Of a stretch of 64,000 nucleotides of DNA, positions 1 to 64,000 are shown piece after piece. This DNA is from Tubiluchus corallicola (taxonomy: Eukaryota; Priapulida; Priapulimorpha; Priapulimorphida; Tubiluchidae), in the NCBI GenBank assembly GCA_030141605.1, contig JAQGDQ010000118.1:186001-250000 (forward strand), written 5' to 3'. The notes beneath the pieces were generated by a model. It did not search any database and had not been told where the DNA came from. It was given only the letters and a program-made list of their open reading frames with translations. Position 1 is the stretch's first letter. Each line of letters starts with the position of its first letter. The position numbers and the translations under genes were made by a program.

Positions 1-299
1 AAAGTCCTTCAATTACCAACTGAAGTTCATATAGATCATAGTATTCTCTCACTATTAACACTACAGATTTCCAACAAGGTGTAGCACTTCCTCACCACTT
101 ATGGGCTGCAAGAGATTTTTCCAATGCCAGATGCAAGATTTCTAAAGTTCTTGAAGTCCCGAAGAAGGTAACGAAAATAGCAAAGCCTACAAATGAAGTA
201 CCTTTTTCCAGACTTTTTTACCCCCAGTACAAGTATATATTGTTGCTTACACACTATTTCATAATGAACCACCTCTAATTAAATTAAATATGCGTGCAA

Positions 300-560
300 C
301 AAACTAACCATGTTAAATGGTGGCGTTGCGCGCTGCAAGCGGAAGAAAGCGCCTCTGGAGACTAGTCATCGTTGATAGTTATGATAATGAACAAGCTAAA
401 TGAATAATTTAATACAAGCCCAGGTCCCTTGGCGATAATGAGCATTGTGTAATCGCCACAGTCAACAATCATGATTAAACATTTAGCTGTCTTGTATTAG
501 TAATGACCGCTGGGGCACGCAATTTCTCACAAATGCTACCGTTGTTCGATAAAATGACGT
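300..560. promoter_or_regulatory. Candidate non-coding regulatory block
   Basis: CpG-containing stretch (gtggcgttgcgcgctgcaag) followed by homeodomain and Sox-like words (ggcgataatgagcattgtg, aatcatgattaaac). Repeat-free and non-coding. Weak evidence from composition only. Confidence 0.22.
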
Positions 561-3500
561 GCCTCACTAGGGAAATTTTACAACTAAGGACTAGCTAATG
601 AAAACGCTACAAAGTCACAGTGACTCAATGAAGCAGAAAAGTACCAAAGTTTAGATCTGCTCTGTATGTGCACTAAAAAAATGCCGTTGTACACTGGTTA
701 GGGTAACAATTTATTTTTGTTGTGTGTGTATTTATTAATGTGCGTTTCAGTCGGTCTAAAGTCTAAACTAAGGATGCAATTGATCCGGAGATAAGTTTGA
801 GATCCAGTAAAAGTTACCGTCCGCATACGATCCGTGTCCCACAACAACAGTTTGGTATTTATTGGATTTTTGACTATGGGATAAGGTCAAAGGACAGGGT
901 CACACTAGCTTGGCAGTCCGGTTCTGACAAAGAAAATCCGGATCAAGTCCAAGTCCTGTATTTTTACCACCACTAAGCGGAAAGTTTGACATTTTCATGA
1001 TTTTCCATTAAGTGAATGTTACCGTATTTACACTGTGGTATCATATCGTACTATGCATTAGTTGAAGTTGAAAGCCTCACTTGAATGATGAAAAGGCTAC
1101 TTGTTATTAAGGCCCTTAATTCATTTTTTATTTTTGACGGAATATTTTGGCCTCAAGTCAACGCTTGAGGGTGAGGTCGAATAAGATGATGTAATAAAAA
1201 TTTCAATTTCTGCTTTTTGCCACATTGGGTGCAGTATCTCAGTTTTGAAAAGACTTGCCCTCTAAAAACAGAATTCTGAACACAGCAAATTGCAATGACA
1301 TGGAGATGACATGACATGATCGATGCAACTGGATGAGTGATGACATCTACCACGACGAGTGTGGCAGAGAGGTAAGAGAAAGGCAATCTTGCTAATTGAT
1401 TTTGAAACTTGCCGCTCGTCATTGACGGACAAGGAACTCATATGGCGGTTTTACTTTTACAACACACTGCTTCAGTTTCACATAAACTAAGCCCACTCAA
1501 TGGCCTGTAACTTAATAGTGAAAGAGCAAGCTAAGTTTAAGAACATTAAACTAGGCTGCAGAGTGCAACCCAGTAAAATATTTACCCAATCAGTGGCCAA
1601 GCTGGCTGAAGTGTTTGCAATAACTCAGGACAAAACTCTCTCACAATGTTTGCACACTAATTGAGTGTACTTAAGCTAAATGCACCATCGTGTGTGCTCT
1701 CATGGCCAATGGAGAACCGTTTTAAACAAGTTTAACAGCGCAGCACATACCATGTTTAATGCCAGGGCCTTAGACCTAAAATGTGCAAGTACATATCAAA
1801 TCAATAAATAACACCGTTGACATTGTGGGGTAAAGCCAAATTTCAGATTGTAATGAAAAACCTTCTAAGGTTTTGACAGGAAAACTTACGAAGTGTAATA
1901 CATGAAAAGCTCACAAGATTGACAGACGCACTATTTCTCTGGCCGTGCCAGGAGCCGGACAAAGCTAAACCATAAACTAAAAGAAAAGCAACGACATCTA
2001 CAGCAACAAAGGGGTAAAAAACCAATTTACAGAAGTATTCTGATTATATTACAGAAGAGAAAAATATAGAAACTGCAATGAAACTTTTCGTTATTGGGAC
2101 GCATACTCTATGAACGCAATAAAAATCGAATGCCAAAAAGCACCTATGGAGAAACTGGACGACAAATATCGACCACTGCATGTGCCCTACTGGATATAAG
2201 GCACTGTAATAATAACACAATAGCAGAAATGTGCACAGTGGGTATTAATAATCAAGGTCCAAACGAGTCGTTTACTACACCACAGTTATTAGGGAGGCAG
2301 TTTCGGCAAAGTGGAGCAGGCACAGGAGGCGCCGTCAGGAATAACTAGGGACGAATTTTAGCAAAATACTAATTGGCATGCAGGAAGTAGTGGCTGATTT
2401 AATTACAGCAGAGAACTTCGTCATAATAACGTAGCAGTGGGAATAAAAACAGTCGTTCAAGCAAATAATTTTTATTACAGAAACAGGAATGCAGTAAAGT
2501 AAAGTTGTTCATGCAGTACCTACATAAGATGGTCCGCAAACTACTTCAAGGCCAACAGTGCATGTACTGCTGCCGATACACAAAGAACCGAAATTACATG
2601 AATAATATTGCAAGCGAACCTCAAAGAAGAGTTCAACATATTAACACGCCTTTCATCGCCACCTCGGATAGAATATCATCGAAAGCGAACCCATTGAAAA
2701 AAAGTGCAACTCAATAGCAGCCCTGCAGAAAATTACCAGACCAAAGGAAAAACGTGCCGACGCAGCCCAACAGCGTATTTACGCCGACCCAGCAAGCACT
2801 GTGGCGTGTTTGTTTTGCCTGCTGAAAAACGGCACCTCATTGTTGGACATTTTTTCATGGGGTTATAATTATTTCGAAACCAAGCCTGGGCTTAACGGGT
2901 GTCTTAATGCGGGGAAACTACTCGCATCTGGATGTGTGTTTAGTGTACTCGGTATCACATAACGGATTCCACGCTCAAGTGCTCCAAAATGCAATCCACA
3001 AAAGCTGGCGACATGTGCAGTGAATTTGTGCTCATTAATGAAAGATGTGCAAGGGCGTACAGTCGTTTGTGTACACATACTTGCTTACATGTAGCAGCTC
3101 CCTGTAATTCCGCCGCTAAATAAAAACTCAAATTAGCTGCCGTTGAACATGCAGACAAATTTCACTCACAAACAGCCATGATTAATTAATTAAACTGTCG
3201 ATAATTTGCTATTAAAATTTGATGAAGGCGCGCGTTGGAAAGCTGAAAGTTGGCATTAACTATTAATCATTGAATAACACGAGGGACGGATCAGAGTTTT
3301 TGTGCATCTACTAATACGTTGCGTGCATGCTAACTAGCATAGCTGGACGAAAGTCATTAGCAATGAATGAGACATGCAACTGATCAAATGTGTAAACCGT
3401 GTATACAGCTTGTAATGTACAAGCTATAATTGCCATAAATTTTAACAACACAATTTTCAGGAAACACTAAAGCTATGTTATCCCAAGACGTCCTTATTTT

Positions 3501-4209
3501 TATACATGTTTGTTTCACCCGGATGTGTGAATTATTATATTTATTGTAATGCACTACATTAAACTAAATAAATCATATTTTGTGACTTATGAAAAACATA
3601 GTATCGTCTTTCAAAATTTTAATGGATTATTGTGAATAATTGGAAATCGGTTTTTTTCGTAATCTTGTTCTTAGACAAACCAACAAACACAAGGCAAAGA
3701 AAACATAACTTCGGCAGAAGTAAAATGTACTTAAACAAGAGAACAATAAGTGATAAAATTATCATACCCGTAAAAAGTTAAAAAAGATGAGTTATGAAAA
3801 CGCTTCACTTTTACGTAGGTTTTTTTACACTCGTGCATGAGCGCCGGTCAGTGTTGTACATTTAAGAATGTAAAGTTTTTATTTTTATATATGTACCTCT
3901 GGGTGCACGGGATTAGTAAAAATGGCACGGGAAAAAATCTGGCCCTGGTGCTGATAATAAAAGATGTATTAACACTCCCTCTGAGACCTCCACGAAGTGA
4001 TTCACCATTTGGTAGTCGATACCCAACTTCTCCACAAAGTTTCGTGGAAATCTGTTGGTAGTTTTTGCGAAATAGGCTTACTGCTATAACAGACTAAACA
4101 ACCAAACAAACAAACAAAGTCCGTTGAAGCATAACTTTCGTGGCAGAAGTAAAAATAACTAAAATAATTACCCCTAGAGTAACCCAAACTCTAAACTCGT
4201 GGTTTACTA

Positions 4210-4325
4210 AGTGTGTCATTTTTTCCTGTGCCATTTTACCGACTTTTCCATTTGTGTCATTTTTCCTGTGCAGTTTTTACCTCTGCCATTTATACCTACT
4301 TTTCCATTTGTGCCATTTTACCTAG
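4210..4325. repeat. Degenerate tandem repeat (ttccatttgtgtcattt)
   Basis: Words ccattttacc, ttttccatttgtg and catttttcctgtgc recur two to three times with an approximate 40-50 bp period. It gives rise to overlapping Phe/Cys-rich ORFs that are not genes. Confidence 0.55.
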
Positions 4326-4727
4326 ATTCATGTACCTGTACTGTAAAATGTACTTGATCTCGGAAGTCGGAACGTGCAGCTTTGTATTCTCAGTAAAATG
4401 TTACTCACGTGCTTATTCCCAGCGTGCAATTTCATTATAGACAAGCAAAAAGCCACAAAGCTTGCCTAATCTTGTCACGAGTCGTCCCAGCGGAACGCAC
4501 AACTAATTCATACTTGACAAGATTTTAATCCACTTATGGGCTTGTCTCTGCGTTACAGCTTGCTGTTAATAATGACGTCCACGGGGAATAGGAAAGACGG
4601 ACAAGTGCATACAAGTCCACCCAATTTTTCCATCCAACTTGCTTAAATCATTCGTGGGCTAGTGCGCACAAAATTCCATATAAAGGTGCAATTCTAAGGC
4701 AAACGATTATGACATATTGTGTAAAGT

Positions 4728-4842
4728 AGTGGTGTTGGTGTTGGTATTAGTAGTGGTAGTGCTACTGGTGGTAGCAGTGGTAGTGGTAGTAGTAATAGTA
4801 GTAGTAGCGGCAGCAGCAACAGCAATAGTACTACTGTAGTAT
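4728..4842. repeat. Degenerate trinucleotide (GGT/AGT/AGC) repeat
   Basis: A run of ggtgtt, agtggtagt and agcagc-type triplets, imperfect throughout, about 38 units. No associated gene frame is supported. Confidence 0.85.
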
Positions 4843-6201
4843 GTTTACTGATCAATACTAAAGGGGTATCATTACAAATTCATACTTCGTTTGAAATATA
4901 AATTAGTCCAACAAATTGCAAAAGTGTATATTACTACACTTTCCTTTACTGGTGTGACCAGTATTTAAAACACCTTCATACACTCAAATGCATAGGCCTA
5001 TTTCAAAAATCAAGATAGTATCAGTGCAATTAAACAAGTTGTCCAAGTTGTCAAAATTAAGACCGATATTCCTATTATTATTATAGTTCATTCTAAAGAC
5101 GCTCACTAATTTTGCCTTCGCAATGAATATGTTGCTCTGTTTGTACACTTTCTCAACATTGGCATCGCCTATCTTGTCAAACTAAAGGCCCCATCTTCTT
5201 ATCTCTACACGAAGAGATAGGAGATTACGGAATTATTGGAGATTATAAACGCACCTTTGCCCAAAAATTCTCTGGTTTCCTACTATATAGACACTTTAGA
5301 AAAATGCCATGATAATTCAAATCTGGATTTTATCTGTCTGAACGCATCTAACTTTGTACTAGCTGATCTCCTCAATACAAGCGATAGTGACTAGCGAGGA
5401 CCCTTAAAAAGTTACCACAATCGCCTTGCTGTAATAATGCGTACAAGTAAACGTAAAGCGGGCACCATACTAGTTTCCCTATCCCCGTTTTAAAGTTTCC
5501 ATATTCAACAAAATAAAATCAATAATTGTTCATGCGATATGCACTTTACGATCTGCTAAATAACAATTTTCTTTATCAAGCGAAATAGAAAGTTCTTGAA
5601 ATTTCACGAAGTTCTCGAAATTTGGCATTATGCCAAAAATTGCAAAGGTTGTATATGCTTCTATTCAATAAGTAGCATTTTATTTTTACATGCCTAAAAC
5701 CATTTGTAATTCATGCTTCTCTATTGCGCTATCGGATATACTGCGGTATATTGCACTGCTTTTTCAGATGAATCGGACTTTTAATTTTGAGCACAAATTG
5801 CTTTTAATCATAATATTTGCCATCTCATTGCTTGAGCAGCAGTGCACATGCACTCCGAGCTATTGGATGGAAATTGCAACTAAATAGAGAAAACTCGAGT
5901 TTGTATTGAGAGAAAACACGTTGTGCTTTGCAACGGCGGGCAAAGGGAGGATAATTCCTCTACGTGATGTTATGTGAAGCTGGGCGCCATGAAACCAGCT
6001 TCCATTACACGCAATAAGCCGATGTGTGCTGTGTTTATTTATTTTAACTACGCTCCGCCGAACCTCGTGTTGACACCATAAATATTGGTTTTACAATAGT
6101 GACGAATGCAATGAAAATTCCACCAACCGAAAAAAACCAACGAATTCGCGAAAATCGGATGACAGCGATTGAGGAATTGCAAATGGTTTGGCGGCATCAA
6201 T

Positions 6202-6255
6202 GAAAAAACGATCTAACACACGCAATATATATTGCGTGTGTTAGATCTTTTTTTC
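6202..6255. repeat. Near-perfect palindrome next to (AT)n
   Basis: Positions 6,210-6,247 are a perfect 38-bp palindrome with half-site gatctaacacacgcaatat. One mismatch outside it, the symmetry continues with gaaaaaa/tttttttc to 6,202-6,255. An (AT)12 run follows at once. It could be an extruding cruciform, a hairpin RNA or the fused ends of a small inverted-repeat element. Confidence 0.9.
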
Positions 6256-6280
6256 ATATATATATATATATATATATATA
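6256..6280. repeat. (AT)n microsatellite
   Basis: Uninterrupted AT dinucleotides directly beside the palindrome at 6,202-6,255. Confidence 0.95.
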
Positions 6281-8524
6281 CATCAAATTTTACTTGACAA
6301 TTTAAAAATAGATGAAAACAATACATATTGCAAATGAATGGTAAAACACTAAAAATGGCGAAAAAGAAAGCACAACAGTTATTATATCCGCAAATAAAAA
6401 CAACTGTAGATCTGCCAATGAATCGCGCGAACCATCTAGGGAATCTCGCAGAGCTGCCAAAATATTATTAGTTTTGATAAGAATCTGAAACTGCACAACA
6501 GGCGGCTTATCGGCATCACAAGCGGTTTTTTTTGCGCTTTTTCGGCTCCAAGAATCATGATAAAACATACTAAACGAACAGTCAAAAAACCAAAATAATC
6601 TAATCCCAGAAAATTCGCCCACTTTTTGCCCGCCAAGTAAAACAAGCTGTGAAAATGTGGAGTTTGCTTAGAACTTAACAAGTGATTGGCGCTAAGTAGT
6701 TAACTAATGCCACATGGCAGTGACTGGTTTCCATTTCTCTCTACACGTTCGTAACACATATTTTCCTTGCTGGTTAAGAATCTGTTACATTATTTGTAGT
6801 TCAGTGTGCACAGTGAAACAACGTTTTGCAGAACCCAGAGCCGTTAATTAAGTCTTCCTTATGCAAACCTATGAAAAATAATGTACTTAGGGTGCTCATT
6901 TAAAGAAGTGAAGCAGTATAATGCAAAAAAATAACTGAAACGCAGATTCATATGCATCGTCAAATAATATAATAGGAGATTATAAATTAGAGTGACATCT
7001 AGAACACTGGTTTACATGGATGAAAAATTCAGTAGTCGGCAAATCTCCATCTACACAATATCTTTATTAGGTCGAAATAATTGTGCTTATGTAACGGGCC
7101 ACGAAGATACCTTCGCAGTTTGCGAAGATGATAATATGAAAATAATCTCCGCCTCTCTCTCTAATCTGTGCGAGATTTTTACTCATCAACTTGCTACCGA
7201 GTAACATCAAGTCACTGTTGACTAATTCGCTTTAATTATGAACACACACAGCACAAACTAATAGCATTTTGTTAAGATTTACTTCCTCCCGCGAGGCTAA
7301 CTCGCATTCTCCTCGACTCGTCACAAATTGCGAAAAGTTTATGGTCTCGTTGAAAAACGTGTTTGCTAATAAAAGCTAGGAGAAAATATCACTTTCGCTC
7401 GCACAAAGCTTAAAAATGTTTACGAGCACATAAAAACTTGCCAGTAAAGCTTTGAATGGTTTAAAAACACTAGCTAGACGCCAGCTGGATACTAATAGAA
7501 CTTTCGATACACATCGAGACAGGAAATAGATTAACAAACCAAGAGAGGGAATCTTCCTCGGTGAACATCAATATGGTTTATTTTACTAGTTTTAGGGCCG
7601 GTAGTGTTTTCATAGCTCCTTTTGTTGGGTCGACTACACAAACAAATAATTGATTCTGTAGTTATTTAATTTTTGCTAAAAATAAGAGAAATTTTGTACT
7701 GAGAACAAGAGAGCATTAAGCGAAACAACGCAGTGGATAACTCTAACCAAAGCACATAGTACGATCGTAGACGTTCATTTTTGTTCCAACAATGTCACAA
7801 ATATTTCATTTTACAAAACACTTTACTCTATTCAAGGAGATGGGATGAGGAAAAACAGAAAAGACAAATTGCAACAAAGTTAAAGTCAAAAAAGTATTCT
7901 CCGTGTAAAGGTGTGCCATTATCGAAAATAACTTCCATACATAATTTGAGAACTAATCACCGATGCACGCCAAAAACTAGAACCATATTTTCCAAGGTGA
8001 GCAAATGAAGCAAAGCAATACTGAATCAACCTACCAAAAGATATAATTTAGATCCAAGCATTTCCTATAGCGTCACATGTCCAATAAACACTGCCGAGTA
8101 AGTTGATAAAATAACGTACTTGCGCGCTTAATTGCCACATAACTCTCTTGAAATAAGTCTGCCACCAGAAGTATAATCCATTTACGAGCGAACATCCATT
8201 TTGTTAAGAGCGAACATTTTGCGTTTTATGCCGCCATATAAACGCCGCCAAGTGAATAGCAGCCATTTTCGTTTTGCTCTGTCATCGAGCGGTTTACGAG
8301 CTCGTATGATCCTTGTGCTATTATCATCTTACTCTGGTGTGGCCGCTAATTCTCAACTTTATGGTAATCATTGCGTTTTACACCGCTGCGCCAGGGTTTA
8401 TTGGCAAATATGAACGAGAAATGAATTTTATTATTTTACTACAAGTCAGTAATGGGCAATTAAGGTTTTATTTTACGACTTTTAGCCGAGTTAATGCGAA
8501 GGGTGATTGTGTTACTGCCGGCAG

Positions 8525-9355
8525 GATGAGGGATTAGCACAAATTATAACGACTGCTTTTAGACTGTACAAAATAGGGTTTAAACAAACACTGCATGAAA
8601 GGGCGCATGGCTTGCTTAGGTATAATCCTTCGCAGGCCACGCAAGTTATAACAACACGCTAATCCAATAATCCCGGATTAACATCAACGTCAGATCAAGA
8701 ACAGTGACTGATATGCTGTATTTGATTATGTTAATAAAAGAATACGAAAAGATGGTACAGTACCATATGGACACAAACAAGACATGCTGAAGATCACAGT
8801 CCCGTCATCTTGCAACATCGTCAACAATGATGCACTATATTTATGATACATATTTGTGAAGACAAGCTTTCAACAGGCGACTTTTGTCAGACAGGCAATA
8901 CGTAAAACCTTTCAACACGGTTACGTATTGGAGGAAACGAAGCAATGCCTACAGGTGGGCAACAAAAAGGATACAAAAGGTTAAGTAAAAATATCCCAAA
9001 CACTTAGCTTAAGTGTAATAACTAAGGCCGAGATACTCAAATCTAGCCTTTTCCTGAATTAGGACAAACGACAATGTAATGAAGTAAATGAGAATTATAT
9101 ACTGCAAAACAATCAGCCAAGCCTTAAATTGCAGTCTATATTTATGTTCCACGATATTCAACTGTCGACTTAAATGAGTCTTCGCTAAAATGTTGCCTGA
9201 TCTTACCGTCTTTGTGGCTTCACATATCCGGCAGTCGGTGAAACTAGCCCGCGATTAATCCCGAGATGGTGAAATAAAGACGCTTGAGAAGATTAGCTTC
9301 TCATCTGCTAATGGATCATTAAAGGCAAGGGATTAGCAAATAGGATTAGTGAACT
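8525..9355. promoter_or_regulatory. Cluster of TAATCC/GGATTA (Otx/Pitx/Gsc-type) sites
   Basis: K50 homeodomain sites occur at 8,531-8,536, 8,660-8,665, 8,668-8,673 and 8,675-8,680, then at 9,256-9,261, 9,330-9,335 and 9,343-9,348. The pair at 8,668-8,680 is a perfect palindrome, TAATCC-C-GGATTA. Seven sites in about 0.8 kb is more than expected by chance. This is consistent with an intronic enhancer responsive to Otx-like factors; function is inferred. Confidence 0.35.
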
Positions 9356-11313
9356 GTGTCAACCTACTTGCTTTATCGAGGGAAGGCAGGCTGGGCAGAG
9401 TAAACGATCAAATGATTGAAATCAGTTTCAAATATATCGCTTCAAAAAGTGACAGAAAGGCTAAATAGAAAAATATATCGTTTGAAAAAGTGACAGCACG
9501 GCCGAAACAGAAACGTAACAGTGCGGTAAAACGATTCACAAGAAACGCTACATACATGATTTTAAGTATTTTATAAAACAAAGTTTCCCATGCTAGCGCT
9601 TTTTGAAAAAGTTCAGATTTTTCGTTTTTACTTGCGCAAAATAGGATTGGTACTTTTCATTTATGTGAGGAATTTCATCACAATAAAGTTGTTTAGAAAA
9701 GGCACATCAGCCTTTGGAAGACCGTTTTCCCACATGCGTTTACACGTAAGCATTTTTTGTTTACGTCCGTGCAGATTTTGCTGTAGGAAGTGGAAAATGG
9801 CGGCTGCCATTTACTGCGTTTAGGTAAATCATGATCAATCACTAATAAACAGGTGTTCCGTGTCCATTTTTTCACAATGTAAGCAAAGAAGTTTTACTCG
9901 CAAGTAAATCTAGTCATATATATATATATTATATGTCCGATATATATTTAAGTGACGTTCAAAGAATACGAAAATTACCGAATTAAAACGCTCAGGCAAT
10001 TACAAAATTACAGTGATCCATATCCAGGTAATAAAACTGATAGCTGCTATACACTTACATAAAGTCATAAACTAAAACGTTATTACGACGTGTAGCACAC
10101 AGTAATAAAACAAGAGTGGTCATAATATACGTATCCGCCATTCTACATTGTGCCAAAAAGGCAATAATTCCGTAAACATTCTCTGTGTAGATCAAACATA
10201 TATTGTAAAAAGGTATCGCAAAGTAAAATATCTTTATGGTTTCATAAGTATTCACAACTATGATGCTGTAAAACTAAACGTGCGGAGAAACAACTTTTAA
10301 GAAAAAAAACTTTTATTGCAGACAAAATATAAATTTTAGAAACGAAAACTAATTCACACTGCCCTTTTTGACCTTAAAACAGACGGCGTACATTTGGATT
10401 GCACAAAAGACATAACTTATTAATTATCACGCTCCACATCAGCTGGAAAAAAGCAAAACATCAGCTGCAGTAAACAAGAGAAAATACGAACCGGCAACAC
10501 ATTTCCTTAAACTGAAACCAGAATGGAAGCAAACACTAACGTCCCTACTTGCTCATTTCTTGTAAAATAATGGCTTCCATAGGAAAATCATGGAAAGCAT
10601 TACCGTTACGGAATCCGATTTTTTTCTTAAAGATTTATATGCATTGTTGGAGCAGCACCATTTATATAGTAGACTGAAAGAAAACACAGTAACGTCTAGG
10701 CACATCCATTCTTAGCGGGCATTTAGGCGATGATCCACAGTATCATCATGCAAAATTTCAGTCTCGTGCAATAGTGAGCTTTCAAAGATAAAGATGACAA
10801 CAATGACAACAACTACAACAACATGATCAAGAACTAGGAATTTCCCGCCTCGTGCCGGATCCAACAAGAGGCACTGTATGCATGTATATGCTCTAGCCTT
10901 TAGGTTTTTCTAGTTCTTTCCAGAGGTAACCTGCATCTTGTCAGATTTTTAACTCAAGTCACCTGTATGCTACCCAACTGATTTCCACCTAAAGGCCATG
11001 ACCCACCATCCTTTATATGCTCTCGCGTGACCTATACGGCCCATTTTCAACTATGACTGAGAAACCATACAGAAAGCAATTTGATGTTATCAAACTGCAC
11101 CCATCCATGCTGCCATGACTACATAAAACCGAGGTCGAATGAAAAGGAGGAGGATAGCAATTAAGTGAGTCAAAGTACCAATAAATCCCAGCCGAAATGA
11201 TGTTCTTCAATTTCTTTTATACCTTGACGACAACTGCTCGGAATTTATGGGAATGGGAAAACGGTTCAGATTCCTCAACAGAAAAGCACGAACGATGATG
11301 ATGGACGACTCGG

Positions 11314-11327
11314 GTTGCCATGGCAAT
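11314..11327. promoter_or_regulatory. Second X-box-like palindrome
   Basis: The sequence gttgccatggcaat differs from the ideal RFX palindrome GTTGCCATGGCAAC only at the last base. The surrounding 100 bp are less AT-rich than the neighbourhood. I see no exon with good splice sites on either strand within about 200 bp, so this may be a distal RFX site within an intronic enhancer, or chance. Confidence 0.35.
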
Positions 11328-14300
11328 GGAAGCTGTAAACTAGGTAAATTCAAATAGACGTTTGCCTCACAGAAGTGGCGGTAACTAAACACAAAGCGAT
11401 TTTCCTGTTGCCGAAAAAAGTCCATAAATTTCTTAATTTGTAGAGGCCCACACTCACCAAAACTAGTTTCCCACGGTATAGTTGCGGTTCACTTCAGGTA
11501 AAATGCAACTTGAGATACTTCATCGGGCTGATTAAAATACCTATTACATACGTTTGAATTATGCACATATACAGAGCTTTGAAGTTGTATTATGCAACAT
11601 TTGTTAAATTTACATTTACTAAGTTTGCATAATCACATGTATCTTACTAATCTCAAACTTTATACACAGCTTATTGGACTCAACGGGGGCAGTGGGATGG
11701 GTCAATTCTGCATGTTGTTCAACTTTGATTGTGGACACAAAAACATGTAGCTCATCTTCCCGGAGGCGATTTACCATTCGAGCACATACTTAACATTTTA
11801 GAAGCATCATAAAATAAATCAGCATTGAATTTATCAGCGTCATAAAATGGTGAATTTAGTTCTGGAGGAGGTTGCCAGCGGGCGTTACAAAAAATGTTAT
11901 TGTGATCAATTCTAATAGAATAAGTTAGAGTTAAATATGCCACTCCGCAAAATAAAGGCCATGTCTCATTTACTATGACCAGTACATGGCCACGACACGG
12001 TTACGGTCTACGTAAATATGCTTGGATAAATACCGTCACAAGAATTGCCGGCCACGCGAAACTCATACAGTAAATACATGGCCGCGGTCTTTGAAACTTT
12101 GAACGGATGTGATACCAAGCAAAATATCTACGCTGTAACTAGCACTGGCAGATTAGGAAAATGGACGCTCTCTGCTCTTTAAACATTTATCATCAGAGAT
12201 TAGCAGAACAAGTAGCTTATTCAATAAATATCGCGTGTAATTGAGGCGTTAAAGTCTAATTTCAAGGCAACATGATCACAAACACTGCATGCAGTTTCAG
12301 AAAAACACACTCACTGCCTTCTTTTCACCGAGTACTGTAACAACAGCCCATTCAACTATCAATCACTTCTAGGTCTTTAGCAAATAAAAGCCGAGAAACG
12401 AAGTACTTTAAATCAAGTGACATCAAAGTCTTAGTTGTTATTAAACTTGTCAAAATTAACTGTTGCTTCCATTATGGCTTGTCTGTATTCAAGGCACACG
12501 GCTTGATTTGTACACATTTCACGCTCAGAAATCAACTACTTGAGTTAGAAACTAACAAAGTTGTACTGAGAAAACGAGCTAAAATACTACAAAGAGTGCT
12601 TAGTTGTGTCTGCACTACATATTAGCAACATAAAAATGAAATTTTACCAGGACTGCATTGTTTATAATTAACGTCAAAAGAAACCTATTCTCGTGGCAAA
12701 AGTACATTGCCGGCATTGGTTGTACTCTGAGTGATGACTGGGAACAAGTTTAATACACAAGAGAAAAACAGGCATTGGCGGCTGCACTCTATCGGGGACG
12801 ACAAGCCACTTGATTGAATATACGACAAGTACACTCTCCACGAACAATAGAGTTGGCTCGAAATCATCGCATCTGCACGTAGGAAAAGCTCTTGAAAACA
12901 CCCAACTCTCGTACGTTGTAGACAAGTGGTCATTCTTCAAGGACTTTCAATAATATCTGCACTCTCGTGGTTGCGCGGATATGGAAAATCCTCTCAGGAG
13001 AAAATCCTCATTACAAGTGCTGAGGCTGAAGGGAGGATCCATGATACATAGACGAAAATGAGGAAGTATACTGCAGGAATACAACAGGGCTAACTATGTC
13101 GTTTCTTACAAGGTAGGCCTAGGATAACCCATTAATCACTTTTAGGCCAATGTATGAATGTCAGTTTATAAAGCCCAATAGTTCATGGCAAAAAATAATA
13201 AAGCATTCATTTTTACAATGATCTGCGAGTGTTTCACTTAGTTCACTAACTATAGTTCTTAAAGCGTGAAGGTGGTATTGCTGGACATGTCCTTCTGGTA
13301 CATTTCTCCACTAAACAGCACTAAGCGTCTCTGCTTCAAAAGTGACATCAAGGCGAATCATGTTTCTTGTACCTTGGTATCATATTTCGCCTTCATCTGT
13401 AGATCTACTGACAATTTTTACAAATCTCTTTTTATACTAACAATTGAAAATATTTAACATATTTTACATAGTATGTTTTGTGAAATATAAGTGACGATTT
13501 TATGTTTACTATCATTTACATAATTTTAGTAATATCAAACTTTTTACAGCTACCATGATGTGGTCAAGCTGTTAAATCTTTTTCTGCACTTGCATTCAAA
13601 AACTATTTTTTCGTGTGGTTAATGCAATTCACTACCAAACTGCAGTATACTTTACTAATGTAAAAATTTTTAATAGAAAATAAAACTTAGTTTTAAACTT
13701 TATTTTTAAGCAAAATTCAGTCAAGCACAGAAAAATAGAAAATTCTATGTGCGAGTGACGCCGAGTGTGTAAACCTACATATTTATCTTACAATAATGTG
13801 AAAACAGAAGGGTAAAAACTGGTCAAAAGATATTATAAGAAACTGTGAACGTACCTGTTTAGAATTAAAATGGTATAAATTCACCACACCGTTCTGATAC
13901 AGTGTAATTCATGTTTCGCAAATTTATCCTGTTTTGTAGTAATTGTACTTTTTCAAAAAAAAAATGCCAATCTTCTTGTAAAACAATTTTAGCTATTTTT
14001 GCTCCTTTGATAACGATAACGCTTAATAAATGTAGAATCCACAACGCAGGAACAACATCTAACACAATTTGTTCGAAGACTTCTCTTTAATAACAACACT
14101 TTATTGCAGCAAATTCTATTTTCAACTTTGTCAGACTATCTCTGTGACGATAAGGTCTTTTTCACTGTTCACTATTATGTAACGAGTCGGATTCACACAG
14201 AAGAAATGACAACCCACACTCAACGTAGATTAATTTCTATGGACGCAGTGTACTAGTGTGATTAGCGTAATGTATGTAATTATGCAAAATTCACTTCACA

Positions 14301-15490
14301 CACCATGCCACAACAATAATAATTTTCCGTCCAAATTATCACGTGCTGCCAATAATTTGGGATATTCTAGCAGAAATCGTGTTCACAATGCAACAGATGT
14401 GTGTGCACTGAATGAGAGAGCCAGCAGTGCATGCATCCGCGTTGCTCCACGGCGCAGCCTCTACTATGGCAAGTGAACTAAAGCAAGCAAGCAGCACCTA
14501 CTGTACGCAGACAGGGGTCGATAATACACCACCGTTTACACACAACATGAAAGCCTACGCGAAAATGATAGGTTGGCAGACTGGATCGCCAGGAAAAGAA
14601 TTTAACCTCCCACAGAACGGCCTACACAACTGAATGGCTTCTAAACGTTATCTGTCATTGAATAATAATGGCTGCAGCTTACGTAGAGCAGCGATTCAAT
14701 TCATTTTAACACAATAGAGTACATAATTATGTATGAGCCAAAATATAGAACCTCATGCGCTAATGTGTCGGTGATATAATGTAGTCAGTGTGCATATTCA
14801 TAGTGAGTATTTGTAAATGTACTGTATTAATGTATGCATGGTGTATTTTCGTTTTGCAAATTGAGAGCTTCGTATTATTTTTTAAACATTTCATTTCGTG
14901 CGGTCTACGTGACTAAAATAACTCTATGCACACAAAAGCTGTATCACATTAATAATATAAAACGATAACCAGATACACACGCCAATCAGGTATTTTAATT
15001 ATCGATAAATCCTTGACGAATGTGGCTAGTAATTCACTTATCAACTCGTCATTTTAAAGACACTAATTCCATAAATTAAATACACTGTACAATACTAATA
15101 TTCACTACACCTATAAACAAGAGCGCCCATTAAATATAAACTTGAAACGCATGCGTCACGTCTGTGTTATATACGGTTACAAGAAATAAAAGCATTTTAT
15201 GCAGTTATAGCTGCACTCAGTGGGTAATTCTTGCAATTTATTCAAATGCAAATAGCGTCGTGTTTAATGCATGACTGGAATACTAGCTTTGTCTTGATGC
15301 TTGCTTGCCACTGAATCATAAATGGACATTATTTCAAAAATCCAAGCAATTTACATTATTTTGCGACAATATCAATTCTCATTCCACAAGCTTCAGAAAA
15401 TACAGAGCTAAGCAGCTAATACTATACTAACTAATAGTATGAATGGATTGTATGCTATTAGTAGCAAACAGATGCTGACAATAGAACACA

Positions 15491-15546
15491 ACAACGCAGC
15501 TATGCAACAATAGGTAAAACAACGCAGCTATGCAACAATAGGTGCA
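15491..15546. repeat. 28-bp tandem duplication in an ACAAC-rich tract
   Basis: Two copies of acaacgcagctatgcaacaa plus taggt(a/g), at 15,491-15,518 and 15,519-15,546, differ only at the last few bases. The surrounding 15,475-15,735 is rich in (A)CAACAC words and probably an older expansion of the same kind. Confidence 0.85.
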
Positions 15547-16342
15547 ACACAGGAAAAACACAACAGCATGCTCAAGACGTTAATGTACAGAACTGTAAAG
15601 TTCGACAAAAACACGACAAAACGCAACACAACGCACCATGACAGAACACACTGCAGCGGAACACAACAATACAGCATTTGAATTCCATGTAGTACAACAC
15701 AATGCAACGATGCGCAACACGTTTCCTTCAGTGCAAAAACCACATCATTGATTTAGTTCACATCTTTGTTCAACGCACTGCAATTAATTGCATTTGACTG
15801 GCGCTTTTAATACTCCCATATTTCAAAGACTTTAGCTGAAAATATTATTTTATGGTTATACACTCTATAAAGTTATGTGAAATTTAATAATAAAATGTGT
15901 CGCTGCCGTGGATACGGTAACGGACCGTTTAGGTAATTAAGTGATATTGAAACTACTTGAAAGTATTTTTGTGAACAAAACGAAATAAGTATCACTGTCA
16001 GAATCTGCATAACAAAGAAAAATGATGCAGCTTAATTGTGTCCAGGATGTTCATGGTTGTCAAACGGCTGAACACCTGTGCAAATTTGTAAGTGGCATTT
16101 AGAAATGTTTTAATAGTTCGTATTTTTGAACAATTTTTCCAGTGCGGTCACCTTCAAAACTGAGTTCCAGTTTTCTTTATTATCAGGATACATGACCGAT
16201 GCTTTATACCTGGAAACACGCAGTGCAGCAACCTCTTACGACTTCTCTGCAAGTTTTGATCGCGAATCAGTACGCCAGTCAAACTGGAAACCATTTCATT
16301 GTTGAAGTTCTAGCATTAATTACCCAAACTAATAGACACCTA

Positions 16343-16355
16343 CCCCCCCCCCCCC
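16343..16355. repeat. C13 homopolymer
   Basis: Thirteen consecutive C residues on the plus strand. The length is likely variable or subject to sequencing error. Confidence 0.95.
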
Positions 16356-18019
16356 AATGCCTGTAAGTTATCTAATTTTTATACACTATATTTTTATTAA
16401 TTGGATTGTTGAGTGATCATGATCATGTTATTGTCGAAATACTGCAAACGGGCAGATGTTTGTGTTGGAATAAAAGCCATGTCTTCGCTTAAGTGAGTGC
16501 TGCGTGTTATTTTCTTTGTATTAGAATTCGTTTTCCTCATCACCGATATGTAACTTACACTGTAAATGACTTTATTATTCATTTAGCTTATGAAATCCAA
16601 AGCAATCATATTTTGTCTCTGTTGTTTCAGCTCTTCTAAAATTTGTCTCTCCTAGAAATGAATGCAAAGACTGAACGGATGTAAAACAGAGATGTCATGC
16701 GCGAGAACACATCCCACACTCATGCACTTCAAAGTCAGCAGAAAATGCATATTACTCACTGCAATGATCTGCAGTCAATCAAATTACTGTGCAGTAATAA
16801 TGAACCACTAATGACAAACGATCCCACATAATGCCCGCAGACAGTAATTTAACTTGACTCGGATTCAGAGCTCTGGAAAGCTTAATCCAAGTTAAGCCTG
16901 TGGGAAGCATTTCGACTCAGAGAATAGCTTAGCAAAGCCATGGGCTTTAGAAGTATAGTTACAGTAGGGCTTACTAGGGCTTAGCACAGATGATGTACAG
17001 CTTTACTCTGTCAGCTCAGCATCAATGATGGTGGGCTACAGAAATTAAAATGAAATTACATGGACATTATTTTAAGTGTTACTTCTTTCAAAGTCTCATT
17101 CGGTCTCCTGAAGACATTCAAACACTCAGGCAACACAAAAAAGTCAAAGATAAAAAACCTTCACTATTATAGACTAATTAGAAGGAGAACTGGCTCTTCT
17201 AATAGAGTCGGTAAATAATGGTACTGAGGTGTGCAAAAGTGCAAATCTTATATTGATCACAATATAATGGCATAATTGTGATATTGGATCAGTCCTAATT
17301 AATCTCAGAAAAGTTTATAAATCTTTCCTATGCCTGAAAATGTCATATTTATTGGATCCATTTCAAGGATCCAGTCATATGCCCTCATCCTTGTTGTGAA
17401 CACCCACTCTTGCATCGCTTTAAGCAGACCATTATAATGTATGAGTTGTAATGATATTACTAAATAAGTATATATGAATAATTTAACACCATATTATAAA
17501 ACTTCAGGATTAGGCCTGAAATAAATGCACAAAGATTACATAGTAGCAAAACTATAATTAACAATCCGTAGGCGAAAACGTTTTCTGTACAGGAAATGGG
17601 ATCAAGGTTGATGCAGCTACACCTACATATTACCTTAAACATTCATAATGCCACTGATTAAATCACCTGCTCACCTGCAATATAAACGCAGCAATCATGC
17701 AGGCCCTCGTGTGTACAACCACAAAAGGTGTGCTTATTTAATCGATCCAACACACAGCATAGGCAATTTTGCTGCGAAATGTAAATTGTATGGAAAAAGA
17801 ATGTATGTGCATATAATGTAGGAAGGACAATAAACGTGGGGAGGTGTGCAAATCTGTTACACATCTGTTCATGTGATGCGATTAATTTTTAGTGAATCAA
17901 GTAACATAGAACTAAACAGCTTGGCGACCAGCGGTTACCTCATTTTTAAAATTCAGGTCGCTTTCTATTTTCTGTGACCAAAAAGTAGAGATTTTTCTAG
18001 AACTTATAGCACAAACGCA

Positions 18020-18142
18020 CAAAAAATTAAATTGTGATACGAAACTTGAAAAACCGAAATTGTGAAAAAGCTGGAACGCAGCCTGGATTTGAACCAGGAA
18101 GCTTCTGCTTACAAGACAGACCACTACGACCACTAGGCTCCA
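18020..18142 (-). mobile_element. tRNA-derived SINE copy (minus), half of an inverted pair
   Basis: Read on the minus strand from 18,142: a tRNA-like head with a duplicated tagtggtc A-box region and an anticodon-arm-like segment with loop CTTGTAA (TGT, tRNA-Thr-like). Then comes a perfect 5-bp T-stem cctgg/ccagg around ttcaaat, with B box ggttcaaatcc at 18,085-18,095, followed by a tail with ctttttcacaattt. The acceptor stem does not pair, so this is a SINE and not a tRNA gene. Confidence 0.65.
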
Positions 18143-18170
18143 GTGATAGGGGAGTAAAACTGGAGAATAC

Positions 18171-18268
18171 GGTAGCCTGGTGGTCTAAGGCACCTACCTT
18201 GTAAGCAGAAGGTTGCTGGTTCAAATCCAAGTTCTATTCCAACTTTTTCACAATTCCTATTTTCAAAT
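18171..18268 (+). mobile_element. tRNA-derived SINE copy (plus), half of an inverted pair
   Basis: This is the same family as the copy ending at 18,142, but on the plus strand and head-to-head with it across a 28-bp gap. It has A box tggtctaaggc (18,181-18,191), cttgtaagcag anticodon region, B box ggttcaaatcc (18,218-18,228), and the same ctttttcacaatt tail after 18,241. The pair could form a long imperfect hairpin if transcribed. Confidence 0.65.
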
Positions 18269-18479
18269 TTAAACTCAAAATTTAAATGTGTGTTTGTAAG
18301 ATCATTAAAAATAATCTTGACAGTAAGAAGAGTACAATAACCAAATTTGAAATTGCGCTGATTTGTCTCTTTATTTAAATTATCACACCCTACGCTACAT
18401 TTGACACGAAGTGTTTGGCAGCCAGCAACAATAATTCCATTTAACAGGTAAAACTAGCCGTGATCAATAATATTTTAGC

Positions 18480-18610
18480 CGACAGGAAACATATCAAATA
18501 GCTTGGCGACGTAATCGTGCGCTAATAAGCCGAATGGGGGATATTAATCGCTGAACGCTAAGTCTCACAAACAGCTGCAACCGATCTAATGCAGTTACCG
18601 TTTTATTGCT
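18480..18610. promoter_or_regulatory. Candidate non-coding regulatory block
   Basis: A short island of higher complexity in AT-rich intron, with gcgacgtaatcgtgcgctaa and ttaatcgctgaacg, then an E-box cagctg and homeodomain cores. Composition only. Confidence 0.2.
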
Positions 18611-19744
18611 GCATTCAGTTTTTTTGCAGAGTCTATTGAGCATATAAATATATATTACTTAGGGAAAGGAAGCACGTTTAACGGAAAGCTAATCAAATAC
18701 AGTCTCTGCACATGATGATGATGACGATAGCGCTGGTTGCGATGATGGTTATGATAAAGATTTTTATTAAAAATATCTGTCTATTTTATGTATCAGAAAC
18801 ATTATTTAACAAATATCACATTACCGCAGTTACAAATCTATTCAAGCTAAAAGTGGTCACTCGGTTCAACTTTGAAATTTTTTATATCGTGACAATAATC
18901 ATACATTGTTAGCAGGTACGTAAGCCGCTTTGTGAAATGCTGCTACGTGTATTATATTTTTGGAATGTTGTTATATTATACAAAATATACATTATGAAAT
19001 GTAAGCCTCACAGATGCAGCATCGTGTTAGGTGTGTAGTTAATCAACTGAGCAAACTGTATGTTAGTAATATTTACTGGCAACCCTTGTGTTCTTTGATG
19101 TAAATAATGATGCTTCCTGGAACAATTATACTAATTATACATGTAGTTGTTACATAAATAAGAATGACAACTGCAGAAGATAAACTTGATAAAATTCTCT
19201 TTTAATTTTCAAACGTTTCAGTTTCAATTTTTTCAATAGTTTTAAATGTCAATAAAATTACAGTTAAACGAGAACTGTAGTTTGTGTAAACAATTGTAAT
19301 CACTGGTTTCTGGTTGTACCATTATGCATATATGCATGTATAATTATGTAATCAAAAATTTGGAAATGTTTAATTTTGTATTTTACCGTGGAAGATGGTG
19401 TGAATAAAAAAATAACTTAAATAAAACATAAATATAGCCACACCTTCATGACTTAAAGTTCAAATATTTAAAGTTGTGTGAATGAGAAAATGGGAGTATA
19501 CAAATTTCTCTTGGAAAATACGTTAGAAGTACTAAGATCATAACGATACAAAAGAACTTTGAAAATATATTGATACTTAACACAATTCTAATCAAAATGT
19601 TGTTGGTTTACATGATATTATTAACACTGTGTGACAATATCGCACTAATACATATGTTCTATTCACAAACATATGAGCATTCAAATTATTTCATGTCATT
19701 TAGGCAATTCCGACCCGAAATGACCCAAATCACGCTACCAATAA

Positions 19745-20163
19745 ATTGAAAATTACCTTCAGGAACGTGATAAACTAGTCGCGAATGATTAAATGAACGA
19801 AATGACACTTTGCAGGAAATAGGAACGCAGGTGCAAGACGCTCGCCTCAAACTAGAGGAAGCAAGGAAACCACTCGAATAGTCGATAATCTCTACCCGCT
19901 GTAACAAGTCTTTGCACTTTTTCCATAATCCGTTTCCATTATCGTCGCAACTTAAACCCATCAAATTACTAAAGGAGGGAATTAAATTTGTCCATCGGCT
20001 AGAATTCATCTCTCACGAGGCGTTGAGAAACAAGGAGCCACTGGGTATATACACGACTGAAATGATTTACAAGATTCATCCACAGTTTTTAGAAAAACAA
20101 GCCGAGTGTCTACAAGCTAATGTGTTGCATTCCTTGGGGATGAGTTTTAGGGTAAAGAGATAA
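19745..20163 (+). pseudogene. Degraded coiled-coil-like reading frame
   Basis: The plus strand has coding-like pieces in sequence. ERDKLVAND (from about 19,760) is followed, after a one-base frame change, by LNERNDTLQEIGTQV and ARLKLEEARKPLE, then an in-frame TAG at 19,879-19,881. The same frame then continues open for 93 codons to a TAA at 20,161-20,163 (pieces such as LLKEGIKFVHRLEF and FLEKQAECLQANVLHSLGM). The first part has heptad-like spacing. Two AATAAA signals follow within about 60 bp of the stop. It could be a dead retrocopy, a transposon remnant, or exons of an unknown gene; no family is recognised. The minus strand is also open for 107 codons here (19,686-20,009), but its Ser/Leu/Cys-rich product looks like the antisense of a coiled coil. 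Confidence 0.35.
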
Positions 20164-20759
20164 AACAGCCATTAGGATGAATAAACCGTGCACTTGTATG
20201 TTTTGAAGCGTAATAAACTTGTATCGGATAAAATATTAAAAAGAAATCGCTGAGTTAATGGACCATTGTGTTTCTTTCTTCTTCTTTGCATGCAAAACGA
20301 TACTACTGATAGCTTACAGAGTTAGAAGATAAAAATCGTGATTTAACCCTACAATAAGCTTGAGACCACCCACAACTGTAAACAATATAAGTAAGTTAAA
20401 ACACCACACAATGCCACACCTTCAGTTGTGTTACAGTGTTCTCTCAACGTTTGGCTTCAATAAGCTGTTATCACATTTTAGCCACATTTGAACCAAGGTG
20501 GGTAGAAAAAAAACTGAACAGCAAGACGGCGTCTTTAATTTCAACTGCAAGCAAGAAAGAAGTGCACGGAATGTAAAAATGCTAGTACAGCCTTTATGAA
20601 GAAATCCTTCAGCCACCAACGCAAATAGCTGTCTGTGGTGGCTAAAGGCATGTGCGTAAAAGGTGGTGCATGTTGCAGAAAACAAATTTCACATGTGTAA
20701 ATAATGTATGTGTATACGAGCTATATAATATATTATATGGTTATGAGCTACTAAAAGCC

Positions 20760-21020
20760 CAAAGGGTGCACGTGGGTGACTTCACAATTATTTAACAATC
20801 AAGCCATTCAAACCGCTTTCATATTAAAGAGTTAGTCAACACAATGGATGTATTGAAAGCAAGTGGAGCCACAGGACACAACCTAACCCCCTGCCAGCTG
20901 GTGCTATACAATAACATTACATGGGCACAGCTTTACAGCTTTGTGTCCGCGACGTCGACCGATACTGCGATACAATACGCCTGTGACGCCCCCCTTCGGG
21001 CACCTTAAGTGCACCCTTTG
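20760..21020. mobile_element. Small TIR (MITE-like) element
   Basis: A perfect 12-bp inverted repeat, caaagggtgcac (20,760-20,771) and gtgcaccctttg (21,009-21,020), bounds 261 bp that include a GC-rich end (gacgccccccttcgggcacc). No target-site duplication is evident, and the interior does not code. A chance 12-bp inverted pair cannot be excluded. Confidence 0.4.
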
Positions 21021-24000
21021 ACTATCTCTGTGCAGTATGAAATATGTTCCCGAGTGGGAGGCATAACTGATTGAGCAGTTGCAAAAATGGAGTTGGCTTT
21101 CTTCCTTTTGAATGTGGGGCTTTTTGTAAATATAATAAAGCGCTTTTTGTGAATCTGCTGGAACGAATTTTGATTGAAAAGAACCCTCTTAAGCCAGAAA
21201 CACTATATTACACAGTGAAAAGGTACGCATTATTCTAAGAAATCACTGGTGAAAAACTACACGGACTAAAGAGCGACTTAATATGTCCTAGGACTGCTTC
21301 TCATTTCCTTTAAAGTAAGAGGACTCCTGCAAGAATTAATTCCTTGAACGTACTTGGTTGCAACTTGCACCAGCATGGAAATTTCGAACTTTTTTCCGTG
21401 ACCTCAACCACTACAGCAGTGTATATAATCCTGCCAAATCTATTCTCAAAAAAAAACAATATCAGTTCGGCGAATTTGAAATCATGGCATGTGCAACTAA
21501 AGTGTGATAAATACTAATAGAAATGCAAAAAACGTGGATGCCCAACCAAACAAAAATACTAGGATACGATAAACAGATACTAAGAACAGTAGTTACGGAA
21601 GTTCTGTGTCTTACAGTGCGTCACTTGCGTGTTTTACAGTGGCTGAACCTGTGCCAACAGATCTCGAAGCTGTTCACCTGGTTAAGCGTTTAAAATTATT
21701 GTTGGGAAACCTCAACACATTTGTATTAGGAATAACTTTCAGCGGCAGTACATTTCAATAAGACGGTACTCGTCTGTGAGCAAGTGTGTTCAGTGGAATT
21801 GTTTCCGATGCGATTCTTTGAAGAAATATTTTAACTTGAGCCACAGAAAAAGTAAGAAAAACGCAACTCTTACTACTAAGTGTGGAAAAAGCTAGATAAA
21901 CTAATTTACTGAATATATTAGTAAATATTTGTATTTGTACAACCAGGAATAAGGTTTTTGTCTGCATGTACATAGTAACTTGGAACACCAGTTTTATGAC
22001 ATATTTACCGCTCAGCTGCCGGAGAAAACCACTTAAGGAATTTGCTTGAATCTAGCACAAACAGCCTCAGGGCAGGTGACAAACTGAACAAAACTATCAA
22101 TTAGGGCGGTCACACAGGTGCTGTTTGGCTATATTAACGCAATGCTTTGAATCCCTTGTCAATAAATGCTTGATTGCCTTTAGGCAAAAACTCGAAAAAA
22201 GTACCCATGCATGAAAAAGAAACTCATAAATGTTCTCAACACACGCAAGTTTTGTGCAAGAGTTATTACACAGTAAGAAAGTTTCAATATGCACGACCAT
22301 GGACTGCTTTCATTATTTCAAGCTTTGAGTATTGACTATATAACATGTGCTCTATCTGACTGTAATACAGGTACGTTGTCTTACATGCGATGTACAATTG
22401 AACATTATTAAGTTTAAGAAATAAAAGTTCACTTATCGTTGTCTTGATCTCTGAGAATAAAATACTATGGCTAACCTGATTGGTTCCAATTGCAGTCTCT
22501 TCTTTCTAAGCGCCGACGATATCTTCGTTTTTCCCTGCTTTTCAAAATCTTACACTGAACTTTGCAAAATACAATATAATGTTTTTTTATTTGTACCATT
22601 TAAAACAGTCAGTCGATTCTCTGCTTCTTTTTAGACTAAACGTATTTTCAGAAAAGTGGAACCATGGAGGAGGCATTTTTTTTAAAAAAGTGGGCAAATA
22701 GCCAGTTTTATCAATTTGACTATGCTGAATCGGAAAACAACTGTTGCTAGCTTGAAACATTAACTGAAATTGTTAAAACTGCAAAAAACAAAATGGCCGC
22801 CAAGTTTTTGTGCAAACACTATAAATCAAAAAAATTCCCAAAAAGAAACATTAAGAGGCGGTTATGATATCTATTTCAGGGTAGTTGGACCTATGAAATC
22901 CATTTCAGTTAGTTTTATTTCAAAAATGACCGCCACATAAAACGAATTTACAGCGATCACGCTATTATGTTAACTGTTTCACCTAAAGACTTATTATAAA
23001 AACATTATTTTTATTAATACGACCTTCCAGAAAACTGTTATTAGCCCCAAAAAAGAATGCTAAGCAACTTAAACATACATTAATTTTACACACTGCATTC
23101 TATATTACAATTCTCTGCAAGAAAAATTTCCCAAAGGATATGCAACAGAGGGCTACCTGATTCAAGAAGAACACCAATAGACCTTCTATTACTACTAAAT
23201 TAGTTGTTACACGAATTCTACTATTGTACTTCTCTGGATATGCCATTAATGAAAGTAACATCGTAGCACTTTCTGTTGAAAATATCATTCTTTATTGGCT
23301 GTTATCCACTATTCCAGATTTTCATCTTGTCCCTTGTCCCCCTCTTGAGTGGCAACTTACTTAATTTGAGGATTTGCATAAAAAATGATGTATGCACAAG
23401 CCTGGTAGTTGATTACAATGTGAGTAGTGAATGTGAAACAGTGGCTTCTACTGTTTTGTAGAACATCATGACGGCTGGCATATTTCTGCATCAACAAAAT
23501 TCACAATCCACTGAAACGGTTGCTAAAATGTCGTTGATGGACTGGTTTATATGGGCTTAAAGTCGAACGTTAGGCTTACCTTTGTTCTGACGTAATAATG
23601 TAAAATGGAGCCACAAACTTAATCGGACATCCGCCGTCTGAGCCATAATCATGGTGACGTCGCTTTTTATCACTGCGTAAACAAGGCACTCATGTCTGTA
23701 ATGCGATGGCACAAGCCTTTTACTGCCTATTCGCAAAAACTTCAAGACAAATTTTACAACTTTACATTTACACAGTCGGAAATTTTACGAGAAATTATAT
23801 CGTATCATATCGCATGGCGTACGCGGCTCGTAAACGCGCGTCGATAAACCGCGTAGAATGGAAGGTTATCATAACAATAACATCCATTTTATAACAGCTT
23901 TTGAATTTGCTGCCTCAACACTCCCGAGGCGTGAAAATCGCAGTTTACGAGCCGTTTCAGTAAAGAAGCACATAAACGACGACTGTCGACGTCCAATGCT

Positions 24001-26459
24001 CGTTTCATTTCCATCCATTCAACGTCGTAAAATCGACTTCATCTCAGTGCAGATGATATGGAGAAAAAAGTCGAGTCGAAAAGTGGACAGACGTAATTTC
24101 TGCAAACTGCACCATCGTAAATGACGCAGTGTTCCTTAAGCACGCAATTGGATTAGATTTTGCTATTGCACGGAACTGATCTCATTTCCTCTGCTGCGAG
24201 TACATATGCGTAATCAAACTTCAATCGCGGGACGCTTGCATCTTAAGAAAAATTACGAAATATCGTCCAAATTTGAGTGTGGCGACAAACACTTGATCTG
24301 CATATGAGCAAATACGAGCGTTTTCTACCGGTCCGCTAAGACGTGACAAACAGAATTATTACGCTCGTAATATGCTTGCAACATTCCGCAATATCCAGAC
24401 GAAATTGCGCTCTGTAGTGGAAACTTGACCAAAATTGGCTGCACTACAAAGAAATTTCATCTGATCATCTAGACCTTTTAGATAGTTCTGATGATAAGCG
24501 TGACTCACTGAAAATACACGAGAAAAGCTAACATAGCTTCGATTTTCAAACTGAGAACAATGTCAAGGCTACTTTTGGCACATCAGTGATTTACTAAAGG
24601 ATAATTTCCAAACTTCTGTCATTTTCAATTTTGTGTCAGAAGGCGCAAATAAGAACTTGAATGTTTGGATAAAATCATACAAATGGGGAAACCCCAAAAA
24701 TAATACAACAGTCTAACGTCTCAAATGACGGTGTACCGTTTCCATAATATAACTCAGAAGTTGTGTCATCATTAGAAACAAGGCTCAAAAACCATGTCAT
24801 CATTAAACAGACGCACCATATAGTTGCACTTCAGAAGAGCCGTATAATCTCTCTGATATTCAATTCCGTATACTCATATAACGTATTACTTATCTTTGTT
24901 AAGAACACTCATCAAATCTATCAAATCTAGCAAATACCTAAGCCAAAGCTAGCAATCTAGGGAGAGATGTTTGGCAAATAATCAAAGACATGTAATCATC
25001 AAACTGAAACGCGATGATAAACTTGGACGTCTTGTGCAATTGCACAGACATCTGGTTCAATAGTAAATAGTATTCTAGGCAAAAAAGTCAAACCACATGC
25101 CCACCTGTCAGACTTACGAACGCTTATATGTGTCTACATAAAATACTTATGTTTCTGCACATATGATATTTTTCTGCGCGTTAAATTTTTAAATAATGTA
25201 TAAGAATCATGCATGTATTAATCTTGACGTATTGACGTACTAAACTTTCACAGACATTAAGTGCTGTAAAACAACAGACAAAATTACTTGGTTTAAAGAC
25301 CTTTGTTGCACTGAAACACTTAGTGAAACAAAAAAAATTGTTGGAGTAATGAGTATGAAGCGAGGTGCTGATGTTGATGACGACGACACTAGGGTGGTGA
25401 TGAAGGTAGCAGTAGTAAACCAGTAGTGCAACCTTACTTTACAACCACTTGGTGATGCTACTGTCACTGGCTGCCACCTTTGTTAATCTCTGTAGCTTGA
25501 TGGACTGACTGGTCCTGTCAGGGCCTTTTTAACATAAAGATCGGGTGAGATATAACCCTGTAATCCTCCCTTATACTCCTAACCAGGACCTGTAGATTTT
25601 TAATAGTCTTACAGTTGCTCATTTTCCACTGTCAGGTTTTTAACTTCGGGTAAATCAGTAATTGTTAAAAATAGTATTGGCGTTGTATAATCTATCATGA
25701 GTCAATAGCCTCACGTCAAGAAATCTCAAAACTGTATTGTTAAGTAGCAGTAAATAATACTGCGAATTGAATCAAATGATATAATTCCAAACGACATGTG
25801 CAGCAAGTTATAATTAGAATGGTCCAAACTGTTCTGACTGAAGTTCGATTTTAATTACAAGTTCGATAAAAACGAAAGTTTTGAATTAAATTGAATTAAA
25901 AGCGCCCCCAGATGCCCTCAGAATGCCATTAAATGCGGAAAAGACACAAATAAATTCTTTTTAAACATTATCTGTAAAGAAATGTTGATCAAATTATCTT
26001 TTAAGTAGTGTTTCAAGGTCTATAAGAACACCACCATTGGTTTCAAGGAAAATTCTAGAACGCAAAAATTGCTTAGATATATGTTTGTCCTCAAATGCAA
26101 TAAAATGCATCGGCGGCGGGAGTTTACTTCCCTTCCCCAGACGCATATTAGCTACTTAATGGATCGTTGGATAAAATGCCCCCTCCAGTCAGAATTTCTT
26201 AAAAGGGACTCTGGATCCTATTACATTAAGCAGTAAAAAAAGCTCAAAACTACAATGACTTCCTCATTTAAACTCAGATAACCTGTTTCTGAAAGAAATC
26301 ATTTCGTTTGTTAAAGTCATTTAACATAATAATAAATTCCCGATCATTACAGCTACGGAAGCTCATAACCAAATTAGTAATAAGTACTAATAGTAATAGT
26401 AGTAATCACTACTCCCATGTTTTTTTGTAAAATTCATTTCCTTTGAGCGTGCAAAAACT

Positions 26460-26660
26460 AGCTGTATGGATTTTCGACGTTAACCAATCACTTACCATAA
26501 AATTTGTCGAGCAACTGTAAATAATACATTAACGAATGGCGATAGGGTTCTACAAACGACTGAAATTATTAGATGAATTTATTCAGCATGACGCAACGCG
26601 AATGTAATTACGGATGCATGGGGGAAAATTGATGATAATGAGCTGCAAAATTTCGAAAGC
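26460..26660. promoter_or_regulatory. Candidate non-coding regulatory block
   Basis: Repeat-free block with several CpGs, a CCAAT core (gttaaccaatcac), homeodomain cores and a bZIP-like word (catgacgcaacgcg), ending in gatgataatgagctgc. No coding frame. Composition only. Confidence 0.22.
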
Positions 26661-29002
26661 TTTAATTCGTTATAGTTCCTGATAATACATGTAAATGGAC
26701 GAGCAAGAAAATAAGAAAGTTGCATTCCTCTACGTTGTATATGTTAAATTTCAATTTGACTATACATGTTTCAATGACAGAGTGCTAAAATAAATAAAGT
26801 AAATAAACATATGAATTCTTGAATTACGTCTAACACAAAGATTTTATTTTGTTATACAATTTCTTTTTAGCTTGTTAAGATAAACGTTTCAGATTTCGAA
26901 CATTAGGTACAGTCTTGTAATTTAATTGATAATTTCTACGTCCTTGGAAAATCCAATCTCTCCACAGATTATATTAACGGATAAAAAGTAAAACTGTGAG
27001 CAAACCATACACTATACAGTGAAAATGCATAATACCAAACTATGGTTAAACAGCTCAACAATGAAGTGAACTGCAGTGTCGGGAAAAAAATTAAAAAAGC
27101 GGGGTTTCTCTTCATACTTTCTGGCAACTTTATGTATTTTCTTTATCTTCGAGGCGGCTGTGAACAAGTTGACAACGAAACTTGAATCGATACTAAAGAC
27201 CTTTCAGTTCTCTGTGCTTGCATGCAGATCAAAGGAGTCGGAATCTTTTGCAAGTAGACTTAATTAAAATGATACAACTGTTGAGAGAATTTCGCGATAT
27301 TGTAAAAATGCTATTAATCCAGATGCTGCATGCACAGCCGCTGAAAATTACTTTAATTCCGAATTACATGTGCTCAGCTGAAACGAGCCTGCCAGGCTAG
27401 AAAGTGATATCACTGATATATCTATAATTATTTTCTGTGAAGACTGGTAATAAAAAATTAAGATTATTTAAAACAGAATTTTCTTTAAAATAAATACCAA
27501 AGCAGCTTGCATGCATGGGGTTGTAAAGCACGTTATAAAAGCCTTTTATATCAGTTCTTGACCACAGAATTAATAATATACAACTATTATTATTACTAAT
27601 ATTCTTTATTTAAGGTGGATAACACTTTAACCAACAATTATAAACCAAAAGTTATTTCCGAACTGGTCCACAAAATAAAATAAAGGCAAACAACGTATCA
27701 TACAACGTAAGGCCATTTCATCATTTACTTTTCTCAGCTGGACAAAACGACGGATAACACGTAATAGGATCAAAAAGATTGTGCAAAAACTGCATATATA
27801 TGCGCAATTTTTTTCACTATTTATGCTTTCCTCCCACAAGTGTTTTCTGCACTTTTGCACTACCTCAATTGCAAACAGAAATAAAAGGCAACGACGTGTT
27901 AAAAGGATGCATTAGACAGTTACAAGAAATTCACAAAACTGCTAAGAAAAGGCAACAAAAGGTAACATTATCATTATCAGCACGAAAGCTGTTGCCGCAC
28001 GCAGCTTTGCGTATAGTTTTATACTCAACAACAGTACAGCACAAAATATTATAGCGCCTTAAACCTAAGGGCTAAAAGCTCTAACTTTCCTCAACGATAT
28101 TGCATGTATTCTCCACAATACAGTTCTTTTCTCTACACAGCCTTTCAACTTCATGTCATTTAGTGATGAATTACCCAGGTTAAATGAAAGGCTTATAGAA
28201 ACATACTCGGTGTTAAACATTATAATCTTTGTGAGTGTGGATAATATAGACATGAGCCGGGCTCATCCATTACAGCTATAGAAAGAGAACTTTAGATGAG
28301 CAATGAAGGAAAGATAAAGTCCCCGCCGAGTGCAAAGTATTTCATATTTTGCACCAAAGTGTCTCCTATACTATACTTATGGATTTGATATCATCACATA
28401 CAATCAACATTTAAACCAACAAGTTACTTTTTAGCAATATAAAACAAGCTGTTAGGAAGTTTGCATTATAAAGAAACAACAAGCAATTTAATACCAAACG
28501 CTAGTAAAAGTCACATAACCTATAATATCATAACACCATAGATTAATTCAAATGACAAGAATAATGACAATGAATAAAAAGTCCCAGTTTTAAAAAAACA
28601 AGAAAAAGAAAAAGAACACAACTTTTCAAACTACCACTGTGGTTTTTCTTTAGATGAACTAAGAAAGGGCAGAAAGGAGAAAAAAATCACAAGGAATCAC
28701 TAGAACCATTGAACTAATTTTTTGGCAGTGAGTTTTTTGCTTTTACTGTTATTGTATTCTTGTGTATAACCTATGATTCCTGTTAGACTTTTAATTAGTT
28801 TCTGTTGTACTCTATTCTGTGCCTATGGCTAGTGTTTTTGTCTGTTTCTTCTGTGTGTTTAATCTGCTGCGTTTCTGTGTTTTTTTCTGCGCGCTTGTAT
28901 GATATCCTTTTTATGTGTTAGTAATAGAAACAAAAAAATTTCCCCAAAAAATTAGTTCTGTAGTGCTAGTAATTCCTTGTGACCTTTCTTCTTTTGCCTT
29001 TG

Positions 29003-29063
29003 TTTTTGTTCACCTAAAGAAAGTTTTTGTTCATCTGAAGAAGCTTTTTGTCACCCGAAGAAC
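29003..29063. repeat. 21-bp tandem repeat, three units
   Basis: Units begin tttttgttcacctaaagaaa (29,003), tttttgttcatctgaagaag (29,024) and tttttgtcacccgaagaac (29,045). They lie in a 400-bp T-rich plus strand (28.74-29.16 kb) and are imperfectly inverted relative to ctttagatgaac near 28,650. Confidence 0.7.
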
Positions 29064-29529
29064 TACATTGTGCTCGTTCTTTTTTCTTTTTGTCTCGTTT
29101 TGTGAGATTTTTTATTTATACAATATTATCGTTTTTCGCTCACCGATTATGATATTTGTTTGAAATATTGTAACTTTCTGCGAAGAATTCTACATTCACT
29201 TATAAGTTACTGGTATGTAGCAATGAAATTTCATTCCAAAGACCAATTTTGCGTTATTGGTTATACAAAAATTAATCAACTCAATACAGGAACTTCATGT
29301 TCAAATTCACAATACCTCTAATACACGTAGGAATGAGTTTGTTACGTTGTATATTATATATACCAAAATACCATACTGTTGGCGTACTGACGAAAATGGA
29401 AGCAATTTTACAGTCAATACAACTACAGGCATTTGACAAAATGAATGCTGTTTATCGCCTATAGACCTCAGTGGGCTGGATGCATTCATAATGCGAATTT
29501 AGAACCACAGAAATGCGCACAGATAGAAT

Positions 29530-29665
29530 AACTACAATTGGCGCAGGGAGTTGATTATATTAAACGGCCTTATTGAAGCGTAAAACGCGCAAAGAACTGA
29601 ATAAACAACGCGTTAAAAACGCGCCTTAAACGCGTAGAGTTTTGATGAAAATTTCAGCGTCTGTT
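29530..29665. promoter_or_regulatory. Block with repeated ACGCG words
   Basis: Four ACGCG/CGCGT-type words occur within about 60 bp (aaaacgcgcaaag, caacgcgttaaaaacgcgcc, aaacgcgtagag) in otherwise CpG-poor DNA. This could be a regulatory cluster or decayed repeat. Not coding. Confidence 0.2.
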
Positions 29666-30829
29666 CAAGCGTAATCCCTCAATCAAGCTGCACAAGCAGC
29701 ATAACAGTAACTAAATGGATTTCTGGCAATGGATGAAACGAGGCAGAAGTTTCTTTCAGCTGTTGGTGTATGTAGACGCCTGTTCGTTTGACACATGCCA
29801 CCCGCATGGTACCTGCCTCACAGCTGGTAGGTCTTACATTGTAACTATTGCATTAATTTCCACCAAGTCAAATAAGCCAGTCTACAATTCAGACAGCCAT
29901 AATAATCAACGATCTTTGTCCCCAGCGCTAAAATTAATATTTGTTTTATCTTTACTTGTTTTAAGATTTACTATTAATTAATTTATTTTGAAATGTAAAA
30001 GCATCTGTTCTTTATCTTGCGAAATAAACTGAATTAAGTGGAAATAAATTGAACTGAAATGAGTAATAATAATAAAATCTACACATGAACCTTTCTTTGT
30101 CTGAAAATAACGGATCCAACTTCTCTGAGGCAAATATGTAAGTTTAAGATAAATACAGAGCATATAAACAATTAGTCAACATGAGAACGTATTATCCTTT
30201 ATCTCAAATTTTAACTCAAACAAGACAAATTTTACCAGAAGCAGTTGGATAAAAAGTCAATGCACAACCTATAAATTTATCCCGCAAGTTGACAACATTG
30301 GACAGTTTGTCATCCAGATCATCTGGTAGTTGAATAAGACATTCATTTCAATTTAACTTGGATCGGTAAAACTGATTCAAGTTTAAGACCTTCTTAGAGT
30401 TCTTCAAGGACCGAGCACATGTGGTATTTGTATGCCTAGTGGCCTTAACCTCAGGTTCGAGTCAGAATACAGATGCCGCAAATTATTTATTTTAATACTG
30501 TGCCTCAATTCGTATTGTTGCAAGTCGCCCATATTGCAAATAATACTACGTTGCTTGTTAGACCTTAAACAAAATCTTTTTTTCTTTTAAATGTCGAATA
30601 TGATCAATTCAAATCCAGTAATCGTGTTTAAACAAATAGTAAAAAATACTACATCCGAAAGCGCCGACCACGCTAAAAAACACGTGTACATGATGTATGG
30701 GTTTCTGCAATCAACACTGCAGAGTTGCAGATTCGATCACTGCATTATTATAAGCCACCATTATCACTTCACTTGCATGGAAATGAAAAACTTGAATCAC
30801 AAAAATGAACATGGAAATCTAATTTAGTA

Positions 30830-31010
30830 TTCATCGGCGGCGAGATACACAGGCAAGCATCTATTTCCACCGTTTCTAAATTTGCCAGCAAAATCCCGCA
30901 AAACACTAAATATTCATTGAGGCAGCCATTGGAAGGGATTCACAGGCATTCATCGCACCTTAAATCATATCGCGTGAATGTGCTGAATGGCAGATCATGT
31001 ACATCATACA
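30830..31010. promoter_or_regulatory. Candidate non-coding regulatory block
   Basis: Repeat-free block with tcatcggcggcgagatac and cattgaggcagccattgg, then aaatcatatcgcgtgaatg. It contrasts with surrounding AT-rich DNA and is non-coding. Composition only. Confidence 0.22.
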
Positions 31011-32534
31011 AATTCTAATTCTGACCATGAGTTAATTCGTGCTGCTGTCAGACATGTATCTATAGTTTGCAGAAAAATGATACTGGTTTCGCAAGAAACG
31101 TAAACACAACAACAGCATTGTCGACTATACATGCGGTTTTATAAGTAATTCGTAACACACAGTCCCAGTTTTTATATAGTTCAGCGCTGTACACGATGAC
31201 CCAGGAATTCACAACAGCCCAATCATCAGGGATACATGATAACACTCTAAGATGAGATAATACTGAATAGTCAGAAGTTAGGGATGCATGCTTAGTTTGA
31301 ACATCTTCAATCCTCAATCGACGACAATGTAGTAAAATTCTTAAAGGAAAACCGGAACCAAACCAAACTAAGCTCAGAACAATCTAATCTATAAAATATT
31401 GAAAGGGAACATACTACTATTTTTTCAAGGACGACTTACGCCACAGAATTATTACCACAAAATTTAATTTCGCGTTAACGCTACTAGGTCTTCATGACAC
31501 GCGTTGCACAAAAACAGGTACTGTACCTCCAATTCGGTACTCCAACAGGTACTCAACTAGTGACGTAATACACTCGTTCGAGAACTCATGCGTGAGGGCA
31601 GCGGTAAACTTGAAATTTGAATTTTAAACTTAAAATTTACCGAGTTTTTGTATATCACAATGAACGCCCTACATTAGCACTGCATTTGAATCTTCGCTCT
31701 CGCAAAGAGGTGGAACACACCCATGGAATGTTTCTGTTGTTGAAAATTATGTTCAATTGTGATATTATCACTAGTTGGGTTCCCGTGCAGTTAATTAAGT
31801 TTTTAACCTAATTATTTACTTATTAGAAACGCTTTAACATTATTACAGGTGTTAAAATGTATACTTTTTTCCATACTTCAGAATGGAATCGAATAAGAAA
31901 AATCATCCGACTTTCCTTTAAGTACACTGACTATCATAATGCACGTTAAAGTCAGGCAATCAGTGTTTATACACTACAAATACACACTGTTCTATGTAAA
32001 TGCGTCAGCTGAAAGCTAGATTATAAGTACAGCAAAACGCGAATTAAAACATAAACTACGGATTACGCAGTACGCACTGCAGACAGACTGCATAATCTCC
32101 CTTCCACTGCTTTTCCTCTCTTTTTCCTTCTCGTATGTACATCATAATATTCGACTTATGCGATAAGATAGATGACAAAACATGGTCACCACGACTTTTG
32201 TACACCTAGGCATACAACAATAATGTATTAATTTTATTGTAACCTATATAATTAAACCATACGGTGATAAAAGGAAATCCTTTTAGACATTGTACTGGAG
32301 TGCGTCTTGGTCAAAACCGCTTCCTCGAAAGAATTCATTCAGCATTGATACGACAACGCTTTGGAGTGGTTTCATTTCACTGTTCATTTTTCCACTGAGT
32401 CAACGGCAACATCAGTAAGGATCAACAAGGGCAGGACGAGGCTGTTCAAATTCAATTAAGTAGCAACAATTCAATCACGCCAGGCTAACAAGAAGCAAAC
32501 CAAAGCAATTGCATTGCCGGCTGACCGACACTCT

Positions 32535-32725
32535 CTATTAACTTGGCCGATTCGTCTCATTTGCTCGATTCTCAAATCTTCCCCCTGTCACATTCAATTG
32601 AGATGATGATGAGCACGTGACGCCCAGCTCCCCATAATCAGATATAATGTGAAGCCAAGAGCCCGGTGGTGGCCACGGGGAACAAAGAAGCCCTTGATCG
32701 CCTACCAGTTTTACAGAATCGTAAA
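32535..32725. promoter_or_regulatory. Candidate non-coding regulatory block
   Basis: GC-richer block with cacgtgacgcc and ggtggccacggggaac, repeat-free. A 109-codon minus-strand open frame spans it but has no domain or splice support, so I favour non-coding. Confidence 0.2.
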
Positions 32726-33119
32726 ATGCTATCTTATTATAGACATGCAGTGATATGTGCACAGCGCTTATTCGAGAGTTAATTAAGATAGCGTGGTTAA
32801 GAAAAGCAACAGTGTCCAAGTCGATCAGAAGACACAAATAGCATTTCTGCCTAAATAATAAAAGCACAATTTAGCACGGCCATGTTCACATAAAGTGAAT
32901 ACAATCATGATCACATGTTAGCAGCACATTCTATGCAGGCACATCAATTCATTTTTATTCTTTCTTTAACCAAGCTTTTATTTTGGCAAGAGCAATTGCA
33001 CAGTGCTTGTTTTTTCGTCTTATGTAATCAATTTTTTTACTCTTTCTCCAACTTAATGTATCTTAAATCAATGATGTTTAGCTACTATTTTTGTTTTTAG
33101 TCTTCTTGTTTCACGCCGG

Positions 33120-33205
33120 TATATACTGTTTTAACATTTCTTCTGTAATTTTTCAGCTGAGGAGGCCCGCTAGGATGAAAGTTCTGTAAGAAATAAAAAT
33201 ATTTA
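33120..33205 (+). mobile_element. Probable retroelement 3' end
   Basis: The plus strand reads tttttcagctgaggaggccc then gctaggatgaaagttctgta and aataaaaat. A ctgangangnccc...gaaa-gtt-type hairpin-like word followed by AATAAA is a common 3'-terminal signature of invertebrate retroelements (Penelope or CR1-like). No coding part is recognised in the T-rich 32.93-33.12 kb stretch before it. Tentative. Confidence 0.3.
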
Positions 33206-34989
33206 TTCCGAGACTACAAGGGCTTCAAGGTTTTTTCTAATAATCATAATCGCTAAAACCAAAATTATACAATCAACTGCTAACATCTGTCTATAATATT
33301 CAAAAACTCGGCTTTTCCACTAAAGGTGTAGTATTGAACATTGTTAATTTCTACTCTTCTTCACTGCATTAGCCTCGTTTTTCCAGATACATCCAAATCC
33401 GTCACGAAAAAAGCTGAATTTATAAATCAAATTTCCGTTATTTTCATACACCACACACGCAGCATTAATCTTCCCCAACCATGACTGTGTAGATTCCATG
33501 CTAGCCGTCATAGATTTACAGCTCCTGAAGACATAAAACGGGGCTATATACGATTGAAAGCAAGCCAGCCTGAGTGTCATAAACGTATGATTGGTACCTA
33601 TATGAAATGGGAAGTAATATAAACTTGGCTAGAAGCGGCAATAAGCCCACAAGTTTTATGATGGCGATATTGTGCTGAGTGTTATCATCATTAACAAACG
33701 ACCTCTAGGAATTAGCTTTTCATGTGAACCTTAAACCAAAGGAATACTTGAACTGAACTACGTGAAAGCGATTCCATTTGCGTTTAGTCATAACCAATAT
33801 AACTGTGACTAAATGACCGCAATGGCCATTTCCACAAGCCGAGTGTTATGAGCGTCCGCAAAATAATTTCCATAATTAGAGGAACACAACAAGAGTTTGG
33901 GCAAAAGCAATACGCAGAGCCGAATTATGACCTTTCGGTGTCCCTAGGCTGCGCCCCGCTCATATGGAGCCGCCATCTAACTAGCTCGCACCCGTCGTGA
34001 ATATTTTTTACTCGTGATATACTTTAGTGACATTTACATAGCCTGAAGTAAACTTATTGCAAATTCTATAAATAAACTAGAACGACTATACAATCTTTGC
34101 AAACCAAATTAGCACATAGTTTCACAACCGTAGTGAAAAACAGAATCCTTTATCAAATGTTACTAAAGCTTGAGGGGCCTAAGGCTGGAGCCTATATTAA
34201 CCTATAGGATAATCCGGCCCTGGCAGCAAGGATATACGCTGCATATGCTTGGAACTTCCAAGACGGCCATAAAGTGAAAGGTGTTGAGAATAATACAATG
34301 TGGCATGCAGAGTGAATCTCTCTGATACTCCAGGTGCGAACTGCACTTGACAGTGTGGGAAACAACACAAGTGTGGCAATATTTTTCAGGTAATAAAACC
34401 ACACCACACGAAGTCGACGAATGCAGCATTACAATTATGAGAAACAGCATGATTTTTTATTACATACTTGCAGTGCATTTTGAGGCAAGCTGCTGCACTT
34501 TGAAATACAACACGGACTTTGCAACCACAATAATCACTTTCCCACTAACAAAAGCCATTTTAATAAAAGCTTTGCAAACAACAGAATAAAACTCAACGTT
34601 GGGTCTTGTCACTGCATCATAAGGAATTTCGAATATCCAATTATGATTTTACCCTCAGTAATAATGTCACTACTAGTTTGTTATATAATGTCACTACATA
34701 CCTTGATATATAAAATATTATAGACACATAGGTGTGTATATGTATGTTTTAACGATAAAGCTCCCAGCGATAAACTGACTACTGCTGATATATACATGAC
34801 AAATTACGCGAAACGTTTACACAGCCCAGCCATGTACATATTTACAGGCAAACACTTCTTCAATATCTTTTCCATCTTCATTATTAATAACATATCAGGA
34901 TTAATAACGCATTGGTGAAAGTCAATACTATAGTCATCTATAGAACGCGTTCAACAAAGCCTACGTTCGATACACAAGTATCGAAATGC

Positions 34990-35115
34990 AAGATACGTGG
35001 TTCAGTTTCGTTTTCGTCGAAAATTATCGAGTTTCACAGCCGAAATTTTCTGTAGCATTTTTCCGAGGTTTTACTTACATTTATCCAGTTTACCCTGTTT
35101 TCTGTTAGACGTTAA
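34990..35115. repeat. Dispersed repeat, copy 1
   Basis: The segment ggttcagtttcgttttcgtc ... gaggttttacttacatttatcca is similar in order and spacing to 54,800-54,905. A related ttcggttt-rich stretch follows at 35,460-35,600. Probably an old transposable element of unknown class. Confidence 0.6.
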
Positions 35116-38100
35116 AAATCGCCGAAAAAGCGCTAAAATAGTTTAGTTTTTTGTACCATTTGTAGCATGTTTTTACGGTAATGCGGCGTATCTTCAGTGC
35201 TGACGACTGTGAAGGTTTAAGGTCACCACGCACAATCAACCAAAATATCAAAGCGTAATTTGAATAAAATCAAGTTTAATTTTACAATTTATGAAATATA
35301 GGCAACAAAATATTTACAAAATAAGATTTGTCAACTTTTTTTTAAGATTCGTGGTATTTAACCATAAACAATGTTCTACTTTTTAATTAAGATTTTTTGC
35401 CTAGCTCCTTCATCAAGTTTGTATCAGAGCAAATAAAACCAAACAAACAAAAACAAAGTGTATTTTATTTATTTCCGATTTTTTTCAGTTTTGATAGTAG
35501 TTGGTTTTGCAAAAATGATTTCGGTTTGGTATCGGTTTCCTATGTTTCATAAATTTCTGTTTTGGTTTCGGTTTGTAATTTCAGATTCGGTAACATACAT
35601 GCGATCAACCACTTATATGAAATGGAAAAAGAGAAAAAGTGTTCTGCGGTACTTTAACACCTTTCAAAATCTTCAAATATTTTGACTGACTCAATATATT
35701 TTTCTGAGGTAAGAACTTGGTTCATACAATGTCTTAATGTATTGCAAAACAGTAAGTATTGCATGAGTTGAACATTGAAATACATAGTAGATGCAATGTA
35801 CGCTTGATCTTTAAGGTTTGCTGTTTTTTCTATTAGTCAAAAATGAAGCATTGTACTGTAAAAAGGTTTCACAGTTTGCTCAAATTTTGATTTCGATCCC
35901 CATGCGACAACTGCATCATCTTTCTGCGAAATGCCATATGTTAAGAGTAAGCCACAGGGACGGCCATATCAATTTGAAGCACGCCCTGCAAATTTTTAAC
36001 GCACCGACGGAAATAAGTGATAACTCGTACCGCGGAGATTTGGAGAAAATAATTTCCAAAACTTCATCTATTTCATGCCTCATAAAATGTGCAAACGTAT
36101 GTACATTACATAGTTGAAGCTAGCACTCCGGGGACTGTTAAACAACAAACAACTATTACCAATCGAAAGAGAGAAGACACGTAAAATTGTTTGCAAAACG
36201 CAAATGGGACAAAAAGAAGATTACTCGCACTATAAACCTCATGTCAAAGAGACTCCCCAGAGGCAATTTGTGCATTTATGCCAGCTTGCCTCACATCATA
36301 ACGAAACATATATTCAATTTACTTTTAAGGAAGAAATCAAACAATATACAGTGACTACTGGCCAACACTTAAGTAATGTTTCAAGACAGCCAGCCAGACC
36401 CGCTTCATTTCCATGCTCAGAATTGCTTATTCGCGAACTTCTGTACTTTTCTTGATTCAGATTTTATTAATAGGATCCTTTCCCGCCTTAACGGCTCACT
36501 AATAAGCCACACTTCCCTCCAAGTTCCAATATATTTTTACTGAAGAAGTTTTTGGGGCCTTTGGCCTTTGGAGGTCTTCCACGTTACTTGACGTTTACTT
36601 ATAGCATTTCAATCGTCTCTGAGTAAAGTTTCTACATTTTAAAATGGATGTGGGAATAGGACTGTCAGTCATCTCTAACAATACACAACCGGTGACCTTT
36701 GCAGGAAGATTTCGGTTTCAAAGGTTGTCACTTATTCACCTTTATTAGAATAGGACTGCCGAGTTTGTGCTTTTTTGCAGTTCGGCACACCACAAATTGG
36801 AATAAAATAAATAACGCCAGGTTCCACTAAATTCTTGAAATGACTTGACTAACAAAAATACCCCTACGAAGGAATAGAATGAAAAGGTTCGTGGTAAGAG
36901 ATCTCGTTGACATAAACAAGCAATTTACTTATAAAACCAGTAAGACGTTGCTACTAAAGGACACCTTTACTGTTTCTTTTTTCTTTTCTTCTGGGACGTT
37001 AATTTGATTTTTTTATATTTCATATATTCCTAAATCACTAGATCGACGTGATCCAAGTGGCCAGTATACACGCCACCCCAATAAGATCTTAAATTTTTAA
37101 TTTCATAGTTTCATGGATCAATAAAATTGATACGGTCGGTAAGCTTATCATTTACTACATTTGACTGCCCAACTGTTGGAAAATCGTATGACAAACGATG
37201 TTTCTTTTAAGAAATTAAATGTAACAACACTAACAATGTGAACGGGCAAAATTAATCACGTTTTGAGTAGTATCATTACAGTCAACAAAAAAACATAAGA
37301 TCAACTGCAAAATGATGTTGTGATAATAATATATAGTTTGCAAAGTTAATTTATATGAACTGACACCATCAATTACAGAAGCGACATGCTACTTACCCTT
37401 CTTTGACTAACATTAGAACATTGTTAGAAGCTGTAATAAATACACACTCCCATTGTAACAGTGTGCCTCATGAGCACAATACTAGCCATCCAGCAGAATA
37501 AATGCACAGCACGCATGAATAAACCCTGGCGGGCAATCATTAGCAAACATCTATCCACAATTAGTGGCCAATGATCTCAAGCATACCAAATCTATATGAT
37601 TATTTAATATTAGTGCCAGCAAATTTATGCTATTGATCGTATAATGCGGTGTATGAAACAAGGGGACAAAAGAGCGGTACGGGCGCTAATGGAAATGGGA
37701 GTCTAGCATGGCTTTCACCTTTAAATGGGTATTACTCGTCATTAGCATAGTCACGTATTGGAGAACAACAGCATTCTAGGAATTTATACCAGACGTTTCA
37801 GTTTGCAATTCTTTATTATCAGTGTGTTACGTCATTATCAGTGTTGCAAAAATTGCTATATGGTAAATATTTCATGTGCAAAATGTGGCATCCATTGAGA
37901 AGGAAGGAAGGATTCTTAATCATTTTAATACAGGCGTACTTTTTACATTTTATACACCAGGCAAGTTTGTGCTCCCATTTTTACATTTATCTCTTACGAG
38001 AGTTATCTCATAAAATAATAATAATAGGCAGTAAAAAATAAATGAAAATATCACAATAGTGTCAATGTGGTAATCTTTACACAATTGGTCCTGAAAATTA

Positions 38101-38644
38101 ACTTTCCTGTTTATCTCACGTCTTTCTGAGAATCTGCTTCTGTATCTCCACGGAATGATATCTCAGGCCAACAATAAAGCGCATAGTAAGCGATTTAACT
38201 TTGGCGTGCAAATGCATTTACTGGATGCATGAAAAATTTACAACCGGCAAATAATAAAAGGTGAAAATTCAAATAAAACGACGATTTAACTTCGGGGAGA
38301 AGTGGAGATAATGCCTTTCTCCATTTCCCAGCAGGCCGAGTAAATGCAATGGTAAACATTTTAACAATACCCTCAGTTCGTCTCTGGTTTTAATATGTCC
38401 CCTAACAACAAGCTTTGCTTATAAAATATTAATGAGATCTGAGTATAATGTGGGCATTTATTACTTATAAATGTTCTCTATAGTGGATAGCGAGCACGTA
38501 GTGTGTACATAATGTAGAAGTGCAGCACACATTTCAAGGCGTCAGCTTTTGCTAACATCATGTCACGTGACGAAAATTCAGAACCATGCAGCTATGGAAG
38601 TGCATGGTAGTGTATTGGTAAACGGTAACTGGTTAGTCCTGCTA

Positions 38645-38675
38645 CATTCAAAGCTTTTCGATTCAAAGCTTTTCG
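38645..38675. repeat. 15-bp tandem duplication
   Basis: Two adjacent exact copies of attcaaagcttttcg. Short local duplication with no other associated feature. Confidence 0.85.
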
Positions 38676-39364
38676 ACGTGAGGGGGGCTAGTCTTTTCCT
38701 TTTCTCAGTTACCCCTAGTATGATACAGACTACAGGACACACAGACCGAAGGAAACAGTACACGAAATATGCTGTAAGCATCCTGTTACGGTCATAAAAG
38801 AAAGACCATATTGCGGGATTGTGAGTGTGCGTTTCTTTTCCGAGCTGACGTGGCTTAGAATTTTTCTTTAGCGAAATGACTAAAATCAGTTATAAATATG
38901 CCCAATAAGTGAAACTCATAATTTATAATTTATAAACGGTAAATCTGAAGTAAATGAACACAAATTATAATTTCACAATAATTTTATTTTTTTAGAATCA
39001 ACGAACTCTGATTGACAAGTACAAACGAGCAAACGAGAATATTTCACAATAACTTTAACACATCACAATATTACACCAACAAAATCCAATAAATGCTTTG
39101 TATTCATTCTGGCATACACAAAAAGTGTGGAAATTTAACGTAGTATAATCTCTTACTAAGATGACTTAACACAACCGCACTTCTTCTTGATTTGAAGAGC
39201 ATATCAGAACATTTCGATCACATTGTTTCACTTAAAACAAATGTGCACATGTAGTTTTTTTTGTTAAATTAGTATACTTATATGTAAGAACAATTGTAAC
39301 CCAATAAACTTACAATTCTACTACTTTTGCAAGGAAGGAGTTAATAATTTCCACACAATTTAAA

Positions 39365-39435
39365 TACCCTAGCCCTAATCCTAGGCTTAACCCTAACCCT
39401 AACCTAACCCAACCCTAACCCTAATCCTAATCCCC
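39365..39435. repeat. Interstitial telomere-like (CCCTAA)n tract
   Basis: About ten imperfect CCCTAA/CCTAA units, including ttaaccctaaccctaaccta. This matches the (TTAGGG)n telomere of most non-arthropod animals. Degeneracy shows it is not a live telomere. Confidence 0.85.
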
Positions 39436-39639
39436 TTCACGAACTAATTCCTTGTGTGTGGGAAATTGTAAATTTTAGCCCTTATGCAAATATAGAGATA
39501 TAGTAACTAACCAGATAGTAACTAACCATTTCTATAAAAATATATTAAACATTTTACTAGTTTTACCTTATTTATATACAACAATAGAATTACAGGTCTG
39601 AATCATTCATGCAGTCAGTGTGGAGTTGGGAAAGCGTTA

Positions 39640-39960
39640 AGTAAGGTGCCGTTTTTGTCGGAAATTGTGTTTAATTAACTCTTGCTGCAAATTTCCCTAA
39701 ATTATCCTTTAATGAGTATACGCTCATCCCAAAGGCACCAAACTGGGTCATTAAGAAAATTAATTAGCCGTTTCTCTCCGAACGAGAAGAATGTGGGAAA
39801 GCCATAAAGCGCAATTAACCAATTACTTTCAACACTGCCATTATACTTATTTTTATCATTAGTTAATTGAAAATAAAAATTTAAGAAACTAATTAAGAAA
39901 AGAAACTGTGGTTCGTGCGTCAGTAAATGCAAGCTAATACTAACAACATGTTGAAATTTA
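39640..39960. promoter_or_regulatory. TAAT-rich candidate regulatory block
   Basis: Dense in homeodomain cores (tgtttaattaactcttgc, gaaaattaattagccg, gcgcaattaaccaattac) with conserved-looking non-repetitive flanks. Not coding. Lies just beyond the telomere-like tract. Confidence 0.25.
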
Positions 39961-40914
39961 GATGTTTTTAATTCGAAAATTATACGTCACAGCACGGAAA
40001 AAATCAGTCGATATTTTGTCAGCAGCATACACAGTGAAAAGTGCTCAATGTCAAACGCGGATAATTTGACGAATAATTTAGGATCTCAGAGGGAAATACA
40101 TTAACGCCGATGAATTTCATAGTAAATTAACCCACAGGAAGCAAATATTACTTTAAAGGCTTTTATCTCGCGAATAAATTGAAAAATATAGATTTACGAT
40201 GCGTAGTAACAAAACAGAATGTTGCACAGGAATAATTTCCGCATAAAGCCAGTCATCATAAGAAAAACTTAAACCTAAACGTTCACGCCAATACAAAGCA
40301 AAAGAGGAACGCAAAACGAAGTGCTTTATAATGTGAAATGTCACTGAATTGCACCATCTATTTGCAAAGAGCGTTAAAAAATTTTGCTACCTTATATATT
40401 AGAGACCTATCGCACATACGTCAGAAACTGACACACAGAAAACTAGAAACTGAGCAGAATTGAAATGACCAGTGACTTAGTTGCGATGGATCAGATGGCT
40501 TTCCACCGAATGCTCATAGGGCTGAAAATGTTCGTGAATGTCAGTTTATTTTATGGGTAAAATGAAAATTCCACGATACTAAAGGTGGTGGCAGTTGTCA
40601 AATCTATATGGCACATGAGAGCCTATGGGGGAGTATATTTTCACGTATATATCAGTTCGAAAACTGTCCGATGTTCATTTTACGGATTACAAACACAATT
40701 CGAAAATTATGGGTTATACAGAAGCAGGCTGCATAAACGGGTACATTGAAAACAATATAAACCGATTTATCTATTCCGCACCCCCCAAAACGCACCCGCA
40801 TGCTATATAAACGCCTCTTTAGACATTGAATTCAAAATAAAGCGGAATTACTATTATTTACTTGAAGTCATGAACAATATAGTTCTAAAAGGTCTTTTAT
40901 GACACACTAGAAGT

Positions 40915-41000
40915 TTGGGGTGCGCATAGCTAGCATACATTCTAAGCTAATGACGCTAATTGGTAATGGAATTAGAACTTATGATTAGAGGTGAAACAAG
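40915..41000. promoter_or_regulatory. Homeodomain-site cluster
   Basis: Within about 60 bp are taatgacgctaattggtaat, ggaattag and atgattag, that is five TAAT/ATTA cores. It may be an enhancer core; composition only. Confidence 0.22.
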
Positions 41001-41559
41001 GGTGTGGGTGCAGGCTAAAAACGTGGTTGAATTCAGGCAGGTTAGATGGGGTGGCACCCCATGCTAGAAACAGCTGAGGGTGCTACTGCTCTGAAGTGAT
41101 CTCTGGAATTGATTTCTCTGATGTCTGGTGGGAGTGTACAGTCTAACTCAGAAACTTTGTCACTATCGTAATGCACTTGGAGACTAATCCTTTAGGCCTA
41201 CTATCACGCATATAGAATACTTAATCACGTCTCTGCCTGTTATGCACGAAAAGCCGAAGACATTCATTTTCATCTTTCTTTTGTACGAATAATTTGATAA
41301 GATATATTGTCTTATAAGATTTGCCAAGTGACGTAAAGAAAAATGGTCAGTAGAGAATTTGATATTTGTTCATATCTCAAAAACTCCCCGTCACATTCAA
41401 TTTCCTACACCTTGCGCACACCCCTTTCCCTCTCAATGATTTACGCTCAGCTTGCATAATCATTCGTATATATTAACCAATACACATTATTATGTTAACA
41501 TTTTGTGTCAAACTCCTCCGACACGCGATGTGGTTTTTAGTGCAGAAAGCCACAAACAC

Positions 41560-41710
41560 AGAGAAATGACACAAAGGAGAAAATCAACTAGCTGAAAGGT
41601 TTGATTTTTGTGAGCATCTGCCATTGCCCGGCGGCAAAACATTATCTAATTTCTAAAATAATCATTCCATGGCTTTCTATTGATCCACGCGCGGTTTTCT
41701 ATTATGGGGC
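41560..41710. promoter_or_regulatory. Block sharing a 16-mer with the 46.5-kb block
   Basis: The exact 16-mer attgatccacgcgcgg occurs here (41,679-41,694) and at 46,515-46,530. CpG-rich words this long are not expected twice by chance in this AT-rich window, so a shared regulatory module or an old duplication is possible. Confidence 0.25.
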
Positions 41711-42152
41711 GTATGAAAGCTAGAAACACAGTGAACCTGCAATGTTGAGCTGGTTAGTCTATAGCACCTCTAAATACGCACATTACGCCCTCAAATATAT
41801 GCTGTATTTTGTAACAATTTCGCACAGATGTAAGTTTTTAGTCAGTTGAGGCAAGGCAACATACAACCGCAGATGAATTGTCGATAAATCGACTTTTTTG
41901 TGCCTTTGTGACACGCTTTGTAGATGTACACAATAGAAAGCGAGGAAGCCCTAAACTGCAAAACCAATCAGCCGGAGAAGAGGAGCGCTTAATCAGGAAA
42001 CCCTACTTGAAGACAGTTAATCTAGGGAAGCCACAAAACGCTGGATTTACCGACAACAAAATACTTACAAGGTTTGAGCAATCAGTAAATTATTGCGTCA
42101 TGTGCAGAGCCACACCGAAAACAGCGCCGTAGAACCTGTAACCCTTACTAGA

Positions 42153-42198
42153 AAGATAGATAGATAGACAAACAGACAGACAGACGGACAGACAGATA
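42153..42198. repeat. (GATA)n/(GACA)n microsatellite
   Basis: Tetranucleotide run gatagatagatag followed by acagacagacagacgg-type units, about 11 units in all. Confidence 0.95.
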
Positions 42199-42240
42199 AA
42201 ATTTATTTTGATCTCATCTATAAAACATTCAAGTACAGAT
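42153..42240 (-). mobile_element. Retroposon 3' tail ending in (GATA/GACA)n
   Basis: On the minus strand the sequence reads ...tagatgagatcaaaataaat, then tttatctgtctgtc repeats and tctatctatc. The AATAAA followed by a tetranucleotide run is typical of the 3' end of CR1/L2-like LINEs or their SINEs, which end in microsatellite tails. Only the tail is recognisable; the body has decayed or is truncated. A simple microsatellite is the alternative. Confidence 0.4.
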
Positions 42241-43098
42241 AACACAACTGCAGGAAACAGGAGCTCAACTTTGAGCCATAAGAAACCAAAATTTCACATA
42301 ATTAAAGTAAAACAATAAAAGAAACAGGTGAAATAGTGTGAGTGTATGTACTAAGATCAGAAAGCGAAATGTACGTCATAAAAAGTACAGAATTCGTGAC
42401 ACACTTAAATGGATTAAACTAATTTACTGTTTGCTAACTGTTCACTAAAAACAGCTAAAAACTTTTAAAGGAGATAACAAATACTGAGCCTAGCTTGTTA
42501 TTCACTGCCGTGTATTTCAGCCGTACATAGTGCGACACCGACACAGCCAAAAGCCAAACAAGGAGCGTTCTCAATGCATATTAGCTTTTAGCAACTAGCA
42601 CTACAAGTAGGCTTAAGTTAAAACCAAATCCCCTACACACACAAGTCTTTTGGGCAAATTTTAATGTAAGGTCTTGTAAAGAGGGTTTAACAAAAACTCT
42701 AAGACCCTGCCTATTTTCGTATTTTGTGTCAACACAAATCTTTGCGGCAAATGGATAAATCTACTAACAACGTCGGTTTAATGTCAGACGAAAACTAACA
42801 AATTTAACCTGTCAACAATCAATCGCAGTTTTACACTAAAAGCTAGTGAAAACAGGAAATAAGCCAGAAAGCCTGAGATGGAGTGGTGCATGCATGCGCG
42901 GTACCAAAGAACCATCAACAGTTTAAGGCAATGCTTTAAAGAGGATTCATTTATATTTTGGCATAAATCTTAGCACGTATTTGTTGAAGAGAAAAAGAAT
43001 AAGTGCAACCGAGCAACTATTTATCCTAAAACGTTTTGGAATCATACGCACACGACAAACGGATATTTTTTGCAGATGCATTCGTTTACATATTTTTA

Positions 43099-43105
<7 letters not shown>

Positions 43106-43133
<28 letters not shown>
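43106..43133. repeat. (TA)n microsatellite
   Basis: About 14 TA units without interruption. Confidence 0.95.
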
Positions 43134-44159
43134 CTCTAAAATACCAAAGAAATCTGAAAATAAAATAAAATAAAATGAGTAAAGGAAAAATGAATTAAAT
43201 AAAATATGCATGTCGATAAAGACGACACGATCATAACATATTTATATTATTTATTTTTCATGTTTGTGGGCTTAATGACAATATCAAGCCTACAATGTTT
43301 ATTTTTAAACTTTCTTAGCAAACATTCGTGCGTATGTACTAAAATGGTTCAAAATTCTCGGCTCGATGGCATTTCTGAGAAGGGCTTACATTTTGCAGCT
43401 ATATATATACATATATTTATATGTATCTTACAAACAAACTTAATTCCAATAGGGGATAAGGCTAGCTATGCCAAAAATTAACCAAAATATAAACACAATG
43501 CTCAATCAAAAAAAATTGAAATGAAAACAGCTTCACTAAGAAGTGTTACACAAATAAGTGTATGCAATTGTTTTCTTTTTGTTGCTAATAAGTACTGCAT
43601 ATTTTGCGTTCAAGTGTAACCGCCATACTCAATAACAGCTGTATCAATTACATGTGGCTGTAGAATGCACTGGTAACCAATTCTAATATCTTCTAATTAC
43701 ACGAAAACCGAAAAGCAAAAGTTTTACATACCACAGAAACGTATTTAGGTAAACTAAGTGCAACTGTGTATGTGAACAAATGACCGACAATACCCACAAT
43801 ACTTAACACGTTTAGTCCACTGGATGAACCAAAGCCAGACAATGCTAGTCACAATAAGTACGAAGCAGGTTACATTAACTTCCCAAATTGAGCGTTTGTT
43901 TTGTTTCCCGAAAGGAAAACTCATTTATTTACAAAAACAAGAACACTAAGCTAAATTCCACGATTTTTACACTCGACAGGTTCCAAAAATATGGAAGACG
44001 ACAAAACTAAACTGCACTTTTACCTCGTTTAAAGTTAAACCTGAGGGTATGGACAAAATATTACAATATACATGTACATATACTATTACAATTTGTCATC
44101 ACATAAAAAGAAACACTTGTGATACGAAATAACTCTGACTGATGAAAGATGCACTTCAC

Positions 44160-44173
44160 GTTGCCCTGGCAAC
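44160..44173 (+). promoter_or_regulatory. Perfect RFX X-box palindrome (promoter of the interleaved gene)
   Basis: The sequence gttgccctggcaac fits the RFX consensus GTNRCC-N2-RGYAAC at every position, and its two half-sites are perfect inverted repeats. RFX factors use such X-boxes, usually within about 150 bp of the start codon, to drive ciliary genes in animals. Here the site ends 94 bp before the proposed ATG at 44,268. The motif is seen directly; activity as a promoter is an inference. Confidence 0.65.
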
Positions 44174-44267
44174 CAAACATCTCATCGAGGAATGTTCAGC
44201 AAGAAGGACACCTTCTCCAGTCGAGGAAGTCAGCAAGCAGTTAGAAACAAGCAGCAATCGCGCCAAG

Positions 44268-44292
44268 ATGTCTCGATTACACTCAAGAAACG
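44268..44292 (+). CDS. Interleaved plus-strand gene, first coding exon
   Basis: The proposed start is ATG at 44,268 in a good context (A at -3, ccaagATG). The exon encodes MSRLHSRN plus one base and ends at the near-perfect donor AAACG|gtaagt, so it exits in phase 1. The second exon restores the frame exactly. An RFX X-box sits at 44,160-44,173, about 95 bp before this ATG, the spacing typical of ciliary gene promoters, and I therefore prefer this ATG. An in-frame upstream ATG at 44,142 has no stop between it and 44,268 and would add 42 residues, but it would lie above the X-box and so probably outside the transcript. I do not recognise the protein. The first 26 residues are strongly basic and Ser-rich, with no signal peptide or membrane segment. 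Confidence 0.62.
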
Positions 44293-44989
44293 GTAAGTAT
44301 CTCATTACTTAAACGAGTCGGTGAGTCTTGGATGGTACTCACAGTTGAGAAAGCAGTTGCAACTTCAACTCCTCAAACATGTGCAGCTAAACGCTCTTTG
44401 CAATTGACGTTTTCCAGCTCAGTATAAGAGTAATCAGTTCAGAAATTCAGAGCCAAGGGTACATTCACACGCAAAAGCTCACGCACGCACACATGCACAC
44501 AATTATTTATGTATTGTGGAGCTGCAAGGCTTTCGCGTTTATCTATGAAAAGCTAATATCAAGCTGAAAAGAATTAATGTTACACACTAAAATAACATCG
44601 GATGAAGAGCATGAATCGCCATTGTATGGCATACTATCATATAGATATATCATAATCACCGTGTGACGTTACTGGATGAAAGACAACTGCAACGACCACT
44701 GATTTCCACAAATTGTAACATGAGTGCTAAGTCATTATTGTAATTTGACGTGAAATTACGTAAATTATGACAAAAATACACATTGCACTACTTGCTAGTT
44801 GTATTCAAGTGTTGTCTAATCCAAGGATACTTAGCTTTTAATTTTTAAATAATTTTTAATTAGGGATATTTTTAAGCTTCGCACAAATAAAGAGATATGT
44901 CAAGTTATAACCTATTGAAATACTGAAACCTAACCCCTTGCAAATATATCTCGTCTTTTTTCCTCTTAACGTTGCTCCTCTGGTTGTAG

Positions 44990-45042
44990 CAACCATGTCC
45001 AAGGCATCACGCTTCATTTCTTTGAAGTTTAAAAAACAGGAG
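44990..45042 (+). CDS. Interleaved plus-strand gene, second coding exon
   Basis: This is an internal exon on the plus strand. The acceptor follows a long pyrimidine tract (cttttttcctcttaacg, then ctcctctggttgtag) and the donor is CAGGAG|gtgaga. Entering in phase 1 with the G left by exon 1, it reads ATMSKASRFISLKFKKQE and exits in phase 0, which is exactly what exon 3 needs. It is 53 nt, so 25+53 nt of coding gives 26 whole codons. The peptide is basic, with a Lys/Phe-rich end. Both splice sites are close to consensus. It lies about 0.7 kb after exon 1 and about 0.9 kb before the minus-strand AUTS2-like mini-exon C. Confidence 0.66.
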
Positions 45043-45906
45043 GTGAGAACTGTCCCCCAGTCGACTATTTCCATTAATCATAATGGCGACCTAGCCGTCA
45101 GACACGTAATACACTTAGAGGAGGATATGAGGTCATGCTCAAGTGCTGTCACAGCAGTATGACTGATTAAGCTTCAGATTATATCCAAGTGTTTGTAGTC
45201 GCATTATTGTGCCGATTAGTGTGCGGTGTTGGCTCAGTCGCTAATAGGGATATTACATAGCGCGTGAAGACGAAATTGAGCCTAATAATAATCAGTACAG
45301 CAAAGACTCTTTAAAAGGGCCGCAGGGTGAATCAGACGCAGCTATTGTGCGCGAGTCACAGAAGTGTGAAAAATATCAATATTCTTAATACATCAAAGAA
45401 AAACGAAATGTAGCTTGATGATAATTACCATGGGGTAAAAATGAAGCCTGGGTGTTATGTTCTTTAAAAAGGACGTACCCGATTGTGAAAACGACAAGGG
45501 CAATATGGTTGTGCATTTTATTTGATGCTGAGTCAACATTTAAAAAATGTTTTTTACACATAAAATGCAGAACCAAACAACACCGCTATGCATTCCAATT
45601 TACTTTCATTTACTACATTCATTCGTCTCGTAAACCACATCTGGTATTGACTTATAGGCATCCCATTCAATACTGTACATGTTGCAGAATTTTCTACATA
45701 AAAGTGAACATCTCTCGGCATCGCCAGATAAATATTACAATTGGTCATCGTCATCCTGCTGTATACGAAATGCGAGTAAGCATTTTTTAAACGATGCTGA
45801 TTCGTACTTGCGTTTACTAAAATTTGATTAGGATTGCAAAGCGTTTTCAAACATAAGCACATGTTATTTATACACACAAGGCGCTTAAACATACATAAGT
45901 ACTTAC

Positions 45907-45942
45907 CCTATCACGCTCGTCTTCACTCCGTTCACTATCACA
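45907..45942 (-). CDS. AUTS2-like: AUTS2-like gene, mini-exon C (12 codons)
   Basis: This second 36-nt, phase 0-0 exon on the minus strand encodes CDSERSEDERDR. The acceptor is gttttttctttttcag, with a long pyrimidine tract, and the donor is GATAGG|gtaagt, which is close to consensus. It lies about 5.9 kb downstream of mini-exon B. It aligns with CDSDSDQEEKAS in vertebrate AUTS2, the acidic Ser/Asp/Glu segment that follows GTGYF; the leading CDS is identical. The exon is inside the second intron of an opposite-strand gene (exons at 44,990-45,042 and 47,094-47,238), so the two transcription units are interleaved. The following exon of the AUTS2-like gene was not found at lower coordinates; 45.9 kb of intron-like DNA follows, in keeping with the very long introns of this family. 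Confidence 0.78.
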
Positions 45943-46139
45943 CTGAAAAAGAAAAAACAGATAATGTACGAAAAAATGGCTGGCAAAAGTCGTTATTTTC
46001 AATAACGCTTGAGATTTTAAGAGGTCTCAAACGTCAAGATATCTGCTAAGTTTGTATTGCAATTACACAATTCACTAATAAATAGGCTTATTTATTTCAA
46101 ATTAATTCCTTCCAAGCAAATTATAAAAGCCACTACACT

Positions 46140-46880
46140 GCGGGTCTTATGCCACACTGACGTATCTTGAGTGATTAGTTCAACTGCTAATATTCGAATT
46201 CGTAGCTAAGTAAACGAGTACAATAAACCGCCTCACAGTGATAATGCTGAATGGCTTAATCCTTCCTCTATAAGAAACTTGTAGTTAAGCCGGGAATTAA
46301 AAATGGCGATGAAGATGGCTACAGCCTGAATTGCGTTTTTAAATCCCATAATACCGCTCTTGGGATTAAATAGATTTCGACTTCAATTGCGAAAAACGCT
46401 CAAAAGCGACGAAGGAAATTAGATTGGCACGTTAACGGCGGGCATGAACGTTTCAGCTTGTACTGAGTTTGTTTGCAGACAACGTTTATTTTCTTCTATC
46501 ATCCTATATGCGGAATTGATCCACGCGCGGTGAGCGCGGGCGCGTAAATATAGTTTAATCTTTTTCCGCTAAGCAGTGCGGATTAGAATTCTGAAAGCAT
46601 CTCGGCTGAATTGGAACGGTTTTGTCGGGTTTGTGACATGTGCATCCAATTTCAGTCGCAATTAGTTTTTTCTGGCTTCGACAAAAGCGATTAGTTTCGC
46701 TGAGGAAGCCCGTCGCATCCAGATTGGTCGGCGAGAGTAATCAAAAGCCATTATTATCGATGTCGTTTGAAACGGGAGGCAAAAACGAATGAAAAGCTTA
46801 GTAAACGATTGATGTCGCTTCAATGAAGACACTCGTCAAGGGCCAGTAGGATCTAAGGCGCTCTTTAACAAACGAAATCT
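46140..46880. promoter_or_regulatory. CpG-rich, homeodomain-site-rich block (candidate conserved enhancer)
   Basis: This is the most striking non-coding block in the window. In an AT-rich intron it is markedly richer in GC and CpG (for example gatccacgcgcggtgagcg and gcgggcgcgtaaat) and nearly free of simple repeats. It has K50-homeodomain sites TAATCC at 46,257-46,262 and GGATTA at 46,363-46,368 and 46,580-46,585, plus several ATTA/TAAT cores and an ATCGAT. No reading frame is sustained. Such composition is typical of ultraconserved intronic enhancers of developmental genes, and vertebrate AUTS2 introns are known to carry many. Conservation itself cannot be judged here. Confidence 0.42.
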
Positions 46881-47093
46881 ACGCTACTTGTGATTGTCAG
46901 AAGAGCTTGAAGATTTGCATTACACGCAAAGTGCAGAACGAAGCTTAATGTTTCACAGAAGAGAACAAAGCAGGGCTTTTAATTCTAACGAATGCACTTA
47001 TGTAATTACATTACCACCTTCTTTATTTCTTACACTGGGAGCAGTAACATAAAGAAAGTATCTTGGAAGTTGTACCCTATATTTTCTTGGCAG

Positions 47094-47238
47094 AATCGGG
47101 GCACATTAATTATGACTAAAAGCCTAAACGTCAAACAACGACCTCAAAAAGGGTTAAATGAGAAGGATGCCTTCCAAATGATTACAAGTAAATTAGTGGG
47201 AAAGAAAACTTCTGTGCGTGATCACAAACAGTCACCAG
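47094..47238 (+). CDS. Interleaved plus-strand gene, third coding exon (48 codons)
   Basis: This 145-nt exon has acceptor accctatattttcttggcag and donor CACCAG|gtatgt. It enters in phase 0, matching exon 2, is open, and exits in phase 1. The peptide starts NRGTLIMTKSLNVKQRPQKG, continues through LNEKDAFQMITSKLVGKK, and ends SVRDHKQSP. It is Lys/Arg/Gln-rich and looks like real coding sequence rather than AT-rich noise, with no Cys, no hydrophobic segment and no recognised domain. With exons 1 and 2 the predicted N-terminal 74 residues are basic and probably largely disordered. The X-box upstream of exon 1 suggests a role at cilia or the basal body, but the sequence alone gives no function. 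Downstream exons are uncertain; a phase-compatible candidate is at 53,469-53,552. Confidence 0.68.
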
Positions 47239-48439
47239 GTATGTGACTAAGCTAAGCCTGAGTGAAATAAAACGTTTAATCAGTCACTGGCACACAATAA
47301 TAAGCACAACATATTAAACAGTTACAACTACAGCTACATGCAAGCACTTTAACAATTTACTGAACAAGACAATAAAGTTATTAACAGAGATAAAATATCA
47401 AAGTCGGGACAAAAAACTGAAAAAAACAGAAGATTCTGAGAATGTCTGTCTGTAATAAAATTTGTGTACAACTGCGCATCAGACTGACCGACTATGCATG
47501 CAGCCAATGTTCTAAACGACTTGCAGACATCTGAGCTACTCGCACTTGTAACGTTCATATCCACAGCGAAGAGATGCTCTCAAATTCAATATTAAATTCT
47601 GCATCAAAAGAAAGGAAACTCTTCATTGCGGCTTGAAGACGACGGCTCTCGAAGCCAGGCTGAACAACGTTCGCATTATGGCAAAAACAAGCAGCATGCA
47701 TTGTGCCGGAAGTCATCTCCCCGCCCCGCCGCAAGCAGTCGTCGAGTAGGCTTCTCTTTTTGTTATTACTTCCGAACAAAAATGCAATTTGTCTTGAAGA
47801 GTAAAACGCTGACAGCCCTGAGCGGGTCACAGATTTCATAAACTAATCATGGCGAAAAACGATAATCTACTGTTACTGTGCTACAACGCAACGCAAAGAA
47901 GCAGCCAGTATGTTTTAAGCTGATATACACGTATTTTTCGTTTCAAATATTATAGTATGTAGTTAGGTCGCCGGACAGTATTCAAACCGGGCTGCCAATA
48001 TCGAACTACGAGTCTGGTGCATCAAGGTTCATCACTTCTCCCACTGTTTGTACACAAGAAGTCCCATGGGGCGTCTGTTAGAAAAAGTACAACTTGCTTG
48101 TCATTAAAGCCATGTTGTCTGACGCGTCACAGAAGTGAACATTAACTTCAGATGACAAACCGCTCTGCATACCAAGACACAAAGTCGGCGCTTTGATGAT
48201 TTTAATTGGCAAAGATCTTACCTCACGTTTTTCCTTAATCAGCAGCAAAGCATATGGTATTCAAAAAAAAACATAAGCCTAATGACATGCATGTATAAGA
48301 CAGTATCTGTCTTAACAGTACCTTTTGAAAACATACTCATATCTTAGTCAGCTTAGACGACGTAGTGTGCTACGGAAAGTTTGCAGCTGGTACACTTTTT
48401 CCTATGAACGTTCAAATATGGCAAAATGGCACGAAAAAC

Positions 48440-48860
48440 AAAAAGGTTGCGCCACGTGCGCCTGACAGCTAATGTCAACTGCACAGCTCATCAATATTCT
48501 GCTCACTAAACGCCCGATGGATTCTTTTATCATCCTATTAATAATGCAATGTCGCATCTTTATTGGCCAATTTGTTAATTATGCCAGCAACCTAACGAGT
48601 CTGCAGCGTCCTTAATTACGAAATTGCCGTCGCATCTTCGGTTAATTTGAGCGCCGTGAAGCGCATAATGAAGACGCAGGAGATGCGTCGAGGACAAGAC
48701 AACAGATTTACACTATTCTGATTAATTGCTCAATTAATTAGAAGAATCGTGGTTGCATTAGAGTGTTAAATTCAGAATGCGGTTCCCAGCTAATGAAATA
48801 AAGTACAATTACTAGCCCCAGTAGAGTAAATTAATCACCATGGCAACGGCGAGCGACAAA
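48440..48860. promoter_or_regulatory. TAAT/CpG-rich block (candidate conserved enhancer)
   Basis: The block is dense in homeodomain/POU-like cores: attaataatgcaatg, ggccaatttgttaattatgc, ccttaattacgaaattgcc and gattaattgctcaattaatt. CpG-containing words (gtcgcatc twice, gcgccgtgaagcgc, gatgcgtcgagg) are interspersed, along with a cacgtg E-box at about 48,454. It has no repeats and no coding frame. It resembles the block at 46.1-46.9 kb and lies in the same intron. Confidence 0.4.
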
Positions 48861-49779
48861 GTTAGCGTGTAGGATAAAACCATCTCACTGATAGGAAGAG
48901 GGTGCTAGCCAACTGGAGGCAACACTGGGTGACTAACACATTCTGCTGTCTCCCAATGTTTCTGCATAGAAGATATGTGAGGTTCCTTCATAATTTCATC
49001 TAATTTCATAACTAGGTAATTTATTTCGCTCAACACTCAACACGTTAAAAGACCCTTGCGAATATACGATCAAACCAAATATCAATCAGGTTGTAATGTA
49101 ACAACATTTTTGAGTGTGGAATTTTAAATGCGTATATAATGGTTGTTGAGCTTAAATTAAGTTTCGTTGTTCAATTCAACTACACTATAGAATTGATTAC
49201 CAACTGACACAGAAAGAGTAGGACATTTTTAGTGTCGCGAACTTTGAGTGAAATGTTAGAGATTAGGCTGTATTTCTAGCCAATTTGAATATACTCTGTA
49301 ATATTATAATTAACTGAATTAAAGTGTAGCAAAAACGTTTATTTCGGATAAGAAGTGAAACATAACATAATCTCTCTTTATCTTGCAATCACACACACAG
49401 ATATAATACAAATAATAATTTGAAAAACATTTTGTGAAGAAGGGGCAGCGTAAGACAAGTTGGTCATCTAGTCAGCTCCCTTTGGTTAGTCATGATCATA
49501 TTTTCTGACGCTGTACTATTAGTGTTACTAATGCTTATGGTTAGAATTTAATTCTTATAAATGACATTAAATTAAAAAAATACATATGAGAAAATATAGT
49601 TAATTGATAACAGGTGAGGTAATAATACATGTATAATAACCCAGTAATAATAGCTGTATAATAAAAAAATCAAACAATAACTGAGAGGCTTATATTATGC
49701 GTACATTTATTATCTCAAATTTCAATACAATTTGCAAAAAACACCACTGCGGCAAGACTATTCTGTGCTTTTTTCACAG

Positions 49780-50180
49780 TTCACTAGCTCGTGAAAATAA
49801 AAGCGTGGCGCAGAGAAGCCAGTGAAGCCGAGGTTTATACGCAGTTAATTGCCTATTAGCCGCCGCTGCCGCTTGTTCGCCGCGTTGTTTTGTGTGTTTT
49901 AAGCAGTTTCGAATCGATACGAAATTGCACTGTAGGCTAAACACAATCTTGGTGTAATTTGTTCAATGGATGTCGGGGGAAATGGTCGAAGCTTACGGCT
50001 TAATCCGGTTTACGGCCGGACGCCGCGAGTTGCGTGCAACCGCCATACACGCGTTTTTATCGCCCGCCATCAATGCGGAGAGCAATCTACAGTTAATTAA
50101 TTGGTTAGCCTAGGAGAAATGTGACTTACATTAGAAGCGACACGTGACCGCACAGCTTCCGCATCTCACACAAAGACCAG
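49780..50180. promoter_or_regulatory. GC/CpG-rich block (candidate conserved enhancer)
   Basis: This block has high local GC with many CpGs (gccgccgctgccgcttgttcg, and tacggccggacgccgcgag), a TAATCC at 50,001-50,006, and ttaattaattggtt near its end. No open frame has good splice sites. It is the third such block in the same 5.9-kb intron, and the clustering supports a regulatory reading over chance. Confidence 0.4.
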
Positions 50181-50479
50181 GAGCGCCGAGCTTGCTGGCA
50201 CGAATGCATGTATCAGGATAGTGTTAGAAGCTGTTGTAGCAACAGTAATGTTATACTTAAGAACTAGAACTAGACCTACATATCATTCTGAAGCGCGCAT
50301 TTTAGATTCTAAGATCCTCACAGAGATGTCTGCCTAGAAGCTTATCGCTACAATTTACACACCTACTGCGACGTTACCATATCTTGATAGCATCGCAGGA
50401 CAAAATTTAGCAATTTTCTATTTCTTATATTAACAGTAATAATATTAGTGTACAAATTAGCAATGTTGATAAATCATTT

Positions 50480-50600
50480 TTTCCTTCCTGCTTTCTTTCT
50501 TCTTTTCATTTCTTTTCTTTTCTTTCCCTTCCCTTCCTTTCCATTCTTTACTTTTTCTTTTTTCCTACGTTTTCGTTTTCTTCTTTTCTGTTTTTCGTTT
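50480..50600. repeat. Polypyrimidine (CT-rich) tract
   Basis: About 120 nt almost entirely of T and C on the plus strand (ttccttcctgctttctttct and onward). It is a long purine tract on the AUTS2-like sense strand. Confidence 0.9.
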
Positions 50601-51310
50601 AATTTTTAATCATTTACACATTTTGAAGAAAAAAAGGAAAAGCCACGATTCATGAGCGCAGGCAATTATGCATTGGTCAGCTAGTTCATAGTTGATCAGT
50701 CAGTAAATTTAATCAGTCACTAACAAACCGACTAACCAATCAATCATTTTCTCTAGTAGAAAATACTCACTGCCTAGCCAATCAGTCAATGATTAGCCAA
50801 ATACGATTACGATATCATCCTGTAAAATGTTTAGCTCTTCAAACAAAGAAAAGTTGGGAGAATTAAAACGCAATTACAGTTACAATAACGAATAATCATG
50901 CTTATAGGATTACAGTCTGCTGCATTATTCATGGATAACTGATTGAAGGATTCAGTTATCTGATCTTTGCAAGTTTACTGCTGGCGCCTGCGTAGAGGCT
51001 CCTACTGTTGATGTGAATGCTAATCTTTGACAGAGCGGAGGAAATTGAGAGCCAGAGGCGCTGACCAGAGGAAACCTGCTAAATACCAACATCATCTGTA
51101 CTGACTACTGACAATTGACACAATTCATGGAGTGGGGAATTAATTTGACAACTTGAAGCGACAGTATGGGGGATCATTAAACTAACCAAATTAGGGACAA
51201 AATGAAATGGGTTATACTTTAACGTCCACAAGCGGTAAATAGAAAAGTTACAACAGGCGCGTGGAACTAATGCGGAGAAACAAAGATCTAAAGCACTGTC
51301 AAAACATGAC

Positions 51311-51392
51311 TTCAGTCAACAGAATAATTTTGGTTTATTTGGAATTTTTAATTCAGTCAACAGAATAATTTTGGTTTATTTGGAATTTTTAA
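51311..51392. repeat. Perfect 41-bp tandem duplication
   Basis: Copy 1 is 51,311-51,351 and copy 2 is 51,352-51,392, both beginning ttcagtcaacagaataattt and identical over 41 bp. Identity without any difference implies a very recent event or an assembly artefact. Confidence 0.95.
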
Positions 51393-51837
51393 TACAATTC
51401 GACTCAAGGCAAGATAGAATCCAACACTGAACAGTATGGCCCACTAATAAAGTCAAATAGCTGTAGCGGTACTGCACCTTAACTTGTCATCAAAAAAGAC
51501 CCACTTAGACGAGACTCAATGAAATTCACAGCGGTGTCTTAGAATTGTTCAAATGTGTATACATGCACCCTTAGCAAAAAAAATTAAGCAGAGATAGTAA
51601 GTATGGTAGAAACATTAGGAGGTCGCCTATGCATTTACTAACTAGGCCTGTTATTGCTTAACTATGTAGGCAAGTGCTACATGGCTTTTCTGGGAAAAAG
51701 GAACACAATAAAATACACACAAAGACATAAGAATGTGTACTCATAATTTCAAGGACATGCACATGTTAAGAGCAGCTCATGCACATTAAATTGCAAACGG
51801 ATAAAAAAATAAAATAATTTAACAAAGGTATCCTTAC

Positions 51838-51873
51838 CATATAACCTTTCCCAGAACTTGGCCTTGAACTACA
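51838..51873 (-). CDS. AUTS2-like: AUTS2-like gene, mini-exon B (12 codons)
   Basis: This is a 36-nt internal exon on the minus strand, phase 0-0, encoding CSSRPSSGKGYM. The acceptor is attttgtttcatttcag and the donor is TATATG|gtaagg. It lies about 5.4 kb downstream of exon A. It corresponds residue for residue, without gaps, to the 12-residue stretch of vertebrate AUTS2 that I recall as [12 protein letters not shown], which directly follows SSRERLSD. The shared features are Ser-rich composition, G-x-G-Y and a bulky hydrophobic last residue. Because it is 36 nt and phase 0-0, skipping it would not disturb the frame, so it is a natural candidate for alternative (perhaps neural) splicing. It is far too short for a standard ORF finder. 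Taken alone it would be weak; its value comes from flanking splice sites of the right phase and from collinearity with exons A and C. Confidence 0.78.
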
Positions 51874-53468
51874 CTGAAATGAAACAAAATAAAAGAAATT
51901 AATTAAAATTTCTACGCAGGCATGTCATGCTTGGCAACTAAAATGACAATGCAGAGCTAAAATTATTAAGCAAATAAAACTGGAACGACAAATTATAAAT
52001 GCAAAAACGTCAGCTAAAAAGGTAAAGTATTTAAGCGAAATCAGTACCCGCACCAGTTCAGTGTTATACCGTCATTATGCGTGTCAATGAAATCCGCACT
52101 TTATATTAAGAACATTTATGTTAAGAACATTTATAAAATATACATTATTTTATAAATGATGTTAGTTCTTAGGCCAGCTTATATTTTGAAGTGGCAAAAT
52201 TAGAACACGTAAGTTTACATTGGGCAAAATTCACATTACTTAGATCAAAAATACGATAAAATAAAAAAAAAACAATAAAATATATACAAAGTGTAGATTT
52301 ATCAAAATTAGGAGAGATCGCTGAACTAATGTAATGATGTTTTATAAGGATCTGTTAAATTTGCAATATTTTAACAAGCAAGTTTCGGCTAGTTTCTAAC
52401 TAAAAACTGATATTTCAATTGATTTTATTAATGAAATTCATAATAGCCGATGGAGATTTCGAAATTCTTGAGAAGTGGTTAGGTCTACTGATATCTTATA
52501 TCAGAATAAATTTAAATTTATTAGGTGGCACGAGTTCATGTATGCACGGCAAACATAGCTAGACTATTCCGCATTATGACGAGACGTGACAAATTTAAAG
52601 CAGAAAGACATTACATCGTTTTTCAATTTGCGTCTCAACTTGTGACATTGAATTTAACCTCTACGTTTTACACAACTGATTTCATCGCCTCTCCGAGGAA
52701 GAGAAATCTTTCGATGATTGATTAAAAACCAGCTGACAACAAATCATGCTCGAATTCTGGTTTTAACATAATTTACAATTCAGTTACATGCTGGCCATTC
52801 TGTGCATGTGTGTGAGGAATGCTGTGATATAAACACATGTAAATAAGTGAGAGATGACTGTACTGCAAAATTTATGTTACAGGAACACTGTCCCTGGAAT
52901 GTCATTAGTGTGCCCTCCTTACTTAATAACAGCTGCTTATGTTGTTCACACACAAACTAATTGTAACCTTTGGCATGCCATTGACAACAATATATTTATT
53001 TTATACAAAATTCTTAATTTTGACAATAAAATGAAACTAGTAAACATGCAAATAACTTTATAAAGACAAAATTTATAAAACATGATTGAAGAAAAAAACA
53101 GAGGAAACACGATAGTGTTCTGTATAAAATTATATAATGTATCATTTTTATTACTATTTCATTGTTATGAAGTTCCTTGTACTTGATTTAGCTGAAAATT
53201 GGCCATTTTATTTGTCATTTTCACTTAGTCTCAGCATAAAACTGTTACTTGGCAAAATTACGAGTCTGCTGCGGCACCTGGTGTGAAATGTGATAAATTT
53301 TTCGGTATTAACGCACGACTTTGCAAATGATGCAATTATTACAAGATTGTTAGTGCGGCTTCTGCTAAATAGTGCCCTCTGACAAATACCGCTGAATAAT
53401 GTGGAATGTAATAGGTAGCATAACATTAAAATTGTCCAAACAAGAGAAATATATTCTCAAATTTCCAG

Positions 53469-53552
53469 CTATCCACAACACCACAATTTCGAAATTTCTA
53501 ACTGAAGATGGCGCCAGCTGTTCAATATTCCAGTATTATCATCACTCATCAA
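53469..53552 (+). CDS. Possible further exon of the interleaved plus-strand gene
   Basis: This candidate exon would enter in phase 1, as exon 3 at 47,238 requires. The acceptor is atatattctcaaatttccag (moderate) and the donor is CATCAAC|gtaaga (good). In that phase it is open for its whole length and reads AIHNTTISKFLTEDG and onward, then exits in phase 2. It also contains aagATGGCGCC, so it could instead be a separate 5' exon starting MAPAVQYSS. A second strong donor, GACAG|gtaagtg, follows at 53,588. No family match is seen, and other phase-compatible short stretches exist in the 47-53 kb interval, so this is only a candidate. Confidence 0.22.
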
Positions 53553-53767
53553 CGTAAGACAGAAAGCACGCGTTTTGAACGACAGACAGGTAAGTGTCAC
53601 GACGGTAAAATGCTACTATGGTAAAAACAAAGACAAAAAACGAGCGAAAACCTTTTGAACTGCAAGTCAGTTTGTTCCAATGGTAGTGTGAAGTGCTGCT
53701 ATAAGTACAGCCCAATCCGCAGTTCAAAAGGAAGACTACCGCGTGTTACTACTACAATCAGTGTACT

Positions 53768-53771
53768 GAGA

Positions 53772-53848
<77 letters not shown>

Positions 53849-53885
53849 AGGGAGAGGGAGAGGGAGAGGGGGGAAGAGAGAAACG
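53768..53885. repeat. (GA)n plus G-rich microsatellite
   Basis: About 33 GA units, then G11 (53,838-53,848), then ggagaggg units. It is a purine-only strand of more than 100 nt that could form H-DNA or G-quadruplex-like structure. The Arg/Glu-repeat ORFs across it are artefacts. Confidence 0.95.
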
Positions 53886-54769
53886 GTGAGAACGAGAGGA
53901 AAAGAATGAATAAGTCGATTGAAGAAAAAATGAGGAAACACTAAGAAAATGGGAAAGTAAAGAGATGGGGAGTGTACAAAAAGCGGCAAAACAGCCAGTT
54001 ATTTTAATTTACCTAGATGTTTGTTTAACTGCCTGAATTAGTCACAGCATTATCTCAGTTTATACATAGGCAGATTATATCACGCTCTTATTATATTGCT
54101 GCTCTCTGAAATACCGATATTTTATCGGGACATCAACTTATCAATCATTTAACTTGTTAATATTGAAACGAGGCACTCATGTAAATGTAGCCAAAGTAGT
54201 TGTAGTGGGACTTAGTCAGCTTAAGTGGGCTGTGAATTAATGGTTATTTAAACACGTCAGGTGCGTGATCTAACTCAATAATTTCGATGTTCCAAAACGA
54301 GGTTCGGTCAGTTCTCTCAAAACATGGCCCGGTCAAATACGCACCAACTTATAAAGGAGGCAAACAAAAATACTGAGACTTAAAATAGTGATATCTGTGT
54401 GATAGGAAAGCAAAATAATTATTCAGCTTTATGCCATCTATCGAATAACATGAAAAAAAATATTAATCTAATCAAATGACAAAATGAATAGGCCTACAAC
54501 TAACGTTTTTAAATTCACTGGACTGACTGGAGTAGTAAACAGTAATATTCAGTAACGAACTAAAAATTAGATTTATAATATTTATACTGTATAACAAAAA
54601 CTGATGTAAAGTTCATTATGATTTATGACGTCACTTAATATATTGGGTTGTGTTTAGGTTTATTTTGCTACAGTAAGTTATGTAGTGTTCAATATGTTTA
54701 TTGATAGGCAGTATTGCTATATCTATTAAATTACTATAAATTTACAACAACTTAAATCAGGGACGTTAC

Positions 54770-54910
54770 CGAAACGAAAATTTCGTGCCGATAATTGCAC
54801 TTTCGGTTCAGTTTCTTTTTCGTCAAAAATGACTAAGTTTGACTCTTTCGACAATTTTCGGTAGATTTTTCTGAGGTTTTAGTAGTATTTATCCAATTTA
54901 CCAGTTCTTA
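54770..54910. repeat. Dispersed repeat, copy 2
   Basis: The segment ggttcagtttctttttcgtc ... gaggttttagtagtatttatcca matches the 34,990-35,115 copy in the same orientation with scattered differences and small indels. Confidence 0.6.
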
Positions 54911-55924
54911 GATGAAAAGATTCCTGTATGCCAACTTTCTTACGTATTTTAATTATGACACTTCAAGATTCATAGATGTTATGTAAGTCTAGTTTTACGG
55001 TTTCTTCATGACATTTACAACACTAGAAACTTCTTAAACACAGTGCTTTGCATGTGTCTTTGACACTCACTACAAAAGCGATTCAACTAACAGATGCACA
55101 TTCAAAAACTAGCAAGTGTGCTAATTTGCAAAGGTACACCACTGTTGTGTTAGTTAAAGACTGAAATGGCAAGAGCTGAAAATTCGTTTTGAGATGTCCT
55201 TAGCTAACATTATAAAAGGCACGTGGGTTTCAGTTAGGTATCCTAAAATGTGCACATTTGAATCCGGATTGGATAGTATATAATGACTTAAGATATTAAT
55301 GAGATGAAGTCGTCCTAATGGTAAATGTATTTTATTTTACTGTTAAAGAAATCAAAGCTCGATGAGTTGTCATTGGAATTCCATTAACAATATGATTTCT
55401 GTAGTTATGTTTAGACCAGTGATGTTTACCAGAATCACAAGCGCGTAAAAACTTAATTTTTAGCAGAAACTACATTCTTACTACGTTGTTGTATTTTGTT
55501 CCTGATGGTGTGGGTGAGACACCAACTTGCACGACACCAAATATTAGCAGAATACAAAACACCACAAATCATCCCGCAAAAATCTTAAAAATACCTTTAA
55601 CCTAATATCTGGCCATCTAGATATTCTGACAGATTCCATAATAATGCCAAATTTCAGTTACATTTAGCAGTGTTGAACTTATATGGTAGAAACTGACTGA
55701 ACAACAGCAGTAGCATCAATAGCACCAAACAGAGAATTTCTCATGACCATAAAGTGTTTTTTATGGCACAGTAGAAAATGCACATATAACGTGTAGTGAC
55801 TTAGGTCTAGAACACATCTAAATTATACCAGGTATCTTTACTTTGTAACTGATTAAAGACTTTGAAGCGTTAACAAATATTATAAAAACTGCTGACAGAT
55901 TGGCTAGGAGATGTGACAACTCCA

Positions 55925-56382
55925 AATTTTTTTAGGTGTATTTGCCTTGCTATGAAAAAATCATTTGAGTGTTCTACCTCAAAGTGGCATGCTTGTATTT
56001 TATTTGATTTCATATCTACCTTAGTGAAAGACTTATTGCAGTTTGAGAACACTAGCTTCTCTGTGAAAAATTACTTTTTATGGTATCTCATGGTATCTAA
56101 AGTGTATGTGAAAACCCAATAAGTTTTCAGTGTACAAGCTTCGTGGTGCAATGCCAATTTATGCAGCTGTGTTAGCATCACCGGTTTTAAGAGCACCTGC
56201 GTCACCATGAAATCACTATTTGAATATCTCAGGACATCAGCCTCGTTGCAAAAAGTCAAATTCTGAGTGTACCCGTCTCACTTTGAAAAAGTACATTGTT
56301 AATGCACCTGCTTCACTGTGAAGTGTCGGAGAAACCCTTTTGGATGTAAATTTTGGATTGCAAAACAGAACTTTTTTATGCA

Positions 56383-56447
<65 letters not shown>

Positions 56448-56490
56448 ACGCGCGCCAAGCGATTTTTAATGTACCAGCTTTTCTGCCAAT
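55925..56490. repeat. Cryptic degenerate ~40-bp tandem repeat array
   Basis: Copies of a motif close to tgagtgcacctgcttcactg followed by tgaaaa recur near 55,927, 55,964, 56,008, 56,041, 56,126, 56,183, 56,258 and 56,297, and again at 56,464 after a (TA)n insertion. Spacing is roughly 35-45 bp or a multiple. Identity is low, so this is an old minisatellite. Short overlapping ORFs on both strands here are by-products of the repeat. Confidence 0.55.
56389..56444. repeat. (TA)n microsatellite
   Basis: Uninterrupted TA dinucleotides, about 28 units, lying inside the cryptic ~40-bp repeat array. Confidence 0.97.
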
Positions 56491-57293
56491 GGGTATGAAC
56501 TGCAGCATCACTTGTGATGGAAGAGCCGCTTACTCAATTTCATGTCACAATGTATCTTAAACAAAATGATGAATGACTACAGTGCTAAGCTGCATTTTTT
56601 TACAACCACGTGGGTTCCTGAGCACAAAACAAAGTACGGACTGTCCAATTTTTTATTGCTTTATGGCAATACCTTAAAGGAAACGGCAAGCATTCTGCAT
56701 AATTAGGCTTATTTCAATGTTTGCGAAAAATGTTGTAGAAGGATTTAGTAATAAAAATGTGATAAGTGCTTCGTGCAAATAGTAAAATCGCGGATCATTT
56801 CATGCTTGGACGCTCCTATTTTGAACTCCCATTCTTCCACCAATGACGTTGTAAACAAACTGAAGAAAAGGCACGCTTTGTCAAAATGTAAAATGTGCTG
56901 TCAAAAGTATTATAAATTTTTACAAAAAAACAGACAGCTAATTTTGTGACATGGCGTGTTCACATGTTCACTAAGTGACCTGCACAAGTTTGAATTAGTT
57001 TAAGCAACGCACACTTACGGAAAGTCACGAAGTCCACCAGTTACGTCATAACTTTTAAGTGAATGGCGACTACCACTGCGCTTGAAGATTTTTATAAAGT
57101 GGTAGTATAAATTAACTTTATGCTTTATAGAGAGTTTTTTGCAAATTTCTTTGTTACGTGTTTTTTCCTTCAAACAAAACACTTGGCCCTTGAATTCTTT
57201 ACGTGGGTCATTTGTCTCGAGTTGGATCTTAATTTATATATCTATATGTACAGGTAATGTACGCCTAACTAGAAAAAAGAACCATGAACTTAC

Positions 57294-57455
57294 GTCTGAG
57301 AGAGGGTCCCGGGAGCTTACCCGTAGTGGTCCATTTAACACAGGTGTGGAAGCTGGCCGCGTATTCTCATCATTGTGGCCGAATTCACTGCTAGCTGACG
57401 GTGTACTACCATCACTGTTATTGTTATTGTTGTTGATCATATTGGCACTGTTGGT
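57294..57455 (-). CDS. AUTS2-like: AUTS2-like gene, coding exon A (54 codons, internal)
   Basis: This is an internal coding exon read on the minus strand. The acceptor is ttttgtgtgtttcag just above 57,455, and the donor is GAC|gtaagt at 57,294/57,293. The exon is 162 nt, phase 0 at both ends, and open throughout. The peptide starts TNSANMI, has a run of six Asn from an AAC/AAT trinucleotide repeat, then a Ser/Thr/Pro-rich acidic stretch (SDGSTPSASSEFGHNDENTR), and ends LRVSSRDPLSD. The last eight residues SSRDPLSD match the SSRERLSD that I recall in vertebrate AUTS2 upstream of its DSDSD acidic segment, and the next two exons continue the match. Vertebrate AUTS2 is a nuclear non-canonical PRC1 component and also has cytoplasmic roles in neuronal development. 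This piece belongs to the disordered N-terminal third, so it shows no fold or catalytic residue. Splice structure is seen directly; the family name rests on short similarity and is an inference. Confidence 0.8.
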
Positions 57456-59799
57456 CTGAAACACACAAAAACAATGCTACAGAAATTTATATTTACACAA
57501 TATTCATAATATGCCACCAAAATTGATAAAATTGGTTGCACAGAGACTAGAATGCCACAATATGCAACACATGTAATTTCCAAACACACTGTTTGTGATA
57601 TACTAAAATTACTAATTAAGACACAAGGAGTAGTTAAATGACTTAATGTTGGTCAACAATTCAATCATTTTATCAGTTACAATAATAGTTGATATTAATA
57701 ACATTAATGACCAAATGCTGACTTGTTATGAACACCCTTTGATGTTATATCATCATACTGTGTATAGACAATGATTTTCCATACTAGCAAATGTTTATAA
57801 ATGAGAGTACTATACTTATGCCCCAATTTGCTGAAGTAACTTAACTAACTCTACATTTGCTGGAAGACTATCAGTAAATTCAAAGTGTCATACATGACAT
57901 GGACACTCAGTAATACACTGCTAAGTTTCCCAGATTTTACTGTACGTTGGGGCAATAAAAATTTGATGATGCTACAGGAGTTGAAAAAACGAACTTTTCA
58001 CAACATGCAAGGAAAAATCAATACATTAACACTAACAAAGAATATCATTAAAAATAATGCCTATGGGTATAAAGCTGTTCTTACAGCCACTAACAATCAG
58101 TGTAAGCTAGAGAAATGTCGCGCTAGTGTCTTTGGTAAAATTTCTTTTGTCGTCACCATCTGGATTGTATATAATTATAACGGTGCTATTTTTGTAATTC
58201 CAATATTAATAAATGATTTAAATAGGCTGTCAGTCAACTAATCATTCAGTTTCAAATATAAAATTTCACATTGCACATATACAATGCACTCTTACAATGT
58301 TTCACACTGGCACTTTCTTTAACTGTAAAGTAATAATGTTCGCAAATCAATAATTCCAGCAGTTTCCGAACATTGCTCCAACAAATGGAAAAAGATTTCC
58401 AATAATTTGTTCTAAAAAAGAACGTAATTCATTTAGTGTACACAGTAGCTGAATTACATTTACGATAGATTATTACGTATCATCTCATCCAATAAAGAGC
58501 AATATTACTGCAATAAGCAATTAAAAGTGAATATTCTCATGAAAGACCACAGAATACACGAATCAGAAAATGTTTTATTCTACGAGTAGCTGAAATTAAA
58601 CAAGCCTAAGAGACTGTAACACATTTTTCCGAAGATTCACCGTCTGGGCAGTTTTTTAGACTAACCTTCAGATAATTATTCTCTTGAAACACAGAGCACT
58701 TCTCTCGCAATTTCTTATTAGTCTTTTAAACCTTAACACTTACATCACAATTAAGACCAAATTATGCATTTGCTATAAATTCATAATATAGATAAATGAA
58801 ATTTTTATTAACTAGTTAAAGTCTTACGTATTTTCTATTCCTGAATATTAGCAATTGAGTTACCTACAACTAATATTACGACAATTATAAAAATACTGAA
58901 AATGAAAACAAATGTTGCAGAAACCGTTCAAACAGCTGTTAAATACAGTAGAATTTCTCCACGTAAAGAACAATTAGTTAGTTACTTAAAGTTTCACGTT
59001 GTTCAAGTTTTGTAATTTCTAATCAATTATGACCAAAGTTAGGAGAAATCTGAAATTTCGAGCAACTTAATTCAGCTTTTTACGATCTTGCATCGCAATC
59101 AGGAGATTGCATTACTGTCATTTACTGTATTATTAGTATAAATGCTCACTTATTTAGTCGTTTATACAAACATGCCAATTGGCTAGACATTTTAAGTGTT
59201 TTGATCAAATACTTCAGTGAATAAATAAGTATGTGTTTAACAAAAACAAAAAAAATCACAATGGCCAAGCATGAGAAGTACTGCTTGTCGATCAATTACC
59301 CTTAGGCTTATTAATACTAGGCAGGTAGCAGATTACCATTATTCAGGTACTAGGCATGTATCAGCTAGGCGTACAGGTAGGGAATTCGTGCTAATTAAGT
59401 CTGGGGAGTATAGAGCTGTTATGAAGGTCATTCAAAGATGGTAGAATCAATGATGTAAAGACCAATATCAGGGCCAATAAGAGGTTTCAGAGCAGGACGC
59501 AGTATGTGTCGTTTAAAAAAACAAGATATTTGTTCGAATGCGATTGCTGAGCGCCGGGCAAGTGAAAGTGTACGTATATATACTAAACATGTGAAGTTTA
59601 TGAAATTTAACATTACTCAACAGATCTGGAAAGATCTAAGAGCTCACACATCACTTACAAAGTTTTCTCTGAATGACAACTACATGTATAATTTACTCAG
59701 ACCAACTTCTTAGATTCTAAATGACGTTTGGCCTTGCGATTAGCGCCTCTGTGATTTAAGAAAAAGGCAACTACGTACACTAGACAAATCAACTCGTAG

Positions 59800-60600
59800 A
59801 TCCCATATGAGGCCTACGCGTTCCCCGTTTAGCCTGCAGTCTCAGAAATCATATCTAATGCTAAATTGCAAGTTGACACACATTTGACTACGCTGCAATC
59901 ATAGGGCAATGAAAATAGCTTTCTTTTACACTTGTTATAACTTTCAGTTCTTTAGTAATATAGGCATTGTAATTTCACCACAGTGGTATACTATAGACAC
60001 TAAGTCTTGCGCAATAAGTTTTAAGCTATTGTATCCTTAACATCTTTACTACAAAATGTAACATTTCTAACAAGAATGATTGCTCTTGCTGCAAGAAGAC
60101 ATTTTTGTCTCGTAATATCCTCATTATCAGTGGCCAAATTTGTTATAATATGTCTTAGATATTTATCCGAAAATACAGGTTTCCGAAACACAACTATTTC
60201 AATAAATGTCAGCAAAAGGTATCGATGTCATATTTTGCGGAGTAATAGTTAGTAGAATTGTCTTTGGGAGTTCAAGATGACGTCATACTTCTTAGCAAAC
60301 ATTTGATATGTATCTAACAACGTAGTCATTGACCTTACTGCATTAGAAATCAAACAAATATCATCAGTGAAAGAAAGGTGATTCATAAACAAACCACTAA
60401 TCGGACAACCGGCGTGAGCATTGTATAAATTAAAGTTCAAGTCACTAAAATAGAAATTGAATAGCTACGGATATAAAATTCCTCCCTGCCTTTACACTTT
60501 TACCAACATAAAAATTGCTTGAAGTTTACCCCACCGAATGCAAAGACTTCGATTAATATAAAAATATGCCAGCAGTCTGACAATAATTTTTAGCAAATTT
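59800..60600 (-). mobile_element. Degraded non-LTR retrotransposon (LINE) reverse-transcriptase relic
   Basis: On the minus strand, conserved blocks of a non-LTR reverse transcriptase appear in order, broken by stops and frame shifts. First is RQGGILYP (stop) LFNFYFSDL at about 60,440-60,503 (usual form RQGGILSP-LFN-Y-DDL). Next is MNHLSFTDDICLIS, with the catalytic YADD replaced by FTDD at 60,360-60,371. Then come KYLRHIITN and DITRQ near 60,130-60,164, and after a frame shift LKTYCARLSVYSIPLW at about 59,985-60,030. Weaker similarity continues toward 59,800 and up to 60,600. The order and spacing are those of many marine-invertebrate LINEs. The element is inactive: stops, frame shifts, and no endonuclease domain in view. 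Confidence 0.85.
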
Positions 60601-61390
60601 TAAGGGAACGCACAGTGATAAGACTACTAATCTATTAAAATTAAAATCAAGATGAAGTGATCTTGGCATGCACTACGGATGTGCCAAGTTTAATTGCTTT
60701 TGCCTCAACTGCCTTTTATAATGTGAAACATTCAACACGCACTGTAAAAACTTCGAGGTCAAAAATTCAAGGTCAAAGGTAACATAGTGAACCTTCCCCC
60801 AATAGTACTAAGCACTCAATTTGATTTACTTAGGCCAGCGGCCTAGAAGAGATAATCTTTTGTTAGAGTACAAAACACTAAGTAACAGTACAGAATAATT
60901 TACTACATCAAAGTACTGCTGAAACAATAGAGAAGCTATCATATCCCCAAAGTTCAGTGCGAAAGTCCGCGCGTCTCGCGGAGCCTGCAGTCTTGACTTC
61001 TTGAGGGGCGTGGTTGGAGCGTGACCTTGAAAAGCCTGGGATTAACTTTTTTCGAATGGTATGGAAATGGGAAATTCACGGGACCTCAATCTCGTCAAAC
61101 ACATTAGAACTATCTTGAAAGACAGAGTGGATGCTAAAATGAGCCATTGAACACATTCAACAGATAAACTTGCGAGACATTTACAAGATACGTTAGAGGA
61201 TCTTTATTTTTCGAGTCACAGTTCCAATCATACGCTCAAAACTGCAGACTGGCAGAGACGTCTACGTTTCCACATCAAATTTTGAGTACTCGCACTATTA
61301 TATGAGCAACACTTCGATGTAATACGGTGTTTTGTATTAGTATCTGATGTCTTTGTTCCAGCAAAAGTTTATACACTACCTTGTATACAA

Positions 61391-61612
61391 CACCTAAAGC
61401 AAGATCTGAGCAATCAGAACGAATTTGAACACCTAAAGTAAGATATGAGCAATCAGAATGAAGTTCAACACCAAAAGATCCGGGCAGTCAGATTGAAGTT
61501 GAACACCTAAAGTAAGATCCGAGTAATCAGAATTCAACACCTAAAGTGAGATACCAGCAATCAGATTGAAATTGAACACCTAAAGTAAAGTTCGAGCAAT
61601 CATTCAATGTGA
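61391..61612. repeat. Minisatellite, about six units of 34-39 bp
   Basis: Units start at 61,391, 61,430, 61,469, 61,504, 61,538 and 61,577 with a shared core cacctaaagtaagat, then gagcaatcagaatgaa. Unit lengths are 39, 39, 35, 34 and 39 bp. Units are imperfect and the repeats are adjacent, with no unique spacers. Confidence 0.9.
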
Positions 61613-62074
61613 AATCGAAGTTCAGCTGTGTCGTAGTGCTTTTTTTCGCTAATCACGGGTGGCAAATGTCAATTTTAAAATTTTGAAAAATACGAGAAAC
61701 GTTTCTAGAATTTTGATAAATTGCTACTGTACGATAGGGAAAATAGCGTGTCACTTATATACCCTTCTCAACACTCATGTTTGTTTTTCTACAATTTATT
61801 CATATCTATATGTATAATTTTACTGAATGTCAAACAAACTGAAATCAAATTAGTACTACTACACGTGCGACAAATTCTACTAGATAGGCCCTTAAAGTTT
61901 TAAAGGAAACATGCAAAACGTTTAGGCGGATTTCTTACACGTGGCAGTCCATTTTAAAGGACAACTACAAATTCTAGTAAAAAAACAACCCAGAACCCCA
62001 GATACATTCATAATAACAATAGATATAGTTATACTCGGATTTATACAAATAGAATAACTACAGGTAAACACCGA

Positions 62075-62402
62075 TTTTTACCGGAAATTGTTTATACGGC
62101 TAAAAAAATCACTAGAAAATAATAAACTAATATATATATATATATATATTAGTGACTATATTATTGACTGATATATTATATCATATCATATCATATCATA
62201 TCATATCATATCATATCATATCATATCATATCATATCATATCATATCATATCATATCATATCATATCATATCATATCATATATCATATCATATCATATTA
62301 TATTATATCAATATATATATATATATAATGATCAAATATATGTAGTGGTTTATTATTTTCTAGTATTATTTTTTAACCTGTATGAACAATTTCCGGTAAA
62401 AA
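62075..62402. mobile_element. Fold-back/MITE-like element with a (TCATA)n core
   Basis: Inverted arms at 62,075-62,127 and 62,348-62,402 are near identical: ttttaccggaaattgttnat at the outer ends and ctagaaaataataaac at the inner ends, with a few mismatches. Between them are (TA)n tracts and a long TCATA pentamer array. No coding capacity. It resembles non-autonomous invertebrate elements that carry a tandem array between inverted arms; the family is not identified. Confidence 0.65.
62177..62300. repeat. (TCATA)n pentanucleotide satellite
   Basis: Twenty perfect TCATA units at 62,181-62,280 plus a few shifted units (tatcatatcatatcatat) at the right edge. It is the loop of the fold-back element at 62,075-62,402. 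Confidence 0.95.
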
Positions 62403-62916
62403 CATATTCATATATGCATAATGTACGTAATTATAGATACATATTATATTATCCATTTATTAAGTTAACACTGCACAATTTCTCTTATAGCGTTGACTTG
62501 ATGTGTCTTCATGAGATGATGATTTACAAATTTTGTATGTTACAGTTCTGTATGTACATGGACACACTGGCATTGCATATAAAAATCCAATGTAACGTAT
62601 TTATATCACACTTGCTCATAGCGTTTTTTAAATCATGTAAATTGGGCGTATACACTATGCAGCCTCATATGCAAACAAACCAAATTAATTACAAATTATG
62701 TGACAATTGACCAGAACACGTGGCCACGAGCCCAATTAACGCAAAGAAAGGCAAAACCATGCCGTTGTGTATTGTACGATCACGTTCTTCAAACAGTAAA
62801 GTTGACGTAAATAAGCAGAAACCCGCCCACTTGAGAAATAATCCGGTTCACAGCAACGCAATGAAATGAACGCGTAAAGCTCTTAATTTATTATTCCATC
62901 AAATTATTAAGAAGTT

Positions 62917-62997
62917 TGGAGAGCGAGCGAGAGAGAGAGAGAAACAGGAGAGAGGGGAGGGAGAGAAAAAGAGGGGGGGGGAAGGAAAGGGGAGAGT
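62917..62997. repeat. Purine-rich (GA/G) tract
   Basis: Plus-strand purine tract beginning with gagcgagcga and (GA)n and passing through a G9 run. A few non-purine bases interrupt it. Confidence 0.9.
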
Positions 62998-64000
62998 TGA
63001 CAAATGCATAAATGAGATCCTTAATCACGAAAATTTAGTATTAATTTATTTGGTGAAAAACAACAAAGTCATACAAATATATGTTTCTCTCTGCTTCCAA
63101 TTTTGAATAATACGAAAAATAACAAGTGCTTTACACAAATTCCACAACGGCGACGTCCTCAGAAGGCAGGAATCCTGACATTCATTGATTTCGTTATAAA
63201 ATTACACACCAAATTTTGTTTAAACTATGATAAACTGAAAAGAATGGTTACACTGTAGACTTTCGAAGTAAGCCAAACACTGCAAACTATAATACTGGTG
63301 TTATAAACAACAAAATTATTCTTCACTTATTACGCTGATACAACACAAATACTTCGAACTAAGATAATGTACTGATAAACATAATGTATAATTAGTAAAT
63401 GTGTAAATTTGTCACTGATTTTCAGCATTAAACCAAAAGTTAACATCAATTTTTCTTTGTTTGAAAGTAAATAAAATGCATCACAAAGTTGAAGCAACAG
63501 TGGTCCAAACGAGACTTTCTAATTTAAAATCGTTCCATAATGATAATTCCAGCGTTTAATGATTGATCACAAACTGATTAAAAATTCAAACAAGCTTTAA
63601 TCCTGTACTGCATTGTAAATGGCTAGCAGAAGAAAGTATTATGACAGCATGTGACCTCAATGCTTTTGACAATCACTACTTCACTTGTTGACAGCTCTAC
63701 CAAAGATCAACATCTACCTAGCCAACTTTGCAACGCCATTATTATACAAAGTGATCTCACTAATGCCAGACGTATCATCATCGTCATCGTTTCCTAACCT
63801 AATACGGCTTATATAGCGCGAGACAAGGGCATCCTTAGGCTTGTACGCGTGGCTAGCTCAGATTGACAATCGATACGTGTATAAGCAGTGAGAAATAGCT
63901 CCCAAATGCTTTCACTGTACGTTCACGCGCTACACAAATACTACTGGATGGTGGGCTTCCTCATAAACAACTGATGAAGCCACCAGCACGTGCTGCACTA

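Follow-up and report, generated by a model that had tools for sequence, protein, structure and literature searches.

A perfect X-box and a candidate plus-strand exon chain interleaved with an AUTS2-like gene in Tubiluchus corallicola

The stretch of DNA analyzed here, hereafter the window, comprises 64,000 nucleotides of Tubiluchus corallicola and corresponds to bases 186001-250000 of a 585-kb contig, in an assembly of 343.5 Mb and 2344 contigs. Flanking sequence was added on both sides (40 kb to the left and 200 kb to the right), giving 304,000 joined letters, 5,000 of which are N. Coordinates preceded by w extend the window numbering both ways and are negative to the left. Splice sites were scored in bits with a position-weight model. 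The features at the locus are collected in Table 1.

Table 1. Features of the X-box locus and of the two gene models that share it (window positions)
Feature	Positions	Strand	Basis
Perfect X-box (RFX site), GTTGCCCTGGCAAC	44160..44173	.	Letters; genome-wide counts
Alternative ORF, 33 codons plus 2 bases in exon 1	44192..44292	+	Earliest ATG downstream of the X-box
Proposed first coding exon, MSRLHSRN, ending in phase 1, donor GTAAGTAT	44268..44292	+	Donor 5th of 3302
Proposed exon 2, ending in phase 0	44990..45042	+	Frame and splice scores
Microexon of the AUTS2-strand gene, CDSERSEDERDR, inside plus-strand intron 2	45907..45942	-	Splice scores
Proposed exon 3, ending in phase 1 at a GTATGT donor	47094..47238	+	Frame and splice scores
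Extension if exon 3 is terminal: stop TGA at 47244-47246, AATAAA at 47266-47271	47239..47271	+	Letters
Weak candidate exon 4, phase fits	53534..53589	+	Best plus-strand donor (8.8), poor acceptor (0.5)
135-nt exon, phase 0 to 0, upstream of the microexon	57321..57455	-	Strand, phase, position

The preliminary description had placed an AUTS2-like gene on the minus strand, and this agrees with the match of the minus exon w-26350..-26545 to the Pfam family Auts2 (PF15336, E 8.3e-14). The AUTS2 exons of this strand are splice-flanked and lie to the left of the window; one of them, w-20999..-21234, contains a histidine-glutamine run that we take to be the one of AUTS2, and that Pfam does not score as such. 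Within the window, the microexon is 36 nt long (12 codons, phase 0 to 0) and is flanked by an acceptor of 6.1 and a donor of 6.4. No credible Pfam match was obtained with the microexon and the 135-nt exon joined. Pfam was run on the minus frames of 1-9600 and 44000-64000, and no Auts2 domain was found in 44000-64000. The assignment of the window's minus exons to AUTS2, a tentative one across the 66 kb from w-20999 to w45907, rests on their strand, their phase, the fact that no gene was recognized in between and a motif presumably shared with human AUTS2. Farther to the right, a T-box gene occupies the same strand, with an exon at w123k (T-box, E 2.7e-15) and presumably another one at w146k, followed at w236k by a minus exon that we take to be EIF4H-like (RRM only at E 0.15). 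A well-flanked, exon-like minus frame, w68509-68309, reading NLVHLAEEERAKILGVMKQENEVR..., lies in the interval that separates the T-box gene from the exons of the AUTS2 strand; neither Pfam nor PDB gave a match for this frame at E up to 1.

A few other features of the window are worth recording. A reverse-transcriptase remnant lies on the minus strand at 60560-60267 (RVT_1, E 0.00014, below Pfam's cut-off), and a degenerate tandem repeat of period 39 extends from 61389 to 61602 (5.7 copies, 75% matches). Rfam places two weak tRNA matches at 18074-18239, one on each strand and both scoring barely over the gathering threshold; they are perhaps tRNA-derived SINEs. At the locus of the plus-strand exons, a structured RNA was considered and rejected, Rfam giving no match there at gathering thresholds.

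RFX is the master switch of cilia genes, and the X-box is its docking site. The X-box at 44160-44173 corresponds to the RFX consensus without any mismatch, with palindromic half-sites GTTGCC and GGCAAC separated by the 2-nt spacer CT, and no other perfect copy occurs in the window; a near-perfect site with one mismatch, GTTGCCATGGCAAT, occurs at 11314-11327. Two ATGs lie 18 and 94 nt downstream of it (44192 and 44268), so the palindrome announced some 95 bp before the start codon is indeed there. In the whole genome, the perfect pattern GTTGCCNNGGCAAC is present in 125 copies and its reversed control in 2. Since the reversed pattern contains CpGs, expectations from Markov models of order 1 to 5, trained on the fetched contig sequence, were added; they amount to 6.3-8.4 copies. 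Perfect X-boxes are therefore 15-20 times commoner than base composition predicts, and about 93-95% of those in this genome are not due to chance. For the copy at 44160-44173, the probability of a chance origin comes out near 6%, leaving aside the exon chain next to it.

We also looked at a sample of perfect X-boxes, made of the first 20, the window's own excluded, among 50 places listed out of the 125. By eye, the flanks of the X-box at 44160-44173 are unlike those of all 20. Two of the sampled sites (L038 and L046) have common flanks, around 471-544, which suggests that a small number of perfect X-boxes are carried by a repeat, and another one (L045) falls inside an open frame of 311 codons, which means that a perfect X-box is not always a promoter. 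The X-box at 44160-44173 is probably a functional site to which RFX would bind.

On the plus side of this X-box, an ATG is followed by a 6.6-bit donor, which lies within 119 nt of the X-box. On the minus side, no ATG-plus-donor start above 0.2 bits was detected within 250 nt; a minus-strand gene starting from the same X-box was thus discarded, nothing usable being present on that side within this distance. The three proposed plus-strand exons had been said to keep one open frame through phases 1, 0 and 1 and to be bordered by near-consensus splice sites. Both statements hold, the joined exons forming a 74-residue frame and their three donors ranking 5th, 9th and 14th among the 3302 plus-strand GTs. 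The two acceptors of the chain are matched or exceeded in score by 64 and 49 of the 3571 plus-strand AGs. When an exon filter was applied to the plus strand of the 64 kb (acceptor of at least 2 bits, donor of at least 4 bits, length 45-400, open frame), eight entries were retained, some of them overlapping; exons 2 and 3 account for two of these entries, and another two correspond to frames of 46479-46529, within intron 2. The claim that the two genes are interleaved is also borne out, provided that both models hold, the minus microexon (45942..45907) lying within plus-strand intron 2 (45043-47093).

We then compared the exon chain with chance. With N read as T, the chain beside the X-box scores 25.5 and is the best three-exon chain on the plus strand of the 304 kb, the next independent ones reaching 24.5, 22.8 and 22.4; the minus-strand maximum over the same 304 kb, 29.1, is within AUTS2 itself. 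An alternative exon at 46479-46529 yields a chain of 24.4. In an earlier simulation, a comparable chain appeared in 1 of 300 strands, with thresholds that had been set at the observed scores after the exons had been seen. As such thresholds are flattering, we turned instead to the total chain score and admitted any three-exon chain at relaxed thresholds. Of 1004 simulated single strands of 64 kb, 48 then equalled or beat the score of the observed chain, hence about 1 window in 10 when both strands are counted. The exon chain is thus marginally beyond chance, which is suggestive and no proof of a gene. Its position directly after a perfect X-box adds weight to it.

On the other hand, strong donors are not enriched at the 20 other X-boxes. 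A donor of at least 5 bits is present on the better side of 5 of them, versus 18.1% of 3000 control positions (Mann-Whitney p 0.45). Similarly, ATG-plus-donor starts show no excess, with 2 of 40 X-box sides at 4 bits or more versus 6.1% of 2000 controls, and 1 of 40 versus 1.05% at 6.5 bits or more. A general rule in which an X-box would be followed by an ATG and then by a strong donor was therefore abandoned, this pattern not being seen at the 20 other X-boxes, and the donor near the X-box at 44160-44173 may be luck.

The coding signal was estimated with a codon table built from ten exons of the contig (476 codons) that we chose ourselves; it is a weak instrument, since 4 of the 10 training exons had negative scores once excluded from the table, and two of these, at -0.28 per codon, came near the background mean of -0.31. 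With this table, exon 3 scores 0.7 against a mean of -15.1, which places it in the top 5.2% of 1042 stop-free stretches of equal length. Exon 2 is in the middle of the background, 49% of 6464 stop-free stretches scoring as well, and the eight codons of exon 1 give about zero. The frame opened by the ATG at 44192, which differs from that of 44268 and overlaps the proposed start, is in the top 13.6% of 2482 stop-free stretches, better than exon 2; in the spliced model it enters exon 2 and stops after 47 residues.

The preliminary description knew of no family for the predicted basic N-terminus, and none was recognized here for the peptide. The 74 residues gave no match in Pfam, and no PDB chain was found at E up to 10 with the peptide queried in longer or slightly different forms. 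Neither database thus places the product in a known ciliary family, and short orphan peptides can escape both. In its own genome, the peptide matches only itself (2 matches, both self). This single occurrence rules against a retroelement or a duplicated gene, two origins that had been envisaged.

The 3' end of the putative transcript could be of two kinds. If the donor of exon 3 is read through, two more residues are followed by TGA, and an AATAAA begins 20 nt later; the chance of finding this signal within 25 nt is about 4%. Exon 3 may thus be terminal, with a product of 76 residues. The alternative is a continuation of the transcript from the strong phase-1 donor that closes this exon. The additional 3' exons expected on the plus strand did not materialize, none being convincing up to w125k in splice-scored lists examined by eye. 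The 54 splice-flanked open stretches up to w125k resemble noise by eye, as do 29 overlapping plus-strand rows of splice-scored candidates from w64k to w247k. The codon score of candidate exon 4 resembles the non-coding background. In all three plus frames of w47239-w84000, Pfam returned five sub-threshold matches and nothing else: Atrophin-1 (0.0035) and DUF3915 (0.77) in a GA repeat near 53.8 kb, ThiF (0.061), YxzE (0.002) and Astro_capsid_p (0.04). The next recognized plus-strand gene is SNF2/RAD54-like, at w248k (SNF2, E 2.5e-8).

Two observations concern the region of candidate exon 4. From 53508 to 53589, an ATG in good context (AAGATGGCGCC) opens a 27-codon frame that ends at the 8.8-bit donor, and this segment is possibly a separate first exon. 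The tail of the candidate exon also resembled what we take to be the N-terminus of a dynein intermediate chain (DNAI4/WDR78, with a D-V-T-P motif). This identification was dropped: no unsplit plus-strand DVTP occurs in w44k-w144k and no WD40 match in w47k-w84k.

Altogether, the proposal of an X-box-driven gene fares differently in its two halves. The X-box is very probably not a product of chance (125 copies versus 6.3-8.4 expected), whereas a transcribed, protein-coding gene made of the three exons and driven by it is plausible from the sequence and unproven. Because the chain score is reached in about 5% of simulated strands, the peptide found no relative in the searches described above and only exon 3 shows some coding signal, it is the X-box by itself that points to an undescribed ciliary gene.

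We propose as a tentative reading, to which we give slightly less than an even chance, that the X-box is part of an RFX-bound intronic promoter from which a short spliced transcript is produced on the plus strand, encoding an orphan basic peptide or remaining non-coding. The existence of a plus-strand spliced transcript at the X-box is a little more probable than its absence. In this view, the X-box, located within an intron of AUTS2, would be genuinely bound by RFX and would act as the promoter of this short transcript. With an RFX dimer on 44160-44173, transcription would begin some tens of bases further right. The RNA would be spliced from 44292 to 44990 and from 45042 to 47094, and would end either around 47.27 kb, after the AATAAA, or in an exon beyond those located. 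The RNA may code for a basic orphan peptide, some 74-76 residues long and produced by ciliated or sensory cells; alternatively, it may be non-coding. From RFX binding to promoter use, splicing, translation and any ciliary role, these are steps that we infer from the features described above. A more specific version, in which a lineage-restricted ciliary micro-gene encoding a basic peptide of about 76 residues would have acquired an RFX promoter born in the AUTS2 intron, its exons interleaved with the AUTS2 microexons, seems unlikely to us.

Another hypothesis is that the X-box is real and serves AUTS2 or long-range regulation, for instance as an intronic enhancer to which RFX would bind in neural or ciliated cells, and that the exons on the plus strand are splice-like matches that arose by chance in an open frame. 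Supporting this idea, the chain is equalled in about 5% of simulated strands, exons 1 and 2 display no coding signal, donors are not in excess near other X-boxes, and the X-box sits on the path of the minus-strand gene with AUTS2 exons. However, it does not readily account for an ATG and a donor ranked 5th of 3302 within 119 nt of the X-box, on its plus side, nor for a chain that outscores all others on the plus strand across the 304 kb. We hold this explanation to be doubtful, though a real contender.

One could also assume that the three exons open a known ciliary gene of greater length, the conserved domains being encoded further to the right. The strong phase-1 donor that closes exon 3 and the fitting phase of candidate exon 4 would be in keeping with such a gene, as would the basic nature of the peptide, basic, low-complexity N-termini being common in axonemal proteins. 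However, the plus frames of w47239-w84000 contain only the five sub-threshold Pfam matches, the splice-scored candidates beyond w84k look like noise by eye and the next recognized plus-strand gene is the SNF2/RAD54-like one at w248k, which makes this possibility improbable. Finally, a complete coincidence, with an X-box that would itself be a chance, repeat-borne or otherwise idle copy, could draw on the 6-8 of 125 perfect X-boxes expected by chance and on the sampled sites that look repeat-borne (2 of 20) or lie in a long open frame (1 of 20), but with a chance origin near 6% even before the exon chain is counted, and flanks matching, by eye, none of the 20 sampled sites, we judge it unlikely.

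Returning to the reading with an intronic promoter, such a transcript, if it exists, would be an RFX target missed by homology-based annotation and overlapping a neurodevelopmental gene, and it would offer a direct test of interference between cilia-gene transcription and the choice of AUTS2 isoforms. Should the micro-gene version be true, the activity of the RFX promoter could impede the splicing of AUTS2 transcripts within the same cells. A firmer by-product is the set of 125 perfect X-boxes, which provides a ready list of candidate RFX sites.

A parallel can be drawn with the RFX target genes of ciliated animals, for instance the Drosophila set of PMC2375033. The present X-box fits the restricted consensus GYTRYY N1-3 RRHRAC given there and stands upstream of an ATG, at 94 nt. 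According to the same paper, target prediction rested on conservation of the X-box in a second species, and an X-box of loose consensus upstream of an ATG was not predictive of RFX-dependent expression. Unlike these targets, the product predicted here is without a recognized ciliary family. Other known arrangements resemble the organization of the locus. Genes on the opposite strand can be nested in introns of large hosts, and the plus-strand exons likewise stand between minus exons of AUTS2 type; here, however, a microexon of the host strand is placed between plus exons 2 and 3, so that the two units interleave, in contrast to simple nesting. Likewise, presumably, AUTS2 has intronic enhancers and alternative promoters, which the X-box recalls by its position in the minus-strand gene. 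In contrast, the minus side of this X-box is without an ATG and usable donor within 250 nt, and it is on the plus side that the candidate exons follow.
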